The notes under the pieces are model-generated. The model was not told where the DNA came from, made no database searches, and was given only the letters and a program-made list of their open reading frames with translations. Positions 1 through 40,535 of a DNA stretch of 40,535 bases are shown here, one piece after another. Positions within the stretch are counted from its first letter, which is position 1, and each line of letters begins with the position of its first letter. Origin of the DNA: Cryomorphaceae bacterium. GTDB taxonomy: Bacteria > Bacteroidota > Bacteroidia > Flavobacteriales_D > Crocinitomicaceae. The position numbers and the translations under genes are program-made. The stretch covers positions 1-40,535 of the forward strand of contig JAJTDQ010000003.1 in the NCBI GenBank assembly GCA_021300505.1, read 5' to 3'.

Positions 1-710
1 GTATTCACCTTTCTTTTTGAGATTGGGTTGAACACACGAACAGCTGCAGTGTCAATGTCTCCCGCTTGAATGTTTGCCGTATCGGAAGAAAACCCACAGC
101 GCTCCTGTGGTTGAATACTTAAGTCGCCATTCATATCTTCAAATGCGCGAACTACATATTTTCCATTCCGTAGATAGCGAAATCGCGCCATCCCATCCTT
201 CCCTGTCTTGGCGAAATAGTATGGACTTACCTCGTTCGTGTCGGTAAACAAGCCAACAACAATTTTATCCAATGGTGCGAGGGTCCAGGCATCGGTAACG
301 TTTACACAGAACTCAGCAGAATCGATGCTAGTGCCTGTGGAAAACACATATTGAAGCAATGAATCATTGCCTTCAGTGACGTCTTTGATGGTTCCGTTGA
401 ATGAAATCACATAGGTGGTGTTCGGCTTGAAGTCTCCCTCAAGCGTAACAGTAACCAGCTTCTTGTTGAGTTGTGCGTCGAGCTTGATGCCACCCGGAAC
501 AATGCTCATGGTTTGCAATGGACTATTCAATTGAATGAATTCGTCGAAGTCCATCGTGAAAGATTTCTGATTGAATTCTACTGAACCATTTTCAGGAATC
601 GTTTGCGTCGGATTGGGTGCGACCGTGTCTTTTTCTCCTCCTGTAATCGTGCCTACCTGAGCGCAGGAGCTAAGCAGTACGACAAAAATTATAAACAGTC
701 GGAAATCCAT
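1..710 (-). CDS. Ig-like domain lipoprotein, 3' end outside window
   Basis: The gene runs off the left edge, so only about 236 N-terminal residues are visible. It starts with a short lipoprotein signal peptide ending in LSSC (Cys16), then a typical Bacteroidota stretch (GGEKDTVAP). The next ~90 residues, with PENGSVEF and KPNTTYVISFNGTIKD, look like a bacterial Ig-like domain of the SbsA/Big_5 kind. A second beta-rich segment follows that reads like a CarboxypepD_reg or Cna-B type domain (GLFTDTNEVSPYYFAKTGKDG, then DMNGDLSIQPQE). The product is probably an outer-membrane-anchored lipoprotein of unknown role. Its start overlaps the end of the methionine sulfoxide reductase gene by 22 bases, so the two are probably co-transcribed. 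Domain assignment is from sequence patterns only. Confidence 0.8.
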   Translation of the reverse strand, partial: MDFRLFIIFVVLLSSCAQVGTITGGEKDTVAPNPTQTIPENGSVEFNQKSFTMDFDEFIQLNSPLQTMSIVPGGIKLDAQLNKKLVTVTLEGDFKPNTTYVISFNGTIKDVTEGNDSLLQYVFSTGTSIDSAEFCVNVTDAWTLAPLDKIVVGLFTDTNEVSPYYFAKTGKDGMARFRYLRNGKYVVRAFEDMNGDLSIQPQERCGFSSDTANIQAGDIDTAAVRVFNPISKRKVN

Positions 711-1168
711 GTGCAAAGTTCAGTCAAAAAAGTGACATCTGTATCATCAAAAGCGCTCAATGTCTCGCTGTCAACATCGAGTATTGCGATTACCTTTCCG
801 TTTTTAAAAACGGGAATTACTACTTCACTTTTAGATCGTGAACTGCAGGCAATGTGCCCAGGGAATTCTTCAACGTCAGGGACGAGGATTGCTTTTTCTT
901 CTTTCCATGCCGCGCCGCACACACCCTTACCATAGGCAATACGGGTGCACGCAACAGGACCTTGAAAAGGACCGAGAACGAGCTCATCACCTTTAACGAT
1001 GTAAAACCCAACCCAAAGCCACGAAAAGGTTTCGTGCAATGCCGCACAGCAGTTGGCCATGTTGGCGATGGCATCCGACTCTCCACTCATCAATGCCTTA
1101 ATCTGGGGCATCAATGCGGTGTATTGTTCCTTTTTGGTTCCGTTTATTTTAATGAGGTCTTCAGCCAT
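689..1168 (-). CDS. msrC: Free methionine-(R)-sulfoxide reductase (GAF domain, fRMsr)
   Basis: This 159-residue single GAF-domain protein should reduce free L-methionine-(R)-sulfoxide to methionine in the cytoplasm, using thioredoxin. The core WLWVGFYIVKGDELVLGPFQG (about residues 50-70) is the family hallmark. The three redox cysteines are present at 74, 84 and 108. Their 10- and 24-residue spacings match Cys84/94/118 of the E. coli enzyme. Length is normal for the family. A weak promoter candidate (TTG, 20-bp gap, CAATTTTG) lies upstream on the minus strand. The gene probably heads a two-gene unit with the overlapping lipoprotein gene. The call is secure because both fold and catalytic residues are visible. 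Confidence 0.93.
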   Translation of the reverse strand: MAEDLIKINGTKKEQYTALMPQIKALMSGESDAIANMANCCAALHETFSWLWVGFYIVKGDELVLGPFQGPVACTRIAYGKGVCGAAWKEEKAILVPDVEEFPGHIACSSRSKSEVVIPVFKNGKVIAILDVDSETLSAFDDTDVTFLTELCTWISDCL

Positions 1169-1253
1169 AATGAGCGCCGTGTTTCAGCAAAATTGCCTTT
1201 TTTCCACCGATTCTCCAATTATTTTCCTATCTTCAAGTACCAAACATTAGAAT

Positions 1254-2024
1254 ATGCGCGAAAAAACCACTCTCGACAAAATCTTGTTTCTCGACATCGA
1301 AACAGTCCCTCAAACCTATCAATTCAAAGATCTTGAAGAAAACGTTCAAGCCCTCTTTGAAGCGAAAACACGCTTCCTTCATTCTGAAGATAAATCCTAT
1401 GAACAACTTTATGCGGAAAGGGCTGGAATTTATGCTGAGTTTGGAAAGATCGTTTGTGTTTCTATTGGGTACCTCAACGACCAACGTACAGGAAGGCAAA
1501 TCACCATCAAATCATTTGTCCACGAGGACGAAGAAACATTGCTGAGTAAGTTTGCTAAGTTCATCTCAGACGACGATTTCTATTTGCTCTGTGGCCACAA
1601 CGCCAAGGAGTTCGATTTCCCTTATATCTGTCGACGCATGCTCATCAATGGGTTGCCCTTACCTCGTATGTTGGATATTGCTGGGAAAAAGCCTTGGGAA
1701 ATTGCACACATCGACACTATGGAATTATGGAAGTTCGGAGATTACAAAGCCTATACTTCTCTTGCACTCTTGTGCCATGTGTTTGGTATACCTACCTCAA
1801 AGGACGATATCTCAGGAGCAGACGTGGCGCGCGTGTATTATGAAGAGGAAAATGTGACCCGCATCAGACAATACTGCGAAAAGGATGTGGTGGCCTTGAT
1901 TCAGTTGTACTTACGAATGCATGGCGAACCGATGGTTGATGAAGGAAGTACACACCATAACATGAAAAAACCCCGACAAAATCGAGGTATTTCAATATGT
2001 GGTGATCTGAAAATTACTGAATAA
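1254..2024 (+). CDS. DEDD-family 3'-5' exonuclease (PolB exonuclease-like)
   Basis: The 256-residue protein belongs to the predicted 3'-5' exonucleases related to the PolB proofreading domain (DNA_pol_B_exo2-like, RNase H fold). Exo I is visible as FLDIETVP (about residues 12-19). Exo II is in GHNAKEFDFPYICRRML, and Exo III as YCEKDVVAL near residue 210, so the acidic metal ligands are all present. It should act on DNA in the cytoplasm; the exact substrate is unknown. TATCTTCA at 1228-1235 could be the -7 element. The last ~24 residues, after YLRMHGEPMVDEG, are unlike the fold: they are the antisense of a terminator belonging to the converging gene, and the two stop codons overlap by 11 bases. 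Confidence 0.88.
   Translation: MREKTTLDKILFLDIETVPQTYQFKDLEENVQALFEAKTRFLHSEDKSYEQLYAERAGIYAEFGKIVCVSIGYLNDQRTGRQITIKSFVHEDEETLLSKFAKFISDDDFYLLCGHNAKEFDFPYICRRMLINGLPLPRMLDIAGKKPWEIAHIDTMELWKFGDYKAYTSLALLCHVFGIPTSKDDISGADVARVYYEEENVTRIRQYCEKDVVALIQLYLRMHGEPMVDEGSTHHNMKKPRQNRGISICGDLKITE
1965..1988 (-). terminator. Intrinsic terminator for the lipoprotein pair, inside the exonuclease CDS
   Basis: Read on the minus strand, ACCTCGA and TCGGGGT pair over 7 bp (one G-U) around a TTTTG loop, followed by six T. It sits just past the stop of the minus-strand lipoprotein gene at 2014 and lies wholly within the 3' coding end of the plus-strand exonuclease. Confidence 0.7.
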
Positions 2025-2391
2025 AGACAGTCTCTTCGGAAGTTACTTCTTGTTCGACTTTGATGATTCCCTCACCTGAGGCAGCACCAAAAGTTGCTTC
2101 GATATTCAACACCGCAACACCCGCCTGACCAAGCTGATACACATCATCGAAATTAAATTTTGCTTCGCCCGCCGTGTTTGTTAGTGTTGTATCGTACAAT
2201 ACTACGTTTGCAGGTTGATTGATCGTTGATTGACCATAAAGAACGACTTGTGCACCAGGAACAAGTTGATTCGCAATGTCACGAACGTAAATAATTGCTA
2301 TTGTATCTTTCTTCTTGCGGCAACCTGAAGAGAAAAATACCCCAAGGAAAGCAACAGCGGTAATTAAACCAAATCGAGTGAACGTATGCAT
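2014..2391 (-). CDS. Small lipoprotein, paralogue of its upstream neighbour
   Basis: I place the start at the ATG at 2391, giving 125 residues with a good lipoprotein signal (hydrophobic stretch, then SSGC). An earlier in-frame ATG would add an unlikely 20-residue head that overlaps the upstream gene. The mature part is beta-rich, with VRDIANQLVPGAQVVLYG then DTTLTNTAGEAKFNF, like the transthyretin-like/CarboxypepD_reg folds common in Bacteroidota lipoproteins. The same pattern occurs in the gene just upstream, so this is a tandem duplication. The 11-bp gap and the shared terminator suggest one transcript. The function is unknown. Confidence 0.85.
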   Translation of the reverse strand: MHTFTRFGLITAVAFLGVFFSSGCRKKKDTIAIIYVRDIANQLVPGAQVVLYGQSTINQPANVVLYDTTLTNTAGEAKFNFDDVYQLGQAGVAVLNIEATFGAASGEGIIKVEQEVTSEETVFIQ

Positions 2392-2402
2392 AGGTATAGG
2401 TT

Positions 2403-2786
2403 TTAATTCATTAAAAAGACAGTCTGAACCGTAGTTATATGTGAACGACAACGCACATATTCTGTTCCTGTTTTCAAGCCGTTCTTCACAATGACGTCAA
2501 AATAACCAGTTGTGTTGCCTTCGCCAGCCATAGTAAAGTACTCATCCATGTTGAACTCAACAAATCCAGAAGCGTTTGTTGCCAATGTGTCCACATAAGC
2601 CAAGGTTGCAGGATTTGAATTGATATCGCCAACAATTACAACTTGTGCCCCGTTCACCAATTCGTTGCTAGATGAACGAACGAATATTTTAAGCACTGAA
2701 GGGTCATTGTTTTGACATCCGGAAAACATCACGGAAACCAAAATCAACCCAAAAAATAAAATCGCTTTTTTCACTTTTGTCTTCAT
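2403..2786 (-). CDS. Small lipoprotein, first of a tandem paralogous pair
   Basis: This 127-residue protein has a classical lipoprotein signal peptide (MKTKVKKAILFFGLILVSV, then FSGC). Its mature beta-sandwich segment has VRSSSNELVNGAQVVIVG and DTLATNASGFVEFNM, which aligns without large gaps to the downstream neighbour's LVPGAQVVLYG and TNTAGEAKFNF. LspA (encoded at 11226-11927) would process it. It should be membrane-anchored. A canonical promoter lies directly upstream and probably drives both genes. No enzyme motif is visible; a ligand- or matrix-binding role would be a guess. Confidence 0.87.
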   Translation of the reverse strand: MKTKVKKAILFFGLILVSVMFSGCQNNDPSVLKIFVRSSSNELVNGAQVVIVGDINSNPATLAYVDTLATNASGFVEFNMDEYFTMAGEGNTTGYFDVIVKNGLKTGTEYVRCRSHITTVQTVFLMN

Positions 2787-2806
2787 TTAAGTGTGCACAT
2801 GCGCCC

Positions 2807-2836
2807 CAAAGATAAACTAATTTTAAGCATATGCAA
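2807..2836 (-). promoter_or_regulatory. Bacteroidota sigma-A promoter for the lipoprotein pair
   Basis: On the minus strand, TTG (2834-2836), a 19-bp gap and TATCTTTG (2807-2814) match the Bacteroidota -33/-7 consensus exactly. The expected transcription start is near 2803, giving a leader of about 17 nt before the ATG at 2786. Confidence 0.72.
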
Positions 2837-2941
2837 TACTATTGTAGCCCTTAATTCGTACCTTCGTTGTGCTGTTTCAAACAAGTTAAGGCACCAAAAA
2901 GTTACATGGCAGCCCAAAAACTTAAAAAATAAGCCAATCGA

Positions 2942-3964
2942 ATGAAAGAATATATTGACGAGCTGGCTGGACAGATCGAGGCGTATTCAATAACGAATAC
3001 AGCAACACTTGAAGAGTTCAGGATTCATTTCTTAGGATCAAAAGGCGTGGTGAAGGAGTTATTTTCATCCTTAAAAACTGTGCCCAACGAGGAGAAAAAG
3101 GAAGTAGGACGATTGCTGAATGACCTTAAAATCAAGGCAGAATCTAAACTTGAACTATTTAAGGAGCAACTGGCATCGCAACAAACGACCAGTGAGCGCA
3201 TTGACCTCTCTCGTCCTGCGGAAGATTCGGGTATTGGAGCGCATCACCCGCTATCACTAGTGCGCAATGAGATCATTTCAATTTTTTCACGCATCGGATA
3301 CGAGGTTTCTGAAGGACCAGAAATCGAAGATGACTGGCACAATTTCTCGGCGTTAAATTTTCCGCCTGAACATCCCGCTAGAGATATGCAGGACACTTTT
3401 TTTATTGAAAAGGGTGAAAAAGAAATGGCACTGCGTACACACACAAGCTCGGTCCAAGTGCGAGTTATGGAAAACAGCACTCCGCCAATTCGCACGATAT
3501 CACCAGGAAGGGTGTACCGCAACGAGGCCATTTCTGCCCGTGCGCATTGCTTCTTTCATCAAGTGGAAGGCTTGTACATCGATAAAAATGTATCCTTCGC
3601 GGACTTGAAGCAGACGCTCCTTTATTTTGCCAAAGAAATGTTCGGTGAAAAAGCACAAATTCGCCTGCGCCCCTCTTATTTTCCTTTCACAGAACCAAGT
3701 GCTGAAGTAGATGTATCCTGTTCAATCTGCAACGCAGAGGGATGTAATGTGTGCAAATATTCCGGTTGGTTAGAAATTCTTGGATGTGGAATGGTCGACC
3801 CGAATGTGTTGAAGTCATGCGGTATAGATCCTGAAGTTTATACAGGTTTTGCTTTCGGAATGGGAGTAGAACGCATTGCACAGTTGAAGTTTAAGGTCAG
3901 CGATCTTCGCCTTTATTCAGAAAATGATGTGCGTTTCTTGAAACAATTCACACCCGGCGTATAA
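2942..3964 (+). CDS. pheS: Phenylalanine--tRNA ligase alpha subunit
   Basis: PheS (340 residues, normal length) forms the catalytic half of the alpha2-beta2 enzyme that charges tRNA-Phe. The N-terminal coiled-coil (about 1-85) is followed by the class II catalytic domain. Motif 2 is visible as RVYRNEAISARAHCFFHQVEG and motif 3 as GFAFGMGVERIAQL (302-315). A four-cysteine cluster at 260, 263, 268 and 271 (CxxC and CNVC) is a Bacteroidota-type insertion that may bind metal. pheT is not nearby. TACCTTCG at 2859-2866 may be the -7 element, though the upstream spacing is poor. ytxJ follows after 3 bases, so the gene is probably the first of a three-gene transcript. Confidence 0.97.
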   Translation: MKEYIDELAGQIEAYSITNTATLEEFRIHFLGSKGVVKELFSSLKTVPNEEKKEVGRLLNDLKIKAESKLELFKEQLASQQTTSERIDLSRPAEDSGIGAHHPLSLVRNEIISIFSRIGYEVSEGPEIEDDWHNFSALNFPPEHPARDMQDTFFIEKGEKEMALRTHTSSVQVRVMENSTPPIRTISPGRVYRNEAISARAHCFFHQVEGLYIDKNVSFADLKQTLLYFAKEMFGEKAQIRLRPSYFPFTEPSAEVDVSCSICNAEGCNVCKYSGWLEILGCGMVDPNVLKSCGIDPEVYTGFAFGMGVERIAQLKFKVSDLRLYSENDVRFLKQFTPGV

Positions 3965-3967
3965 GTT

Positions 3968-4342
3968 ATGGGATGGTTTTCAAATTCATCGGCGGAGGAA
4001 AAATCACTTCCATGGATTCCACTTACAAACATTGAGGCACTAACGAATGCCTTGGAATCAACCGAACGACCAGCACTTTTTTTCAAGCACAGCACGCGTT
4101 GCAGCATTTCCATTATGGCGCTTAGTCGTCTTGAACAGCGATGGTCATTGGCGCCAGAAGAGTGCGATCTTTATTTTATTGATCTGCTCAATCATCGCGA
4201 TGTGTCCAATGAAATTGCTACAAAAACCAATATCGTTCATCAATCACCACAAGCCATTCTGTTGCGCAACGGTGAAGTTATATACACAGCAACACATGGA
4301 GACATCGACGCTGGGGAAATGGCAAAAATCTTAAGTCACTAA
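3968..4342 (+). CDS. ytxJ: Bacilliredoxin-like protein YtxJ (monothiol)
   Basis: This 124-residue thioredoxin-fold protein belongs to the bacillithiol-system YtxJ/BrxC family. FFKHSTRCSIS (about 38-48) holds the single active-site cysteine, Cys45. The cis-proline region reads HQSPQAILLRNGEVIY near the C-terminus, as expected. The family removes bacillithiol from S-bacillithiolated proteins, or uses a related low-molecular-weight thiol, in the cytoplasm. It lies 3 bp after pheS and 1 bp before the cyclotransferase gene, which suggests co-transcription without implying a shared pathway. Whether this organism makes bacillithiol cannot be judged from the window. Confidence 0.88.
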   Translation: MGWFSNSSAEEKSLPWIPLTNIEALTNALESTERPALFFKHSTRCSISIMALSRLEQRWSLAPEECDLYFIDLLNHRDVSNEIATKTNIVHQSPQAILLRNGEVIYTATHGDIDAGEMAKILSH

Positions 4343-4343
4343 C

Positions 4344-5417
4344 ATGAAAAAGTACCTGATCATTGGCTTGATCATCGCATTTGCTGGAGCGATGGTTTTT
4401 CGTTCATGCGCACCTTCATCGACAGATGATTCAAATTCAGAACTACCTGCTGCTTTTGCTTTTGACGACAACCTCGCAACTCGCTGGGATGAAAAAGTGG
4501 CGATTGAAATCGTAGTCAATAACCCAGACGTGGAGACGTTGGAGTTAATATACAACGACAGCACATTCGCCAGCTGGTCTTCTCCCAAAAAGAAGATTAC
4601 CTACCAACTGAAAGCCGGTTTTTACGGTCTTGGTGCACGTCAAGTGGAGTTGGTGGCAACGTTGAAAGATGGCAGCAAGTCATCCGACAAGCGTATCATT
4701 CGTGTTCTTTCTGATGTCGTTCCTGAGATTTGGATTGCTGAAATTACACGCGACTATCCGCATGAGGTTACAAGCTTTACACAGGGATTGGAATTCAGTA
4801 ATGGCCAGTTGTACGAAGGAACAGGCAACCGAGGAGAAAGTATCTTGGCTCAAGTGAACCTATCCAGCGGTAAAATTGTCAAATCTATGGGCTTGGACGG
4901 CAATTACTTCGGCGAAGGCATCACCATTTTAAACGGGAAGATTTATCAAATCACATGGCAGGAGCAAACGTGTTTTGTGTACAAACAATCGGATTTGACC
5001 TTGATGAAAGATATAAAATATTCTGGTGAGGGATGGGGCTTGTGCAACGATGGCAAGTCATTGATTATGTCAGACGGTACCGAGCGCATCACATTCCGAA
5101 ATCCAGAAACATTTGCCATTACGCGCACCATTGAAGTGTACACACACCAAGGCCCAGTGACTAAATTGAACGAGCTGGAATATGTCGACGGATTGATTTA
5201 TGCGAATGTCTGGATGACCAACAAAGTGGCGGTGATTGATCCAAACAATGGAAAGGTCGTGGCGGAACTCGATGCAACTGAGCTTGTTCGTCAAGGACGA
5301 GGAAATGGTGATGTGCTCAATGGAATTGCCTACAACCCAGCGACGAAAAAGTGGTACATGACGGGCAAGAAATGGCCGAAGTTGTTCGAGGTAAGCTTTA
5401 AGAAACCAACTTCTTAG
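4344..5417 (+). CDS. Glutaminyl-peptide cyclotransferase (beta-propeller type)
   Basis: The 357-residue product matches the plant/bacterial-type glutaminyl cyclase family (Glu_cyclase_2), a five-bladed propeller that converts N-terminal Gln to pyroglutamate. The first ~22 residues are a membrane signal ending in FRSC; a lipoprotein anchor is possible, though the lipobox is atypical. About residues 35-110 form an Ig-like preface. The propeller begins at FTQGLEFSNGQLYEGTGNRG and includes GDGTERITFRNPETF-like and LNELEYVDGLIYANVW blades and a final GDVLNGIAYNP. The enzyme would act in the periplasm. Most signal-peptidase-I-type proteins in this window have Gln at the mature N-terminus and are plausible substrates. 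Confidence 0.9.
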   Translation: MKKYLIIGLIIAFAGAMVFRSCAPSSTDDSNSELPAAFAFDDNLATRWDEKVAIEIVVNNPDVETLELIYNDSTFASWSSPKKKITYQLKAGFYGLGARQVELVATLKDGSKSSDKRIIRVLSDVVPEIWIAEITRDYPHEVTSFTQGLEFSNGQLYEGTGNRGESILAQVNLSSGKIVKSMGLDGNYFGEGITILNGKIYQITWQEQTCFVYKQSDLTLMKDIKYSGEGWGLCNDGKSLIMSDGTERITFRNPETFAITRTIEVYTHQGPVTKLNELEYVDGLIYANVWMTNKVAVIDPNNGKVVAELDATELVRQGRGNGDVLNGIAYNPATKKWYMTGKKWPKLFEVSFKKPTS

Positions 5418-5635
5418 TTACTAATTACGAGTCACGAATTTGGTGGCTGAGGTTCTCGATGCCACGAATTACGAGATTCAATCTAAACAATTCGAAGTTC
5501 TATTAAGTCCTCTAGCGCACGGCACAAAGTTCAGAGTGAGAATGAGAGCGAGAGCGTCCGAAGCTCAATTAAGTCCTTTAGCGCAGCGGTCTTTTGTCTT
5601 TCAGCGCAGCGGGTCTTTTGTCTAATTACAACCAT
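5418..5635 (+). repeat. Repeat-bearing intergenic stretch (AGCGCAGCGGTCTTTTGTCT copies)
   Basis: Two copies of AGCGCAGCGGTCTTTTGTCT lie head to tail at 5580-5599 and 5603-5623; the second has one extra G. A looser pair, ATTAAGTCCTCTAGCGCAC (5502-5520) and ATTAAGTCCTTTAGCGCAG (5568-5586), surrounds them. Near 5425-5475 the modules ACGAG and CACGAATT recur. A minus-strand relative (GACAAAAGACAAG) occurs at 23469-23481. This looks like a dispersed, non-coding intergenic repeat family. The 61-codon reading frame across it is not credible. Confidence 0.65.
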
Positions 5636-6304
5636 CTATTCCTCAACAAGCATCCCCTCTTCCACGCGAACAACTCTTCCAGGGAATTTATTGACCATGT
5701 TCATATCATGTGTGGCCATTAGCACTGCTGAACCTTCTTCCTTGGCTACGGCGATCAACAAATGCATGATATCTTCAGATGTTTCGGGGTCAAGGTTTCC
5801 TGTGGGTTCATCGGCCAAAATTAATGCGGGTTTGTTCAACAATGCACGCGCGATAGAAATACGTTGTTGTTCCCCACCAGATAGGGCATGAGGCATGGTA
5901 TTGGCTTTCTTTTCGATTCCCACCAGCTGCAACACCGACATCGCGCGCTTTTGCATCAGTGTTTTATCGGACCATCCTGTGGCACCAAGCACGAAGAGTA
6001 AGTTGTCCATTACGGTGCGGTCGGTCAGCAATTGAAAGTCCTGAAATACAATGCCAATCTTACGACGAAGCATGGGAACATCTTTCTTTTTTAGGTGCAA
6101 TAAGTCAAATCCTGCCACGGTGCCTGTCCCCTCGCTAAGCGGCAACTCACCGTAAATAGCCTTGAGTAAGGTACTTTTCCCGCTTCCTGTCCGGCCAATC
6201 AAATACACAAAGTCTTGAGGACCCACGCTGAATTCTAGATCTGAAAGTATGGTTGTGTTTTGTTGACGAATGATACCGTTTTTGATTTCAATGACTTTTT
6301 CCAT
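5636..6304 (-). CDS. ftsE: FtsE-like ABC transporter ATP-binding protein
   Basis: I start at the ATG at 6304 (222 residues) rather than an in-frame TTG two codons earlier. This is a complete ABC ATPase. Walker A is GRTGSGKST (37-45), the Q-loop is in FQDFQLL, the signature is LSGGEQQR (141-148), Walker B is LILADE (161-166), and the H-loop His is 199. Length and sequence match FtsE, which with FtsX controls peptidoglycan hydrolases during division at the inner membrane. FtsX is not adjacent, which I regard as common in Bacteroidota. A LolD/MacB-type ATPase is the main alternative. The gene diverges from the TPR gene. Confidence 0.85.
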   Translation of the reverse strand: MEKVIEIKNGIIRQQNTTILSDLEFSVGPQDFVYLIGRTGSGKSTLLKAIYGELPLSEGTGTVAGFDLLHLKKKDVPMLRRKIGIVFQDFQLLTDRTVMDNLLFVLGATGWSDKTLMQKRAMSVLQLVGIEKKANTMPHALSGGEQQRISIARALLNKPALILADEPTGNLDPETSEDIMHLLIAVAKEEGSAVLMATHDMNMVNKFPGRVVRVEEGMLVEE

Positions 6305-6455
6305 GGACAATATTTGATGTAAAGGTCTTAAATCACACTATTTTCTTGGCGCTCCACGAAAAATTATCTTAACAGAATCAAGTGTAAAACTTTTAGAAAA
6401 GCTATCTGTAACCGAATGCGACCGGAGTAATTTTACTAGCTTAAATACACATCTT

Positions 6456-7520
6456 ATGACCAGGCTTCTGATCATTCTTGGTTTGTGCGTCAACATTACC
6501 GTTTTTGCACAGACTTCAGAAAAATACAACAGTGAATATGCGGGCTTTTACCGTGCGGAAGAATTGTACGAAAAAGAGCAGTTTGCAGCGGCGCGTATGG
6601 AGTTTCGTGCGTTTATCGATCAACTCGGTAAACCAAACGACCCTATGTATGTCAAGGCAAGGTATTATGAAGGTATTTCTGCATTGGAGCTTTCCAATAA
6701 TGACGCAGTCGCACTACTGGAAAAATTCAATGCAGACTATCCAGAAAGTATTTATCACAAAGAAATCTTTTTCCGCCTAGGGAAGTTTTTCTATCACAAA
6801 AGTGATTTTAACGAAGCATTGATTTGGTTCAATAAGTTGAGTGTAAAGGATGTTTCAACTGATAACCAATCTGAGTTTTTATTTAAGCTGGGTTATGCCA
6901 ATTTTCAAGAGAAGAACTACGACGCAGCGAGAAGTGCATTTCACGACATTAAAGACGATTCAACCCAATATAGCACCCCCGCGTTGTATTTTTATTCTCA
7001 CATCGCTTACATGAATGAGGGTTATCCAGTAGCTGAGAAAGGCTTTTTAACGTTGATGAAAACGACACAATTTTCATCTATCGCCCCATATTACTTGGCT
7101 CAAATTTATTACTTACAGCGTGAGTACGAAAAGGTCATTGACATTGCCCCTAGTGTAATGGACACCTCAAAGGTGTTCAATCAAAACGATATGAATCACT
7201 TGGTAGGTGACTCCTATTACCGCCTAAACAAATTTTCAGAAGCGGTGCCATACCTTGAGGCATACAATAAAAACGCACAAACCACCCGAGATGATGATTA
7301 CCAGTTGGGCTATGCTTGCTACCGTTCTGGCCTGTACGATAAGGCTGCGAGAATGTTTGACCGTGTGGCGAATGGTAAAAAGGACAGTTTAGCACAAGTG
7401 GCGCTGTACCATACAGCAGAATCGCGCATGAAACAGAACAACTTGGCGTCTGCACGTTCAGCCTTTGGCGCAGCAGCAGCCATCAATGTTGATCCAAAAA
7501 TTCAAGAGGATGCCCTTTAA
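6456..7520 (+). CDS. Large periplasmic TPR protein, N-terminal part (ends at in-frame TAA)
   Basis: These 354 residues open with a signal peptide ending VFA, followed by Gln. Tandem tetratricopeptide-like units follow (AEELYEKEQFAAARMEFRAF, RLGKFFYHKSDFNEALIWFN, YQLGYACYRSGLYDKAARMF). They end at TAA (7518-7520). The same frame then continues without interruption for another 662 codons, with the TPR pattern unbroken. The original gene was therefore 6456-9509, about 1,017 codons, and the stop probably replaces a Tyr codon (DAL-stop-NLAVLSY). The protein should scaffold an envelope complex, likely with the barrel encoded next. Either this is a nonsense mutation or a sequence error. Confidence 0.85.
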   Translation: MTRLLIILGLCVNITVFAQTSEKYNSEYAGFYRAEELYEKEQFAAARMEFRAFIDQLGKPNDPMYVKARYYEGISALELSNNDAVALLEKFNADYPESIYHKEIFFRLGKFFYHKSDFNEALIWFNKLSVKDVSTDNQSEFLFKLGYANFQEKNYDAARSAFHDIKDDSTQYSTPALYFYSHIAYMNEGYPVAEKGFLTLMKTTQFSSIAPYYLAQIYYLQREYEKVIDIAPSVMDTSKVFNQNDMNHLVGDSYYRLNKFSEAVPYLEAYNKNAQTTRDDDYQLGYACYRSGLYDKAARMFDRVANGKKDSLAQVALYHTAESRMKQNNLASARSAFGAAAAINVDPKIQEDAL

Positions 7521-7529
7521 AACTTAGCG

Positions 7530-9509
7530 GTGCTGTCGTATAAGCTAGACATCAATCCATTTAATGATGCTGTTGAAGCTTTCGAATCGTTCTTGACTGA
7601 ATTTCCGGACTCAAAACGTCGGGATGAGGTAAATCAGTACCTCGTGAATGTCTACTCCTCGACAAACAATTATGCTAAAGCGCTTGAATCGTTAGATAAG
7701 TTACCAAACAAAGACAGTCGTTTGAAAACGGTTTATCAGTTGGTTGCATTTAACTATGGGGTTGATTATTTCCAAAAGGGAGATTTGAAAAGTGCGTTAA
7801 CCATGTTTGAACGTGTAAATCAATATCCAGTTGATGCAGCCATTTCGGCCAAAGCACGTTTTTGGGCGTCAGATGCGCATTTCCGTTTGGACGACATGGA
7901 CAAAGCCATTAAAGGTTACCGCGAATTTATCTCGATGCCCGCCGCACAGTCGAGTGGACTGAAAGCAGATGCATATTACAACATGGGTTATGCCTACTTG
8001 AAAAAGAACGACATCACTCAATCGACAGATGCTTTCCGAATCTATTGTCAATCGTCAGTGAAAGACAAACGCAAATTGTCTGATGCCTACATGCGCGTTG
8101 GAGACGGTTATTTTGCCACAAAACAGGATGAGTTGGCAGTGAAAAGTTATCAAGAGGTCGTTCGTTTGGCTTCAGGTTACGAAGATCAAGCGCTGTTCTA
8201 CATGGCAAGGGCTTATGGATACATGGGGAATGATGACTTGAAAGCAGCGCGTTTGTTGGATATTCTTTCCAACCATAAGGATTCGAAATATACGTTAAAG
8301 AGCTTGTATGATGTCGCCTTGACTTATAAATCAAAAGAGCAGTTCGACAAAGCTGAAATGTATTTAAGACGAATCATGGATGAATATCCAAACTCGGACT
8401 TGGTGGTTGATTGTCGTATTGAACGCGCTGATATTCATTTTAAAAAGCACGATTTCCGTCAATCGGAGTTGGAGTACAAGCAAATTTTAACAGAGCACGG
8501 TGAGGATAGAACGGTTTGTGAGAAATCTGTTCGTGGACTCATGGATATATATGCTGCATTGCGTCAACCGGAAAAAGTAAGTGATATCGCAACTCAATAT
8601 TCTTGTGCGAACATTTCAATCGAAGAACAAGAGGGTTTGTATTACTCTCCAGCAGTTGAAGCGTACAAGGACAGTTTATTTGCAGAGTCTATTCCATTGT
8701 TTAAGAAGTACTTGGATAAATTTCCAGCGGGACGATTCTCCGTGGACGCGAAGTTCTTTTTAGGGAACTCATACTTCTCTTTGAATGACAAGGAAAATGC
8801 AGTGAAGGCGTATGCGGAGTGTCTAGAAGGACCAAACAACTCATATACAGAGTATGCAGCGTCGCGTGCCGCACAGATTTATTACAACAGTGAACGTTAC
8901 GTAGAAGCAATTCCTTTCTACGAAAGAGTGGAATCAATCAGCTCAAAGCCATCAACGGTATTTTCAGCACGGCTCGGTTTGATGCGTAGCTATTTCATCA
9001 CCGAAATTTGGTCGAAAGCCTACGATAAGGCTACCTTGGTACTTGAGAATACAGGAATCAACAATACCATTCGTCTAGAAGGAGAATATGTAGCGGGTGT
9101 ATCAAGTTATGAAGTGAAGAATTATGATTTGGCGCTTCCTCACTTCGACTGGTTGGTAAAAAACACAACCACTGCGACAGCCGCTGAAGCGAAATACCTC
9201 ATTGCGGAAATACATTATGCAAAACAAGATTATGTCAATTCCGATAAAACCATTCGCGAATTACTAAAAATGAAGCCAAGCTACAACTATTGGACGGCAA
9301 AAGCACTCATTCTTCAGTCACGCGTGCAAATGGCGACGGATGATTTGTTCCAAGCTGAGCGCACGCTTAACTCTGTCATCAATCACTACAAAACAAAGGA
9401 TGATGGAATTTTGAATGAGGCAAACTTGTTGATGCAGGAGATCCAACAATTGAAGAATCAGCCGAAAATCGTCACGCCGGAAGGTGAAACAATCATTGAA
9501 ATGAATTAA
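7530..9509 (+). CDS. Large periplasmic TPR protein, C-terminal part (same frame after the stop)
   Basis: This is the remainder of the TPR gene. The frame is open from 7521; the GTG at 7530 is merely the first usable start after the in-frame TAA and is an unlikely natural start, with no signal peptide. The ~660 residues contain many TPR/TolA-Q-like repeats: DAVEAFESFLTEFPDSKR, NMGYAYLKKNDITQSTDAFR, VDAKFFLGNSYFSLNDKENA, KYLIAEIHYAKQDY. If translated separately it would stay in the cytoplasm. It ends 1 bp before the barrel gene, so the two are translationally linked. Repeated tandem TPRs of this length usually bind other envelope proteins; the partner is unknown. Confidence 0.85.
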   Translation: MLSYKLDINPFNDAVEAFESFLTEFPDSKRRDEVNQYLVNVYSSTNNYAKALESLDKLPNKDSRLKTVYQLVAFNYGVDYFQKGDLKSALTMFERVNQYPVDAAISAKARFWASDAHFRLDDMDKAIKGYREFISMPAAQSSGLKADAYYNMGYAYLKKNDITQSTDAFRIYCQSSVKDKRKLSDAYMRVGDGYFATKQDELAVKSYQEVVRLASGYEDQALFYMARAYGYMGNDDLKAARLLDILSNHKDSKYTLKSLYDVALTYKSKEQFDKAEMYLRRIMDEYPNSDLVVDCRIERADIHFKKHDFRQSELEYKQILTEHGEDRTVCEKSVRGLMDIYAALRQPEKVSDIATQYSCANISIEEQEGLYYSPAVEAYKDSLFAESIPLFKKYLDKFPAGRFSVDAKFFLGNSYFSLNDKENAVKAYAECLEGPNNSYTEYAASRAAQIYYNSERYVEAIPFYERVESISSKPSTVFSARLGLMRSYFITEIWSKAYDKATLVLENTGINNTIRLEGEYVAGVSSYEVKNYDLALPHFDWLVKNTTTATAAEAKYLIAEIHYAKQDYVNSDKTIRELLKMKPSYNYWTAKALILQSRVQMATDDLFQAERTLNSVINHYKTKDDGILNEANLLMQEIQQLKNQPKIVTPEGETIIEMN

Positions 9510-9510
9510 A

Positions 9511-11229
9511 ATGAGAACGAAAAGAGTTATAGCCATACTTGCCGCATTCTTGCCATTACTGTCTTTTTCACAGGGTGACTTGGTGATCATTAATGGAGTT
9601 GGAAATAGAGATATTCCACCGGCGTACCGTATCAGCATGAATCCTTCTATCATTGACACAATGATTGGAACACAAGTACAGCAATATCCTCTGTTGTCAT
9701 TGCGCTTTCCTACATCCATTGAGTTAGATACGATCAAAGCTGTTACTATCAAAGTTGCGCCGAAATTGCAGCAATTGTATTCTACGTATGTGAAGTTGGG
9801 TATAGGTTCTGAGTTGATGCCACTTGGTGAGGTGTACTTCGATTCGAAACGTTCGCGCAAATATGTTTATGGCGTGCACGCCAAACACCTCAGTTCATAT
9901 GGCAACTTTACTGGGTACGCGCCAGCGCAATTCGACCGTACGCGCGCCAATGTGTTTGGAGCAATCAACGAGAAGAGTTATTCACTTCGTGGAGATGTGC
10001 ATTACAACAACCAAGGATTACATTATTATGGATGGCAAATCCCTACCGACTCTGTAGATCGCAGCACAACGGCACAACGTTACCAAGACGTGGGAGGTGT
10101 TTTTTCCTTCGATTCACATAAAAAAGATAGCGCGACGTTGAACTACAAAATCAATGTGGCTTACAATCACTTTAACTCGAAAAAGCCTTCAGATTCGTTA
10201 AGCGCGTGGAGAGGAAGTGAAAACTATGTGGCAGTTGGAGGTTCGGGTTGGTACCGCCAAGGAAGGGAAATATTTGCTGCAGAAGCGAATGTGCGCTACA
10301 ATGGATACCGTTACGGAACACTGTCGGATACCCTACAATTTGTAGCAGATTCTGGGTTGGTAGTAAACAATACAGTGGTTAATCTTAAACCAACAGTGAC
10401 AACTCAACTTTGGAACAACCGTTTCCGTGCGGTCATTGGATTTGATTTTGTCGTCGATGCACACACACAGACAAAGGTGCATCTCTATCCTGTCGCTGAA
10501 CTGAAATACTCGTTGTTTAATGACATATTTATTCCGTTTGTTGGGGTTCGAGGTGGATTGAAACAACGCACATTTAGATCAACGGTAGATGAAAACGAGT
10601 TTGTGTTGTCAAACCTTCAATTGAGAAATGAAAACACGAGCATTGATGTATATGGAGGAATCAAAGGAACACTTTCAAGCCGTATCAGCTTCAATGTGAA
10701 TGCAAGCTTTGCACGCGTAAAAGACAAGGCATTCTTTATTACAGACACACTATTCTCTGTTGGGAATAAGTTCGGGTTGATCTACGACACTTTGAATCAA
10801 ACAACCATTGAAGGATCTGTCTCCTATCAGTTGAATGAGAAATTGAAAGTAGACGCTATTGGACGCTACTATTCGTATTTATTGTTGAACAACACCTATG
10901 CGTGGAATCTTCCGCAATGGCAGGCAGGCGTTCGTGGGAGCTACAATTTGTACGATAAGTTTCTCGTGAACTTAGACGTGAATTTTGAAGGAGGCCGAAA
11001 AGCATTGGTATATGACGCTACGGAGTCGGATGTGACATTGGAAAATGGACAGTTGGCAAAGAGTATGGGATTGATTACGGACATCAACCTTGGCTTGGAG
11101 TACCGCTACAACAAACGCATCTCCGCCTTTATTCAATTCAACAACTTGGCTTCGCAGAGATACTACAGATGGTATAACCATCCGGTACAAATCTTCCAAG
11201 TGATGGGGGGAATTACGGCACGTTTCTAA
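9511..11229 (+). CDS. Outer-membrane beta-barrel protein (TonB-receptor-like barrel, no plug)
   Basis: The 572-residue protein has a signal peptide (ending SFS, then Gln). A short N-terminal segment rich in prolines (PAYRISMNPSIIDT) leads into long amphipathic strands such as GEVYFDSKRSRKYVYGVHAK and SYSLRGDVHYNNQGLHYYGW. It ends in a strand with terminal Phe (MGGITARF), the outer-membrane barrel signature. The ~150-residue plug and a TonB box are not visible, so it resembles the barrel half of a TonB-dependent receptor. It lies 1 bp after the large TPR gene. I infer a TPR-barrel complex of unknown job. Its stop overlaps the stop of lspA by 4 bases. Confidence 0.82.
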   Translation: MRTKRVIAILAAFLPLLSFSQGDLVIINGVGNRDIPPAYRISMNPSIIDTMIGTQVQQYPLLSLRFPTSIELDTIKAVTIKVAPKLQQLYSTYVKLGIGSELMPLGEVYFDSKRSRKYVYGVHAKHLSSYGNFTGYAPAQFDRTRANVFGAINEKSYSLRGDVHYNNQGLHYYGWQIPTDSVDRSTTAQRYQDVGGVFSFDSHKKDSATLNYKINVAYNHFNSKKPSDSLSAWRGSENYVAVGGSGWYRQGREIFAAEANVRYNGYRYGTLSDTLQFVADSGLVVNNTVVNLKPTVTTQLWNNRFRAVIGFDFVVDAHTQTKVHLYPVAELKYSLFNDIFIPFVGVRGGLKQRTFRSTVDENEFVLSNLQLRNENTSIDVYGGIKGTLSSRISFNVNASFARVKDKAFFITDTLFSVGNKFGLIYDTLNQTTIEGSVSYQLNEKLKVDAIGRYYSYLLLNNTYAWNLPQWQAGVRGSYNLYDKFLVNLDVNFEGGRKALVYDATESDVTLENGQLAKSMGLITDINLGLEYRYNKRISAFIQFNNLASQRYYRWYNHPVQIFQVMGGITARF

Positions 11230-11927
11230 TTGGCTGAATCTTCTGTTTTCTTCTGGAAAAGACGCTTGAAAAAACTTGGTTTTTTCTCCGTTTTGTTGCT
11301 CGGAAAATAGGTGCGTTGACGAAGAAAGACCATTACAACACCAATGGTGATTGATGCGTCTGCAAGATTCCAAATAGCTGGAAACACTTCAGAGCCACCT
11401 AGCCAAGGCATTCCTTTTGGCCATGTTGCTTGGAATTTAAACATATCAACCACATTACCCATTAAAAATCCAGTGTGGCGCTGTTCAACAATAAAGCTCT
11501 CAAAGCATTTTGCCTTCACGCCAGAACCTTCTAATTGATTAAACCCGATACATGGATCAAACGGAAAAATGAAATCGTAGCACATCGAATCGATGAGGTT
11601 GCCTGTGGCGCCAGCGAAGATTAATCCTACCGCGACAAGAAACTCCCGACGGGCCCCGGCTTGTGACTGTTTGTACCAATAGTAACCGATTCCAGCGATA
11701 GCAATGATTCTGAAAATACTAAGTGCCAACTTGTGCCACATCTTATTTCCGAAGGTGGTGCCAAAGGCCATTCCTTGGTTTTCGACATATTCCAACACAA
11801 ACCAATCGCCAAAAACAGGAACCGATTCCGTTGGGAAAAAGTGGGTTTTAATATAGATTTTTATGAATTGATCTGCCAATAAAATAAGAAGCACCAATAC
11901 ACCAACAACCCACAAATTTTTTCTCAC
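11226..11927 (-). CDS. lspA: Lipoprotein signal peptidase II
   Basis: LspA is the inner-membrane aspartyl protease that cleaves the signal peptide of diacylglyceryl-modified prolipoproteins. Catalytic Asp161 (GNVVDMFKF) and Asp190 (FPAIWNLADASI) are visible, together with VENQGMAFG and GATGNLID. Four hydrophobic segments fit the fold. At 233 residues it is longer than the common ~160. The extra length is an insertion of about 45 residues between GNLID and VVDMF (containing three Cys), as in other Bacteroidota, and a basic C-terminal tail. It starts 3 bp after the dksA-like gene and is expected to share its transcript. It would process the lipoproteins encoded in this window. Confidence 0.95.
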   Translation of the reverse strand: MRKNLWVVGVLVLLILLADQFIKIYIKTHFFPTESVPVFGDWFVLEYVENQGMAFGTTFGNKMWHKLALSIFRIIAIAGIGYYWYKQSQAGARREFLVAVGLIFAGATGNLIDSMCYDFIFPFDPCIGFNQLEGSGVKAKCFESFIVEQRHTGFLMGNVVDMFKFQATWPKGMPWLGGSEVFPAIWNLADASITIGVVMVFLRQRTYFPSNKTEKKPSFFKRLFQKKTEDSAN

Positions 11928-11930
11928 AGC

Positions 11931-12314
11931 TTACTTGTTTTGCGCGTTTTTTGCGTCAATACTCATGGTAGCATGTGGCACCAAGCGAAGGCGCTCTTTC
12001 GCGATTAACTTCCCAGTAACGCGACAAATACCGTATGTCTTGTTTTCAATGCGCACTAGCGCTGCATGAAGGCTTTGAATAAATTTTTCTTGACGAGCAG
12101 CCAATTGCGCTACTTCCTCGCGCGACAAGGTGTCAGAACCATCCTCCATCATGTTGAACGTGCGGCCTGTATCATCAGTTCCATGATCGTCATTGTGAGA
12201 GAGTGAACCTTTCAACAAATCGTAATCGTCTTGCGCCTCTTTGAGCTTCGTTTGAATTAGCTCTTTGAACTCGGCTAACTCTACGTCTGAATATCTTGTT
12301 TTTTCCTGTGACAT
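11931..12314 (-). CDS. DksA/TraR-family protein with degenerate zinc finger
   Basis: I choose the ATG at 12314 (127 residues, MSQEKTRYSD), because the promoter lies at 12357-12386, downstream of an alternative earlier start at 12386. The protein has a long helical N-terminal half, then EDGSDTLSREEVAQLAARQE and YGICRVTGKLIAKERLRLVP. This is the DksA/TraR layout: coiled coil plus a C-terminal zinc-finger-shaped segment. Only the first of the four zinc cysteines is left (CxxT, then HxxT). This Cys-poor form is familiar in Bacteroidota. It probably binds RNA polymerase through the secondary channel and modulates transcription. lspA follows directly. Confidence 0.87.
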   Translation of the reverse strand: MSQEKTRYSDVELAEFKELIQTKLKEAQDDYDLLKGSLSHNDDHGTDDTGRTFNMMEDGSDTLSREEVAQLAARQEKFIQSLHAALVRIENKTYGICRVTGKLIAKERLRLVPHATMSIDAKNAQNK

Positions 12315-12356
12315 GGCATTTTGGTTTTGAACATTCCCGCAGGTGGGACGTGGTCG

Positions 12357-12386
12357 CAAATATAAGTGAAAATAGGTAAGAACCAA
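12357..12386 (-). promoter_or_regulatory. Bacteroidota sigma-A promoter for dksA-lspA
   Basis: On the minus strand, TTG (12384-12386), a 19-bp gap and TATATTTG (12357-12364) match the consensus. The predicted start near 12352 gives a leader of about 38 nt and rules out the more upstream start codon of the DksA-like gene. Confidence 0.72.
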
Positions 12387-12452
12387 GTAAAAATTAAGTA
12401 GATGAAAAGGAGTTTCGTTTAACCCTTTGTTGACAATACGTATCTTCGTGCC

Positions 12453-13406
12453 ATGGTTAAATTGTTTTTAGGAAACCGAACAGCAGTATTGTTCCTGATT
12501 CCCTTCGTCATGATGGGGTATTTTCTATTGGATCAATTGACCAATTACTACCCACACAACGCCGAAACAAATATTGGAATGTGGGGGTTTTCTATTCCCT
12601 TATCCGAATCAATTCTTGAAGTTACTGGTGCCGTACTCATTGTATTGAACGCCTTAGCGATTAACGCAATCTATAACGCCAACGAATTTTTTGAACGTAA
12701 CAGTTACATGCCCTCACTGTTGTATGTGGTGATGATGAGCTTTTACCACGCAACCTATTCGATTGACGGCCTTTTAGTAGCACACACCTTTGTGATCGGG
12801 ATGATTTCTCAACTTTTTCTTCTACGTCAGAATGAGGATGGAAGAAAGCATGTGTTTAACAGTTCTTTTTTGGCCGGCTGCGCAGCGACATTTCACCCTC
12901 CTTTGGTTTTGCTTGCTCCACTCTTGATCATCATGGTGCGAAGAATACGGCCTTTTGTGTTCCGCGAAGCATTGATGGTCGTTGTTGGGATGGGTATTCC
13001 ACTTCTTTATGCGGGGGTTTACTTATGGTTGTCGGACACTGAAATTGTATTGAAACTCATTGACAAAGCGGCAGATTACACAAGCAAGCAGACTGACTTC
13101 TTGATAACAGCAGTTCTCTTTACTCTTCTGTTTTTATTGAGTTTGCTCAGTATTCGTTCGCGCATGAAAACCTCGTCGATTCGCTTGAAAAAGTTGGTGA
13201 GTATGTTGTGGTGGTTGGTCTTGTTAGGCGCCTTCTTTGGGGTTGCTGACTTCTTTATGTACGGACAAATTGAACGCTTTAGTTTCTTGATGATTCCGCT
13301 CTCGTTCTTTCTTCCATTCTCCTTTTCGAGCCCAACTTTAGGGGGCTTGGCCGCATTTCTTTTTTATATTACTTTCGGATATTCTTGCCTGAAATTTTTC
13401 CTTTAA
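12453..13406 (+). CDS. Polytopic membrane protein, DUF6427-like
   Basis: The 317-residue product has about eight to ten hydrophobic segments, from VLFLIPFVMMGYFLLDQL at the N-terminus to LAAFLFYITFGYSCLKFFL at the C-terminus. Conserved-looking charged positions include NANEFFERNSYMP and FHPPLVLL. I associate this layout with the DUF6427 family of flavobacteria; no function is known to me. It should sit in the inner membrane. It precedes purQ/purD but has 82 bp before purQ and a -7 element lies there, so it need not be co-transcribed. TATCTTCG at 12441-12448 ends 4 bases before the ATG, which suggests a leaderless or nearly leaderless message. Confidence 0.75.
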   Translation: MVKLFLGNRTAVLFLIPFVMMGYFLLDQLTNYYPHNAETNIGMWGFSIPLSESILEVTGAVLIVLNALAINAIYNANEFFERNSYMPSLLYVVMMSFYHATYSIDGLLVAHTFVIGMISQLFLLRQNEDGRKHVFNSSFLAGCAATFHPPLVLLAPLLIIMVRRIRPFVFREALMVVVGMGIPLLYAGVYLWLSDTEIVLKLIDKAADYTSKQTDFLITAVLFTLLFLLSLLSIRSRMKTSSIRLKKLVSMLWWLVLLGAFFGVADFFMYGQIERFSFLMIPLSFFLPFSFSSPTLGGLAAFLFYITFGYSCLKFFL

Positions 13407-13432
13407 CTGGCCTCTGTCCCGCGCAATTTATG

Positions 13433-13440
13433 TAGTTTTG
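13433..13440 (+). promoter_or_regulatory. Probable -7 element of purQ promoter
   Basis: TAGTTTTG matches TAnnTTTG exactly and lies 49 bp before the purQ ATG. No good TTG is found 18-21 bp upstream, so the promoter is incomplete or activator-dependent. Confidence 0.4.
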
Positions 13441-13488
13441 CATGCAAGTGGACGGCCGTTCGTTTCCACTTTAAAATTGCTTAATCGG

Positions 13489-14175
13489 ATGAAATTTGGT
13501 GTTGTTACCTTCCCCGGTTCAAACTGTGATGAAGACATGGTGTATGTCCTTCAGGATATCATGGGACAAAAAGTAGAACGTCTTTGGCATAAGGACACAG
13601 ACTTGAAAGGTGTTGATTTTGTAGTTCTTCCTGGTGGATTCTCTTATGGAGATTACCTGCGGTCAGGAGCAATTGCACGTTTTTCGCCCATTATGAATGA
13701 AGTCGTAGCACATGCTGGTAAAGGTGGTTACGTGCTTGGTGTCTGCAACGGTTTTCAAATTCTTACTGAATCCGGACTCTTGGAAGGTGCGCTTTTACAT
13801 AATTCAAATCAGAAGTTTATCTGTAAAAATGTGTTTTTGAAGCCCGTTTCAACTACAGCAGCACTTACCAAGGGACTTTCGTTGGACAAAGCGTATCAAA
13901 TTCCTATTGCCCACGGTGAAGGACGTTTCTTCGCGGCGGAAGACACCTTAAAATCTATTGTAGATCATGATCAGGTGTTGTTTCATTACTGCGACGAGAA
14001 TGCAGTAGTAAATGCTACTGACAACCCGAATGGAGCCTTGATGAATATTGCCGGAATCACCAATCAAACGAAGAATGTCTTCGGAATGATGCCCCACCCA
14101 GAGCGCGCAGCAGATCGCTTCCTCGCCAATGAGGATGGTCGTGCATTGTTTGAATCACTACTTAAATATTGCTAA
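13489..14175 (+). CDS. purQ: Phosphoribosylformylglycinamidine synthase, glutaminase subunit
   Basis: The ATG at 13489 gives 228 residues beginning MKFGVVTFPGSNCDED, the standard PurQ start; an upstream TTG frame overlaps the -7 element. PurQ supplies ammonia from glutamine to PurL for the fourth step of purine synthesis. Class I amidotransferase residues are present: nucleophile Cys86 (GVCNGFQ), His203 and Glu205 (MMPHPE). This is the short PurQ, which normally works with a small PurL plus PurS rather than the fused large enzyme of E. coli; no purS or purL is seen in the window. purD follows after 10 bp, so the two form an operon. Confidence 0.95.
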   Translation: MKFGVVTFPGSNCDEDMVYVLQDIMGQKVERLWHKDTDLKGVDFVVLPGGFSYGDYLRSGAIARFSPIMNEVVAHAGKGGYVLGVCNGFQILTESGLLEGALLHNSNQKFICKNVFLKPVSTTAALTKGLSLDKAYQIPIAHGEGRFFAAEDTLKSIVDHDQVLFHYCDENAVVNATDNPNGALMNIAGITNQTKNVFGMMPHPERAADRFLANEDGRALFESLLKYC

Positions 14176-14185
14176 TAATACCTAA

Positions 14186-15460
14186 ATGAGGGTTTTACTA
14201 CTTGGAAATGGCGGAAGAGAGCATGCCTTCGCCTGGAAAATTGCTCAAAGCTCCTTGTTGGAAGAATTGTTTATTGCCCCAGGAAACGCGGGTACTCGCC
14301 AGCATGGTCAAAATGTATCCATTGCTGTAAATGATTTCAATGCAATTCGTGAGTTTGTGTTGAAAGAAAGAATAAACATGGTCGTTGTTGGACCTGAAGA
14401 ACCGCTAGTAAATGGTATTCATGATTTCTTCTTGGCCGATGAAGAACTGAAAAATGTACCTGTAATTGGTCCAGGAAAATTTGCCGCACAGCTCGAGGGA
14501 AGTAAAGATTTTGCGAAACAATTCATGGCGCGCCACAACATCCCAACAGCAAAGTATGCTACTTTCACAAAGGAAACGCTCGAACAGGGTTATGCCTTTT
14601 TGGAAGCGATGAAACCGCCATATGTATTGAAAGCAGATGGGCTTGCAGCAGGAAAGGGTGTGTTGATTTTAGAGGACCTGAAAGAAGCAAAAACTGAATT
14701 GAAACTGATGTTGGCTGACGCAAAATTTGGCGCAGCAAGCACACGTGTTGTCATTGAACAATTCTTGAAGGGTATCGAACTTTCTGTGTTTGTAATTACC
14801 GACGGAGACTCCTATAAAATTTTACCTGAAGCCAAAGATTACAAGCGCATTGGTGAGGGCGATGCAGGATTAAATACAGGTGGTATGGGTGCCATTTCTC
14901 CAGTGCCGTTTGCTGATCCAACGTTCTTAGATAAAATTGAAAATCAAATCATTATCCCAACAGTTAAGGGATTGAAAAACGATAAAATACCCTACAAAGG
15001 ATTCATTTTCTTTGGATTGATCAATGTCAAAGGTGAGCCTTATGTGATTGAATACAACTGTCGCATGGGCGATCCAGAAACAGAGGTGGTAATCCCACGC
15101 TTGCGCTCTGACTTGTTGGATTTGTTTGAAGGTGTAGCTACAGGAACATTGTCTGAAAGAGACATTCAGTTCTCTGAAAAATGCGCGGCCACAGTGATGA
15201 TGGTATCGGGAGGATATCCTGAAGCGTATGAAAAAGGAAAAACCATTTATGGGCTGAATACACCAACCGATAGTCTAGTTTTTCATGCGGGAACGTCGGC
15301 CGATGGACCTGCAGTGCTGACGGCTGGAGGACGTGTAATTGCTGTTACGTCGTATGGTAAAAACCTTGAAGTGGCATTGAATCGATCCTATGGGGCAATT
15401 GAAAACATCGAATTTGATGGCGCATATTTCCGCAAAGACATTGGTTTTGATGTTTTGTAA
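14186..15460 (+). CDS. purD: Phosphoribosylamine--glycine ligase (GAR synthetase)
   Basis: PurD joins phosphoribosylamine and glycine with ATP to give GAR, the second step of purine synthesis. The 424 residues have the expected ATP-grasp layout: N-domain with GNGGREHA (7-14) and VVVGPEEPLVNGI, ATP-grasp with VLKADGLAAGKGV and GAISPVPF, and the C-domain beginning ECNCRMGDPE-like (EYNCRMGDPETE). Length and motifs are normal. It lies 10 bp after purQ, and the pair forms a purine-synthesis operon. Confidence 0.97.
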   Translation: MRVLLLGNGGREHAFAWKIAQSSLLEELFIAPGNAGTRQHGQNVSIAVNDFNAIREFVLKERINMVVVGPEEPLVNGIHDFFLADEELKNVPVIGPGKFAAQLEGSKDFAKQFMARHNIPTAKYATFTKETLEQGYAFLEAMKPPYVLKADGLAAGKGVLILEDLKEAKTELKLMLADAKFGAASTRVVIEQFLKGIELSVFVITDGDSYKILPEAKDYKRIGEGDAGLNTGGMGAISPVPFADPTFLDKIENQIIIPTVKGLKNDKIPYKGFIFFGLINVKGEPYVIEYNCRMGDPETEVVIPRLRSDLLDLFEGVATGTLSERDIQFSEKCAATVMMVSGGYPEAYEKGKTIYGLNTPTDSLVFHAGTSADGPAVLTAGGRVIAVTSYGKNLEVALNRSYGAIENIEFDGAYFRKDIGFDVL

Positions 15461-15498
15461 GCCTTCTTTTTTATATCTTGCGTAAAGAAAATTTGTAA

Positions 15499-16761
15499 AT
15501 GGACCCCTCCATATCGGTCGTTGTAATACTTATCTCACTACTTTTTTCGGCATTTTTCTCCGGAATGGAGATTGCATTTCTTGCGTCAAATCGACTAAAA
15601 GTCGAACTCGAACGCAATAAGGGGACACTGTTCGGAAATACCATTGATATTTTTTATAGACGCGAATCGACCTTTATTGCATTTCTACTTTTAGGGAACA
15701 ATATCGCACTGGTACTTTTTGGGATGTATGCCGCAGAGCTCTTGGACCCAATTATAAAATCGTGGGGTATTCAACGTGAGGGAATGATCCTATTCCTTCA
15801 AACTACGCTTTCTACACTTCTTGTATTAATCACCGCGGAGTTCCTGCCAAAAGCTGTTGTTCAACTCAACCCAAACCGCTTCTTGCGATTGTTTACTTAC
15901 CCGATGTTTATGATCTACATCATTCTCTACATTCCTACGCAAGTAGTGTTGCTGCTTAGTACAGTAGTGTTGGGAATTTTAAGGGTTGATCGATCCAAAA
16001 ATGCAAAGGTTTTCTCTAAAATAGACCTTGAAAACTATGTCCAGGAACTCTCTGAGCGAATAAATGAAGAGGAGGACTTTGGAAATGAAATGCAAATTCT
16101 CCAAAACGCGCTTGATTTTTCTAACATTAAGGCGCGTGATTGCATGATTCCTAGAACGGAGATTATTGCTCTTGAAGTCAATGATGATATCGTGAACTTG
16201 CGTAACTTATTTATAGAAACAGGGCTTTCGAAAATTATCATTTACAGGGATTCGATCGACAACATCATCGGCTATGTTCACTCGTTTGAAATGTTCAAAC
16301 AACCTACACTTATTCGCCAAATTTTAATACCTATATCTTTTGTTCCTTCCGCTTTGCCGGGAAAAGAATTGCTAGAGATGTTTACGAAAAAATCGTCGAA
16401 CATTTCAGTAGTTGTGGATGAGTATGGTGGTACAGCTGGAATTATTACGATCGAGGATGTCATTGAAGAAATTTTTGGTGAAATTGAGGATGAACACGAT
16501 AAAGAAGATTGGCTAGAAGAAAAAATCAGTGAGCACGAATACCGTTTTTCTGCTCGAGCAGACATCGATTATCTTAATGAAGAATACGATTTAGAATTGC
16601 CTGAGTCAGAGTCCTATGAAACTCTAGGCGGATTGATTTTGAATGAGGTGGAAAGCATTCCGTCAGTCGGTCAAACCATTACACTGGAAGATCACACATT
16701 TATTATCGAGCAGGTTAGCGACCGAAGAATAGAGGTAGTGCGCGTTCATGTCAGTAAATAA
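15499..16761 (+). CDS. CNNM/CBS-domain membrane protein (HlyC/CorC family)
   Basis: The 420-residue protein has the CNNM (DUF21) transmembrane domain over residues ~1-190, with FSGMEIAFLASNRLKVELERNKG and LLGNNIALVLFG. Two CBS domains follow (about 200-325), including RDCMIPRTEIIALEV and SVVVDEYGGTAGIITIEDV, and a C-terminal CorC_HlyC domain follows, including ETLGGLILNEVESIPSVGQ. Members are linked to divalent-cation (Mg/Co) efflux in the inner membrane. GldE of gliding flavobacteria shares this architecture, but the N-terminus here fits the generic hemolysin-family protein better and gldD is absent. TATCTTGC at 15474-15481 may be a weak -7 element. The HAD gene follows after 18 bp. Confidence 0.88.
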   Translation: MDPSISVVVILISLLFSAFFSGMEIAFLASNRLKVELERNKGTLFGNTIDIFYRRESTFIAFLLLGNNIALVLFGMYAAELLDPIIKSWGIQREGMILFLQTTLSTLLVLITAEFLPKAVVQLNPNRFLRLFTYPMFMIYIILYIPTQVVLLLSTVVLGILRVDRSKNAKVFSKIDLENYVQELSERINEEEDFGNEMQILQNALDFSNIKARDCMIPRTEIIALEVNDDIVNLRNLFIETGLSKIIIYRDSIDNIIGYVHSFEMFKQPTLIRQILIPISFVPSALPGKELLEMFTKKSSNISVVVDEYGGTAGIITIEDVIEEIFGEIEDEHDKEDWLEEKISEHEYRFSARADIDYLNEEYDLELPESESYETLGGLILNEVESIPSVGQTITLEDHTFIIEQVSDRRIEVVRVHVSK

Positions 16762-16779
16762 CGACCAAATACTTCTTGA

Positions 16780-17451
16780 ATGAAGAATGAAATTTCTCCT
16801 TTTACTGCTGTACTATTTGACATGGATGGTGTCTTGATTGACTCTGAACCCTTGTGGAAAATTGCCATGGAGGAAGTTTTTCAAAGTGTCGGCTCTCAAT
16901 TGACCAAGCAGGATTTTCAAAAGACAGTTGGCTTACGTCTCGATGAGGTTGTGGTGTATTGGCACGGACATGAAGGATGGAAAGATGTAACACCGCATGA
17001 GGTGGAGACTCAAATCGTCCTGCGGATGGTAGAGTTGATTAAGGATAATGCTGCGCCTCTACCTGGCGTGGTGGAAACGCTTCAATTTCTTCAAGAGAAA
17101 AAGGTGAAGGTAGGGTTAGCCACCTCTTCTTATGAAATTCTGATTACCACTGTGCTGCAGGCATTGGCTATAGAGAAATACTTTCAAGTGTGCGTTTCTG
17201 CGGAACACGAGGAGTTCGGGAAGCCACACCCCGCTGTCTATTTAACTGCTGCCCAACGTTTGAATGTTCCTGCGACAGCATGTTTGGTGGTGGAAGACTC
17301 GTTTAATGGAGTTGTCTCAGGCAAGGCCGCACGGATGAAGGTGGCTTGCATCCCAGAAAAAACACACCATCCCGATCATCGCTTGGTGGCGGCAGATTAT
17401 ATGTTTGAGACCATGAGTGACCTGCTTGAAAATCTAAAATCTATGATTTAA
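16780..17451 (+). CDS. hxpB: HAD-family sugar-phosphate phosphatase, HxpB/YniC-like
   Basis: This 223-residue HAD hydrolase begins with the nucleophile motif LFDMDGVLIDSEPLWK (Asp15 and Asp17 in DMDG). Motif II is LATSS (Ser115-117 region), motif III is the Lys in FGKPHPAVY, and motif IV is VVEDSFNGVVSG. The cap is alpha-helical. The whole sequence follows E. coli YniC/HxpB (hexitol and 2-deoxyglucose-6-phosphate phosphatase) closely; beta-phosphoglucomutase is the alternative within the same subfamily. Activity would be cytosolic. The C-terminus overlaps the end of kynA on the opposite strand by 11 bases. Confidence 0.87.
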   Translation: MKNEISPFTAVLFDMDGVLIDSEPLWKIAMEEVFQSVGSQLTKQDFQKTVGLRLDEVVVYWHGHEGWKDVTPHEVETQIVLRMVELIKDNAAPLPGVVETLQFLQEKKVKVGLATSSYEILITTVLQALAIEKYFQVCVSAEHEEFGKPHPAVYLTAAQRLNVPATACLVVEDSFNGVVSGKAARMKVACIPEKTHHPDHRLVAADYMFETMSDLLENLKSMI

Positions 17452-18394
17452 GCGCGCCGTTCACCCAGATCTTACCCCATTCTTCCTGCTCTTCTGCTGT
17501 CCACAATTCTGGATAGAAAATGCGTTTCTGAAATCTTGGAGGCAAATATTTTTGCCAGTTTGTTCCACCAGTCGCCGCAATATCATCAGTGTCACGGCTC
17601 AAGTAACGCACCGCTGATTTATAATGTGCCAATGGCCAATTGATATTCACATTTGTGTCGTTATGTCTAAGGGTAGAAATGACTTTTTCTGACTTCTGCT
17701 CTTCTGGTGTTAAGCGCTTGTAGACTTGCCATAGGTTGCGATGACGGCAAGCATTTCCGTGTTTGATAAATTCTTCTTGGTAACGTTCTTCGAATTGAAT
17801 CAAGGTCAACGTTTTTTTTCCTGTTTCCATCTCGGTAGCGCCAGCTTTCCAATAAATGAATTCATACATCGATTCAATGCTTGACTCTTTCGTGAATTGA
17901 TGGCGAACGTCTTTATTGACGAGGTGAAGAAATTCAGTGCTGTACATTTCAATGAGGCGGTATTGAGCCGATTGAAATCCACTGGCCGGCAAAAGAGACA
18001 TACGGAACTGCAAAAACTGCTTGTGGTCCATTCCTTTTGACATCACATCGAAACTTGTTATCAACGCATCGAAGTAGCGGTTAATGCGTCCAACGCGCTC
18101 CACGAAAAACTCTGCGTTAATTGCTGGGTGATCGGCAAGCTGTTCAAATTCCTGCAAGGCCATCTTGAAATACAACTCAGTGATTTGGTGGTAAATGATA
18201 AAGATGCGTTCGTCAGGGATACTTGTTCGAGGCCTCTGTAGGCTGAGAAGTGTATCGAGTTCGATGTAATCCCAATACTTCACAGCGTCGGCATACAGCA
18301 ATCCATCAAGGTAGGATAACAAGTCTTGACCTAGCGCAGTGTACTTGTCATTTAACAGTTCTAAGCGCTGTTTGATCTCGGGTGTTATTTCCAT
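17441..18394 (-). CDS. kynA: Tryptophan 2,3-dioxygenase
   Basis: The 317-residue haem enzyme opens the indole ring of tryptophan to N-formylkynurenine, the first step of the kynurenine route. Family motifs are visible in order: YWDYIELDTLLSLQRPR, FIIYHQITELYFKMALQEF, KQFLQFRMSLLPASGFQSAQ, NINWPLAHYKSAVRYL and AATGGTNWQKYLPPRFQ. The ASGFQS and GGTNW segments form the substrate/haem pocket. No other kynurenine-pathway gene is next to it. A canonical promoter with two near-identical 17-bp sites lies directly upstream, so it is very likely under specific control, presumably by tryptophan or a metabolite. Confidence 0.95.
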   Translation of the reverse strand: MEITPEIKQRLELLNDKYTALGQDLLSYLDGLLYADAVKYWDYIELDTLLSLQRPRTSIPDERIFIIYHQITELYFKMALQEFEQLADHPAINAEFFVERVGRINRYFDALITSFDVMSKGMDHKQFLQFRMSLLPASGFQSAQYRLIEMYSTEFLHLVNKDVRHQFTKESSIESMYEFIYWKAGATEMETGKKTLTLIQFEERYQEEFIKHGNACRHRNLWQVYKRLTPEEQKSEKVISTLRHNDTNVNINWPLAHYKSAVRYLSRDTDDIAATGGTNWQKYLPPRFQKRIFYPELWTAEEQEEWGKIWVNGALKS

Positions 18395-18465
18395 GTTTAA
18401 TAATTAACACAACAAAGATATTCTTCGCACAACAACATGCAAATCAAAGTTAAATAATTAACACA
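18395..18465 (-). promoter_or_regulatory. kynA promoter flanked by two 17-bp operator-like sites
   Basis: On the minus strand TTTG (18440-18443), a 19-bp gap and TATCTTTG (18413-18420) make an ideal promoter with a start near 18408. Two 17-bp sites bracket it: plus-strand GTTTAATAATTAACACA at 18395-18411 and GTTAAATAATTAACACA at 18449-18465. They are identical except for one base, in the same orientation, 54 bp apart, and each has a near-palindromic GTTAA-N4-TTAAC core. The first covers the transcription start and touches the ATG; the second sits just upstream of the -33 box. This suits a repressor that binds both. Confidence 0.7.
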
Positions 18466-18513
18466 TCTTTATTTTTACTCCCAATCTTCAACGAAAGCAA
18501 AAGTAAAATGCAT

Positions 18514-18540
18514 AAAAAAGGCCCCCGCTAGGGAGCCTTT
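18514..18540 (-). terminator. Strong intrinsic terminator for the T9SS protein gene
   Basis: On the minus strand AAAGGC-T-CCC and GGG-G-GCCTTT pair around a TAGC loop and are followed by six T. It lies 19 bp past the stop at 18559. Confidence 0.85.
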
Positions 18541-18558
18541 CAATATGTTGAGATTTGA

Positions 18559-19311
18559 TTAGTTCTTGATGAACTTGATCGTTTCTTTTCCTCCGGCGTG
18601 ATTAACAACAACGAAGTAAACACCGTTATTCAAACCATTCAAGTTGATTTCCAACGAATTTCCAACGATGTTCAATGCACGAACAACCTTACCCTCCATG
18701 TTTGTCACTTCAATAGAAGTGATGTTCATGTCTGGAGTAATTCCGTAAAGTGTAACATTTTCGTTAGCTGGATTTGGCTTAAGGTTCAATGGCTCATAAA
18801 TAGCATCAACCGTTCCTGCTTGACCAACAACAATGCGGTATCCAGAGAAAGACGTCGATTGTGGAAGTGCCGTCGGTGGGAATCCAGGGATGATTGTAAT
18901 CAACACCGTAGCTGTAATGTAGATTTCAACCGGGTATGTTCCTGTTGCAGTTGGTGTTCCGTAAAGATTTGCACATCCGTTAGCTCCACCAGCATATTCA
19001 CAACTAGAAATATTACATACGTAGCTCATTCCTGCAGGAAGTCCGCCTACGCTGTCTACAACGAATCCTTGGATAGGTGTTCCAACAAGTGTTCCTCCAG
19101 TTGGATCAAGTTCAGCAGTTACCTCAGCAGGAACTTTGAAGTTCAAGTCTGTAGAGTAGGCAACGTTCACTGCAGCATAAGGGAAGTTCTGAACTGTATC
19201 AGGCCATACTCCATAAACTGAATCAGCATAATTTGCTCCTGGAGTACATGATTGTGCGCTTGCACTCATGGCTGCAGAAACGATAGAAACAACAAGTAAA
19301 AGTTTTTTCAT
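18559..19311 (-). CDS. Secreted protein with T9SS type A sorting domain
   Basis: The start is the ATG at 19311 (250 residues); a longer frame would begin upstream of the promoter. The signal peptide ends SASA, followed by Gln. The mature N-terminal ~160 residues contain six or more Cys and Ig/cadherin-like features (LDPTGGTLVGTPIQG, GTPTATGTYPVEIY). The C-terminal ~75 residues form a type A sorting domain: LKPNPANENVTLYG, then MEGKVVRALNI, then NGVYFVVV and KETIKFIKN. T9SS should export it to the cell surface or medium. The gene has its own promoter (19337-19368) and terminator, so it is monocistronic. Confidence 0.9.
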   Translation of the reverse strand: MKKLLLVVSIVSAAMSASAQSCTPGANYADSVYGVWPDTVQNFPYAAVNVAYSTDLNFKVPAEVTAELDPTGGTLVGTPIQGFVVDSVGGLPAGMSYVCNISSCEYAGGANGCANLYGTPTATGTYPVEIYITATVLITIIPGFPPTALPQSTSFSGYRIVVGQAGTVDAIYEPLNLKPNPANENVTLYGITPDMNITSIEVTNMEGKVVRALNIVGNSLEINLNGLNNGVYFVVVNHAGGKETIKFIKN

Positions 19312-19336
19312 GTTAGTGGGTTTAATTATTTGATTG

Positions 19337-19368
19337 CGAAAGTATGGAAAAAATTGATAGAAAAACAA
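19337..19368 (-). promoter_or_regulatory. Promoter of the type A CTD gene
   Basis: On the minus strand, TTG (19366-19368), a 21-bp gap and TACTTTCG (19337-19344) fit the consensus in its TTCG form. The TTG sits in the T-tract of the preceding gene's terminator, so end and start signals share bases. Leader length is about 20 nt. Confidence 0.6.
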
Positions 19369-19393
19369 AAAAACCGACGGGAATCCCCGCCGG
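19367..19393 (-). terminator. Intrinsic terminator of the SprB-repeat/CTD gene
   Basis: On the minus strand CCGGCGGG and CCCGTCGG form an 8-bp stem (one G-U) around a GATT loop, then seven T. It is 33 bp past the stop at 19427. Confidence 0.85.
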
Positions 19394-19426
19394 CTCATTT
19401 ATTCTGGGTCTGAAAAAAATGACTAT

Positions 19427-20278
19427 TTATTGGATTACAATGCGCTCAGTTGCTCGATTTCCTTGCTCATCGATGGAAATTAATGTGTACACTCCAGGGT
19501 TCAAATCCAATCCTGCTAAAGTGCCATCATTCTTGAAGTTCAACGACTTGAGAACGATACCAAGGTCGTTTGTGATCACAGCGCTGCGAACAGTTGCATC
19601 AGCACGCAAAGTCACATGACCTGATGAAGGATTTGGGAAAACACTGATGTTGGTTCCCATTGGCAAGCCAACGCCATCAAGTATTTGTGGGTTGCTCACC
19701 ACTGGTGGATTTGGCTGAGTAACTTCAAATTTTCTATACGTGCTGCATCCTATTTCGTTGGTAATTGTAACACCATAGTGACCGGCGCTCAATCCAGTTT
19801 GATCCTCATTGGTAACAATTAAATTGCCATTATTATTAAGGCTTATTCCCTCCCAAATGAATGTTGGATTTATTTCGTTAACATCCAGTTTGATACTTCC
19901 ATCTGAACCGTGGAAAGTGGAAACGTTATTGACCATTGATGTTACCTGTAAGTCAGAAGGATCAACAAGAATCACATCTGCGGAAGCAGAGGTTGAGGAA
20001 TTATCGGTGATATCAAAATGGTAGTTTCCTGCCCCAAGACCGCTGATTTCAAAAACGTTGTTATCAATAGGTTGATTATTTACTTTGTATGGTGCTACAC
20101 CTCCTCCAATAGTGAAATAAATTTTTCCGTTTTGGTCTCCATGACAAAGGGGTGAACGTCGCTCGATTTCTATTTTAATTGGATTCTTTGTTGTTCCAAT
20201 TACTGTGGAAAATTGTGCGTTGGATTGAAATGCTGTGGCAATAAGTCCTGTTGCGAATAAAATGTTTTTTGTTTTCAT
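19427..20278 (-). CDS. Secreted protein with SprB-like repeats and T9SS type A CTD
   Basis: I start at the ATG at 20278 (MKTKNILFATG, 283 residues), the same opening as the paralogue upstream. The signal peptide ends SNA, then Gln. Two SprB-type repeat units are seen: RSPLCHGDQNGKIYFTIGG with APYKVNN, and VNNVSTFHGSDGSIKLDV with HYGVTITNEIGCSTYRKF. The last ~80 residues are a type A sorting domain (NISVFPNPSSGHVTLRAD to NPGVYTLISIDEQ). SprB repeats occur in large gliding adhesins, so an adhesive surface role is possible. The gap to the paralogue is 65 bp with no clear terminator, so co-transcription is plausible. Confidence 0.88.
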   Translation of the reverse strand: MKTKNILFATGLIATAFQSNAQFSTVIGTTKNPIKIEIERRSPLCHGDQNGKIYFTIGGGVAPYKVNNQPIDNNVFEISGLGAGNYHFDITDNSSTSASADVILVDPSDLQVTSMVNNVSTFHGSDGSIKLDVNEINPTFIWEGISLNNNGNLIVTNEDQTGLSAGHYGVTITNEIGCSTYRKFEVTQPNPPVVSNPQILDGVGLPMGTNISVFPNPSSGHVTLRADATVRSAVITNDLGIVLKSLNFKNDGTLAGLDLNPGVYTLISIDEQGNRATERIVIQ

Positions 20279-20343
20279 AAAAGTGTTTTTAAAGTGTGTT
20301 TTCAATTGTTAAAATGATTTATATGGTAAGAGTGGTTAATCGA

Positions 20344-21003
20344 TTAGTTTACAGATCCTCCGGTTGAGTTGTTTGCCCCATTGATGTTTGGGTTAACACC
20401 AGGCATAAATCCTCCACCGCTCGTTCCGGTTGTCCCTTGAGGTGCTTGTTCTACGGTGAATCGCTTGTTTGTTTCACATCCGTATAGGTCAATTACAGTT
20501 ACTGCATATACACCTGCGATAAGTCCATTTTGATCTTGTTGCATTGGCACAAGTCCTGATCCATCAGGTGTTGACCAGTTGTAAGAAACTCCAGGGTAGC
20601 TTACTGTAAGGTCGATTGCCCCATCGTTACCACCGTATGTGCTCACGTTTGTTACTGCAGCTGACATCTCAAGTTGTGGCGGTGTAACCAATTGCACCTC
20701 GATAGTTGTGTTGGTCAAAAGTGGATCTGAAATGTAGAAACTATATTGTCCAGCGATTAGATTCGTCACTTCAAATGAGCTACCAACGATTTCAAGTCCG
20801 TTTACAGAGTACGGAGGAAATCCACCAGTAATGTCAATCGTAATTACACCATCATTGCTTCCAAAGCATGAAGGGTTTGTGTTAACCATTTGCACCGACA
20901 TCGGAATTTTTTCCTCTGTAATTTGAGCAAATGATGAAAAGGCCGAAAACAGATACGTTACTGTTAAAAGACCTGTAGCGAAAATGAATTGTTTAGTTTT
21001 CAT
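20344..21003 (-). CDS. Secreted SprB-repeat protein without a sorting domain
   Basis: The start is the ATG at 21003 (219 residues, MKTKQFIFATGLL), which gives a clean signal peptide ending SSFA, then Gln. It has two SprB-like repeat units: TNPSCFGSNDGVITIDITGG with PPYSVNG, and VTNVSTYGGNDGAIDLTVSY with AGVYAVTVIDLYGCETNKRF. It is a paralogue of the gene downstream. The C-terminus differs: a Gly/Asn/Ser-rich tail (about 30 residues) replaces the T9SS CTD, and no lost CTD reading frame can be found past the stop. It may stay periplasmic or rely on a partner for export. Confidence 0.82.
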   Translation of the reverse strand: MKTKQFIFATGLLTVTYLFSAFSSFAQITEEKIPMSVQMVNTNPSCFGSNDGVITIDITGGFPPYSVNGLEIVGSSFEVTNLIAGQYSFYISDPLLTNTTIEVQLVTPPQLEMSAAVTNVSTYGGNDGAIDLTVSYPGVSYNWSTPDGSGLVPMQQDQNGLIAGVYAVTVIDLYGCETNKRFTVEQAPQGTTGTSGGGFMPGVNPNINGANNSTGGSVN

Positions 21004-21450
21004 AATTGTGTGTTTAATGTGTGTGTTTTGTGTTTCGTTTTTTATTGTTTTATGTCCTTCGACGAAACAAAGGTTCACACATTCCGACGGCCGTGAAAGT
21101 ATTATTAGGTGGAAGCACATCAATTTCAGCGCATACGCTCAGTAGTGCCTAAGTAGTTCTACGCAAAAGAGGGGGGTCTTATTAATTATAGGGGTTTTTT
21201 AAGCGGGTAAGACAGGATCACCCCACTTTGTTTTTTTTCATTCTTTTTTGTTTCTCACCTTTTTGAAAGAAACATGGATTTCATAGTTCTACTAATTAGA
21301 TCTATGTAAACGATTGACCAAATGAGAATAAACAACATTACCGTTCGAAAAGACTTTCTAATTCAAATGGTTGAACTTATCTTCTTTCCTAATTGATATT
21401 AGATTATGTAAAAATTGTTGCTTGACTGAAAAAAAGACTGTTGCCTATCC
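21004..21450. other. 447-bp intergenic region without a gene
   Basis: The region is AT-rich and holds the unresolved promoter of the SprB-like gene (AACCTTTG on the minus strand near 21068 is one mismatch from TAnnTTTG). It has a run of poly-T/poly-G tracts (GGGGGG at about 21171, T-runs at 21195 and 21231) but no convincing hairpin with a T-tail and no RNA gene that I recognise. No reading frame over 60 codons has coding character. Confidence 0.5.
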
Positions 21451-22269
21451 TTAATGTTTATTAAAATTCAAACGGTACGAAAGACCACCATTAATAAACC
21501 CATTTGGCATTTCCTTCGCTAAACCGAATCCTGATGATAAATCGAACTGTAAGTTTTCTTTGGCTCGCCAAATAATGCCCCCATTAAAACCTGGAAGTAA
21601 ACCATTGATTTTATCATAATTACCATATACCTCTGCAAATACACCAACACGTTGCATTAACATCCAATCCAAACCTAAGGAATTGAAATATGATGGGTTT
21701 ATTTCTTCACCATCCCAAAACAACCCATTATTTAAAGTAAGTAACCAATCGTCTGATAAATCCCATTCCATTGGAATTAAAATAGATGGAGAAAAAGAAA
21801 AAGAGGTTAAATGACTTGATGCCCAATTAGGGATACCCATCATACCAAGCAAAGCGGTACTTGGAATCCACCCTCCCCCTTCAAAAACTTTTACTTTAAA
21901 GCCAAAAGAAAGCGGTGAAAATCCTACACGAGACTTGTTTACCACAGATGTAGATGAGCCTATTGGCTTGTAAGAACTAAAATCTTGCCCAAGATTCCAA
22001 GCAAATCGAAATTCAAAAAAATCAGAAAGCCCTAATCGTAAAAAAGTTGTATTGTAAGCAACATTTTTTAAATGAAGACTAGTAAATAGTGAACTAACAT
22101 AGGAATTATCCCACTGATAATTTCCACCAGATTCAATTTGTAAATAACCTTTGCGCAGCACTTGAGAGGATTCCCCGAATCCTGGACGATCGGGTTGTAT
22201 ATCGTAACCAGTTTGAGTGAAAATAAAAGTTGAAACACTCAAAAAGGAAAGAAACAAAAAAGTTTTCAT
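21451..22269 (-). CDS. Outer-membrane transporter-like beta-barrel
   Basis: The 272-residue product has a signal peptide ending FIFT, then Gln. Its mature N-terminus, DIQPDRPGFGESSQVLRKGYLQIESG, matches the start of the Phenol_MetA_deg/transporter family barrels of Bacteroidota. Alternating amphipathic strands follow, including SDFFEFRFAWNLGQDF and LDWMLMQRVGVFAEVYGNYD. It ends in FINGGLSYRLNFNKH. It should form a barrel in the outer membrane with an unknown solute. A promoter is present at 22314-22345. The next gene downstream is unrelated and on the same strand but 440 bp away. Confidence 0.8.
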   Translation of the reverse strand: MKTFLFLSFLSVSTFIFTQTGYDIQPDRPGFGESSQVLRKGYLQIESGGNYQWDNSYVSSLFTSLHLKNVAYNTTFLRLGLSDFFEFRFAWNLGQDFSSYKPIGSSTSVVNKSRVGFSPLSFGFKVKVFEGGGWIPSTALLGMMGIPNWASSHLTSFSFSPSILIPMEWDLSDDWLLTLNNGLFWDGEEINPSYFNSLGLDWMLMQRVGVFAEVYGNYDKINGLLPGFNGGIIWRAKENLQFDLSSGFGLAKEMPNGFINGGLSYRLNFNKH

Positions 22270-22313
22270 GACTTATTTACGTTGAAAAACGTATAAATTC
22301 CAGTAAGAAAGGT

Positions 22314-22345
22314 CGAAAATATACGTTAAAAATTAACAGAGACAA
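22314..22345 (-). promoter_or_regulatory. Promoter of the transporter-like barrel gene
   Basis: On the minus strand, TTG (22343-22345), a 21-bp gap and TATTTTCG (22314-22321) match the TTCG form of the consensus. The leader would be about 40 nt. Confidence 0.55.
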
Positions 22346-22367
22346 TTGTATAATGACTTAAAGCAAA

Positions 22368-23294
22368 CTATTTCTTTTTCTGAATCTCACCACTCAACAT
22401 AGATTGAATCTGACGCATGGTGTTGTCCATTCCTTCAGGACTTCCATCCAAGAAAATCGTATTGCCCTTGCCATATTCAGCAAAGTTTTTAATCGCTTCC
22501 GTCCACATCGAGAACAAGATCACATTGGTATCCAAGTTGGCTTGCTTCATTTCTTCAGCTGCCTCACTCATCCCTTTGGCTACTTCTTGACGGAACAAAG
22601 CAACACCCTGTCCACGCAACATTGCCGCTTCTTTTTCTGCTAACGCTGCAATTTTTATTGCATTTCCTTCAGCCTCTGCAGCTTTTGTCTTCGTAATCAA
22701 CAAGGCCTGACCTTCATTCTCAGCAGCAGCTTTGAGGTTGTTTGAGGCAACCACTTTACTCATGCTTTCGATAATCGCCGCATCGAAAGTGATGTCATTG
22801 ATTTGAAGGTCCAACAAATGAAACCCCCACGATTCTAAAGTGTGATCAATTTGTTCCTTTACGTTGTCCACCAACTCGTGACGTAAGCCTAAAATTTCTG
22901 ATTGCTTCTGGCTTGCAACATACGAACGAATAGATCCTTCAATCGTGCGAATCAAGGCCTGCATGAAATCTTTATTGCTGATGAACTTGAAAGCTACTTT
23001 TTTAATGGTTTCTTCCTGCTCATCCATTACGCTGTACAACAACATACTTTTAAAATAGACATTGGCTTGATCGACTGTCACCGCCTGAAACTCCATTTCA
23101 ATACTTTGATTCTGGATAGAAATACGCTTAAACACCTTCTCAATAAAAGGAATTTTTAAACGCAATCCTGGGTGAAGAATTCGACGGTATTTACCAAACA
23201 TCGTAATCACAGCGATTGATCCTTGTGAAACTGTAAGTAATCCACTGAGAATTATAATGACAACTAGTCCGAGTGCAATAAGTGGGAATTCCAT
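22368..23294 (-). CDS. SPFH/Band 7 domain membrane protein
   Basis: The ATG at 23294 (308 residues, MEFPLIALGL) is favoured, because the promoter's predicted start lies downstream of the alternative at 23333. A single N-terminal membrane helix leads into the Band 7 domain: GSIAVITMFGKYRRILHPGLRLKIP and QSIEMEFQAVTVDQANVYFK. A long helical part follows (AAAENEGQALLITKTKAAEAEG, IKIAALAEKEAAMLRGQG). This matches stomatin/HflK-type scaffolds that form ring assemblies in membrane microdomains. No NfeD partner is next to it. It is probably monocistronic. Confidence 0.88.
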   Translation of the reverse strand: MEFPLIALGLVVIIILSGLLTVSQGSIAVITMFGKYRRILHPGLRLKIPFIEKVFKRISIQNQSIEMEFQAVTVDQANVYFKSMLLYSVMDEQEETIKKVAFKFISNKDFMQALIRTIEGSIRSYVASQKQSEILGLRHELVDNVKEQIDHTLESWGFHLLDLQINDITFDAAIIESMSKVVASNNLKAAAENEGQALLITKTKAAEAEGNAIKIAALAEKEAAMLRGQGVALFRQEVAKGMSEAAEEMKQANLDTNVILFSMWTEAIKNFAEYGKGNTIFLDGSPEGMDNTMRQIQSMLSGEIQKKK

Positions 23295-23320
23295 AATAAA
23301 GAGCTTTTTTTGAATACGTG

Positions 23321-23352
23321 TAAATGTAAGCATAAAGAATTGATTGTGTCAA
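23321..23352 (-). promoter_or_regulatory. Promoter of the SPFH gene
   Basis: On the minus strand, TTG (23350-23352), a 21-bp gap and TACATTTA (23321-23328) fit the consensus with one mismatch. The start near 23317 supports the ATG at 23294. Confidence 0.55.
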
Positions 23353-23732
23353 CGTTTGTTGAACAGAAAAAACGGCTATTTTCGGCACTTAAAATCCAGT
23401 ATTTTTTCATTCTAGATTTGCAGATGAACTCAGAAATTAGCGCATACAATTCACGGCTATGAGTTGAAGACAAAAGACAAGAATGATTTGTGGCTAACGC
23501 GTGGAAGAGCTGTTGAACCCCCCTCACCAAGACTGTACGAATCTTAGATAACTTGTCCAAAGGGAAGAAGATGGAGGCCATATTGAGGGGTGATAAAAAG
23601 TGAAACACTGAGATAAACACCTGTAAAACAGTGTGTTTTATACAAACATGACAAATATTTCAAGGTGTTACCTGCCGATTTAAGCAACCGATAAACATTT
23701 TGGTAGTCTTGTGAATATAAAAACCTACGACT
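23353..23732. other. 380-bp intergenic region
   Basis: This divergent region holds a relative of the dispersed repeat seen near 5.6 kb (GACAAAAGACAAG, 23469-23481) and a hairpin at 23615-23638 (AAACAC/GTGTTT arms with an inner CTG/CAG). TAGTCTTG, one base off the -7 consensus, lies about 30 bp before the ATG at 23733 and may be its promoter. No coding region is evident. Confidence 0.45.
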
Positions 23733-25202
23733 ATGAAAAATATCTTGACAATTTTATTTCTTTCAGCAACAGTGGTTTATGGTCAAAACACCATGACCCT
23801 TACCAAAGCTGAATACCAACAGCTGAAGCAATCGGGAATGCTTTCTCCCAATGTTCAATACCAAATTTCAGATGCCGTAGTTCCCACGAACATCAAGTAC
23901 AATGGTGGAAACGAAAAAAATGCCGTGTGTGATTGCATGGTACCGCTTGATTCGACATTTACCTTGGCGATGTTACCAAACGATGATGAGTCAACCGGAT
24001 TGATCAACTTGCCGTTTACCTTTGATTTTTACGGGACATCATTTAATTCACTTTACATCAACAACAACGGAAACATTTCATTTGACTATCCCTATTTCGC
24101 TTTTACTCCAAATGCGTTTCCTGATTCATCAACACTGATGATCGCGCCTTTTTGGGCAGATGTAGATACACGTGGTACCCTAGATAGCCTGGGAGTTCCA
24201 ACAGGTAATGGAGGAAGTGTTTGGTATAAGTTGACCCCAACAGCATTGATTGTGAACTGGAATCAAGTGGGCTACTTCAATTACCATAATGACTTGGTAT
24301 CGACATTTCAATTGATTATTTCCAATGGTTCTGACTCTTTGGTGTCTGCAGGAGGAAATGTGTCCTTTTGTTATGAAGACATGCAATGGACAACAGGTGA
24401 TGCCTCAGGTGGATGGGGTGGTTTCGGAGGTGCACCAGCAACAGTGGGATTGAACACAGGAAATGGGGTGAATTACTTTCAAGTAGGACAATTCATTCAG
24501 TCAGGTGCAGATTTTGACGGTCCAACGGGACTTCCGGATGGCGTTGATTTCCTTGATGGTCAAGAAATTTACTTCAACGTATCCGGGGCAAGCGCAAGCA
24601 ATACACCACCACTTCTTGTAAGCAGCTCAATTTGCGATACCATCGATGTCTACACAGGAGACACCTTAGTGAAAGCCTTAAATTCAACTGACTTCAATTT
24701 TGGTGTGATGACACCTGAGATCGATCAAACAATAGAAATTTCAGCTTCTTCAGACATTCCAAATGGTGCTTTTACTTACTCAGTAACACCTGTTGGCACT
24801 CAGTATTACGATGTAGCGGCTACATTCAATGCGACGGGTATGGCGCCTGGATTTTATCATCTTGACATCACCGTAACAGACAATGGCATCCCGGCAGGTG
24901 TCACAACCAAACAATTTGTTTTCGAAGTGATTTATGACGCATCAGCACAGATTGATGAAACGACTTCAGCAGCGTTCAAGATGTATCCCAATCCAACCGA
25001 AGGAATGTTCACCATTTCAGTCAACGACAATCTTGAATCACCTCAAGTGGTGGTCAACGATCTTTCTGGAAAGGTATTGTTGACGCAAACGATTGAGCAC
25101 CAAGAGCAAATTGATTTGTCGTCATTGTCCGGAGGTGTTTACATCGTTAGTATCCTAGTGGCAGATCAAGTTATCGGCGTTCAACGCATCATCAAAGAAT
25201 AA
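23733..25202 (+). CDS. Secreted nidogen-like protein with T9SS type A CTD
   Basis: The 489-residue protein begins with a signal peptide ending VVYG, then Gln. Residues ~85-280 resemble a nidogen-like (NIDO) domain: FYGTSFNSLYINNNGNISF, SSTLMIAPFWADVDTRG and TALIVNWNQVGYF. An Ig/cadherin-like segment follows (about 295-400). The last ~80 residues are a type A sorting domain (FKMYPNPTEGMFTISV, then VVNDLSGKVLLTQ and GGVYIVSI). It should be secreted through T9SS and might mediate adhesion. It is monocistronic, with a strong terminator 21 bp after the stop. Confidence 0.88.
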   Translation: MKNILTILFLSATVVYGQNTMTLTKAEYQQLKQSGMLSPNVQYQISDAVVPTNIKYNGGNEKNAVCDCMVPLDSTFTLAMLPNDDESTGLINLPFTFDFYGTSFNSLYINNNGNISFDYPYFAFTPNAFPDSSTLMIAPFWADVDTRGTLDSLGVPTGNGGSVWYKLTPTALIVNWNQVGYFNYHNDLVSTFQLIISNGSDSLVSAGGNVSFCYEDMQWTTGDASGGWGGFGGAPATVGLNTGNGVNYFQVGQFIQSGADFDGPTGLPDGVDFLDGQEIYFNVSGASASNTPPLLVSSSICDTIDVYTGDTLVKALNSTDFNFGVMTPEIDQTIEISASSDIPNGAFTYSVTPVGTQYYDVAATFNATGMAPGFYHLDITVTDNGIPAGVTTKQFVFEVIYDASAQIDETTSAAFKMYPNPTEGMFTISVNDNLESPQVVVNDLSGKVLLTQTIEHQEQIDLSSLSGGVYIVSILVADQVIGVQRIIKE

Positions 25203-25223
25203 ACGCATACAATACTACAATGG

Positions 25224-25256
25224 AAAGTCTGACGGAAACGTTGGACTTTCTTTTTG
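25224..25256 (+). terminator. Strong intrinsic terminator of the nidogen-like gene
   Basis: GAAAGTCTGACG and CGTTGGACTTTC pair over 12 bp (two G-U) around a GAAA tetraloop, then five T. It is the longest terminator stem in the window. Confidence 0.9.
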
Positions 25257-25300
25257 ATCACTTTGCCTGAAATCTTAAAAGTGGTTAATTGTGATTCAGA

Positions 25301-25633
25301 CTAGAATTGATGGGAATGAAAACGACCAACTTCTGCAATCATACTGTGATAATAACGGTACCATTTTGACATACCGAGTGCTTTGGCTTCTTGATGAACA
25401 GGATGTTTTGCCCATTGTTGAATGGCATCTTTATTCTCCCAATAACTGATGAACGTTCCACGCCCGTCGTGTTTCATGCTTTCATAGCCCAAGTAGCCTG
25501 GAATTTGTTGGACCAATTTAAGTGTCTCAACGTCATATTCCTCATATCCTTCCAAATCATCGGATAGATAATAATTGAATATGGATGCGAAAAAAGGTGT
25601 CTGAGGAGGGGTGTGGGAATGCCAATTAATCAT
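25301..25633 (-). CDS. Antibiotic biosynthesis monooxygenase (ABM) domain protein
   Basis: The 110-residue protein is a single dimeric alpha/beta-barrel ABM domain: IFNYYLSDDLEGYEEYDVET, QIPGYLGYESMKHDGRGTFI, SYWENKDAIQQWAKHPVHQEA and WYRYYHSMIAEVGRF. The WENKDAIQQW stretch and following H-P-H-Q are typical of the family. Members include quinol oxygenases and haem-degrading enzymes, but most are uncharacterised. No cofactor-binding residue can be assigned here. It is probably a cytosolic, monocistronic gene; its neighbours are unrelated. Confidence 0.87.
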   Translation of the reverse strand: MINWHSHTPPQTPFFASIFNYYLSDDLEGYEEYDVETLKLVQQIPGYLGYESMKHDGRGTFISYWENKDAIQQWAKHPVHQEAKALGMSKWYRYYHSMIAEVGRFHSHQF

Positions 25634-25950
25634 GATAGAATTGATTTCGAAACAATGTAAGGTTCGTCAAAAATAGAAAGAAACTCAAGATTCCTTTTGA
25701 TTTGAATGTTGTGGTGGACAATCAGAAATTTTCTATTCCTAATCAGCATATTTTTGAGGTCATCTGAAGAGTATGATCGTTTATCCCAACCATCGCTTTT
25801 AGGTGTATAATTAAGGGTAAAGTGTGATCAATCTAATGCAACTCAATCGCGAAGCAGCAACGAATGTAAAGTGTGATTTGAAAATCCCCTAGCTGGTGGA
25901 TGATAACAAAAATCTGTCTTTGGACATGTATTGAAAATCGGCGATGCTCC
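25634..25950. other. 317-bp intergenic region
   Basis: The stretch lies between the ABM gene and the extended end of the frameshifted gene. The 12-mer GTAAAGTGTGAT occurs twice in direct orientation (25817-25828 and 25866-25877). I see no gene, RNA or terminator, and no clear consensus promoter for the ABM gene. Confidence 0.4.
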
Positions 25951-27107
25951 TTAAAGATTAACGACACGTTTAGCACTTCTTTTCTTTCCGTCAAGGATAA
26001 TCACTGAACAGGGTTCTGTTTGTTCCAATTTCTTCTTAACAAATTCCCCCTTTTGATTGTACATATAAGTGGTCACATTACAAAGCGTACCATCTTCAAA
26101 CAATAGGTTTCTTGGTGAATATTTCCACTCGGCTGATTGTAGGTAACACTGTAAAATCTGCCGTCTGGCAATTGATATTCGTAGTTGGTTCGCTGCTTGA
26201 ACTCATTATATCTCAAGGTATACAAATATTCCGGACACCAGTTTGTGAATCTTCTGTATTCTCGTATATCTCCATCATCAAATCGTACAATGTATTCATT
26301 ATAAAGGTCATTGAATTGGTTGTAGAAATATTCATTTTTCAGCGAACAGCTGTCGGGAGGTAAAGTGGTCATGTGAATACAACCATCGCTTGTGTTTATG
26401 TTATCTACGTATTTGTTAAAGTAGAAATAGTTATATCCATTTGTTTTGATGTAATATTTCTGACGCTCTATGGATACAACGGTATCGGCACTGCGTTTTA
26501 TGTTCAAATCAATCATTTGGGTGATTTGCCCCGGCTCCGGCATAAGCTCTTTTCCGTTGATTGGTGTGTTTTTATCAAAGTCATTGTAATAGGAATAAAT
26601 GCTGTCTCCAAGCGCTATTCCATTCGGATTGTAAGTGACATTTACTTTGTAAATACCGGCAAATAAGGGCACGCCAAAACTGTGGTGCGAAGCGTTTTGG
26701 GTGTGGTAGTTGTAATAGTTTTCAAAATCATTCAGGTAAATGGGAACAACAAGTTGTTCAAGTGGTTTCAGGTATCTAATCTGAACATTACCAGTATCAT
26801 GAACCATCATGTTCAGCATTCGATCTTCGGTATATCTCAATAACAGTGTATTATTGGCTTTGTCGTAGGCATTTAAGTAAAACAGCTTTTGACCTACATT
26901 TTGCGTATGGGGCAATAAAACAGGAAGTGTTCTTTCTTTATCGTTGTTCGTGATCGTGATAAAAAAAGTAATTTTCTCCCCTTCGTAATAGCTTTCTTTG
27001 TCTGTGCTCAGAATAAAGCTGATCGGATGATATTTTAGGTTACCAAAAGCATTTTTATTGATTACTAAAATCAGAAAAGTCAATAAAATGGATTTAATTA
27101 TGTTCAT
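25951..27107 (-). CDS. Exported protein of unknown function, frameshifted near its 3' end
   Basis: The start is the ATG at 27107 (signal peptide MNIIKSILLTFLILV, then NAFG). The N-terminal ~110 residues look like a beta-sandwich of the alpha-2-macroglobulin/BsuPI kind (SYYEGEKITFFITITNNDKE). The C-terminal part has repeated aromatic strands separated by Gly (YEYQLPDGRFYSVTYNQ). The uninterrupted frame ends at 26073, but the tail after 26132 loses its pattern. The -1 frame gives a better match: EWKYSPRNLLFEDGTLCNV, then YMYNQKGEFVKKKLEQ, with its stop at 25951. Restoring one G (CAG-GCC) joins the halves to about 385 residues. The family is not recognised. Confidence 0.75.
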
Positions 27108-27469
27108 GGTTTTCTGTATGTTTCTGGTCAACCTTGGCTATAACTTACGCACAACCCCCACAATCCCGCTGCATGCTAACATCAATTTGTTTGCTTGGCT
27201 CATCGGAAAATAAAGGTGATGCTTTCTCAAGAACTTTTCAATCTGATTTTTCGGGGTTCTTTTTGCTTAAATAATAAAATATTTTTGGATTATTTTCGTC
27301 ACATTGACGTTTCGGGAGTTGGTGAATTAAAGTTTTTGGTTGCTTAGTTGGAAATCCTACGTCTGCAATTCAGCGTTCTAATATTGAAGAATTTAACCTC
27401 TTTCAATAATTGAATAATCAATGTTATCTAATTAGAAATGTTATTAAAACGATCCAACAGCTTTAAACC
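27108..27469. other. 362-bp intergenic region
   Basis: A 40-bp C-rich element at 27141-27180 starts and ends with TAAC and has an imperfect inverted pair (TTACGCA and TGCTAA). A hairpin with arms TATTGAA/TTCAATA lies at 27382-27408, about 60 bp past the stop of the SBBP gene, but it has no T-tail. Otherwise the region is AT-rich and I see no gene. Confidence 0.4.
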
Positions 27470-30142
27470 TTAATACTTCTCAATCAGCATTTTTTTATGA
27501 CCTAGTGATGTGTGAACCTGAAGCAAATACATACCCGAGCTCAAGTTATCCAAATAAATCGCACCGGTTTTTGAATTCAAAATATGTGTTAGTACCGCTC
27601 TACCAGACATATCAGTAATCTGCGCAACACATATTTTACCTTCACTTATCAATTCAATGTTCAGAATAGATTTTGTAGGATTAGGATAAACTTTCATTTG
27701 AATATCCGATACTTCAGCAATTCCAGAAAATGAAGTATGTAAAGTAGTGGCGGTGTCGGTTCTTATTGCAGGATTAAAGTCAAAATAAATATCTGCAAAG
27801 TTGTTAATGAATTGTCCAATCGGTAATGTTCCGTTTTGTTTAATTCGGAACTTTACCATTCCCATTGATCCTAAAGGGTCTGAAAGACTATCAGGAAGCA
27901 TAATTCCTGGAAAGAAAAACTTTGCTACGTTACCATCGGTAATTGACAAATTCATAGGAGAATGGCTCGAAGTAATTATTTCCATACTAGCCATTTCTAA
28001 AAACTGCGAAGGTAGCGTATCTGCAATCAGTACATCATAAGCGGGTGCATTTCCAAGATTTTGAAAATGTATTTCATACTCAAGCCATGAAGGGCTTGTA
28101 ACATTTATCAAAGTATCATTATTTACCCACTTGTAATTTGGATCGTATGGTCCGACAACCAGTGAAGTAGATGAAGATAAGTTGTCACCGGGTGTTTGGT
28201 CACTAGCGGATGGTGAAATGCTGGCTGAAGAAACTAAAGGATCTCCAATTTGCATAGTGGTAGGAATGTTATAATAAATAAAAATATTCTCTACAGTTCC
28301 TGGATTAATTACACCGAGGTTCCAAGAACTCAATTGTCCGTTTTGGCTGCTAGGGGATGGGCTCGCCATTAAGTAATCGAGATTGGCATCGGCGTTTATG
28401 TCAACCATAGCGTTCAGCGCAGTGGTTCCAACATTTTTGTAGGTTAAAATATATCCAAGTACATACCCTGCTTTTGGAGCTGTAATAGGTGAAATCGAAA
28501 TTCTTAAATCATTCATATTTGGCGAAGGATAAAAACCAAAGTGGTTCAATGAATCACATGCACCCAAACCTATGAAATTTGCCGACTGTATTGCAGGTGT
28601 GGTGAGCGTATGGTATAGTGGTGGGTAAGGAATAGATACATCGTAAGCGCCTGATATGGTGAAGAGATTAAATTCACCTGCAAGATTTGATGAAACCACA
28701 AAATTATTGGCGTCCAATTGCACCATTACGTTCGGGATGCCGGGTTCAGTAAAATTTAATACGCCATCGTTAGACCCATCAGAAAAGACTATTCCCTTGA
28801 TTAAATTTGCATTATCAGTAATTCTGGCAGCATATCCTAGTGAGAGTCCAATTGAGTCATTTGCAATAACAATGTGCCCTGATCCAAAACCCGAAAACCA
28901 AACATCATCACCAGTAGTTGCGCAAACGGCATAGGTAAAATGAGGATCTGTTGATCCTTTTGAATTAAGCGCCCATTGAACTGTGCCTGAAGAATCTACC
29001 TTTGCGTAAAATGATTTTTTCAAGCTGTTTGAAGACAAGGCAAAACTTCCCATATTCATGTTCCCTTCAAAAGTACCTGTCCAATACACGTTGCCATCTT
29101 GATCACAGTCAACACCTAAGCCTTCGTCTTGCCCGGTTCCGCCAAACGTTTCTAACCACGACCAGGTACCGGAGTTGTTCAATTTTCCTAAAAATGCGTC
29201 GCCACCACCGTTAGTATTTGTTACAACAAAAGGCCCGTAAGTGCCTGGGCTTCCCGACATAGTAAAATATACATTTCCCAAATCATCCGCAGTAATGCCG
29301 TATATATTTCCTCCACCATCAAATAAATTTGTCCAGACCTCATTGCCATTTGCGTCAAACTTGGTAATAAAATGATCATTAGTGCCGACTGAAATCGGAT
29401 TAGAATTCACATTTAATGTGCTTGAGAATGTTACGCCACTTAAGTATGCATTGCCAGCCGGATCAACTGCTCCTGCATACGTAAAATCAGCACCTGTTCC
29501 TGAACATTTACTGATCCATTGAGGCGTGCCTGAATTATTAAATTTAATTACAAAAGCGTCATGGCTACCGGAAGCAATCATAGAAAGTCCTCCCCAAGTA
29601 AAATTCGTACTTCCTGCATCGCCAAATAAATAAATAGTGCCTGCGCCATCAGAGGCAATGTCGTTTCCGTCATCATTAGTTGAGGAACCACCGCCATTAC
29701 TGGCAAACAAGGGGATACCTGAAGCAGCATCAATTTTAACAAGGTACGCGTCTTTGCCACCATTAGATGTAATTGAAAGTGAACCCGCATTTAACGTACC
29801 ACTAAATTGACCGGTAACCCAAACGTTTCCTACACCATCGTATACTATACTGCCAGCCCAATCACTCTGAGTGCCCCCAATAGAGGTTGCCCAAAGCACA
29901 TTTCCTGTAGGATCATACTTTACAATAATTTCGTCTTGAAGCCCTTCACTAGTAAACGGTGTTCCATCAACATCGATGGTATTGATATATTGACCTATGG
30001 TGTATGCATTGTTGAATTCGTCTACCGTAACACCATATGCACCAAAAGCATAAGGAGACATCCAATCAACCACTTGGGCTGAAATATTATGATAACCCGT
30101 AATTAATGATAATGCTATAGTGAGGTATAATTTGTTTTTCAT
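27470..30142 (-). CDS. Large secreted SBBP-repeat protein with T9SS type A CTD
   Basis: At 890 residues this is the largest intact product. The signal peptide ends ISA, then Gln23. Residues ~30-450 carry repeated SBBP-type propeller units (DEIIVKYDPTGNVLWATSIGG, DAYLVKIDAASG, DAFVIKFNNSGTPQWISKCSG, DHFITKFDANGNEVWTNLFDG). A SdrD B/CarboxypepD-like domain follows (GIVFSDGSNDGVLNFTEPG, ~450-510). Next come Ig-like DUF11/DUF7619-type domains (~530-800, SWLEYEIHFQNLGNAPAYDV). The CTD is ~815-890 (MKVYPNPTKSILNIEL, SSGMYLLQV). T9SS should export it, probably as a cell-surface or adhesive protein. Its promoter is not clear. Confidence 0.9.
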   Translation of the reverse strand: MKNKLYLTIALSLITGYHNISAQVVDWMSPYAFGAYGVTVDEFNNAYTIGQYINTIDVDGTPFTSEGLQDEIIVKYDPTGNVLWATSIGGTQSDWAGSIVYDGVGNVWVTGQFSGTLNAGSLSITSNGGKDAYLVKIDAASGIPLFASNGGGSSTNDDGNDIASDGAGTIYLFGDAGSTNFTWGGLSMIASGSHDAFVIKFNNSGTPQWISKCSGTGADFTYAGAVDPAGNAYLSGVTFSSTLNVNSNPISVGTNDHFITKFDANGNEVWTNLFDGGGNIYGITADDLGNVYFTMSGSPGTYGPFVVTNTNGGGDAFLGKLNNSGTWSWLETFGGTGQDEGLGVDCDQDGNVYWTGTFEGNMNMGSFALSSNSLKKSFYAKVDSSGTVQWALNSKGSTDPHFTYAVCATTGDDVWFSGFGSGHIVIANDSIGLSLGYAARITDNANLIKGIVFSDGSNDGVLNFTEPGIPNVMVQLDANNFVVSSNLAGEFNLFTISGAYDVSIPYPPLYHTLTTPAIQSANFIGLGACDSLNHFGFYPSPNMNDLRISISPITAPKAGYVLGYILTYKNVGTTALNAMVDINADANLDYLMASPSPSSQNGQLSSWNLGVINPGTVENIFIYYNIPTTMQIGDPLVSSASISPSASDQTPGDNLSSSTSLVVGPYDPNYKWVNNDTLINVTSPSWLEYEIHFQNLGNAPAYDVLIADTLPSQFLEMASMEIITSSHSPMNLSITDGNVAKFFFPGIMLPDSLSDPLGSMGMVKFRIKQNGTLPIGQFINNFADIYFDFNPAIRTDTATTLHTSFSGIAEVSDIQMKVYPNPTKSILNIELISEGKICVAQITDMSGRAVLTHILNSKTGAIYLDNLSSGMYLLQVHTSLGHKKMLIEKY

Positions 30143-30258
30143 GCTTTATAGTAGTTTGTTTATCCGAGACGCATGGGCATCGAGGTTAGGTTGCATAAGA
30201 ATTGAATAAATTTTCGTTCAAGATTATTCATCAAAACGAATATCGAGAAATAACTTAC

Positions 30259-30286
30259 TGATAACCCTCACTTGTGAGGGTTATCA
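30259..30286. repeat. Perfect 28-bp palindromic hairpin
   Basis: TGATAACCCTCAC (30259-30271) and its exact complement GTGAGGGTTATCA (30274-30286) flank a two-base TT centre. It lies 117 bp upstream of the SBBP gene on the minus strand. AAAAA follows on plus, so it is not a standard plus-strand terminator, and the minus-strand T-run precedes the stem. It could be an operator for a dimeric regulator or a dispersed palindrome. Confidence 0.8.
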
Positions 30287-30357
30287 AAAATAACAATTCT
30301 ACAAATCACGTGGAGAGCGAATTGTTGAACAATGGTTTCAAAGGAGGAGCTACATTA

Positions 30358-30566
30358 GACTACACTTCATTTCGCTCAGGATGAACTTCTCGCCCAAGGA
30401 ATCCGCAATAAAAAAGCCTTCAGTCGGCTTGCTTTTATTCTGCTCCTCCTCTTGGCTTCCTTCGACTACACTTTGTTTCGCTCAGGATGGACTTCTCGCC
30501 CAAAGGATCCGCAATAAAAAAGCCTTCAGTCGGCTGACTGAAGGCTTTTTCTGCTCCTCCTCTTGG
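30358..30566. repeat. Tandem ~100-bp duplication reaching into tRNA-Asn
   Basis: Copy 1 (about 30358-30455) and copy 2 (about 30464-30566) share GACTACACTT, TTTCGCTCAGGATG, ACTTCTCGCCCAA, CCGCAATAAAAAAGCC and TTCAGTCGGCT. Both end with TCTGCTCCTCCTCTTGG, which in copy 2 includes the last 12 template bases of tRNA-Asn. Copy 1 has lost the second arm of the terminator hairpin. Sequence preceding the copies, CGCTCAGGATG, is of a type often repeated between Bacteroidota genes. Confidence 0.8.
30516..30550 (-). terminator. Terminator of tRNA-Asn, bidirectional
   Basis: GCCTTCAGTC (30522-30531) and GACTGAAGGC (30536-30545) form a perfect 10-bp stem with a GGCT loop. Six A before and five T after it allow termination on either strand; on minus it follows the tRNA 3' end by 9 bp. 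Confidence 0.85.
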
Positions 30567-30627
30567 GCTCGAACCAAGGACCCTCTGATTAACAGTCAGA
30601 TGCTCTAACCGACTGAGCTAAGGAGGA
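30554..30627 (-). tRNA. tRNA-Asn (anticodon GTT)
   Basis: The 74-nt gene on the minus strand has a 7-bp acceptor (TCCTCCT with AGGAGGA), a D arm (GCTCAGTCGGTTAGAGC), an anticodon arm CTGACTGTTAATCAG with GTT, and a T arm GGTTCGAGCCC. The discriminator is G. CCA is not encoded. It has a promoter at 30657-30686 and a terminator at 30516-30550. Its last bases also occur in the upstream copy of a tandem duplication. Confidence 0.97.
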
Positions 30628-30656
30628 ATTTCGGTTATCTTGCTTAAAAGCGAATG

Positions 30657-30686
30657 CAAATATAAAGAAACAATTTATTCTGCAAA
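30657..30686 (-). promoter_or_regulatory. Promoter of tRNA-Asn
   Basis: On the minus strand TTTG (30683-30686), an 18-bp gap and TATATTTG (30657-30664) match the consensus. The start near 30652 leaves a leader of about 25 nt. Confidence 0.7.
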
Positions 30687-30720
30687 GCACCGAACCAAAA
30701 AAATATAGTTCATTGCGCGA

Positions 30721-31166
30721 TTAAAAATCGTCTTCGTCAAGGGTGAAATCGTCAAGCGAACTGTCAAATCCATCACCCGATTCGTCACTATCCACCAAGT
30801 CATCGCAGTTTTCATCTTCGCATTTTACAGGACGCAAAATATTTGTCTTTGAAACATTCAAGCGAATCTCCGTGCGGATCGATCCGTCTTCCTGAGCATA
30901 AGCCTTGGCAAAAGGTGTCCCCTCAAGCTCTACCAAGGCACCCTTCTTCAGGAAATCAAGGATACGCTGTGTGGACCCTTCTTTCTTCCAAATGGTGCAG
31001 TTCACCCACGTGGTTTTGGTCTTGGTTTCACCCGTCCGCTTGTCGCGCCAATTCTTGTTGTGTGCAACAGGGAAATTAATGGCGATCACACCTCGATCCA
31101 TTGTCTTGATGGTGGCGTCTCTACCTATGTTTCCGATAAGCCGCGTCTCAAATAGCGCTTATTCAT
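30721..31166 (-). CDS. ssb: Single-stranded DNA-binding protein, frameshifted in the N-terminal strand
   Basis: SSB coats ssDNA during replication and repair through an OB fold. From 31134 down to the stop the frame gives LIGNIGRDATIKTMD, then INFPVAHNKNWRDKRTGE, TTWVNCTIWKK and KKGALVELEGTPFAKAY. It ends with an acidic tail DDF, the protein-interaction tip. In this frame no start precedes LIGNIG: TAA lies shortly before it. The adjacent frame has ATG at 31166 and MNKRYLRRGL, then a stop. One missing A near 31137 (TTA-ATC) would join them. The ATG at 31101 would drop the first OB strand. The amidase gene ends 1 bp upstream. Confidence 0.85.
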
Positions 31167-31167
31167 C

Positions 31168-32088
31168 TTACAAACGGATCACATAGGCATCCTTAAAGCC
31201 GCTGTTTTTGACTTTTTCAAGGTCTTTGTTCGCGGCTTCCTTGTTGGCGTACGAACCAACTGTATATTGAAATTTGTACTGTGTCTCGCCTTCAACCTTG
31301 CGTCGTGTAACGGGCATTGCTAACTTTTTAAAGCTTTCATGACCTGTGTCGATTTCGCTTTTTGACGACATAATGCGAATGACATAGGTGCCCGATTCAT
31401 TGCCCGCTGCGGCATTATTCGAAATGGTTACATTGTTTGCCGGTGCTGTTTTAATGAAGCTGATGCTTGGGTGTTCTTTTACAATGAATGTTTTCAATGC
31501 GCGGTACATGGCTGATGCAAGCACGTCTTGACCTGAAGCACTGTTCAGATATTTCGCTTCGTCGTCATTGGTAAGAAATCCACATTCCACCAGAACTCCA
31601 GTCATGTTGGTGTATTTCAATACCTGAAGGGAATGCTCACGGTCTTCTGTGTCCTTTACCCCACGTGAGTGTCTTCCTGCTTTTTTGGAAAACTCATTTT
31701 CGAACTCTTGCGCAAGACCAACAGATTTTTTCGCACTCATCGTATGCACGTGTGACTCCGTTCCGTGAACTGCTTTTCGGTCGTTGGCATTGCAATGCAC
31801 AGAGATAAAATAATCCGCCCCCACAGAATTTGCCTTCGCTACACGGTCGTCAAGGGTTGGAAAACTGTCATCCGTTCGGGTGTAAATGATGGTCACATTC
31901 TTCAGGTTTTGCTCGATGTAAGCGCCAAATTTTTTGGCAATCAAAAGGTTTAGTGCTTTCTCGGGCTGAATGTTTTTCATCTCAGAGCAATGTCCAGGAT
32001 CACTACCTCCATGACCAGGGTCTGAGCGAGGTGGAAAACGTAGCGGTGATGGAGATTGGAGGCTCACATGATGAGTGTCTTTTGTCAC
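31168..32088 (-). CDS. N-acetylmuramoyl-L-alanine amidase with SPOR-like C-terminus, 5' end abnormal
   Basis: The enzyme cuts the bond between MurNAc and the stem peptide of peptidoglycan. Amidase_3 residues are all seen: zinc ligands His26 (DPGHGG), Glu43 (QPEKA) and His98 (SVHCNA), and catalytic Glu168 (LVECGFLTN). The last ~85 residues (YVIRIMSSKSEI to KFQYTVGSYANKEAANKDL) resemble a SPOR domain that binds denuded glycan. The odd part is the start: the first possible codon is a GTG at 32088, and residues 1-22 are antisense to the opposite gene. There is no signal peptide or first beta strand (usually VVID before PGHGG). The 5' end seems lost. It is followed by ssb. Confidence 0.82.
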   Translation of the reverse strand: MTKDTHHVSLQSPSPLRFPPRSDPGHGGSDPGHCSEMKNIQPEKALNLLIAKKFGAYIEQNLKNVTIIYTRTDDSFPTLDDRVAKANSVGADYFISVHCNANDRKAVHGTESHVHTMSAKKSVGLAQEFENEFSKKAGRHSRGVKDTEDREHSLQVLKYTNMTGVLVECGFLTNDDEAKYLNSASGQDVLASAMYRALKTFIVKEHPSISFIKTAPANNVTISNNAAAGNESGTYVIRIMSSKSEIDTGHESFKKLAMPVTRRKVEGETQYKFQYTVGSYANKEAANKDLEKVKNSGFKDAYVIRL

Positions 32089-33107
32089 AGTTTTTTGCCC
32101 TAAAACAGCGCGGTTGTCGTGTTTGTTTTATTGGCACCGAAGCTGTTTGGTTGAGAAACACCTCGTTTCACGCTTTGGTGGATGAATTTCTTCCGGTGAA
32201 ATTGGCCCAAGGCGCGCTTGCCGACTTCTTAACGATGCGCCGTTTGAACGGTTACTTTGAGTCAGAGAACATTCGCAAAGTGATACTTAATACTGCCCAA
32301 GGTGGACATGTCCGAAACCTGTGTTTAACGGCAAAAAAGCCCACTGAATTTATTGGGATCATTCACACCTTGAGGAAATTCAACGGAAGCTTTACGCAGA
32401 AAGTGATCTCAAAAAAAATCAAGAACTACTTGGTGCTGAACGACTATTTCTTGACGCAGATTACACCTTCAGCAGACCAAAGGATAACGTCATTTTATCC
32501 GTTGAGATTTCCATCATTTGATATTTCACCATCCGAAAATAAATCAGGCAAGCAAATAACGATTATCGGTGGAGTTGAAAACCGCCGCAAAGACTTGGCA
32601 GGAAGTATTGGTTTAATGAAACAGCTGCTTGACCTTGATCTACACTTCGTGTTTTTGGGGAAAAGCGATCCGAACAATGAGGGCGTTCAGCAGTTTAAAG
32701 AAACACTTCGAGAAAATGGGCTTCTGGATCATGTCACCATGTATGATCATTTTGTGGATGAAAAAGAGTTCGATCGTGTGGTGAAACAATCGGATTTTAT
32801 ATGGCCGATGATCCATCCCAATACGGAAAGTGCTATAGAATATTTCCGCAATCAAATTCCTGGAGCCCTGAATGTGGCCTTGGGGTATAGAATTCCACTG
32901 TTGGTGCATGAGGATTTTGTCAAAGAATGGAAAGACTTAAGTTTTGCGGCTTCCTATCGATTGGATACCTTTCGATCAGACACGGAAAACGCACTGGCGA
33001 ATGCTGAACAATTGAAGTTAACACTCGAGCAAGTGGAAGCCTATAATCCATCATTTCAGGAGGAAAAATACCTCGAATTTATCTTCGGCAACAAGTCAAA
33101 AAAGTAA
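32031..33107 (+). CDS. Glycosyltransferase-like protein (GT-B fold suspected)
   Basis: The GTG at 32031 gives MENVAVMEIGGSHDE, a natural first beta strand; an ATG at 32049 is an alternative, and a longer frame upstream merely reads the amidase backwards. The ~358-residue protein has an N-terminal nucleotide-binding-like half (FFALKQRGCRVCFIG, VILNTAQGGHVRNL) and a C-terminal half with ITIIGGVENRRKD, LDLHFVFLGKSD and VKQSDFIWPMIHPNTES. This resembles GT-B glycosyltransferases. No family signature is sure. The gene faces the amidase head to head with a real overlap. No promoter is visible, because its upstream space is occupied by amidase coding sequence. Confidence 0.68.
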   Translation: MENVAVMEIGGSHDECLLSQFFALKQRGCRVCFIGTEAVWLRNTSFHALVDEFLPVKLAQGALADFLTMRRLNGYFESENIRKVILNTAQGGHVRNLCLTAKKPTEFIGIIHTLRKFNGSFTQKVISKKIKNYLVLNDYFLTQITPSADQRITSFYPLRFPSFDISPSENKSGKQITIIGGVENRRKDLAGSIGLMKQLLDLDLHFVFLGKSDPNNEGVQQFKETLRENGLLDHVTMYDHFVDEKEFDRVVKQSDFIWPMIHPNTESAIEYFRNQIPGALNVALGYRIPLLVHEDFVKEWKDLSFAASYRLDTFRSDTENALANAEQLKLTLEQVEAYNPSFQEEKYLEFIFGNKSKK

Positions 33108-33166
33108 CTTTCTTGGATTTCATTCCGAAAAAGTCATAACTTTCTTGGATTTCATTCCGAAAAAGT
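33105..33166 (+). repeat. Two perfect 30-bp tandem repeats (32-bp period)
   Basis: The 30 bases at 33105-33134 (beginning TAACTTTCTTGGATTT, ending CGAAAAAGT) recur exactly at 33137-33166, separated by two bases. The first copy starts at the stop codon of the glycosyltransferase-like gene, and the second carries the TTG of the next promoter. Confidence 0.9.
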
Positions 33167-33176
33167 TCTATTTTTG
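33145..33176 (+). promoter_or_regulatory. Promoter of the AAA/DUF4143 gene
   Basis: TTG (33145-33147), a 21-bp gap and TATTTTTG (33169-33176) fit the consensus. The start near 33181 supports the ATG at 33189 as the start, not an upstream TTG. The TTG lies inside the 30-bp repeat, whose other copy carries another TTG and a TAACTTTC -7-like element. Confidence 0.65.
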
Positions 33177-33188
33177 CTAAAAAACACC

Positions 33189-34313
33189 ATGATTGTCCGA
33201 CAAATTCAACTTGATGTCCACCAAAAATTTTTTCAAGGTAAGGCGATCATCATTCTTGGTCCACGACAAGTAGGGAAAACAACATTATTGAAACAGCTTG
33301 TGATTGACCATGATACTGCTTTGTGGTTAAATGGTGACGACTATGATGTGCAACAAATTTTCAATGAACAGGTAAGTGCCCTAAGAATTCAAGCTTTATT
33401 GGGCGAAAAAAAAATACTGGTTATTGATGAGGCGCAGCGAATTAAAGATGTTGGCTTAAAATTAAAACGTATAACAGATTCATTAACTGATGTGCAACTC
33501 ATTGCTACAGGTAGTTCGGCTTTTGAATTGTTGAATTCATTGAATGAACCATTAACGGGCAGAAAATGGGAATATAGACTGTTTCCATTTTCGTTTAAGG
33601 AAATGGTAAATCACCATGGTTTGTTGGAGGAAAAGCGGCAATTGTTGCATCGTTTGGTGTATGGATATTATCCTGAAATTGTCAATTTTCCCGGACAGGA
33701 ATTAGAGCGACTGAAGCTGTTGACAGATAGTTACTTATATAAAGACATTTTAACTTGGGATGGAATTCAAAAGCCAGATCGAATAACGAAACTATTACAA
33801 GCTTTGGCATTTCAAGTTGGCTCTCAGGTGTCTTATAATGAGCTTGCTCAGCTTTGCAGTATGGATTCAAAAACAGTTGAGAAATATATTTTATTATTGG
33901 AGAAATGCTTTGTGATTTTTCGAATAGGAAGTTTCAGTAGGAACTTGCGCAATGAGCTGAAAACAAGCAAGAAAATATACTTTGTGGACAATGGAGTGCG
34001 AAATGCGCTTATTGCAAATTTTTCTCCTGCGGAAATGAGACAAGATATTGGCGCGTTGTGGGAGAATTTCTTAATGTCAGAGCGATACAAGCAAAATGAA
34101 TATGGATCTGTTTTTAAGAACAATTATTTCTGGAGATTAAAGTCAAAACAGGAAATTGATTTCATTGAAGAGTCTGATGGTCAAATTAGTGCCTTCGAAT
34201 TTAAATGGAATACGAAAAAAGCCGTTCGTTGTCCCTTGGCTTTCCGTAATGCTTACCCAAACGCTGAATTTTCGGTCATCACACCAGAGAATGTAGAAGA
34301 ATTTATTCTTTAA
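33189..34313 (+). CDS. AAA-type ATPase with DUF4143 C-terminal domain
   Basis: The ATG at 33189 gives 374 residues. The N-terminal AAA_14 domain has Walker A GPRQVGKTTLL (24-34), Walker B ILVIDEAQ (76-83) and sensor-like ATGSSAFELL. The middle is a winged-helix-like part (SQVSYNELAQLCSMDSKTVEKYI). DUF4143 follows: KIYFVDNGVRNALIANF, then GALWENFLMSERY, and then a restriction-endonuclease-like tail FWRLKSKQEIDFIEES. The tail has D-x-x-E-like acidic pairs (EIDF, then EFKW), the PD-(D/E)xK-like arrangement seen in the family. Function is unknown; copies are often mobile or patchy between strains. It converges on uvrC with 8 bp between stops. Confidence 0.9.
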   Translation: MIVRQIQLDVHQKFFQGKAIIILGPRQVGKTTLLKQLVIDHDTALWLNGDDYDVQQIFNEQVSALRIQALLGEKKILVIDEAQRIKDVGLKLKRITDSLTDVQLIATGSSAFELLNSLNEPLTGRKWEYRLFPFSFKEMVNHHGLLEEKRQLLHRLVYGYYPEIVNFPGQELERLKLLTDSYLYKDILTWDGIQKPDRITKLLQALAFQVGSQVSYNELAQLCSMDSKTVEKYILLLEKCFVIFRIGSFSRNLRNELKTSKKIYFVDNGVRNALIANFSPAEMRQDIGALWENFLMSERYKQNEYGSVFKNNYFWRLKSKQEIDFIEESDGQISAFEFKWNTKKAVRCPLAFRNAYPNAEFSVITPENVEEFIL

Positions 34314-34321
34314 GTGAGGAG

Positions 34322-36136
34322 TTATTGTTGCTCTCCTCCAAAGCCATTTTGCTCCAAAATAATCTTAGCTTTCGCGGCCCCCACCACTTTTGTTAACTCT
34401 TCAAGACTTGCTTTTTTAATGGCAGATACCGTCTTGAAATGTTTCATCAATGTCTCTTGCGTTTTCTTACCGATCCCTGCAATTTCTGTGATTTCTGAAG
34501 TGAGCGCACCTTTGCTTCGGCGGTTGCGGTGATGTGTAATACCAAATCGGTGTGCCTCATTTCGCATGAATTGAACAACCTTAAGACTTTCGGAGCGCTT
34601 GTCAATATAAATGGGCAAGGAATCCCCCGGGAAGAAAATTTCCTCGAGCCGCTTGGCGATACCCACAATGGCAACCTTTCCGCGAAGTTCCAGTTGTTCT
34701 AGTGCTTTTAAGGCTGCGCTCAATTGTCCTTTTCCCCCATCGATGATGATGAGCTGTGGTAGCGTCTGGCCTTCGTCCAACATCCGTCGGTAACGACGAA
34801 AGACGGCTTCTTCCATGGTGGCAAAGTCGTCTGGACCAACAACCGTTTTGACGTTGAAATGGCGGTAATCCTTTTTACTAGGTTTGGCATTTTTGAATAC
34901 CACACAAGCAGAAACGGGATTGGTTCCTTGAATGTTGGAGTTGTCAAAACATTCCATGTGGACAGGTAAATCCGCCAAACGGAAATCCTTTTTCACTTGC
35001 TCAAGAATGCGGTTGGTGTGCTTTTCTGGATTCTTGATTTTCTCTTGCTTGGCCTTGTCAAGTCGATAAAATTTGGCGTTGCGCAGCGAAAGTTCTACCA
35101 GCTGTTTTTTATCGCCGCGTTGCGGAAAATGCACATTAAAATCAGGGAATGTTAGATCAAGTGCGATGTCCGTAACGACCTCCTTGGAGCTGCTTTCATA
35201 CCGTGCACGCAGTTCAGGCAATACATACCCAAGAATGTCTTCTCGTGTTTCGTTCAGTTTTTTCTTCACCTCACCGGTGTAGGCATGAATGATTGAGCCA
35301 TTGTGGATGACAAGATAATTGACAAAAGCGGCATCATTTTCTTCAATCAAGGTGCACACATCGACTTCATGTATGCTCGGAGAAACAATGGTGCTCTTGG
35401 CTTGAAACTGCTCCAAGGTTTGAATTTTTTCCTTCAGCAACTGGGCCTCTTCAAACTCAAATTTTTCGGAATGGGCCAACATCTGTTGCTTTAAGACGCG
35501 TATGACCGATTGAATATTTCCTTTTAAAAGCGACTCAATTTGCCCGATGTAGTTGGTGTATTTTTCGTCAGGTTCAGCGCCAATACAGGGGCCTAAACAA
35601 TTCCCAATGTGGTATTCTAGACAAACTTTGTATTTCTTTTCACTGATTTTCTTTGGAGTTAAATCCAGTGCACAGGTGCGCAAGGGATACAAGTCACGAA
35701 TGAGCGAAAGCAGTGTTTGCATCACCTTTCCACTCGGATAAGGACCAAAGTACTTCGATCCATCGCGTATCAAATAACGTGTAGAAAACACACGCGGAAA
35801 GGCTTCGTTTTTAACGCAAATCCAGGGGTAAGTTTTGTCGTCTTTGAGTTGAATGTTGTACTTCGGTTGGTATTTCTTGATGAGATTGTTCTCTAACAGC
35901 AGCGCATCCAGCTCGGTGTCAACAATGATGTACTGTAAGTCAACGATGCGTTTCACGAGCAAATAGGTCTTTCCGTTTTCGGGTGTTTTCGTGAAGTAGG
36001 AGGTAACCCGTTTCTTTAAGTTCTTGGCTTTTCCAACATAGATGATCGTTCCGCCCGCATCGAAATACTGATAGACACCCGGCTTTTCAGGGAGTGTTTG
36101 AAGTTTGAGTTGCAGGGATTCTGAACGAGATGCCAT
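34322..36136 (-). CDS. uvrC: Excinuclease ABC subunit C
   Basis: UvrC makes both incisions in nucleotide excision repair with UvrB. The 604 residues are normal in length. Order: GIY-YIG domain (KPGVYQYF to IYVGKAKNLKKRV, ~18-44), cysteine-containing CLEYHIGNCLGPCIG, UVR motif (EFEEAQLLKEKIQTLEQF, ~235-255), RNase H-like C-terminal endonuclease (MECFDNSNIQGTNPVSACVV, LIIIDGGKGQLSAA) and the helix-hairpin-helix tail (EITEIAGIGKKTQETLMKHF). The -7 element TAATTTTG ends about 5 bp before the ATG, so the message may be leaderless. It stands alone. Confidence 0.97.
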   Translation of the reverse strand: MASRSESLQLKLQTLPEKPGVYQYFDAGGTIIYVGKAKNLKKRVTSYFTKTPENGKTYLLVKRIVDLQYIIVDTELDALLLENNLIKKYQPKYNIQLKDDKTYPWICVKNEAFPRVFSTRYLIRDGSKYFGPYPSGKVMQTLLSLIRDLYPLRTCALDLTPKKISEKKYKVCLEYHIGNCLGPCIGAEPDEKYTNYIGQIESLLKGNIQSVIRVLKQQMLAHSEKFEFEEAQLLKEKIQTLEQFQAKSTIVSPSIHEVDVCTLIEENDAAFVNYLVIHNGSIIHAYTGEVKKKLNETREDILGYVLPELRARYESSSKEVVTDIALDLTFPDFNVHFPQRGDKKQLVELSLRNAKFYRLDKAKQEKIKNPEKHTNRILEQVKKDFRLADLPVHMECFDNSNIQGTNPVSACVVFKNAKPSKKDYRHFNVKTVVGPDDFATMEEAVFRRYRRMLDEGQTLPQLIIIDGGKGQLSAALKALEQLELRGKVAIVGIAKRLEEIFFPGDSLPIYIDKRSESLKVVQFMRNEAHRFGITHHRNRRSKGALTSEITEIAGIGKKTQETLMKHFKTVSAIKKASLEELTKVVGAAKAKIILEQNGFGGEQQ

Positions 36137-36140
36137 GCAT

Positions 36141-36170
36141 CAAAATTAAAGAATAATGTGGGTGTTCTAA
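36141..36170 (-). promoter_or_regulatory. uvrC promoter, next to the start codon
   Basis: On the minus strand TTA (36168-36170), a 19-bp gap and TAATTTTG (36141-36148) fit the consensus with one mismatch in TTG. The -7 element ends 4 bp before the ATG at 36136, so the start of transcription should be at or near the start codon. Confidence 0.5.
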
Positions 36171-36209
36171 CTACTCTTAAATCGAAAAAAAAGCCAATGA
36201 AAGAATCAT

Positions 36210-37172
36210 CTAATCATTCGAAATAATCTCAAACAACTCGCTCAGGTTAGGAGAAATGATAATCTCAATTCGACGATTTTTTGCCTTATCTGCAGGATCA
36301 ACAGGATGAAACTCAGAACGACCAGCAGCCATCAATTGTGCCGCATTCATCTTTGAATTGGAAAGCAAAATATCAATCACTGAAGTAGCGCGCAAAACGG
36401 ACAATTCCCAGTTGGATGTCGGATGTGATGCACTCACCAACTTGTCGGTATCTGTATGACCTTCAACGATGATTTCTAGATCTTTTTCACTCTCAAGAAC
36501 CTTTACCAATTCCACCAAGGCTTTCTTTCCATTGGCTTCAACGACTGTACTTCCAGAAGCAAACAACAACTTCGCCTCCATGCTGACATAGATTTTTCCG
36601 TTCTTCTGAACGACAGTCAACCCTTGGTTTTCGAAGCCCTTCAAAGCATTGGCTACTTTCGCTTTAAGCAATTTCGTTGCTTCATCTTTGCGGGCAATAG
36701 CCTCCTCCAATTCGTTGACACGCTGTTCGCGCTCTTCGAGAAGTTTTTGCTTGTTGATCAATTCATTTTCTAACGCAGTTAAGGCATCTTCTTTACGCTG
36801 AAGCTCGAGGTTTTTCGCTTCTAACTCGGCCTGAAGTGCAGCTGTTTCCTTTGCGCCAGAATTGCGCAATTTATCAAATGATCGTTCAAGGGACTCATTT
36901 TGAGTAAGCAACTTATCGTACTGAGCTTGTAAGATGCGCATGTCATATCCAAGTTTGCTTGTATCTCCAATTAGCTCCCCAACTTCTTTCTTCAAAATAC
37001 CGTATCGAGCTTCTAAATCTTTTGCCTTGCCTTCATTGTCTAATGCGCTGCTTTTATACTTCGCCAATTCTTCCGCACATACCTTTTCTCGCTCAACAAG
37101 TTCTTTGTATTTTTTTACTGGAACACATGACGCCAAAAGAGACACAAGAACAAGGGGAAATAATTTTTTCAT
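36210..37172 (-). CDS. OmpA-family lipoprotein with long coiled coil
   Basis: The ATG at 37172 gives 320 residues with lipoprotein signal MKKLFPLVLVSL then LASC (Cys16). Residues ~25-190 are a nearly continuous coiled coil (LEAKNLELQRKEDALTALEN, INKQKLLEEREQRVNELEEA). The C-terminal ~115 residues are an OmpA/MotB peptidoglycan-binding domain (LLFASGSTVVEANGKKALVE, then EIIVEGHTDTDKL and NWELSVLRATSVIDIL, KNRRIEIIISP). It should link the outer membrane to peptidoglycan. The gene lies downstream of the type B cargo and SprF-like genes on the same strand (95-bp gap) and may be part of that unit. Confidence 0.92.
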   Translation of the reverse strand: MKKLFPLVLVSLLASCVPVKKYKELVEREKVCAEELAKYKSSALDNEGKAKDLEARYGILKKEVGELIGDTSKLGYDMRILQAQYDKLLTQNESLERSFDKLRNSGAKETAALQAELEAKNLELQRKEDALTALENELINKQKLLEEREQRVNELEEAIARKDEATKLLKAKVANALKGFENQGLTVVQKNGKIYVSMEAKLLFASGSTVVEANGKKALVELVKVLESEKDLEIIVEGHTDTDKLVSASHPTSNWELSVLRATSVIDILLSNSKMNAAQLMAAGRSEFHPVDPADKAKNRRIEIIISPNLSELFEIISND

Positions 37173-37267
37173 GGAATTCAATTTATCCCTGCAAATGTCC
37201 TCAAATAGCTCCTTGCTTTTTGATATGGTCGATGCTTTTATAAACACCCGAAATTGAATAACGCGAA

Positions 37268-38206
37268 TTACTCAAATAATGGACATGCCGACGTGCTGCT
37301 GCGCTCCTTACGACAAGAGTTGTAACTTAAGGAAATTTCATGGGTGTTGCTGCTCGCTTTACGGAGGGCTGAAACAGTGGCATCGAACGAATATTGTATC
37401 GATAACCGCTGATTTATCTTAAATCCTGCGAAAAAGACAAGACAATCTTGATTTCTAAACCCCAATCCGAAGTTGAATTGATTGTTCAAATCAGCCATCA
37501 TTTGCAGGTCAAGAGCTACTGGTCCTCGGCTCGGAATCTTGATCAGCACGGCAGGAATCAGTGTAAATTTATCGGTGAATTGAAAACGATATCCTGCATT
37601 GAGAAGGGCATGAAAATGAAATTTTGAACTCGTTCCAATATTTTTCCAACGAGATGCGATGAGATGATCGAGTACCAAACCGGCGTAATAATTTTGACCA
37701 TTCCACCACGCGCCAAAAGAGGCATCTGGAACAACGAAGGAGGCTTCTTTCAGTACCGTAGGATCAGGATCGATGGTAGTGCTCGAACTTGGATCATAAC
37801 CCAATTGAATCACCCCGCCATAAAGTCCAAGTGACAAACGTGTGTCGCGCGTAAAATTGAAATGGGCAGCATAGGCAGCGTTCAGCCGGTTCGTATTGAA
37901 TTGACCAATGCGATCACTTTCGAAACGCATGCCAATCCCTTGCCTTGCAGAAAAGTACTGTTTCCTTTTTGCGTTTAGTGGTGCAGAAAGCGTAAACATC
38001 CCAGACCTTGGTGCTCCACCAAATCCAACCCATTGTGTACGATAGAGCGTGTGCACATCGATGCATGATTTGATGCCTGCATGTGCTGGATTTAGCGCGA
38101 ATTGATGCGAGGACCATTGGGAGTATTGGGCGATTTGCTGCGCGAAGATTTTACCTGAACTCAGCAGTAAAAATGCTACTAGGGTTATGTGAATCAAGCC
38201 CTTCAT
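37268..38206 (-). CDS. PorP/SprF-family T9SS membrane protein
   Basis: The 312-residue outer-membrane barrel has a signal peptide ending KIFA, then Gln. The opening, YSQWSSHQFALNPAHAG, then YRTQWVGFGGAP, is the hallmark of PorP/SprF proteins (NPAxAG and YRxQWxG). Strands follow to the C-terminus. SprF-like proteins help particular type B CTD substrates leave through T9SS and often sit beside them. Here the gene starts inside the last codons of the type B cargo gene (4-bp overlap, ATGA), so the two are translationally coupled. SprF-cargo specificity is inferred, not shown. Confidence 0.93.
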   Translation of the reverse strand: MKGLIHITLVAFLLLSSGKIFAQQIAQYSQWSSHQFALNPAHAGIKSCIDVHTLYRTQWVGFGGAPRSGMFTLSAPLNAKRKQYFSARQGIGMRFESDRIGQFNTNRLNAAYAAHFNFTRDTRLSLGLYGGVIQLGYDPSSSTTIDPDPTVLKEASFVVPDASFGAWWNGQNYYAGLVLDHLIASRWKNIGTSSKFHFHALLNAGYRFQFTDKFTLIPAVLIKIPSRGPVALDLQMMADLNNQFNFGLGFRNQDCLVFFAGFKINQRLSIQYSFDATVSALRKASSNTHEISLSYNSCRKERSSTSACPLFE

Positions 38207-39483
38207 CGTACTAAGGTAATACTGCCGTTAAACACTTGTTCTTCCGCATTACGAAGTTCTATAATGTAAAAATAGACACCCTCGTTGAGTGGATTTCCAT
38301 TGTGTGTACCATCCCATTCCTTTCCACTTGAATAACCAACGGACTGAAATACTTCTTGTCCCCAGCGGTCAAAAATCTTGACAAAACAATCGGTATAAAC
38401 GTTGATTCCGATGATTTCCCAGGTATCATTTGTTCCGTCATTATCAGGTGAAAATGTGTTTGGAAAGAACAAAGGTGAGGCAACACTAATCACGACTTGA
38501 TCTTGCAAAGTACAGCCATTTTCTGTCGCTGTCAAGGCATATACGGTTGTCATTTCGGGACTTACGAAAGGTGTTAAACTATTGGTGTCACTCACACCAA
38601 AGGCAGGACTCCAAATGAATGTTGCGCTGCTGCTCGATCCATTGAGTTGAACACTTTCCCCGGGATGAATGGTCATGTCTTGACCAGCATTTACAGTGAG
38701 TGGATAAACAGAAATGGTCACTCCACTTGATGTAATTGTTATGGGACATTGCGCATAGCAAGAGTTTTGCACGCTGAGTACATCACCATCATCGAGTGTG
38801 CTCGTTTGAAAAATGCTGTCTGTTGTCACGGCGACAAGCTCCCCATTGATATACCACTGATACGTTCCGGAATCTGGACATGCGCTTAAACTTGCTGTAG
38901 CTGTCAATAACTCATTTGGACAAATGCTTGTATCACTCGTCGTTATGAAAACGCCTGATGCCGCGCGGTCAACGCCAATTCCGCTCAAAGTGAGATCAAA
39001 AGTACATTCAGCAGGCGTAGTGAGGCCTGGTGCTGGCGATTCTCCAGAAACAACAAGATAATACGTAGTTGAGGGGTTGAGTGTTGCTGCCAATGAAAAA
39101 GGAGTTGAACCTGAAGAGACACAGTTTCCAACCGCAATATATGAAGCAGGATCACAAGGCAGGCTTGCGCTAAACATGGTCGCTTGTAATGCAGTTCCTA
39201 TTTCAAATCCAGGCTGAAACACCAAATTGGAGAAATCAATCTGAACAGCCCCTCCTATAGTATTGGTAGTAAACTTGAACCAGATGGTATTGTTTGCCGT
39301 GAAGCAGAAGTTAAAATCGTCCTCACAACCTGGGCATACGGTTTTATTGGCACCGATGTTCGTGACAGAAATCGTCACATTGGGACACAATTCCAATGCT
39401 TGCGAACACACATTGTAGTCACTTTGAGCGACCGAAATCTGTGATAAAAACACCGTTAACAAGAAAATAACAAGTGGCCTCAT
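38203..39483 (-). CDS. Secreted protein with T9SS type B (gliding-associated, CHU_C) CTD
   Basis: The 426-residue product has a signal peptide ending SVA, then Gln. The N-terminal ~150 residues resemble a jelly-roll/CUB-like module with several Cys (CPGCEDDFNFCFTANNTIWFK), followed by Ig-like domains (DTSICPNELLTATASLSACPD; NAGQDMTIHPGESVQLNGSS). The C-terminal ~85 residues are a classic type B CTD: FPNTFSPDNDGTNDTWEI, VKIFDRWGQEVFQS and NGNPLNEGVYFYII. It is likely a T9SS-exported surface protein. The SprF-like gene overlaps its stop and is the likely dedicated helper. Confidence 0.93.
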   Translation of the reverse strand: MRPLVIFLLTVFLSQISVAQSDYNVCSQALELCPNVTISVTNIGANKTVCPGCEDDFNFCFTANNTIWFKFTTNTIGGAVQIDFSNLVFQPGFEIGTALQATMFSASLPCDPASYIAVGNCVSSGSTPFSLAATLNPSTTYYLVVSGESPAPGLTTPAECTFDLTLSGIGVDRAASGVFITTSDTSICPNELLTATASLSACPDSGTYQWYINGELVAVTTDSIFQTSTLDDGDVLSVQNSCYAQCPITITSSGVTISVYPLTVNAGQDMTIHPGESVQLNGSSSSATFIWSPAFGVSDTNSLTPFVSPEMTTVYALTATENGCTLQDQVVISVASPLFFPNTFSPDNDGTNDTWEIIGINVYTDCFVKIFDRWGQEVFQSVGYSSGKEWDGTHNGNPLNEGVYFYIIELRNAEEQVFNGSITLVR

Positions 39484-39498
39484 GTGAACATTAATTCG

Positions 39499-39538
39499 CC
39501 GAATTTCTTGATGAAATTAAGGAATTTCGGTCAAGAAA
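39499..39538. promoter_or_regulatory. Nested inverted repeats between divergent genes
   Basis: Stem one pairs CCGAATTTCTT (39499-39509) with AAGGAATTTCGG (39519-39530), with one mismatch and one G-U. A second, overlapping pair is TTTCTTGA (39504-39511) with TCAAGAAA (39531-39538), perfect over 8 bp. The two stems are mutually exclusive. They lie 15-55 bp upstream of the type B cargo gene on minus. A further inverted repeat TGCCAA-TT-TTGGCA is at 39592-39605, nearer the plus-strand gene. Confidence 0.4.
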
Positions 39539-39644
39539 GAACAAACATGCGTAAATTGCATCGCGCTTTTGAGTGATATTAAATGCTTTATTGCCAATTT
39601 TGGCACAGCATTCGCATACGGCGGCACAACAAAAAATAAGGACT

Positions 39645-40535
39645 ATGAACAGAATTGTTACACTTTCGATCATTTTTTTTCTCGGTATGATGGGAGCGAA
39701 AGCCCAGAATATTGATTATGAAAACAGCGGAAAATGGTTCCTCGGACTCAATGTCGGTGGTACTTGGCAAACAACCGACATTAAAAATCAAACCAATGTA
39801 GGATACGGTGTTGTCTTAGGTAAATCGTTCAATTACAATTACGGTAAGCGTTTAGTTTTCGATTTGCGCGCAAGGTATCTACATGGAGAATGGTATGGAA
39901 AAGATGCTGATTCTACAACAATTGATTTAGACACGGCTGGTTTGAATTCATTTTATGGGTTGAATAATTTCCTTTCAACACAGAACAGACTTGCACTTGA
40001 GTTGGTCATTCACGCCAACCGCATTCGCGAACGCACAGGATTTGACCCATACATTTTTGGAGGTATTGGCTTGACATGGGCATCGACCTATGCGGATTAT
40101 TACAATAAACTTGACTCCACAGAATCTTTCGGAATGGATGGGATTTACGAAACAGAGTTGACGGCAGTAAACAAAGTGTCTATCATGCCTAGCCTTGGTT
40201 TCGGCCTTGGTTATCAAATAGGCAAACGTGCAACCATCGGAATAGAGCATAAAACGACATTTACTGGTTACGATTTGTACGATGGATTACAGAGTCCAGT
40301 TCGCATCGGAAACGATCTTTACCACTACACCTCTTTCTTTGTTAACTTCCGTTTTAGGAATCATTCCAATACAAGTGGTGGATCTAATACAGTAGTTGGC
40401 GGAACAAATGGTTCAGGAAACATAAACAATTACAACACTTCGCAAGGGTGCATTTCTCCGGTGGTTACGTATAGTCAACCTGCAGGGAATGCTACTTCTG
40501 CGAATCAAACAACGCATGTTTCAGCAATAATCACC
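39645..40535 (+). CDS. Outer-membrane barrel protein, cut by window end
   Basis: The gene runs from ATG 39645 past the right edge; 297 codons are visible. A signal peptide ends GAKA, then Gln. Residues ~30-245 form an eight-strand-like OMP barrel: GKWFLGLNVGGTWQT, YGVVLGKSFNYNYGKRLVFD, IFGGIGLTWASTY and YHYTSFFVNFRF. A Gly/Ser/Asn-rich linker follows (NTSGGSNTVVGGTNGSGNIN). Then a beta-like unit SPVVTYSQPAGNATSANQTT begins and is cut. The pattern suggests a barrel carrying a repetitive beta-domain tail. The final size and domain count are unknown. Confidence 0.85.
   Translation, partial: MNRIVTLSIIFFLGMMGAKAQNIDYENSGKWFLGLNVGGTWQTTDIKNQTNVGYGVVLGKSFNYNYGKRLVFDLRARYLHGEWYGKDADSTTIDLDTAGLNSFYGLNNFLSTQNRLALELVIHANRIRERTGFDPYIFGGIGLTWASTYADYYNKLDSTESFGMDGIYETELTAVNKVSIMPSLGFGLGYQIGKRATIGIEHKTTFTGYDLYDGLQSPVRIGNDLYHYTSFFVNFRFRNHSNTSGGSNTVVGGTNGSGNINNYNTSQGCISPVVTYSQPAGNATSANQTTHVSAIIT

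Follow-up and report, generated by a model that had tools for sequence, protein, structure and literature searches.

The open reading frame at positions 4344..5417 (+ strand) very probably encodes the glutaminyl cyclase that serves the Q-rule of its host, a Bacteroidetes bacterium from water. This best explanation of the whole has a computed basis: homology, a predicted fold, conserved catalytic residues, Gln at the +1 position of exported proteins throughout the sampled genome, and no second recognizable cyclase in the assembly. The gene lies in the window, by which we mean the whole stretch of DNA that was analyzed; its 40,535 bases are an entire contig of a 2.41 Mb assembly (174 contigs, 85% complete). 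A Q-rule with its cyclase is, as stated, already published in kind. The Bacteroidetes Q-rule was described in 2018, with 332 of 334 species above 48% (PMC5837995). That paper reports two cyclase lineages, of which the plant type is typical of Flavobacteriia, predicts 376 of 430 plant-type cyclases to be lipoproteins, and leaves open which membrane holds the cyclases of other species. In 2023, the P. gingivalis cyclase was reported to be essential and to protect its substrates; it was named as a drug target, and a plant-type cyclase from Nonlabens could replace this animal-type enzyme (PMC10653852). What our analysis adds to the published Q-rule is a probable lineage-specific change of membrane anchor.

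The initial annotation called the gene a glutaminyl cyclase, and this identification was borne out. The product (357 residues, ATG start) matches Glu_cyclase_2 (PF05096) at E 1.4e-89 over residues 125-352, corresponding to positions 20-249 of the 249 in the profile, and matches the PDB entries 3nol, 3mbr, 3nok and 2faw at E values from 4e-55 to 2.4e-49. It is thus a type I glutaminyl-peptide cyclotransferase, the plant-type enzyme with a beta-propeller fold. A model predicted from a 40-row alignment had a mean pLDDT of 90.6, and its top fold matches were the papaya, Xanthomonas, Zymomonas and Myxococcus cyclases, with target TM-scores of 0.87-0.94. Residues 1-31 scored below 50, so the model is uninformative on the anchor. 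Within the catalytic propeller domain (4716..5399, +), Q147, E158, N276 and K342 correspond to Q24, E69, N155 and K225 of the papaya cyclase, whose catalytic residues are those named in PMC5837995. E158, N276 and K342 do not vary across the 40 aligned sequences, and Q147, assigned by its position in the motif, fills the Gln/Glu site.

The propeller is preceded by an extra Ig/FnIII-like beta-sandwich domain (residues 30-126; 4431..4721, +), which was recognized from its own model and a fold search. Modeled alone, these residues reached a pLDDT of 91.2, and their best fold match was the fibronectin-III-like module 3pe9 (E 7.6e-5); in Pfam, Big_9 matched at E 0.15. Cyclases of families f1, f4-f6, f10, f11, f13, f15, f16 and f20 have room for such a domain before the propeller (127-172 residues), while the corresponding segment is too short in families f14, f18, f33-f35, f38, f43 and f47 (44-69 residues). 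Lengths in between were found in f52 (105 residues, with a doubtful start) and f59 (99 residues).

Open reading frame 4344-5417 is the one PF05096 match of the assembly, and a query with an animal-type cyclase returned no match there at E 0.001. With an estimated 85% of the genome assembled, another cyclase could be missing from the assembly. We considered the four M28 matches of this genome as candidates for a second cyclase and rejected them: the animal-type query recovers none of them at E 0.001, and one, a protein of 304 residues that was compared with the PDB, is closer to aminopeptidases than to cyclases. The enzyme had been described as the obvious catalyst of the Q-rule. As the sole PF05096 match it is the likely catalyst, but "obvious" overstates a role deduced from homology, and two relatives that keep the Q-rule with no recognized cyclase (see below) mean that the pairing of cyclase and Q-rule is not shown to be obligatory.

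To count residues at the +1 position, we applied a simple, purpose-written signal-peptide predictor that ignores this residue to 60 stretches of the genome, covering 760,514 of the 2,408,460 assembled bases. The first version of the predictor (threshold 6.5) gave Gln at +1 in 46 of 90 proteins, against 0-10 of 90 at any other position between -8 and +13. When the 54 non-Gln cases at threshold 6 were inspected by eye, many proved to be membrane proteins or to have shifted sites, and some were apparently real exceptions. A stricter version accepted ATG starts and removed 25 lipobox and 10 TM-like sequences from 124, leaving 89 proteins with signal peptidase I-like sites. Gln occupied +1 in 54 of these (61%) against a background of 3.6% (binomial p ~2e-54). 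If the site was allowed to shift, the count rose to 63/89 (71%); however, the same script applied to 300 kb of E. coli K-12 yielded 2/27 at +1 and 6/27 by the site-tolerant measure, so the site-tolerant count is inflated. The Q-rule reading of the initial annotation was therefore upheld when +1 Gln was counted against background, with the excess extending across the sampled genome.

In this respect the window is unremarkable for its genome. The product of each of the eleven genes listed in the initial annotation starts, as claimed, with a signal peptide made up of a short basic n-region and a hydrophobic stretch, with Gln directly after the cleavage site. In order of their starts, and with a slash marking the predicted cut, these genes encode a TPR protein (6456..7520, +; VFA/Q), a protein with neither a Pfam nor an NCBIfam match (9511..11229, +; SFS/Q), two Por_Secre_tail cargo proteins of the type IX secretion system (T9SS; 18559..19311, -, ASA/Q and 19427..20278, -, SNA/Q), an SprB-repeat protein (20344..21003, -; SFA/Q), a PF13557 (Phenol_MetA_deg) family protein with a weak site (21451..22269, -; IFT/Q), a T9SS cargo with a NIDO domain (23733..25202, +; VYG/Q), a T9SS cargo of 890 residues (27470..30142, -; ISA/Q), a PorP/SprF T9SS membrane protein (37268..38206, -; IFA/Q), a CHU_C-type T9SS cargo (38203..39483, -; SVA/Q), and a PorG-like exported protein that runs off the window (39645..40535, +; AKA/Q; NF052316 at 2e-9, below its cut-off). 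Type IX secretion C-terminal domains are present in five of the eleven (Por_Secre_tail in four and CHU_C in one). The predicted signal peptide of the one exception, an exported protein with no Pfam match (26073..27107, -), ends in AFG and is followed by Asn, again as annotated. The predictor that is blind to +1 placed the cut before the same Gln in seven of the eleven proteins and fell four or five residues short in three (those starting at 20278, 22269 and 38206); the gene at 39645 was left unscored because it has no stop before the window ends.

In the mechanism that we propose, signal peptidase I would cut Sec-exported proteins such that Gln becomes the new N-terminus, and the cyclase on the periplasmic face of a membrane would turn this Gln into pyroglutamate. 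By analogy with the P. gingivalis papers, the modification would shield the proteins from aminopeptidases. In the family of the host, an uncleaved N-terminal helix, apparently a replacement for an ancestral lipid anchor, may often fasten the cyclase to the inner membrane. A cyclase anchored in this way would be expected to remain there, at the site of signal peptidase I action.

We compared the N-termini of 82 cyclase orthologues from the family and order, after dropping the partial copy L221. Anchor classes were assigned by a Cys rule alone, and hydropathy was left out of the rule. By this rule, 43 orthologues are of TM type, their first 40 residues being free of any candidate Cys. A lipobox was assigned to 29 (25 strict and 4 loose), and the other 10, among them the window enzyme, are ambiguous. 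The TM-type orthologues with which the window enzyme groups have a hydrophobic N-terminal anchor of 16-22 residues (MKKYLIIGL...VIVPLL). Hydropathy over 19 residues ranged from 2.35 to 3.34 for the TM type (n = 43) and from 0.95 to 2.22 for lipobox cyclases (n = 29); the values for 67 signal peptides with Gln at +1 were 1.02-2.24. We also drew 250 random pairs per class and used those with core identities of 35-60%. Identity over the first 24 residues was 44% for TM-type pairs (core 53%, 174 pairs) and 29% for lipobox pairs (core 42%, 230 pairs), suggesting that the TM anchor is better conserved in sequence than the lipobox N-terminus, with the caveat that cores were not matched between the classes.

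On a quick tree of the cyclases, built without the first 40 residues, the TM label requires 8 changes, against a mean of 27.7 for shuffled labels (0/500 shuffles as low). With the ambiguous rows left out, the lipobox and TM states require at least 5 changes. The tree gives no direction to these changes, but the prevalence of the lipobox outside the family would make it the older state. Among 60 cyclase loci outside the family, 48 have a strict lipobox (47 found by script and, if a downstream start is used, L260 by eye), 6 a loose one, 3 are ambiguous and 3 are hydrophobic without a lipobox; L252, one of the ambiguous loci, has a hydropathy of 2.72. This count does not include twenty further loci (L050-L069), a number of them from other phyla, whose N-termini were also read. 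Within the genus of the host, 24 located N-termini comprise 18 of TM type, 4 with FRSC and 2 with a lipobox; the window, G019 (not located) and the second copies L219 and L220 are excluded from these figures. The latter are second, divergent cyclase copies in two same-genus assemblies (G022 and G532, respectively), where contamination is possible. Elsewhere, the three cyclases sampled from one distant genus of family f59 (L261, L323 and L324) have N-termini that are hydrophobic but lack a lipobox. Their hydropathies are 2.84, 2.48 and 2.11, the third protein having a late Cys, and they may represent a second origin of the transmembrane anchor. Together, these comparisons suggest that a lipid anchor gave way to a transmembrane helix in these cyclases, probably on more than one occasion, and such a switch would confine the reaction to the inner membrane, close to signal peptidase I. 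No transmembrane-anchored cyclase was apparent by title or abstract among the literature matches listed; the word "transmembrane" occurs once in the main text of PMC5837995 and is absent from that of PMC10653852.

The window enzyme itself is harder to place. Its N-terminal hydrophobic anchor (residues 1-22, MKKYLIIGLIIAFAGAMVFRSC; 4344..4409, +) could be an uncleaved signal-anchor or a poor lipobox. It is a serious, if tentative, alternative that this cyclase is an ordinary lipoprotein, cut by signal peptidase II before Cys22 of VFRSC. The possible lipobox of the initial annotation stands insofar as the Cys is present, but it is doubtful, with Arg at -2 and with Cys-less orthologues as its nearest group. 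VFRSC fails the PROSITE lipoprotein pattern because of this Arg; nevertheless, lipobox orthologues with unusual residues at -2 exist in the family (FQSC and FNSC), and the strict lipobox prevails in the 48 of 60 loci from outside it. FRSC is kept in all five close relatives (the window and L070-L073), but the sisters share 89-94% identity with the window protein, which makes this nearly one observation. Hydropathy favors a lipoprotein, since the window cyclase (2.15) and its four sisters (2.15-2.30) lie below all 43 TM-type orthologues. Among 47 lipobox-like proteins of the sample from its own genome, hydropathy reached 2.43 (10/47 at 2.0 or above), which overlaps the lowest TM-type values and places the 2.15 of the window enzyme within the upper lipobox range. 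Descent points the other way: the window and the four VFRSC sisters branch among Cys-less TM-type cyclases, in a branch of 19 rows (support 96), 14 of them of TM type, which is nested in a branch of 37 rows (support 80) made up of 32 TM-type rows and those five. The window also carries lspA, the gene for signal peptidase II (11226-11927, -; PF01252, 2.8e-33), 6 kb from the cyclase, and the enzyme that cuts lipoboxes is thus encoded nearby.

The cyclase gene is widespread in the lineage. It was found in 24/24 genomes of the same genus and 147/150 of the family, and in 112/113 family genomes with a completeness of 90% or more and no more than 5% contamination. Six public MAG contigs titled Chitinophaga pinensis, Candidatus Kuenenia or Chryseobacterium gleum (L023, L024, L025, L031, L041 and L043) carry a Crocinitomicaceae-type cyclase locus and are probably mislabeled records. 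Two genomes that are each 99% complete, G450 from the same family and G030 from the same order, had no PF05096 match, and an animal-type query found weak M28 matches alone (best E 4.3e-5 and 3.1e-5, respectively). Both keep the Q-rule, with Gln at +1 in 28/44 (G450) and 25/41 (G030) proteins. Where +1 is not Gln in these genomes, Asn is one of the most frequent residues (5/41 in G030 and 3/44 in G450), and it also occupies +1 in the sole exception of the window. G030 also contains two signal peptidase I-like frames in tandem (C8:76663-79423), compared to one frame in each of the other nine genomes searched.

These two genomes could point to a third, unrecognized glutaminyl cyclase in Flavobacteriales, which we consider unlikely and less well supported than the switch from lipid anchor to helix. 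We asked whether the M28 proteins of G450 are divergent cyclases and rejected the idea: of seven matches, three were read and two were compared with the PDB, both being nearer to aminopeptidases; the PDB comparison covered these two of the seven and none of the five in G030. In G450, brxC, which commonly adjoins the cyclase gene in this family, is followed by a LytTR-like response regulator (named by eye). As proof that G450 has lost its cyclase, this synteny is weakened by the 9/40 family loci that have no brxC upstream of the cyclase, and the G450 gene may accordingly lie elsewhere, in a gap. A single absence in 113 could result from assembly gaps alone, and a gap may likewise account for the case of G030. 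An absence count across the phylum was set aside as evidence, because the phylum may include classes outside the Q-rule. Among 392 phylum genomes, 114 had strong PF05096 matches (118 less four weak ones) and 127 had animal-type matches at E 1e-20; both types occurred in 10 (by eye) and neither in 161, although one animal-type query may miss divergent forms.

G450 and G030 also bear on whether the cyclase serves the Q-rule at all, given that the rule persists in both with no recognized cyclase of either type. Gln might cyclize spontaneously or through another, unrecognized enzyme, leaving the cyclase to act on other substrates. We regard this explanation as improbable. Presence in 112 of 113 good family genomes suggests a core function, the one missing case is what assembly gaps could give, and in P. 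gingivalis the animal-type enzyme does the same job, is essential and was replaced by the plant-type enzyme of Nonlabens (PMC10653852).

The immediate neighbors of the cyclase gene are of a different kind from the exported proteins. It is the third gene of a tight run that begins with pheS, for the phenylalanyl-tRNA synthetase alpha subunit (2942..3964, +; PF01409, 4.9e-96, and synteny), and continues after three bases with brxC/ytxJ, for a monothiol bacilliredoxin-like protein (3968..4342, +; PF11009, 7.7e-33; TIGR04019, 1.4e-33), which ends one base upstream of the cyclase. brxC adjoins the cyclase in 23/23 same-genus loci (L070-L092) and 13/13 further family loci (L169-L181). It was present beside the cyclase in 31 of 40 more family loci, examined over about 450-600 bases of upstream flank; the other nine are mostly from early-branching lipobox genera. 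Outside the family, where flanks are often short, no locus gave a brxC match. No functional rationale for the three-gene run is apparent. On the other side of pheS, the window has two short adjoining lipoprotein-like genes with the motifs SSGC and FSGC (2014-2786, -), and a similar pair lies beside pheS in G450 (L308, 2746-3602).

That the cyclase and the Gln-first genes are clustered through joint function is very hard to credit: Gln follows 11/12 sites on the contig of the cyclase against 54/89 elsewhere (Fisher p = 0.05), but p rises to 0.17 against the site-tolerant 63/89, the hand-curated window count is favored over the automatic genome count, the conserved neighbors are pheS and brxC rather than exported proteins, and Gln at +1 is common on sampled contigs without the cyclase. 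Their sharing of the window, which the initial annotation had emphasized, is therefore uninformative, and the co-location is incidental.

With the cyclase as the likely Q-rule enzyme, the window offers a textbook example of a pathway already in the literature. The wider interest lies in the family. Sorting to the outer membrane would not be expected of a cyclase with a TM helix, and the family would thus be a natural test of cyclization beside signal peptidase I. This bears on the point left open in 2018, whether cyclases of other species are at the inner membrane (PMC5837995), as against the plant-type cyclase found in the outer membrane in 2023 (PMC10653852). If confirmed, Q-rule genomes that lack any known cyclase would indicate an enzyme yet to be recognized.

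The closest functional parallel is PgQC of P. gingivalis (PG2157; PMC5837995, PMC10653852), where Gln likewise follows most signal peptidase I sites and the cyclase is periplasmic and membrane-attached. However, PgQC is an animal-type (type II) enzyme of the inner membrane with a clear lipobox (LSAC), whereas the window enzyme is of plant type with a poor one. In fold, its nearest counterparts are the type I cyclases of papaya (2faw, 2iwa), Xanthomonas (3mbr), Zymomonas (3nol) and Myxococcus (3nok), which share its beta-propeller and catalytic residues; the window enzyme differs from them in adding an N-terminal Ig/FnIII-like domain and a membrane anchor. NsQC of Nonlabens sediminis, which was tested in P. 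gingivalis, is a plant-type cyclase like the window enzyme, and its size of 39.1 kDa suggests that it may carry a similar extra domain. The construct tested placed NsQC behind the lipobox of PgQC, and the protein was located in the outer membrane (PMC10653852). In contrast, the family of the window enzyme includes TM-type forms, which should stay in the inner membrane.
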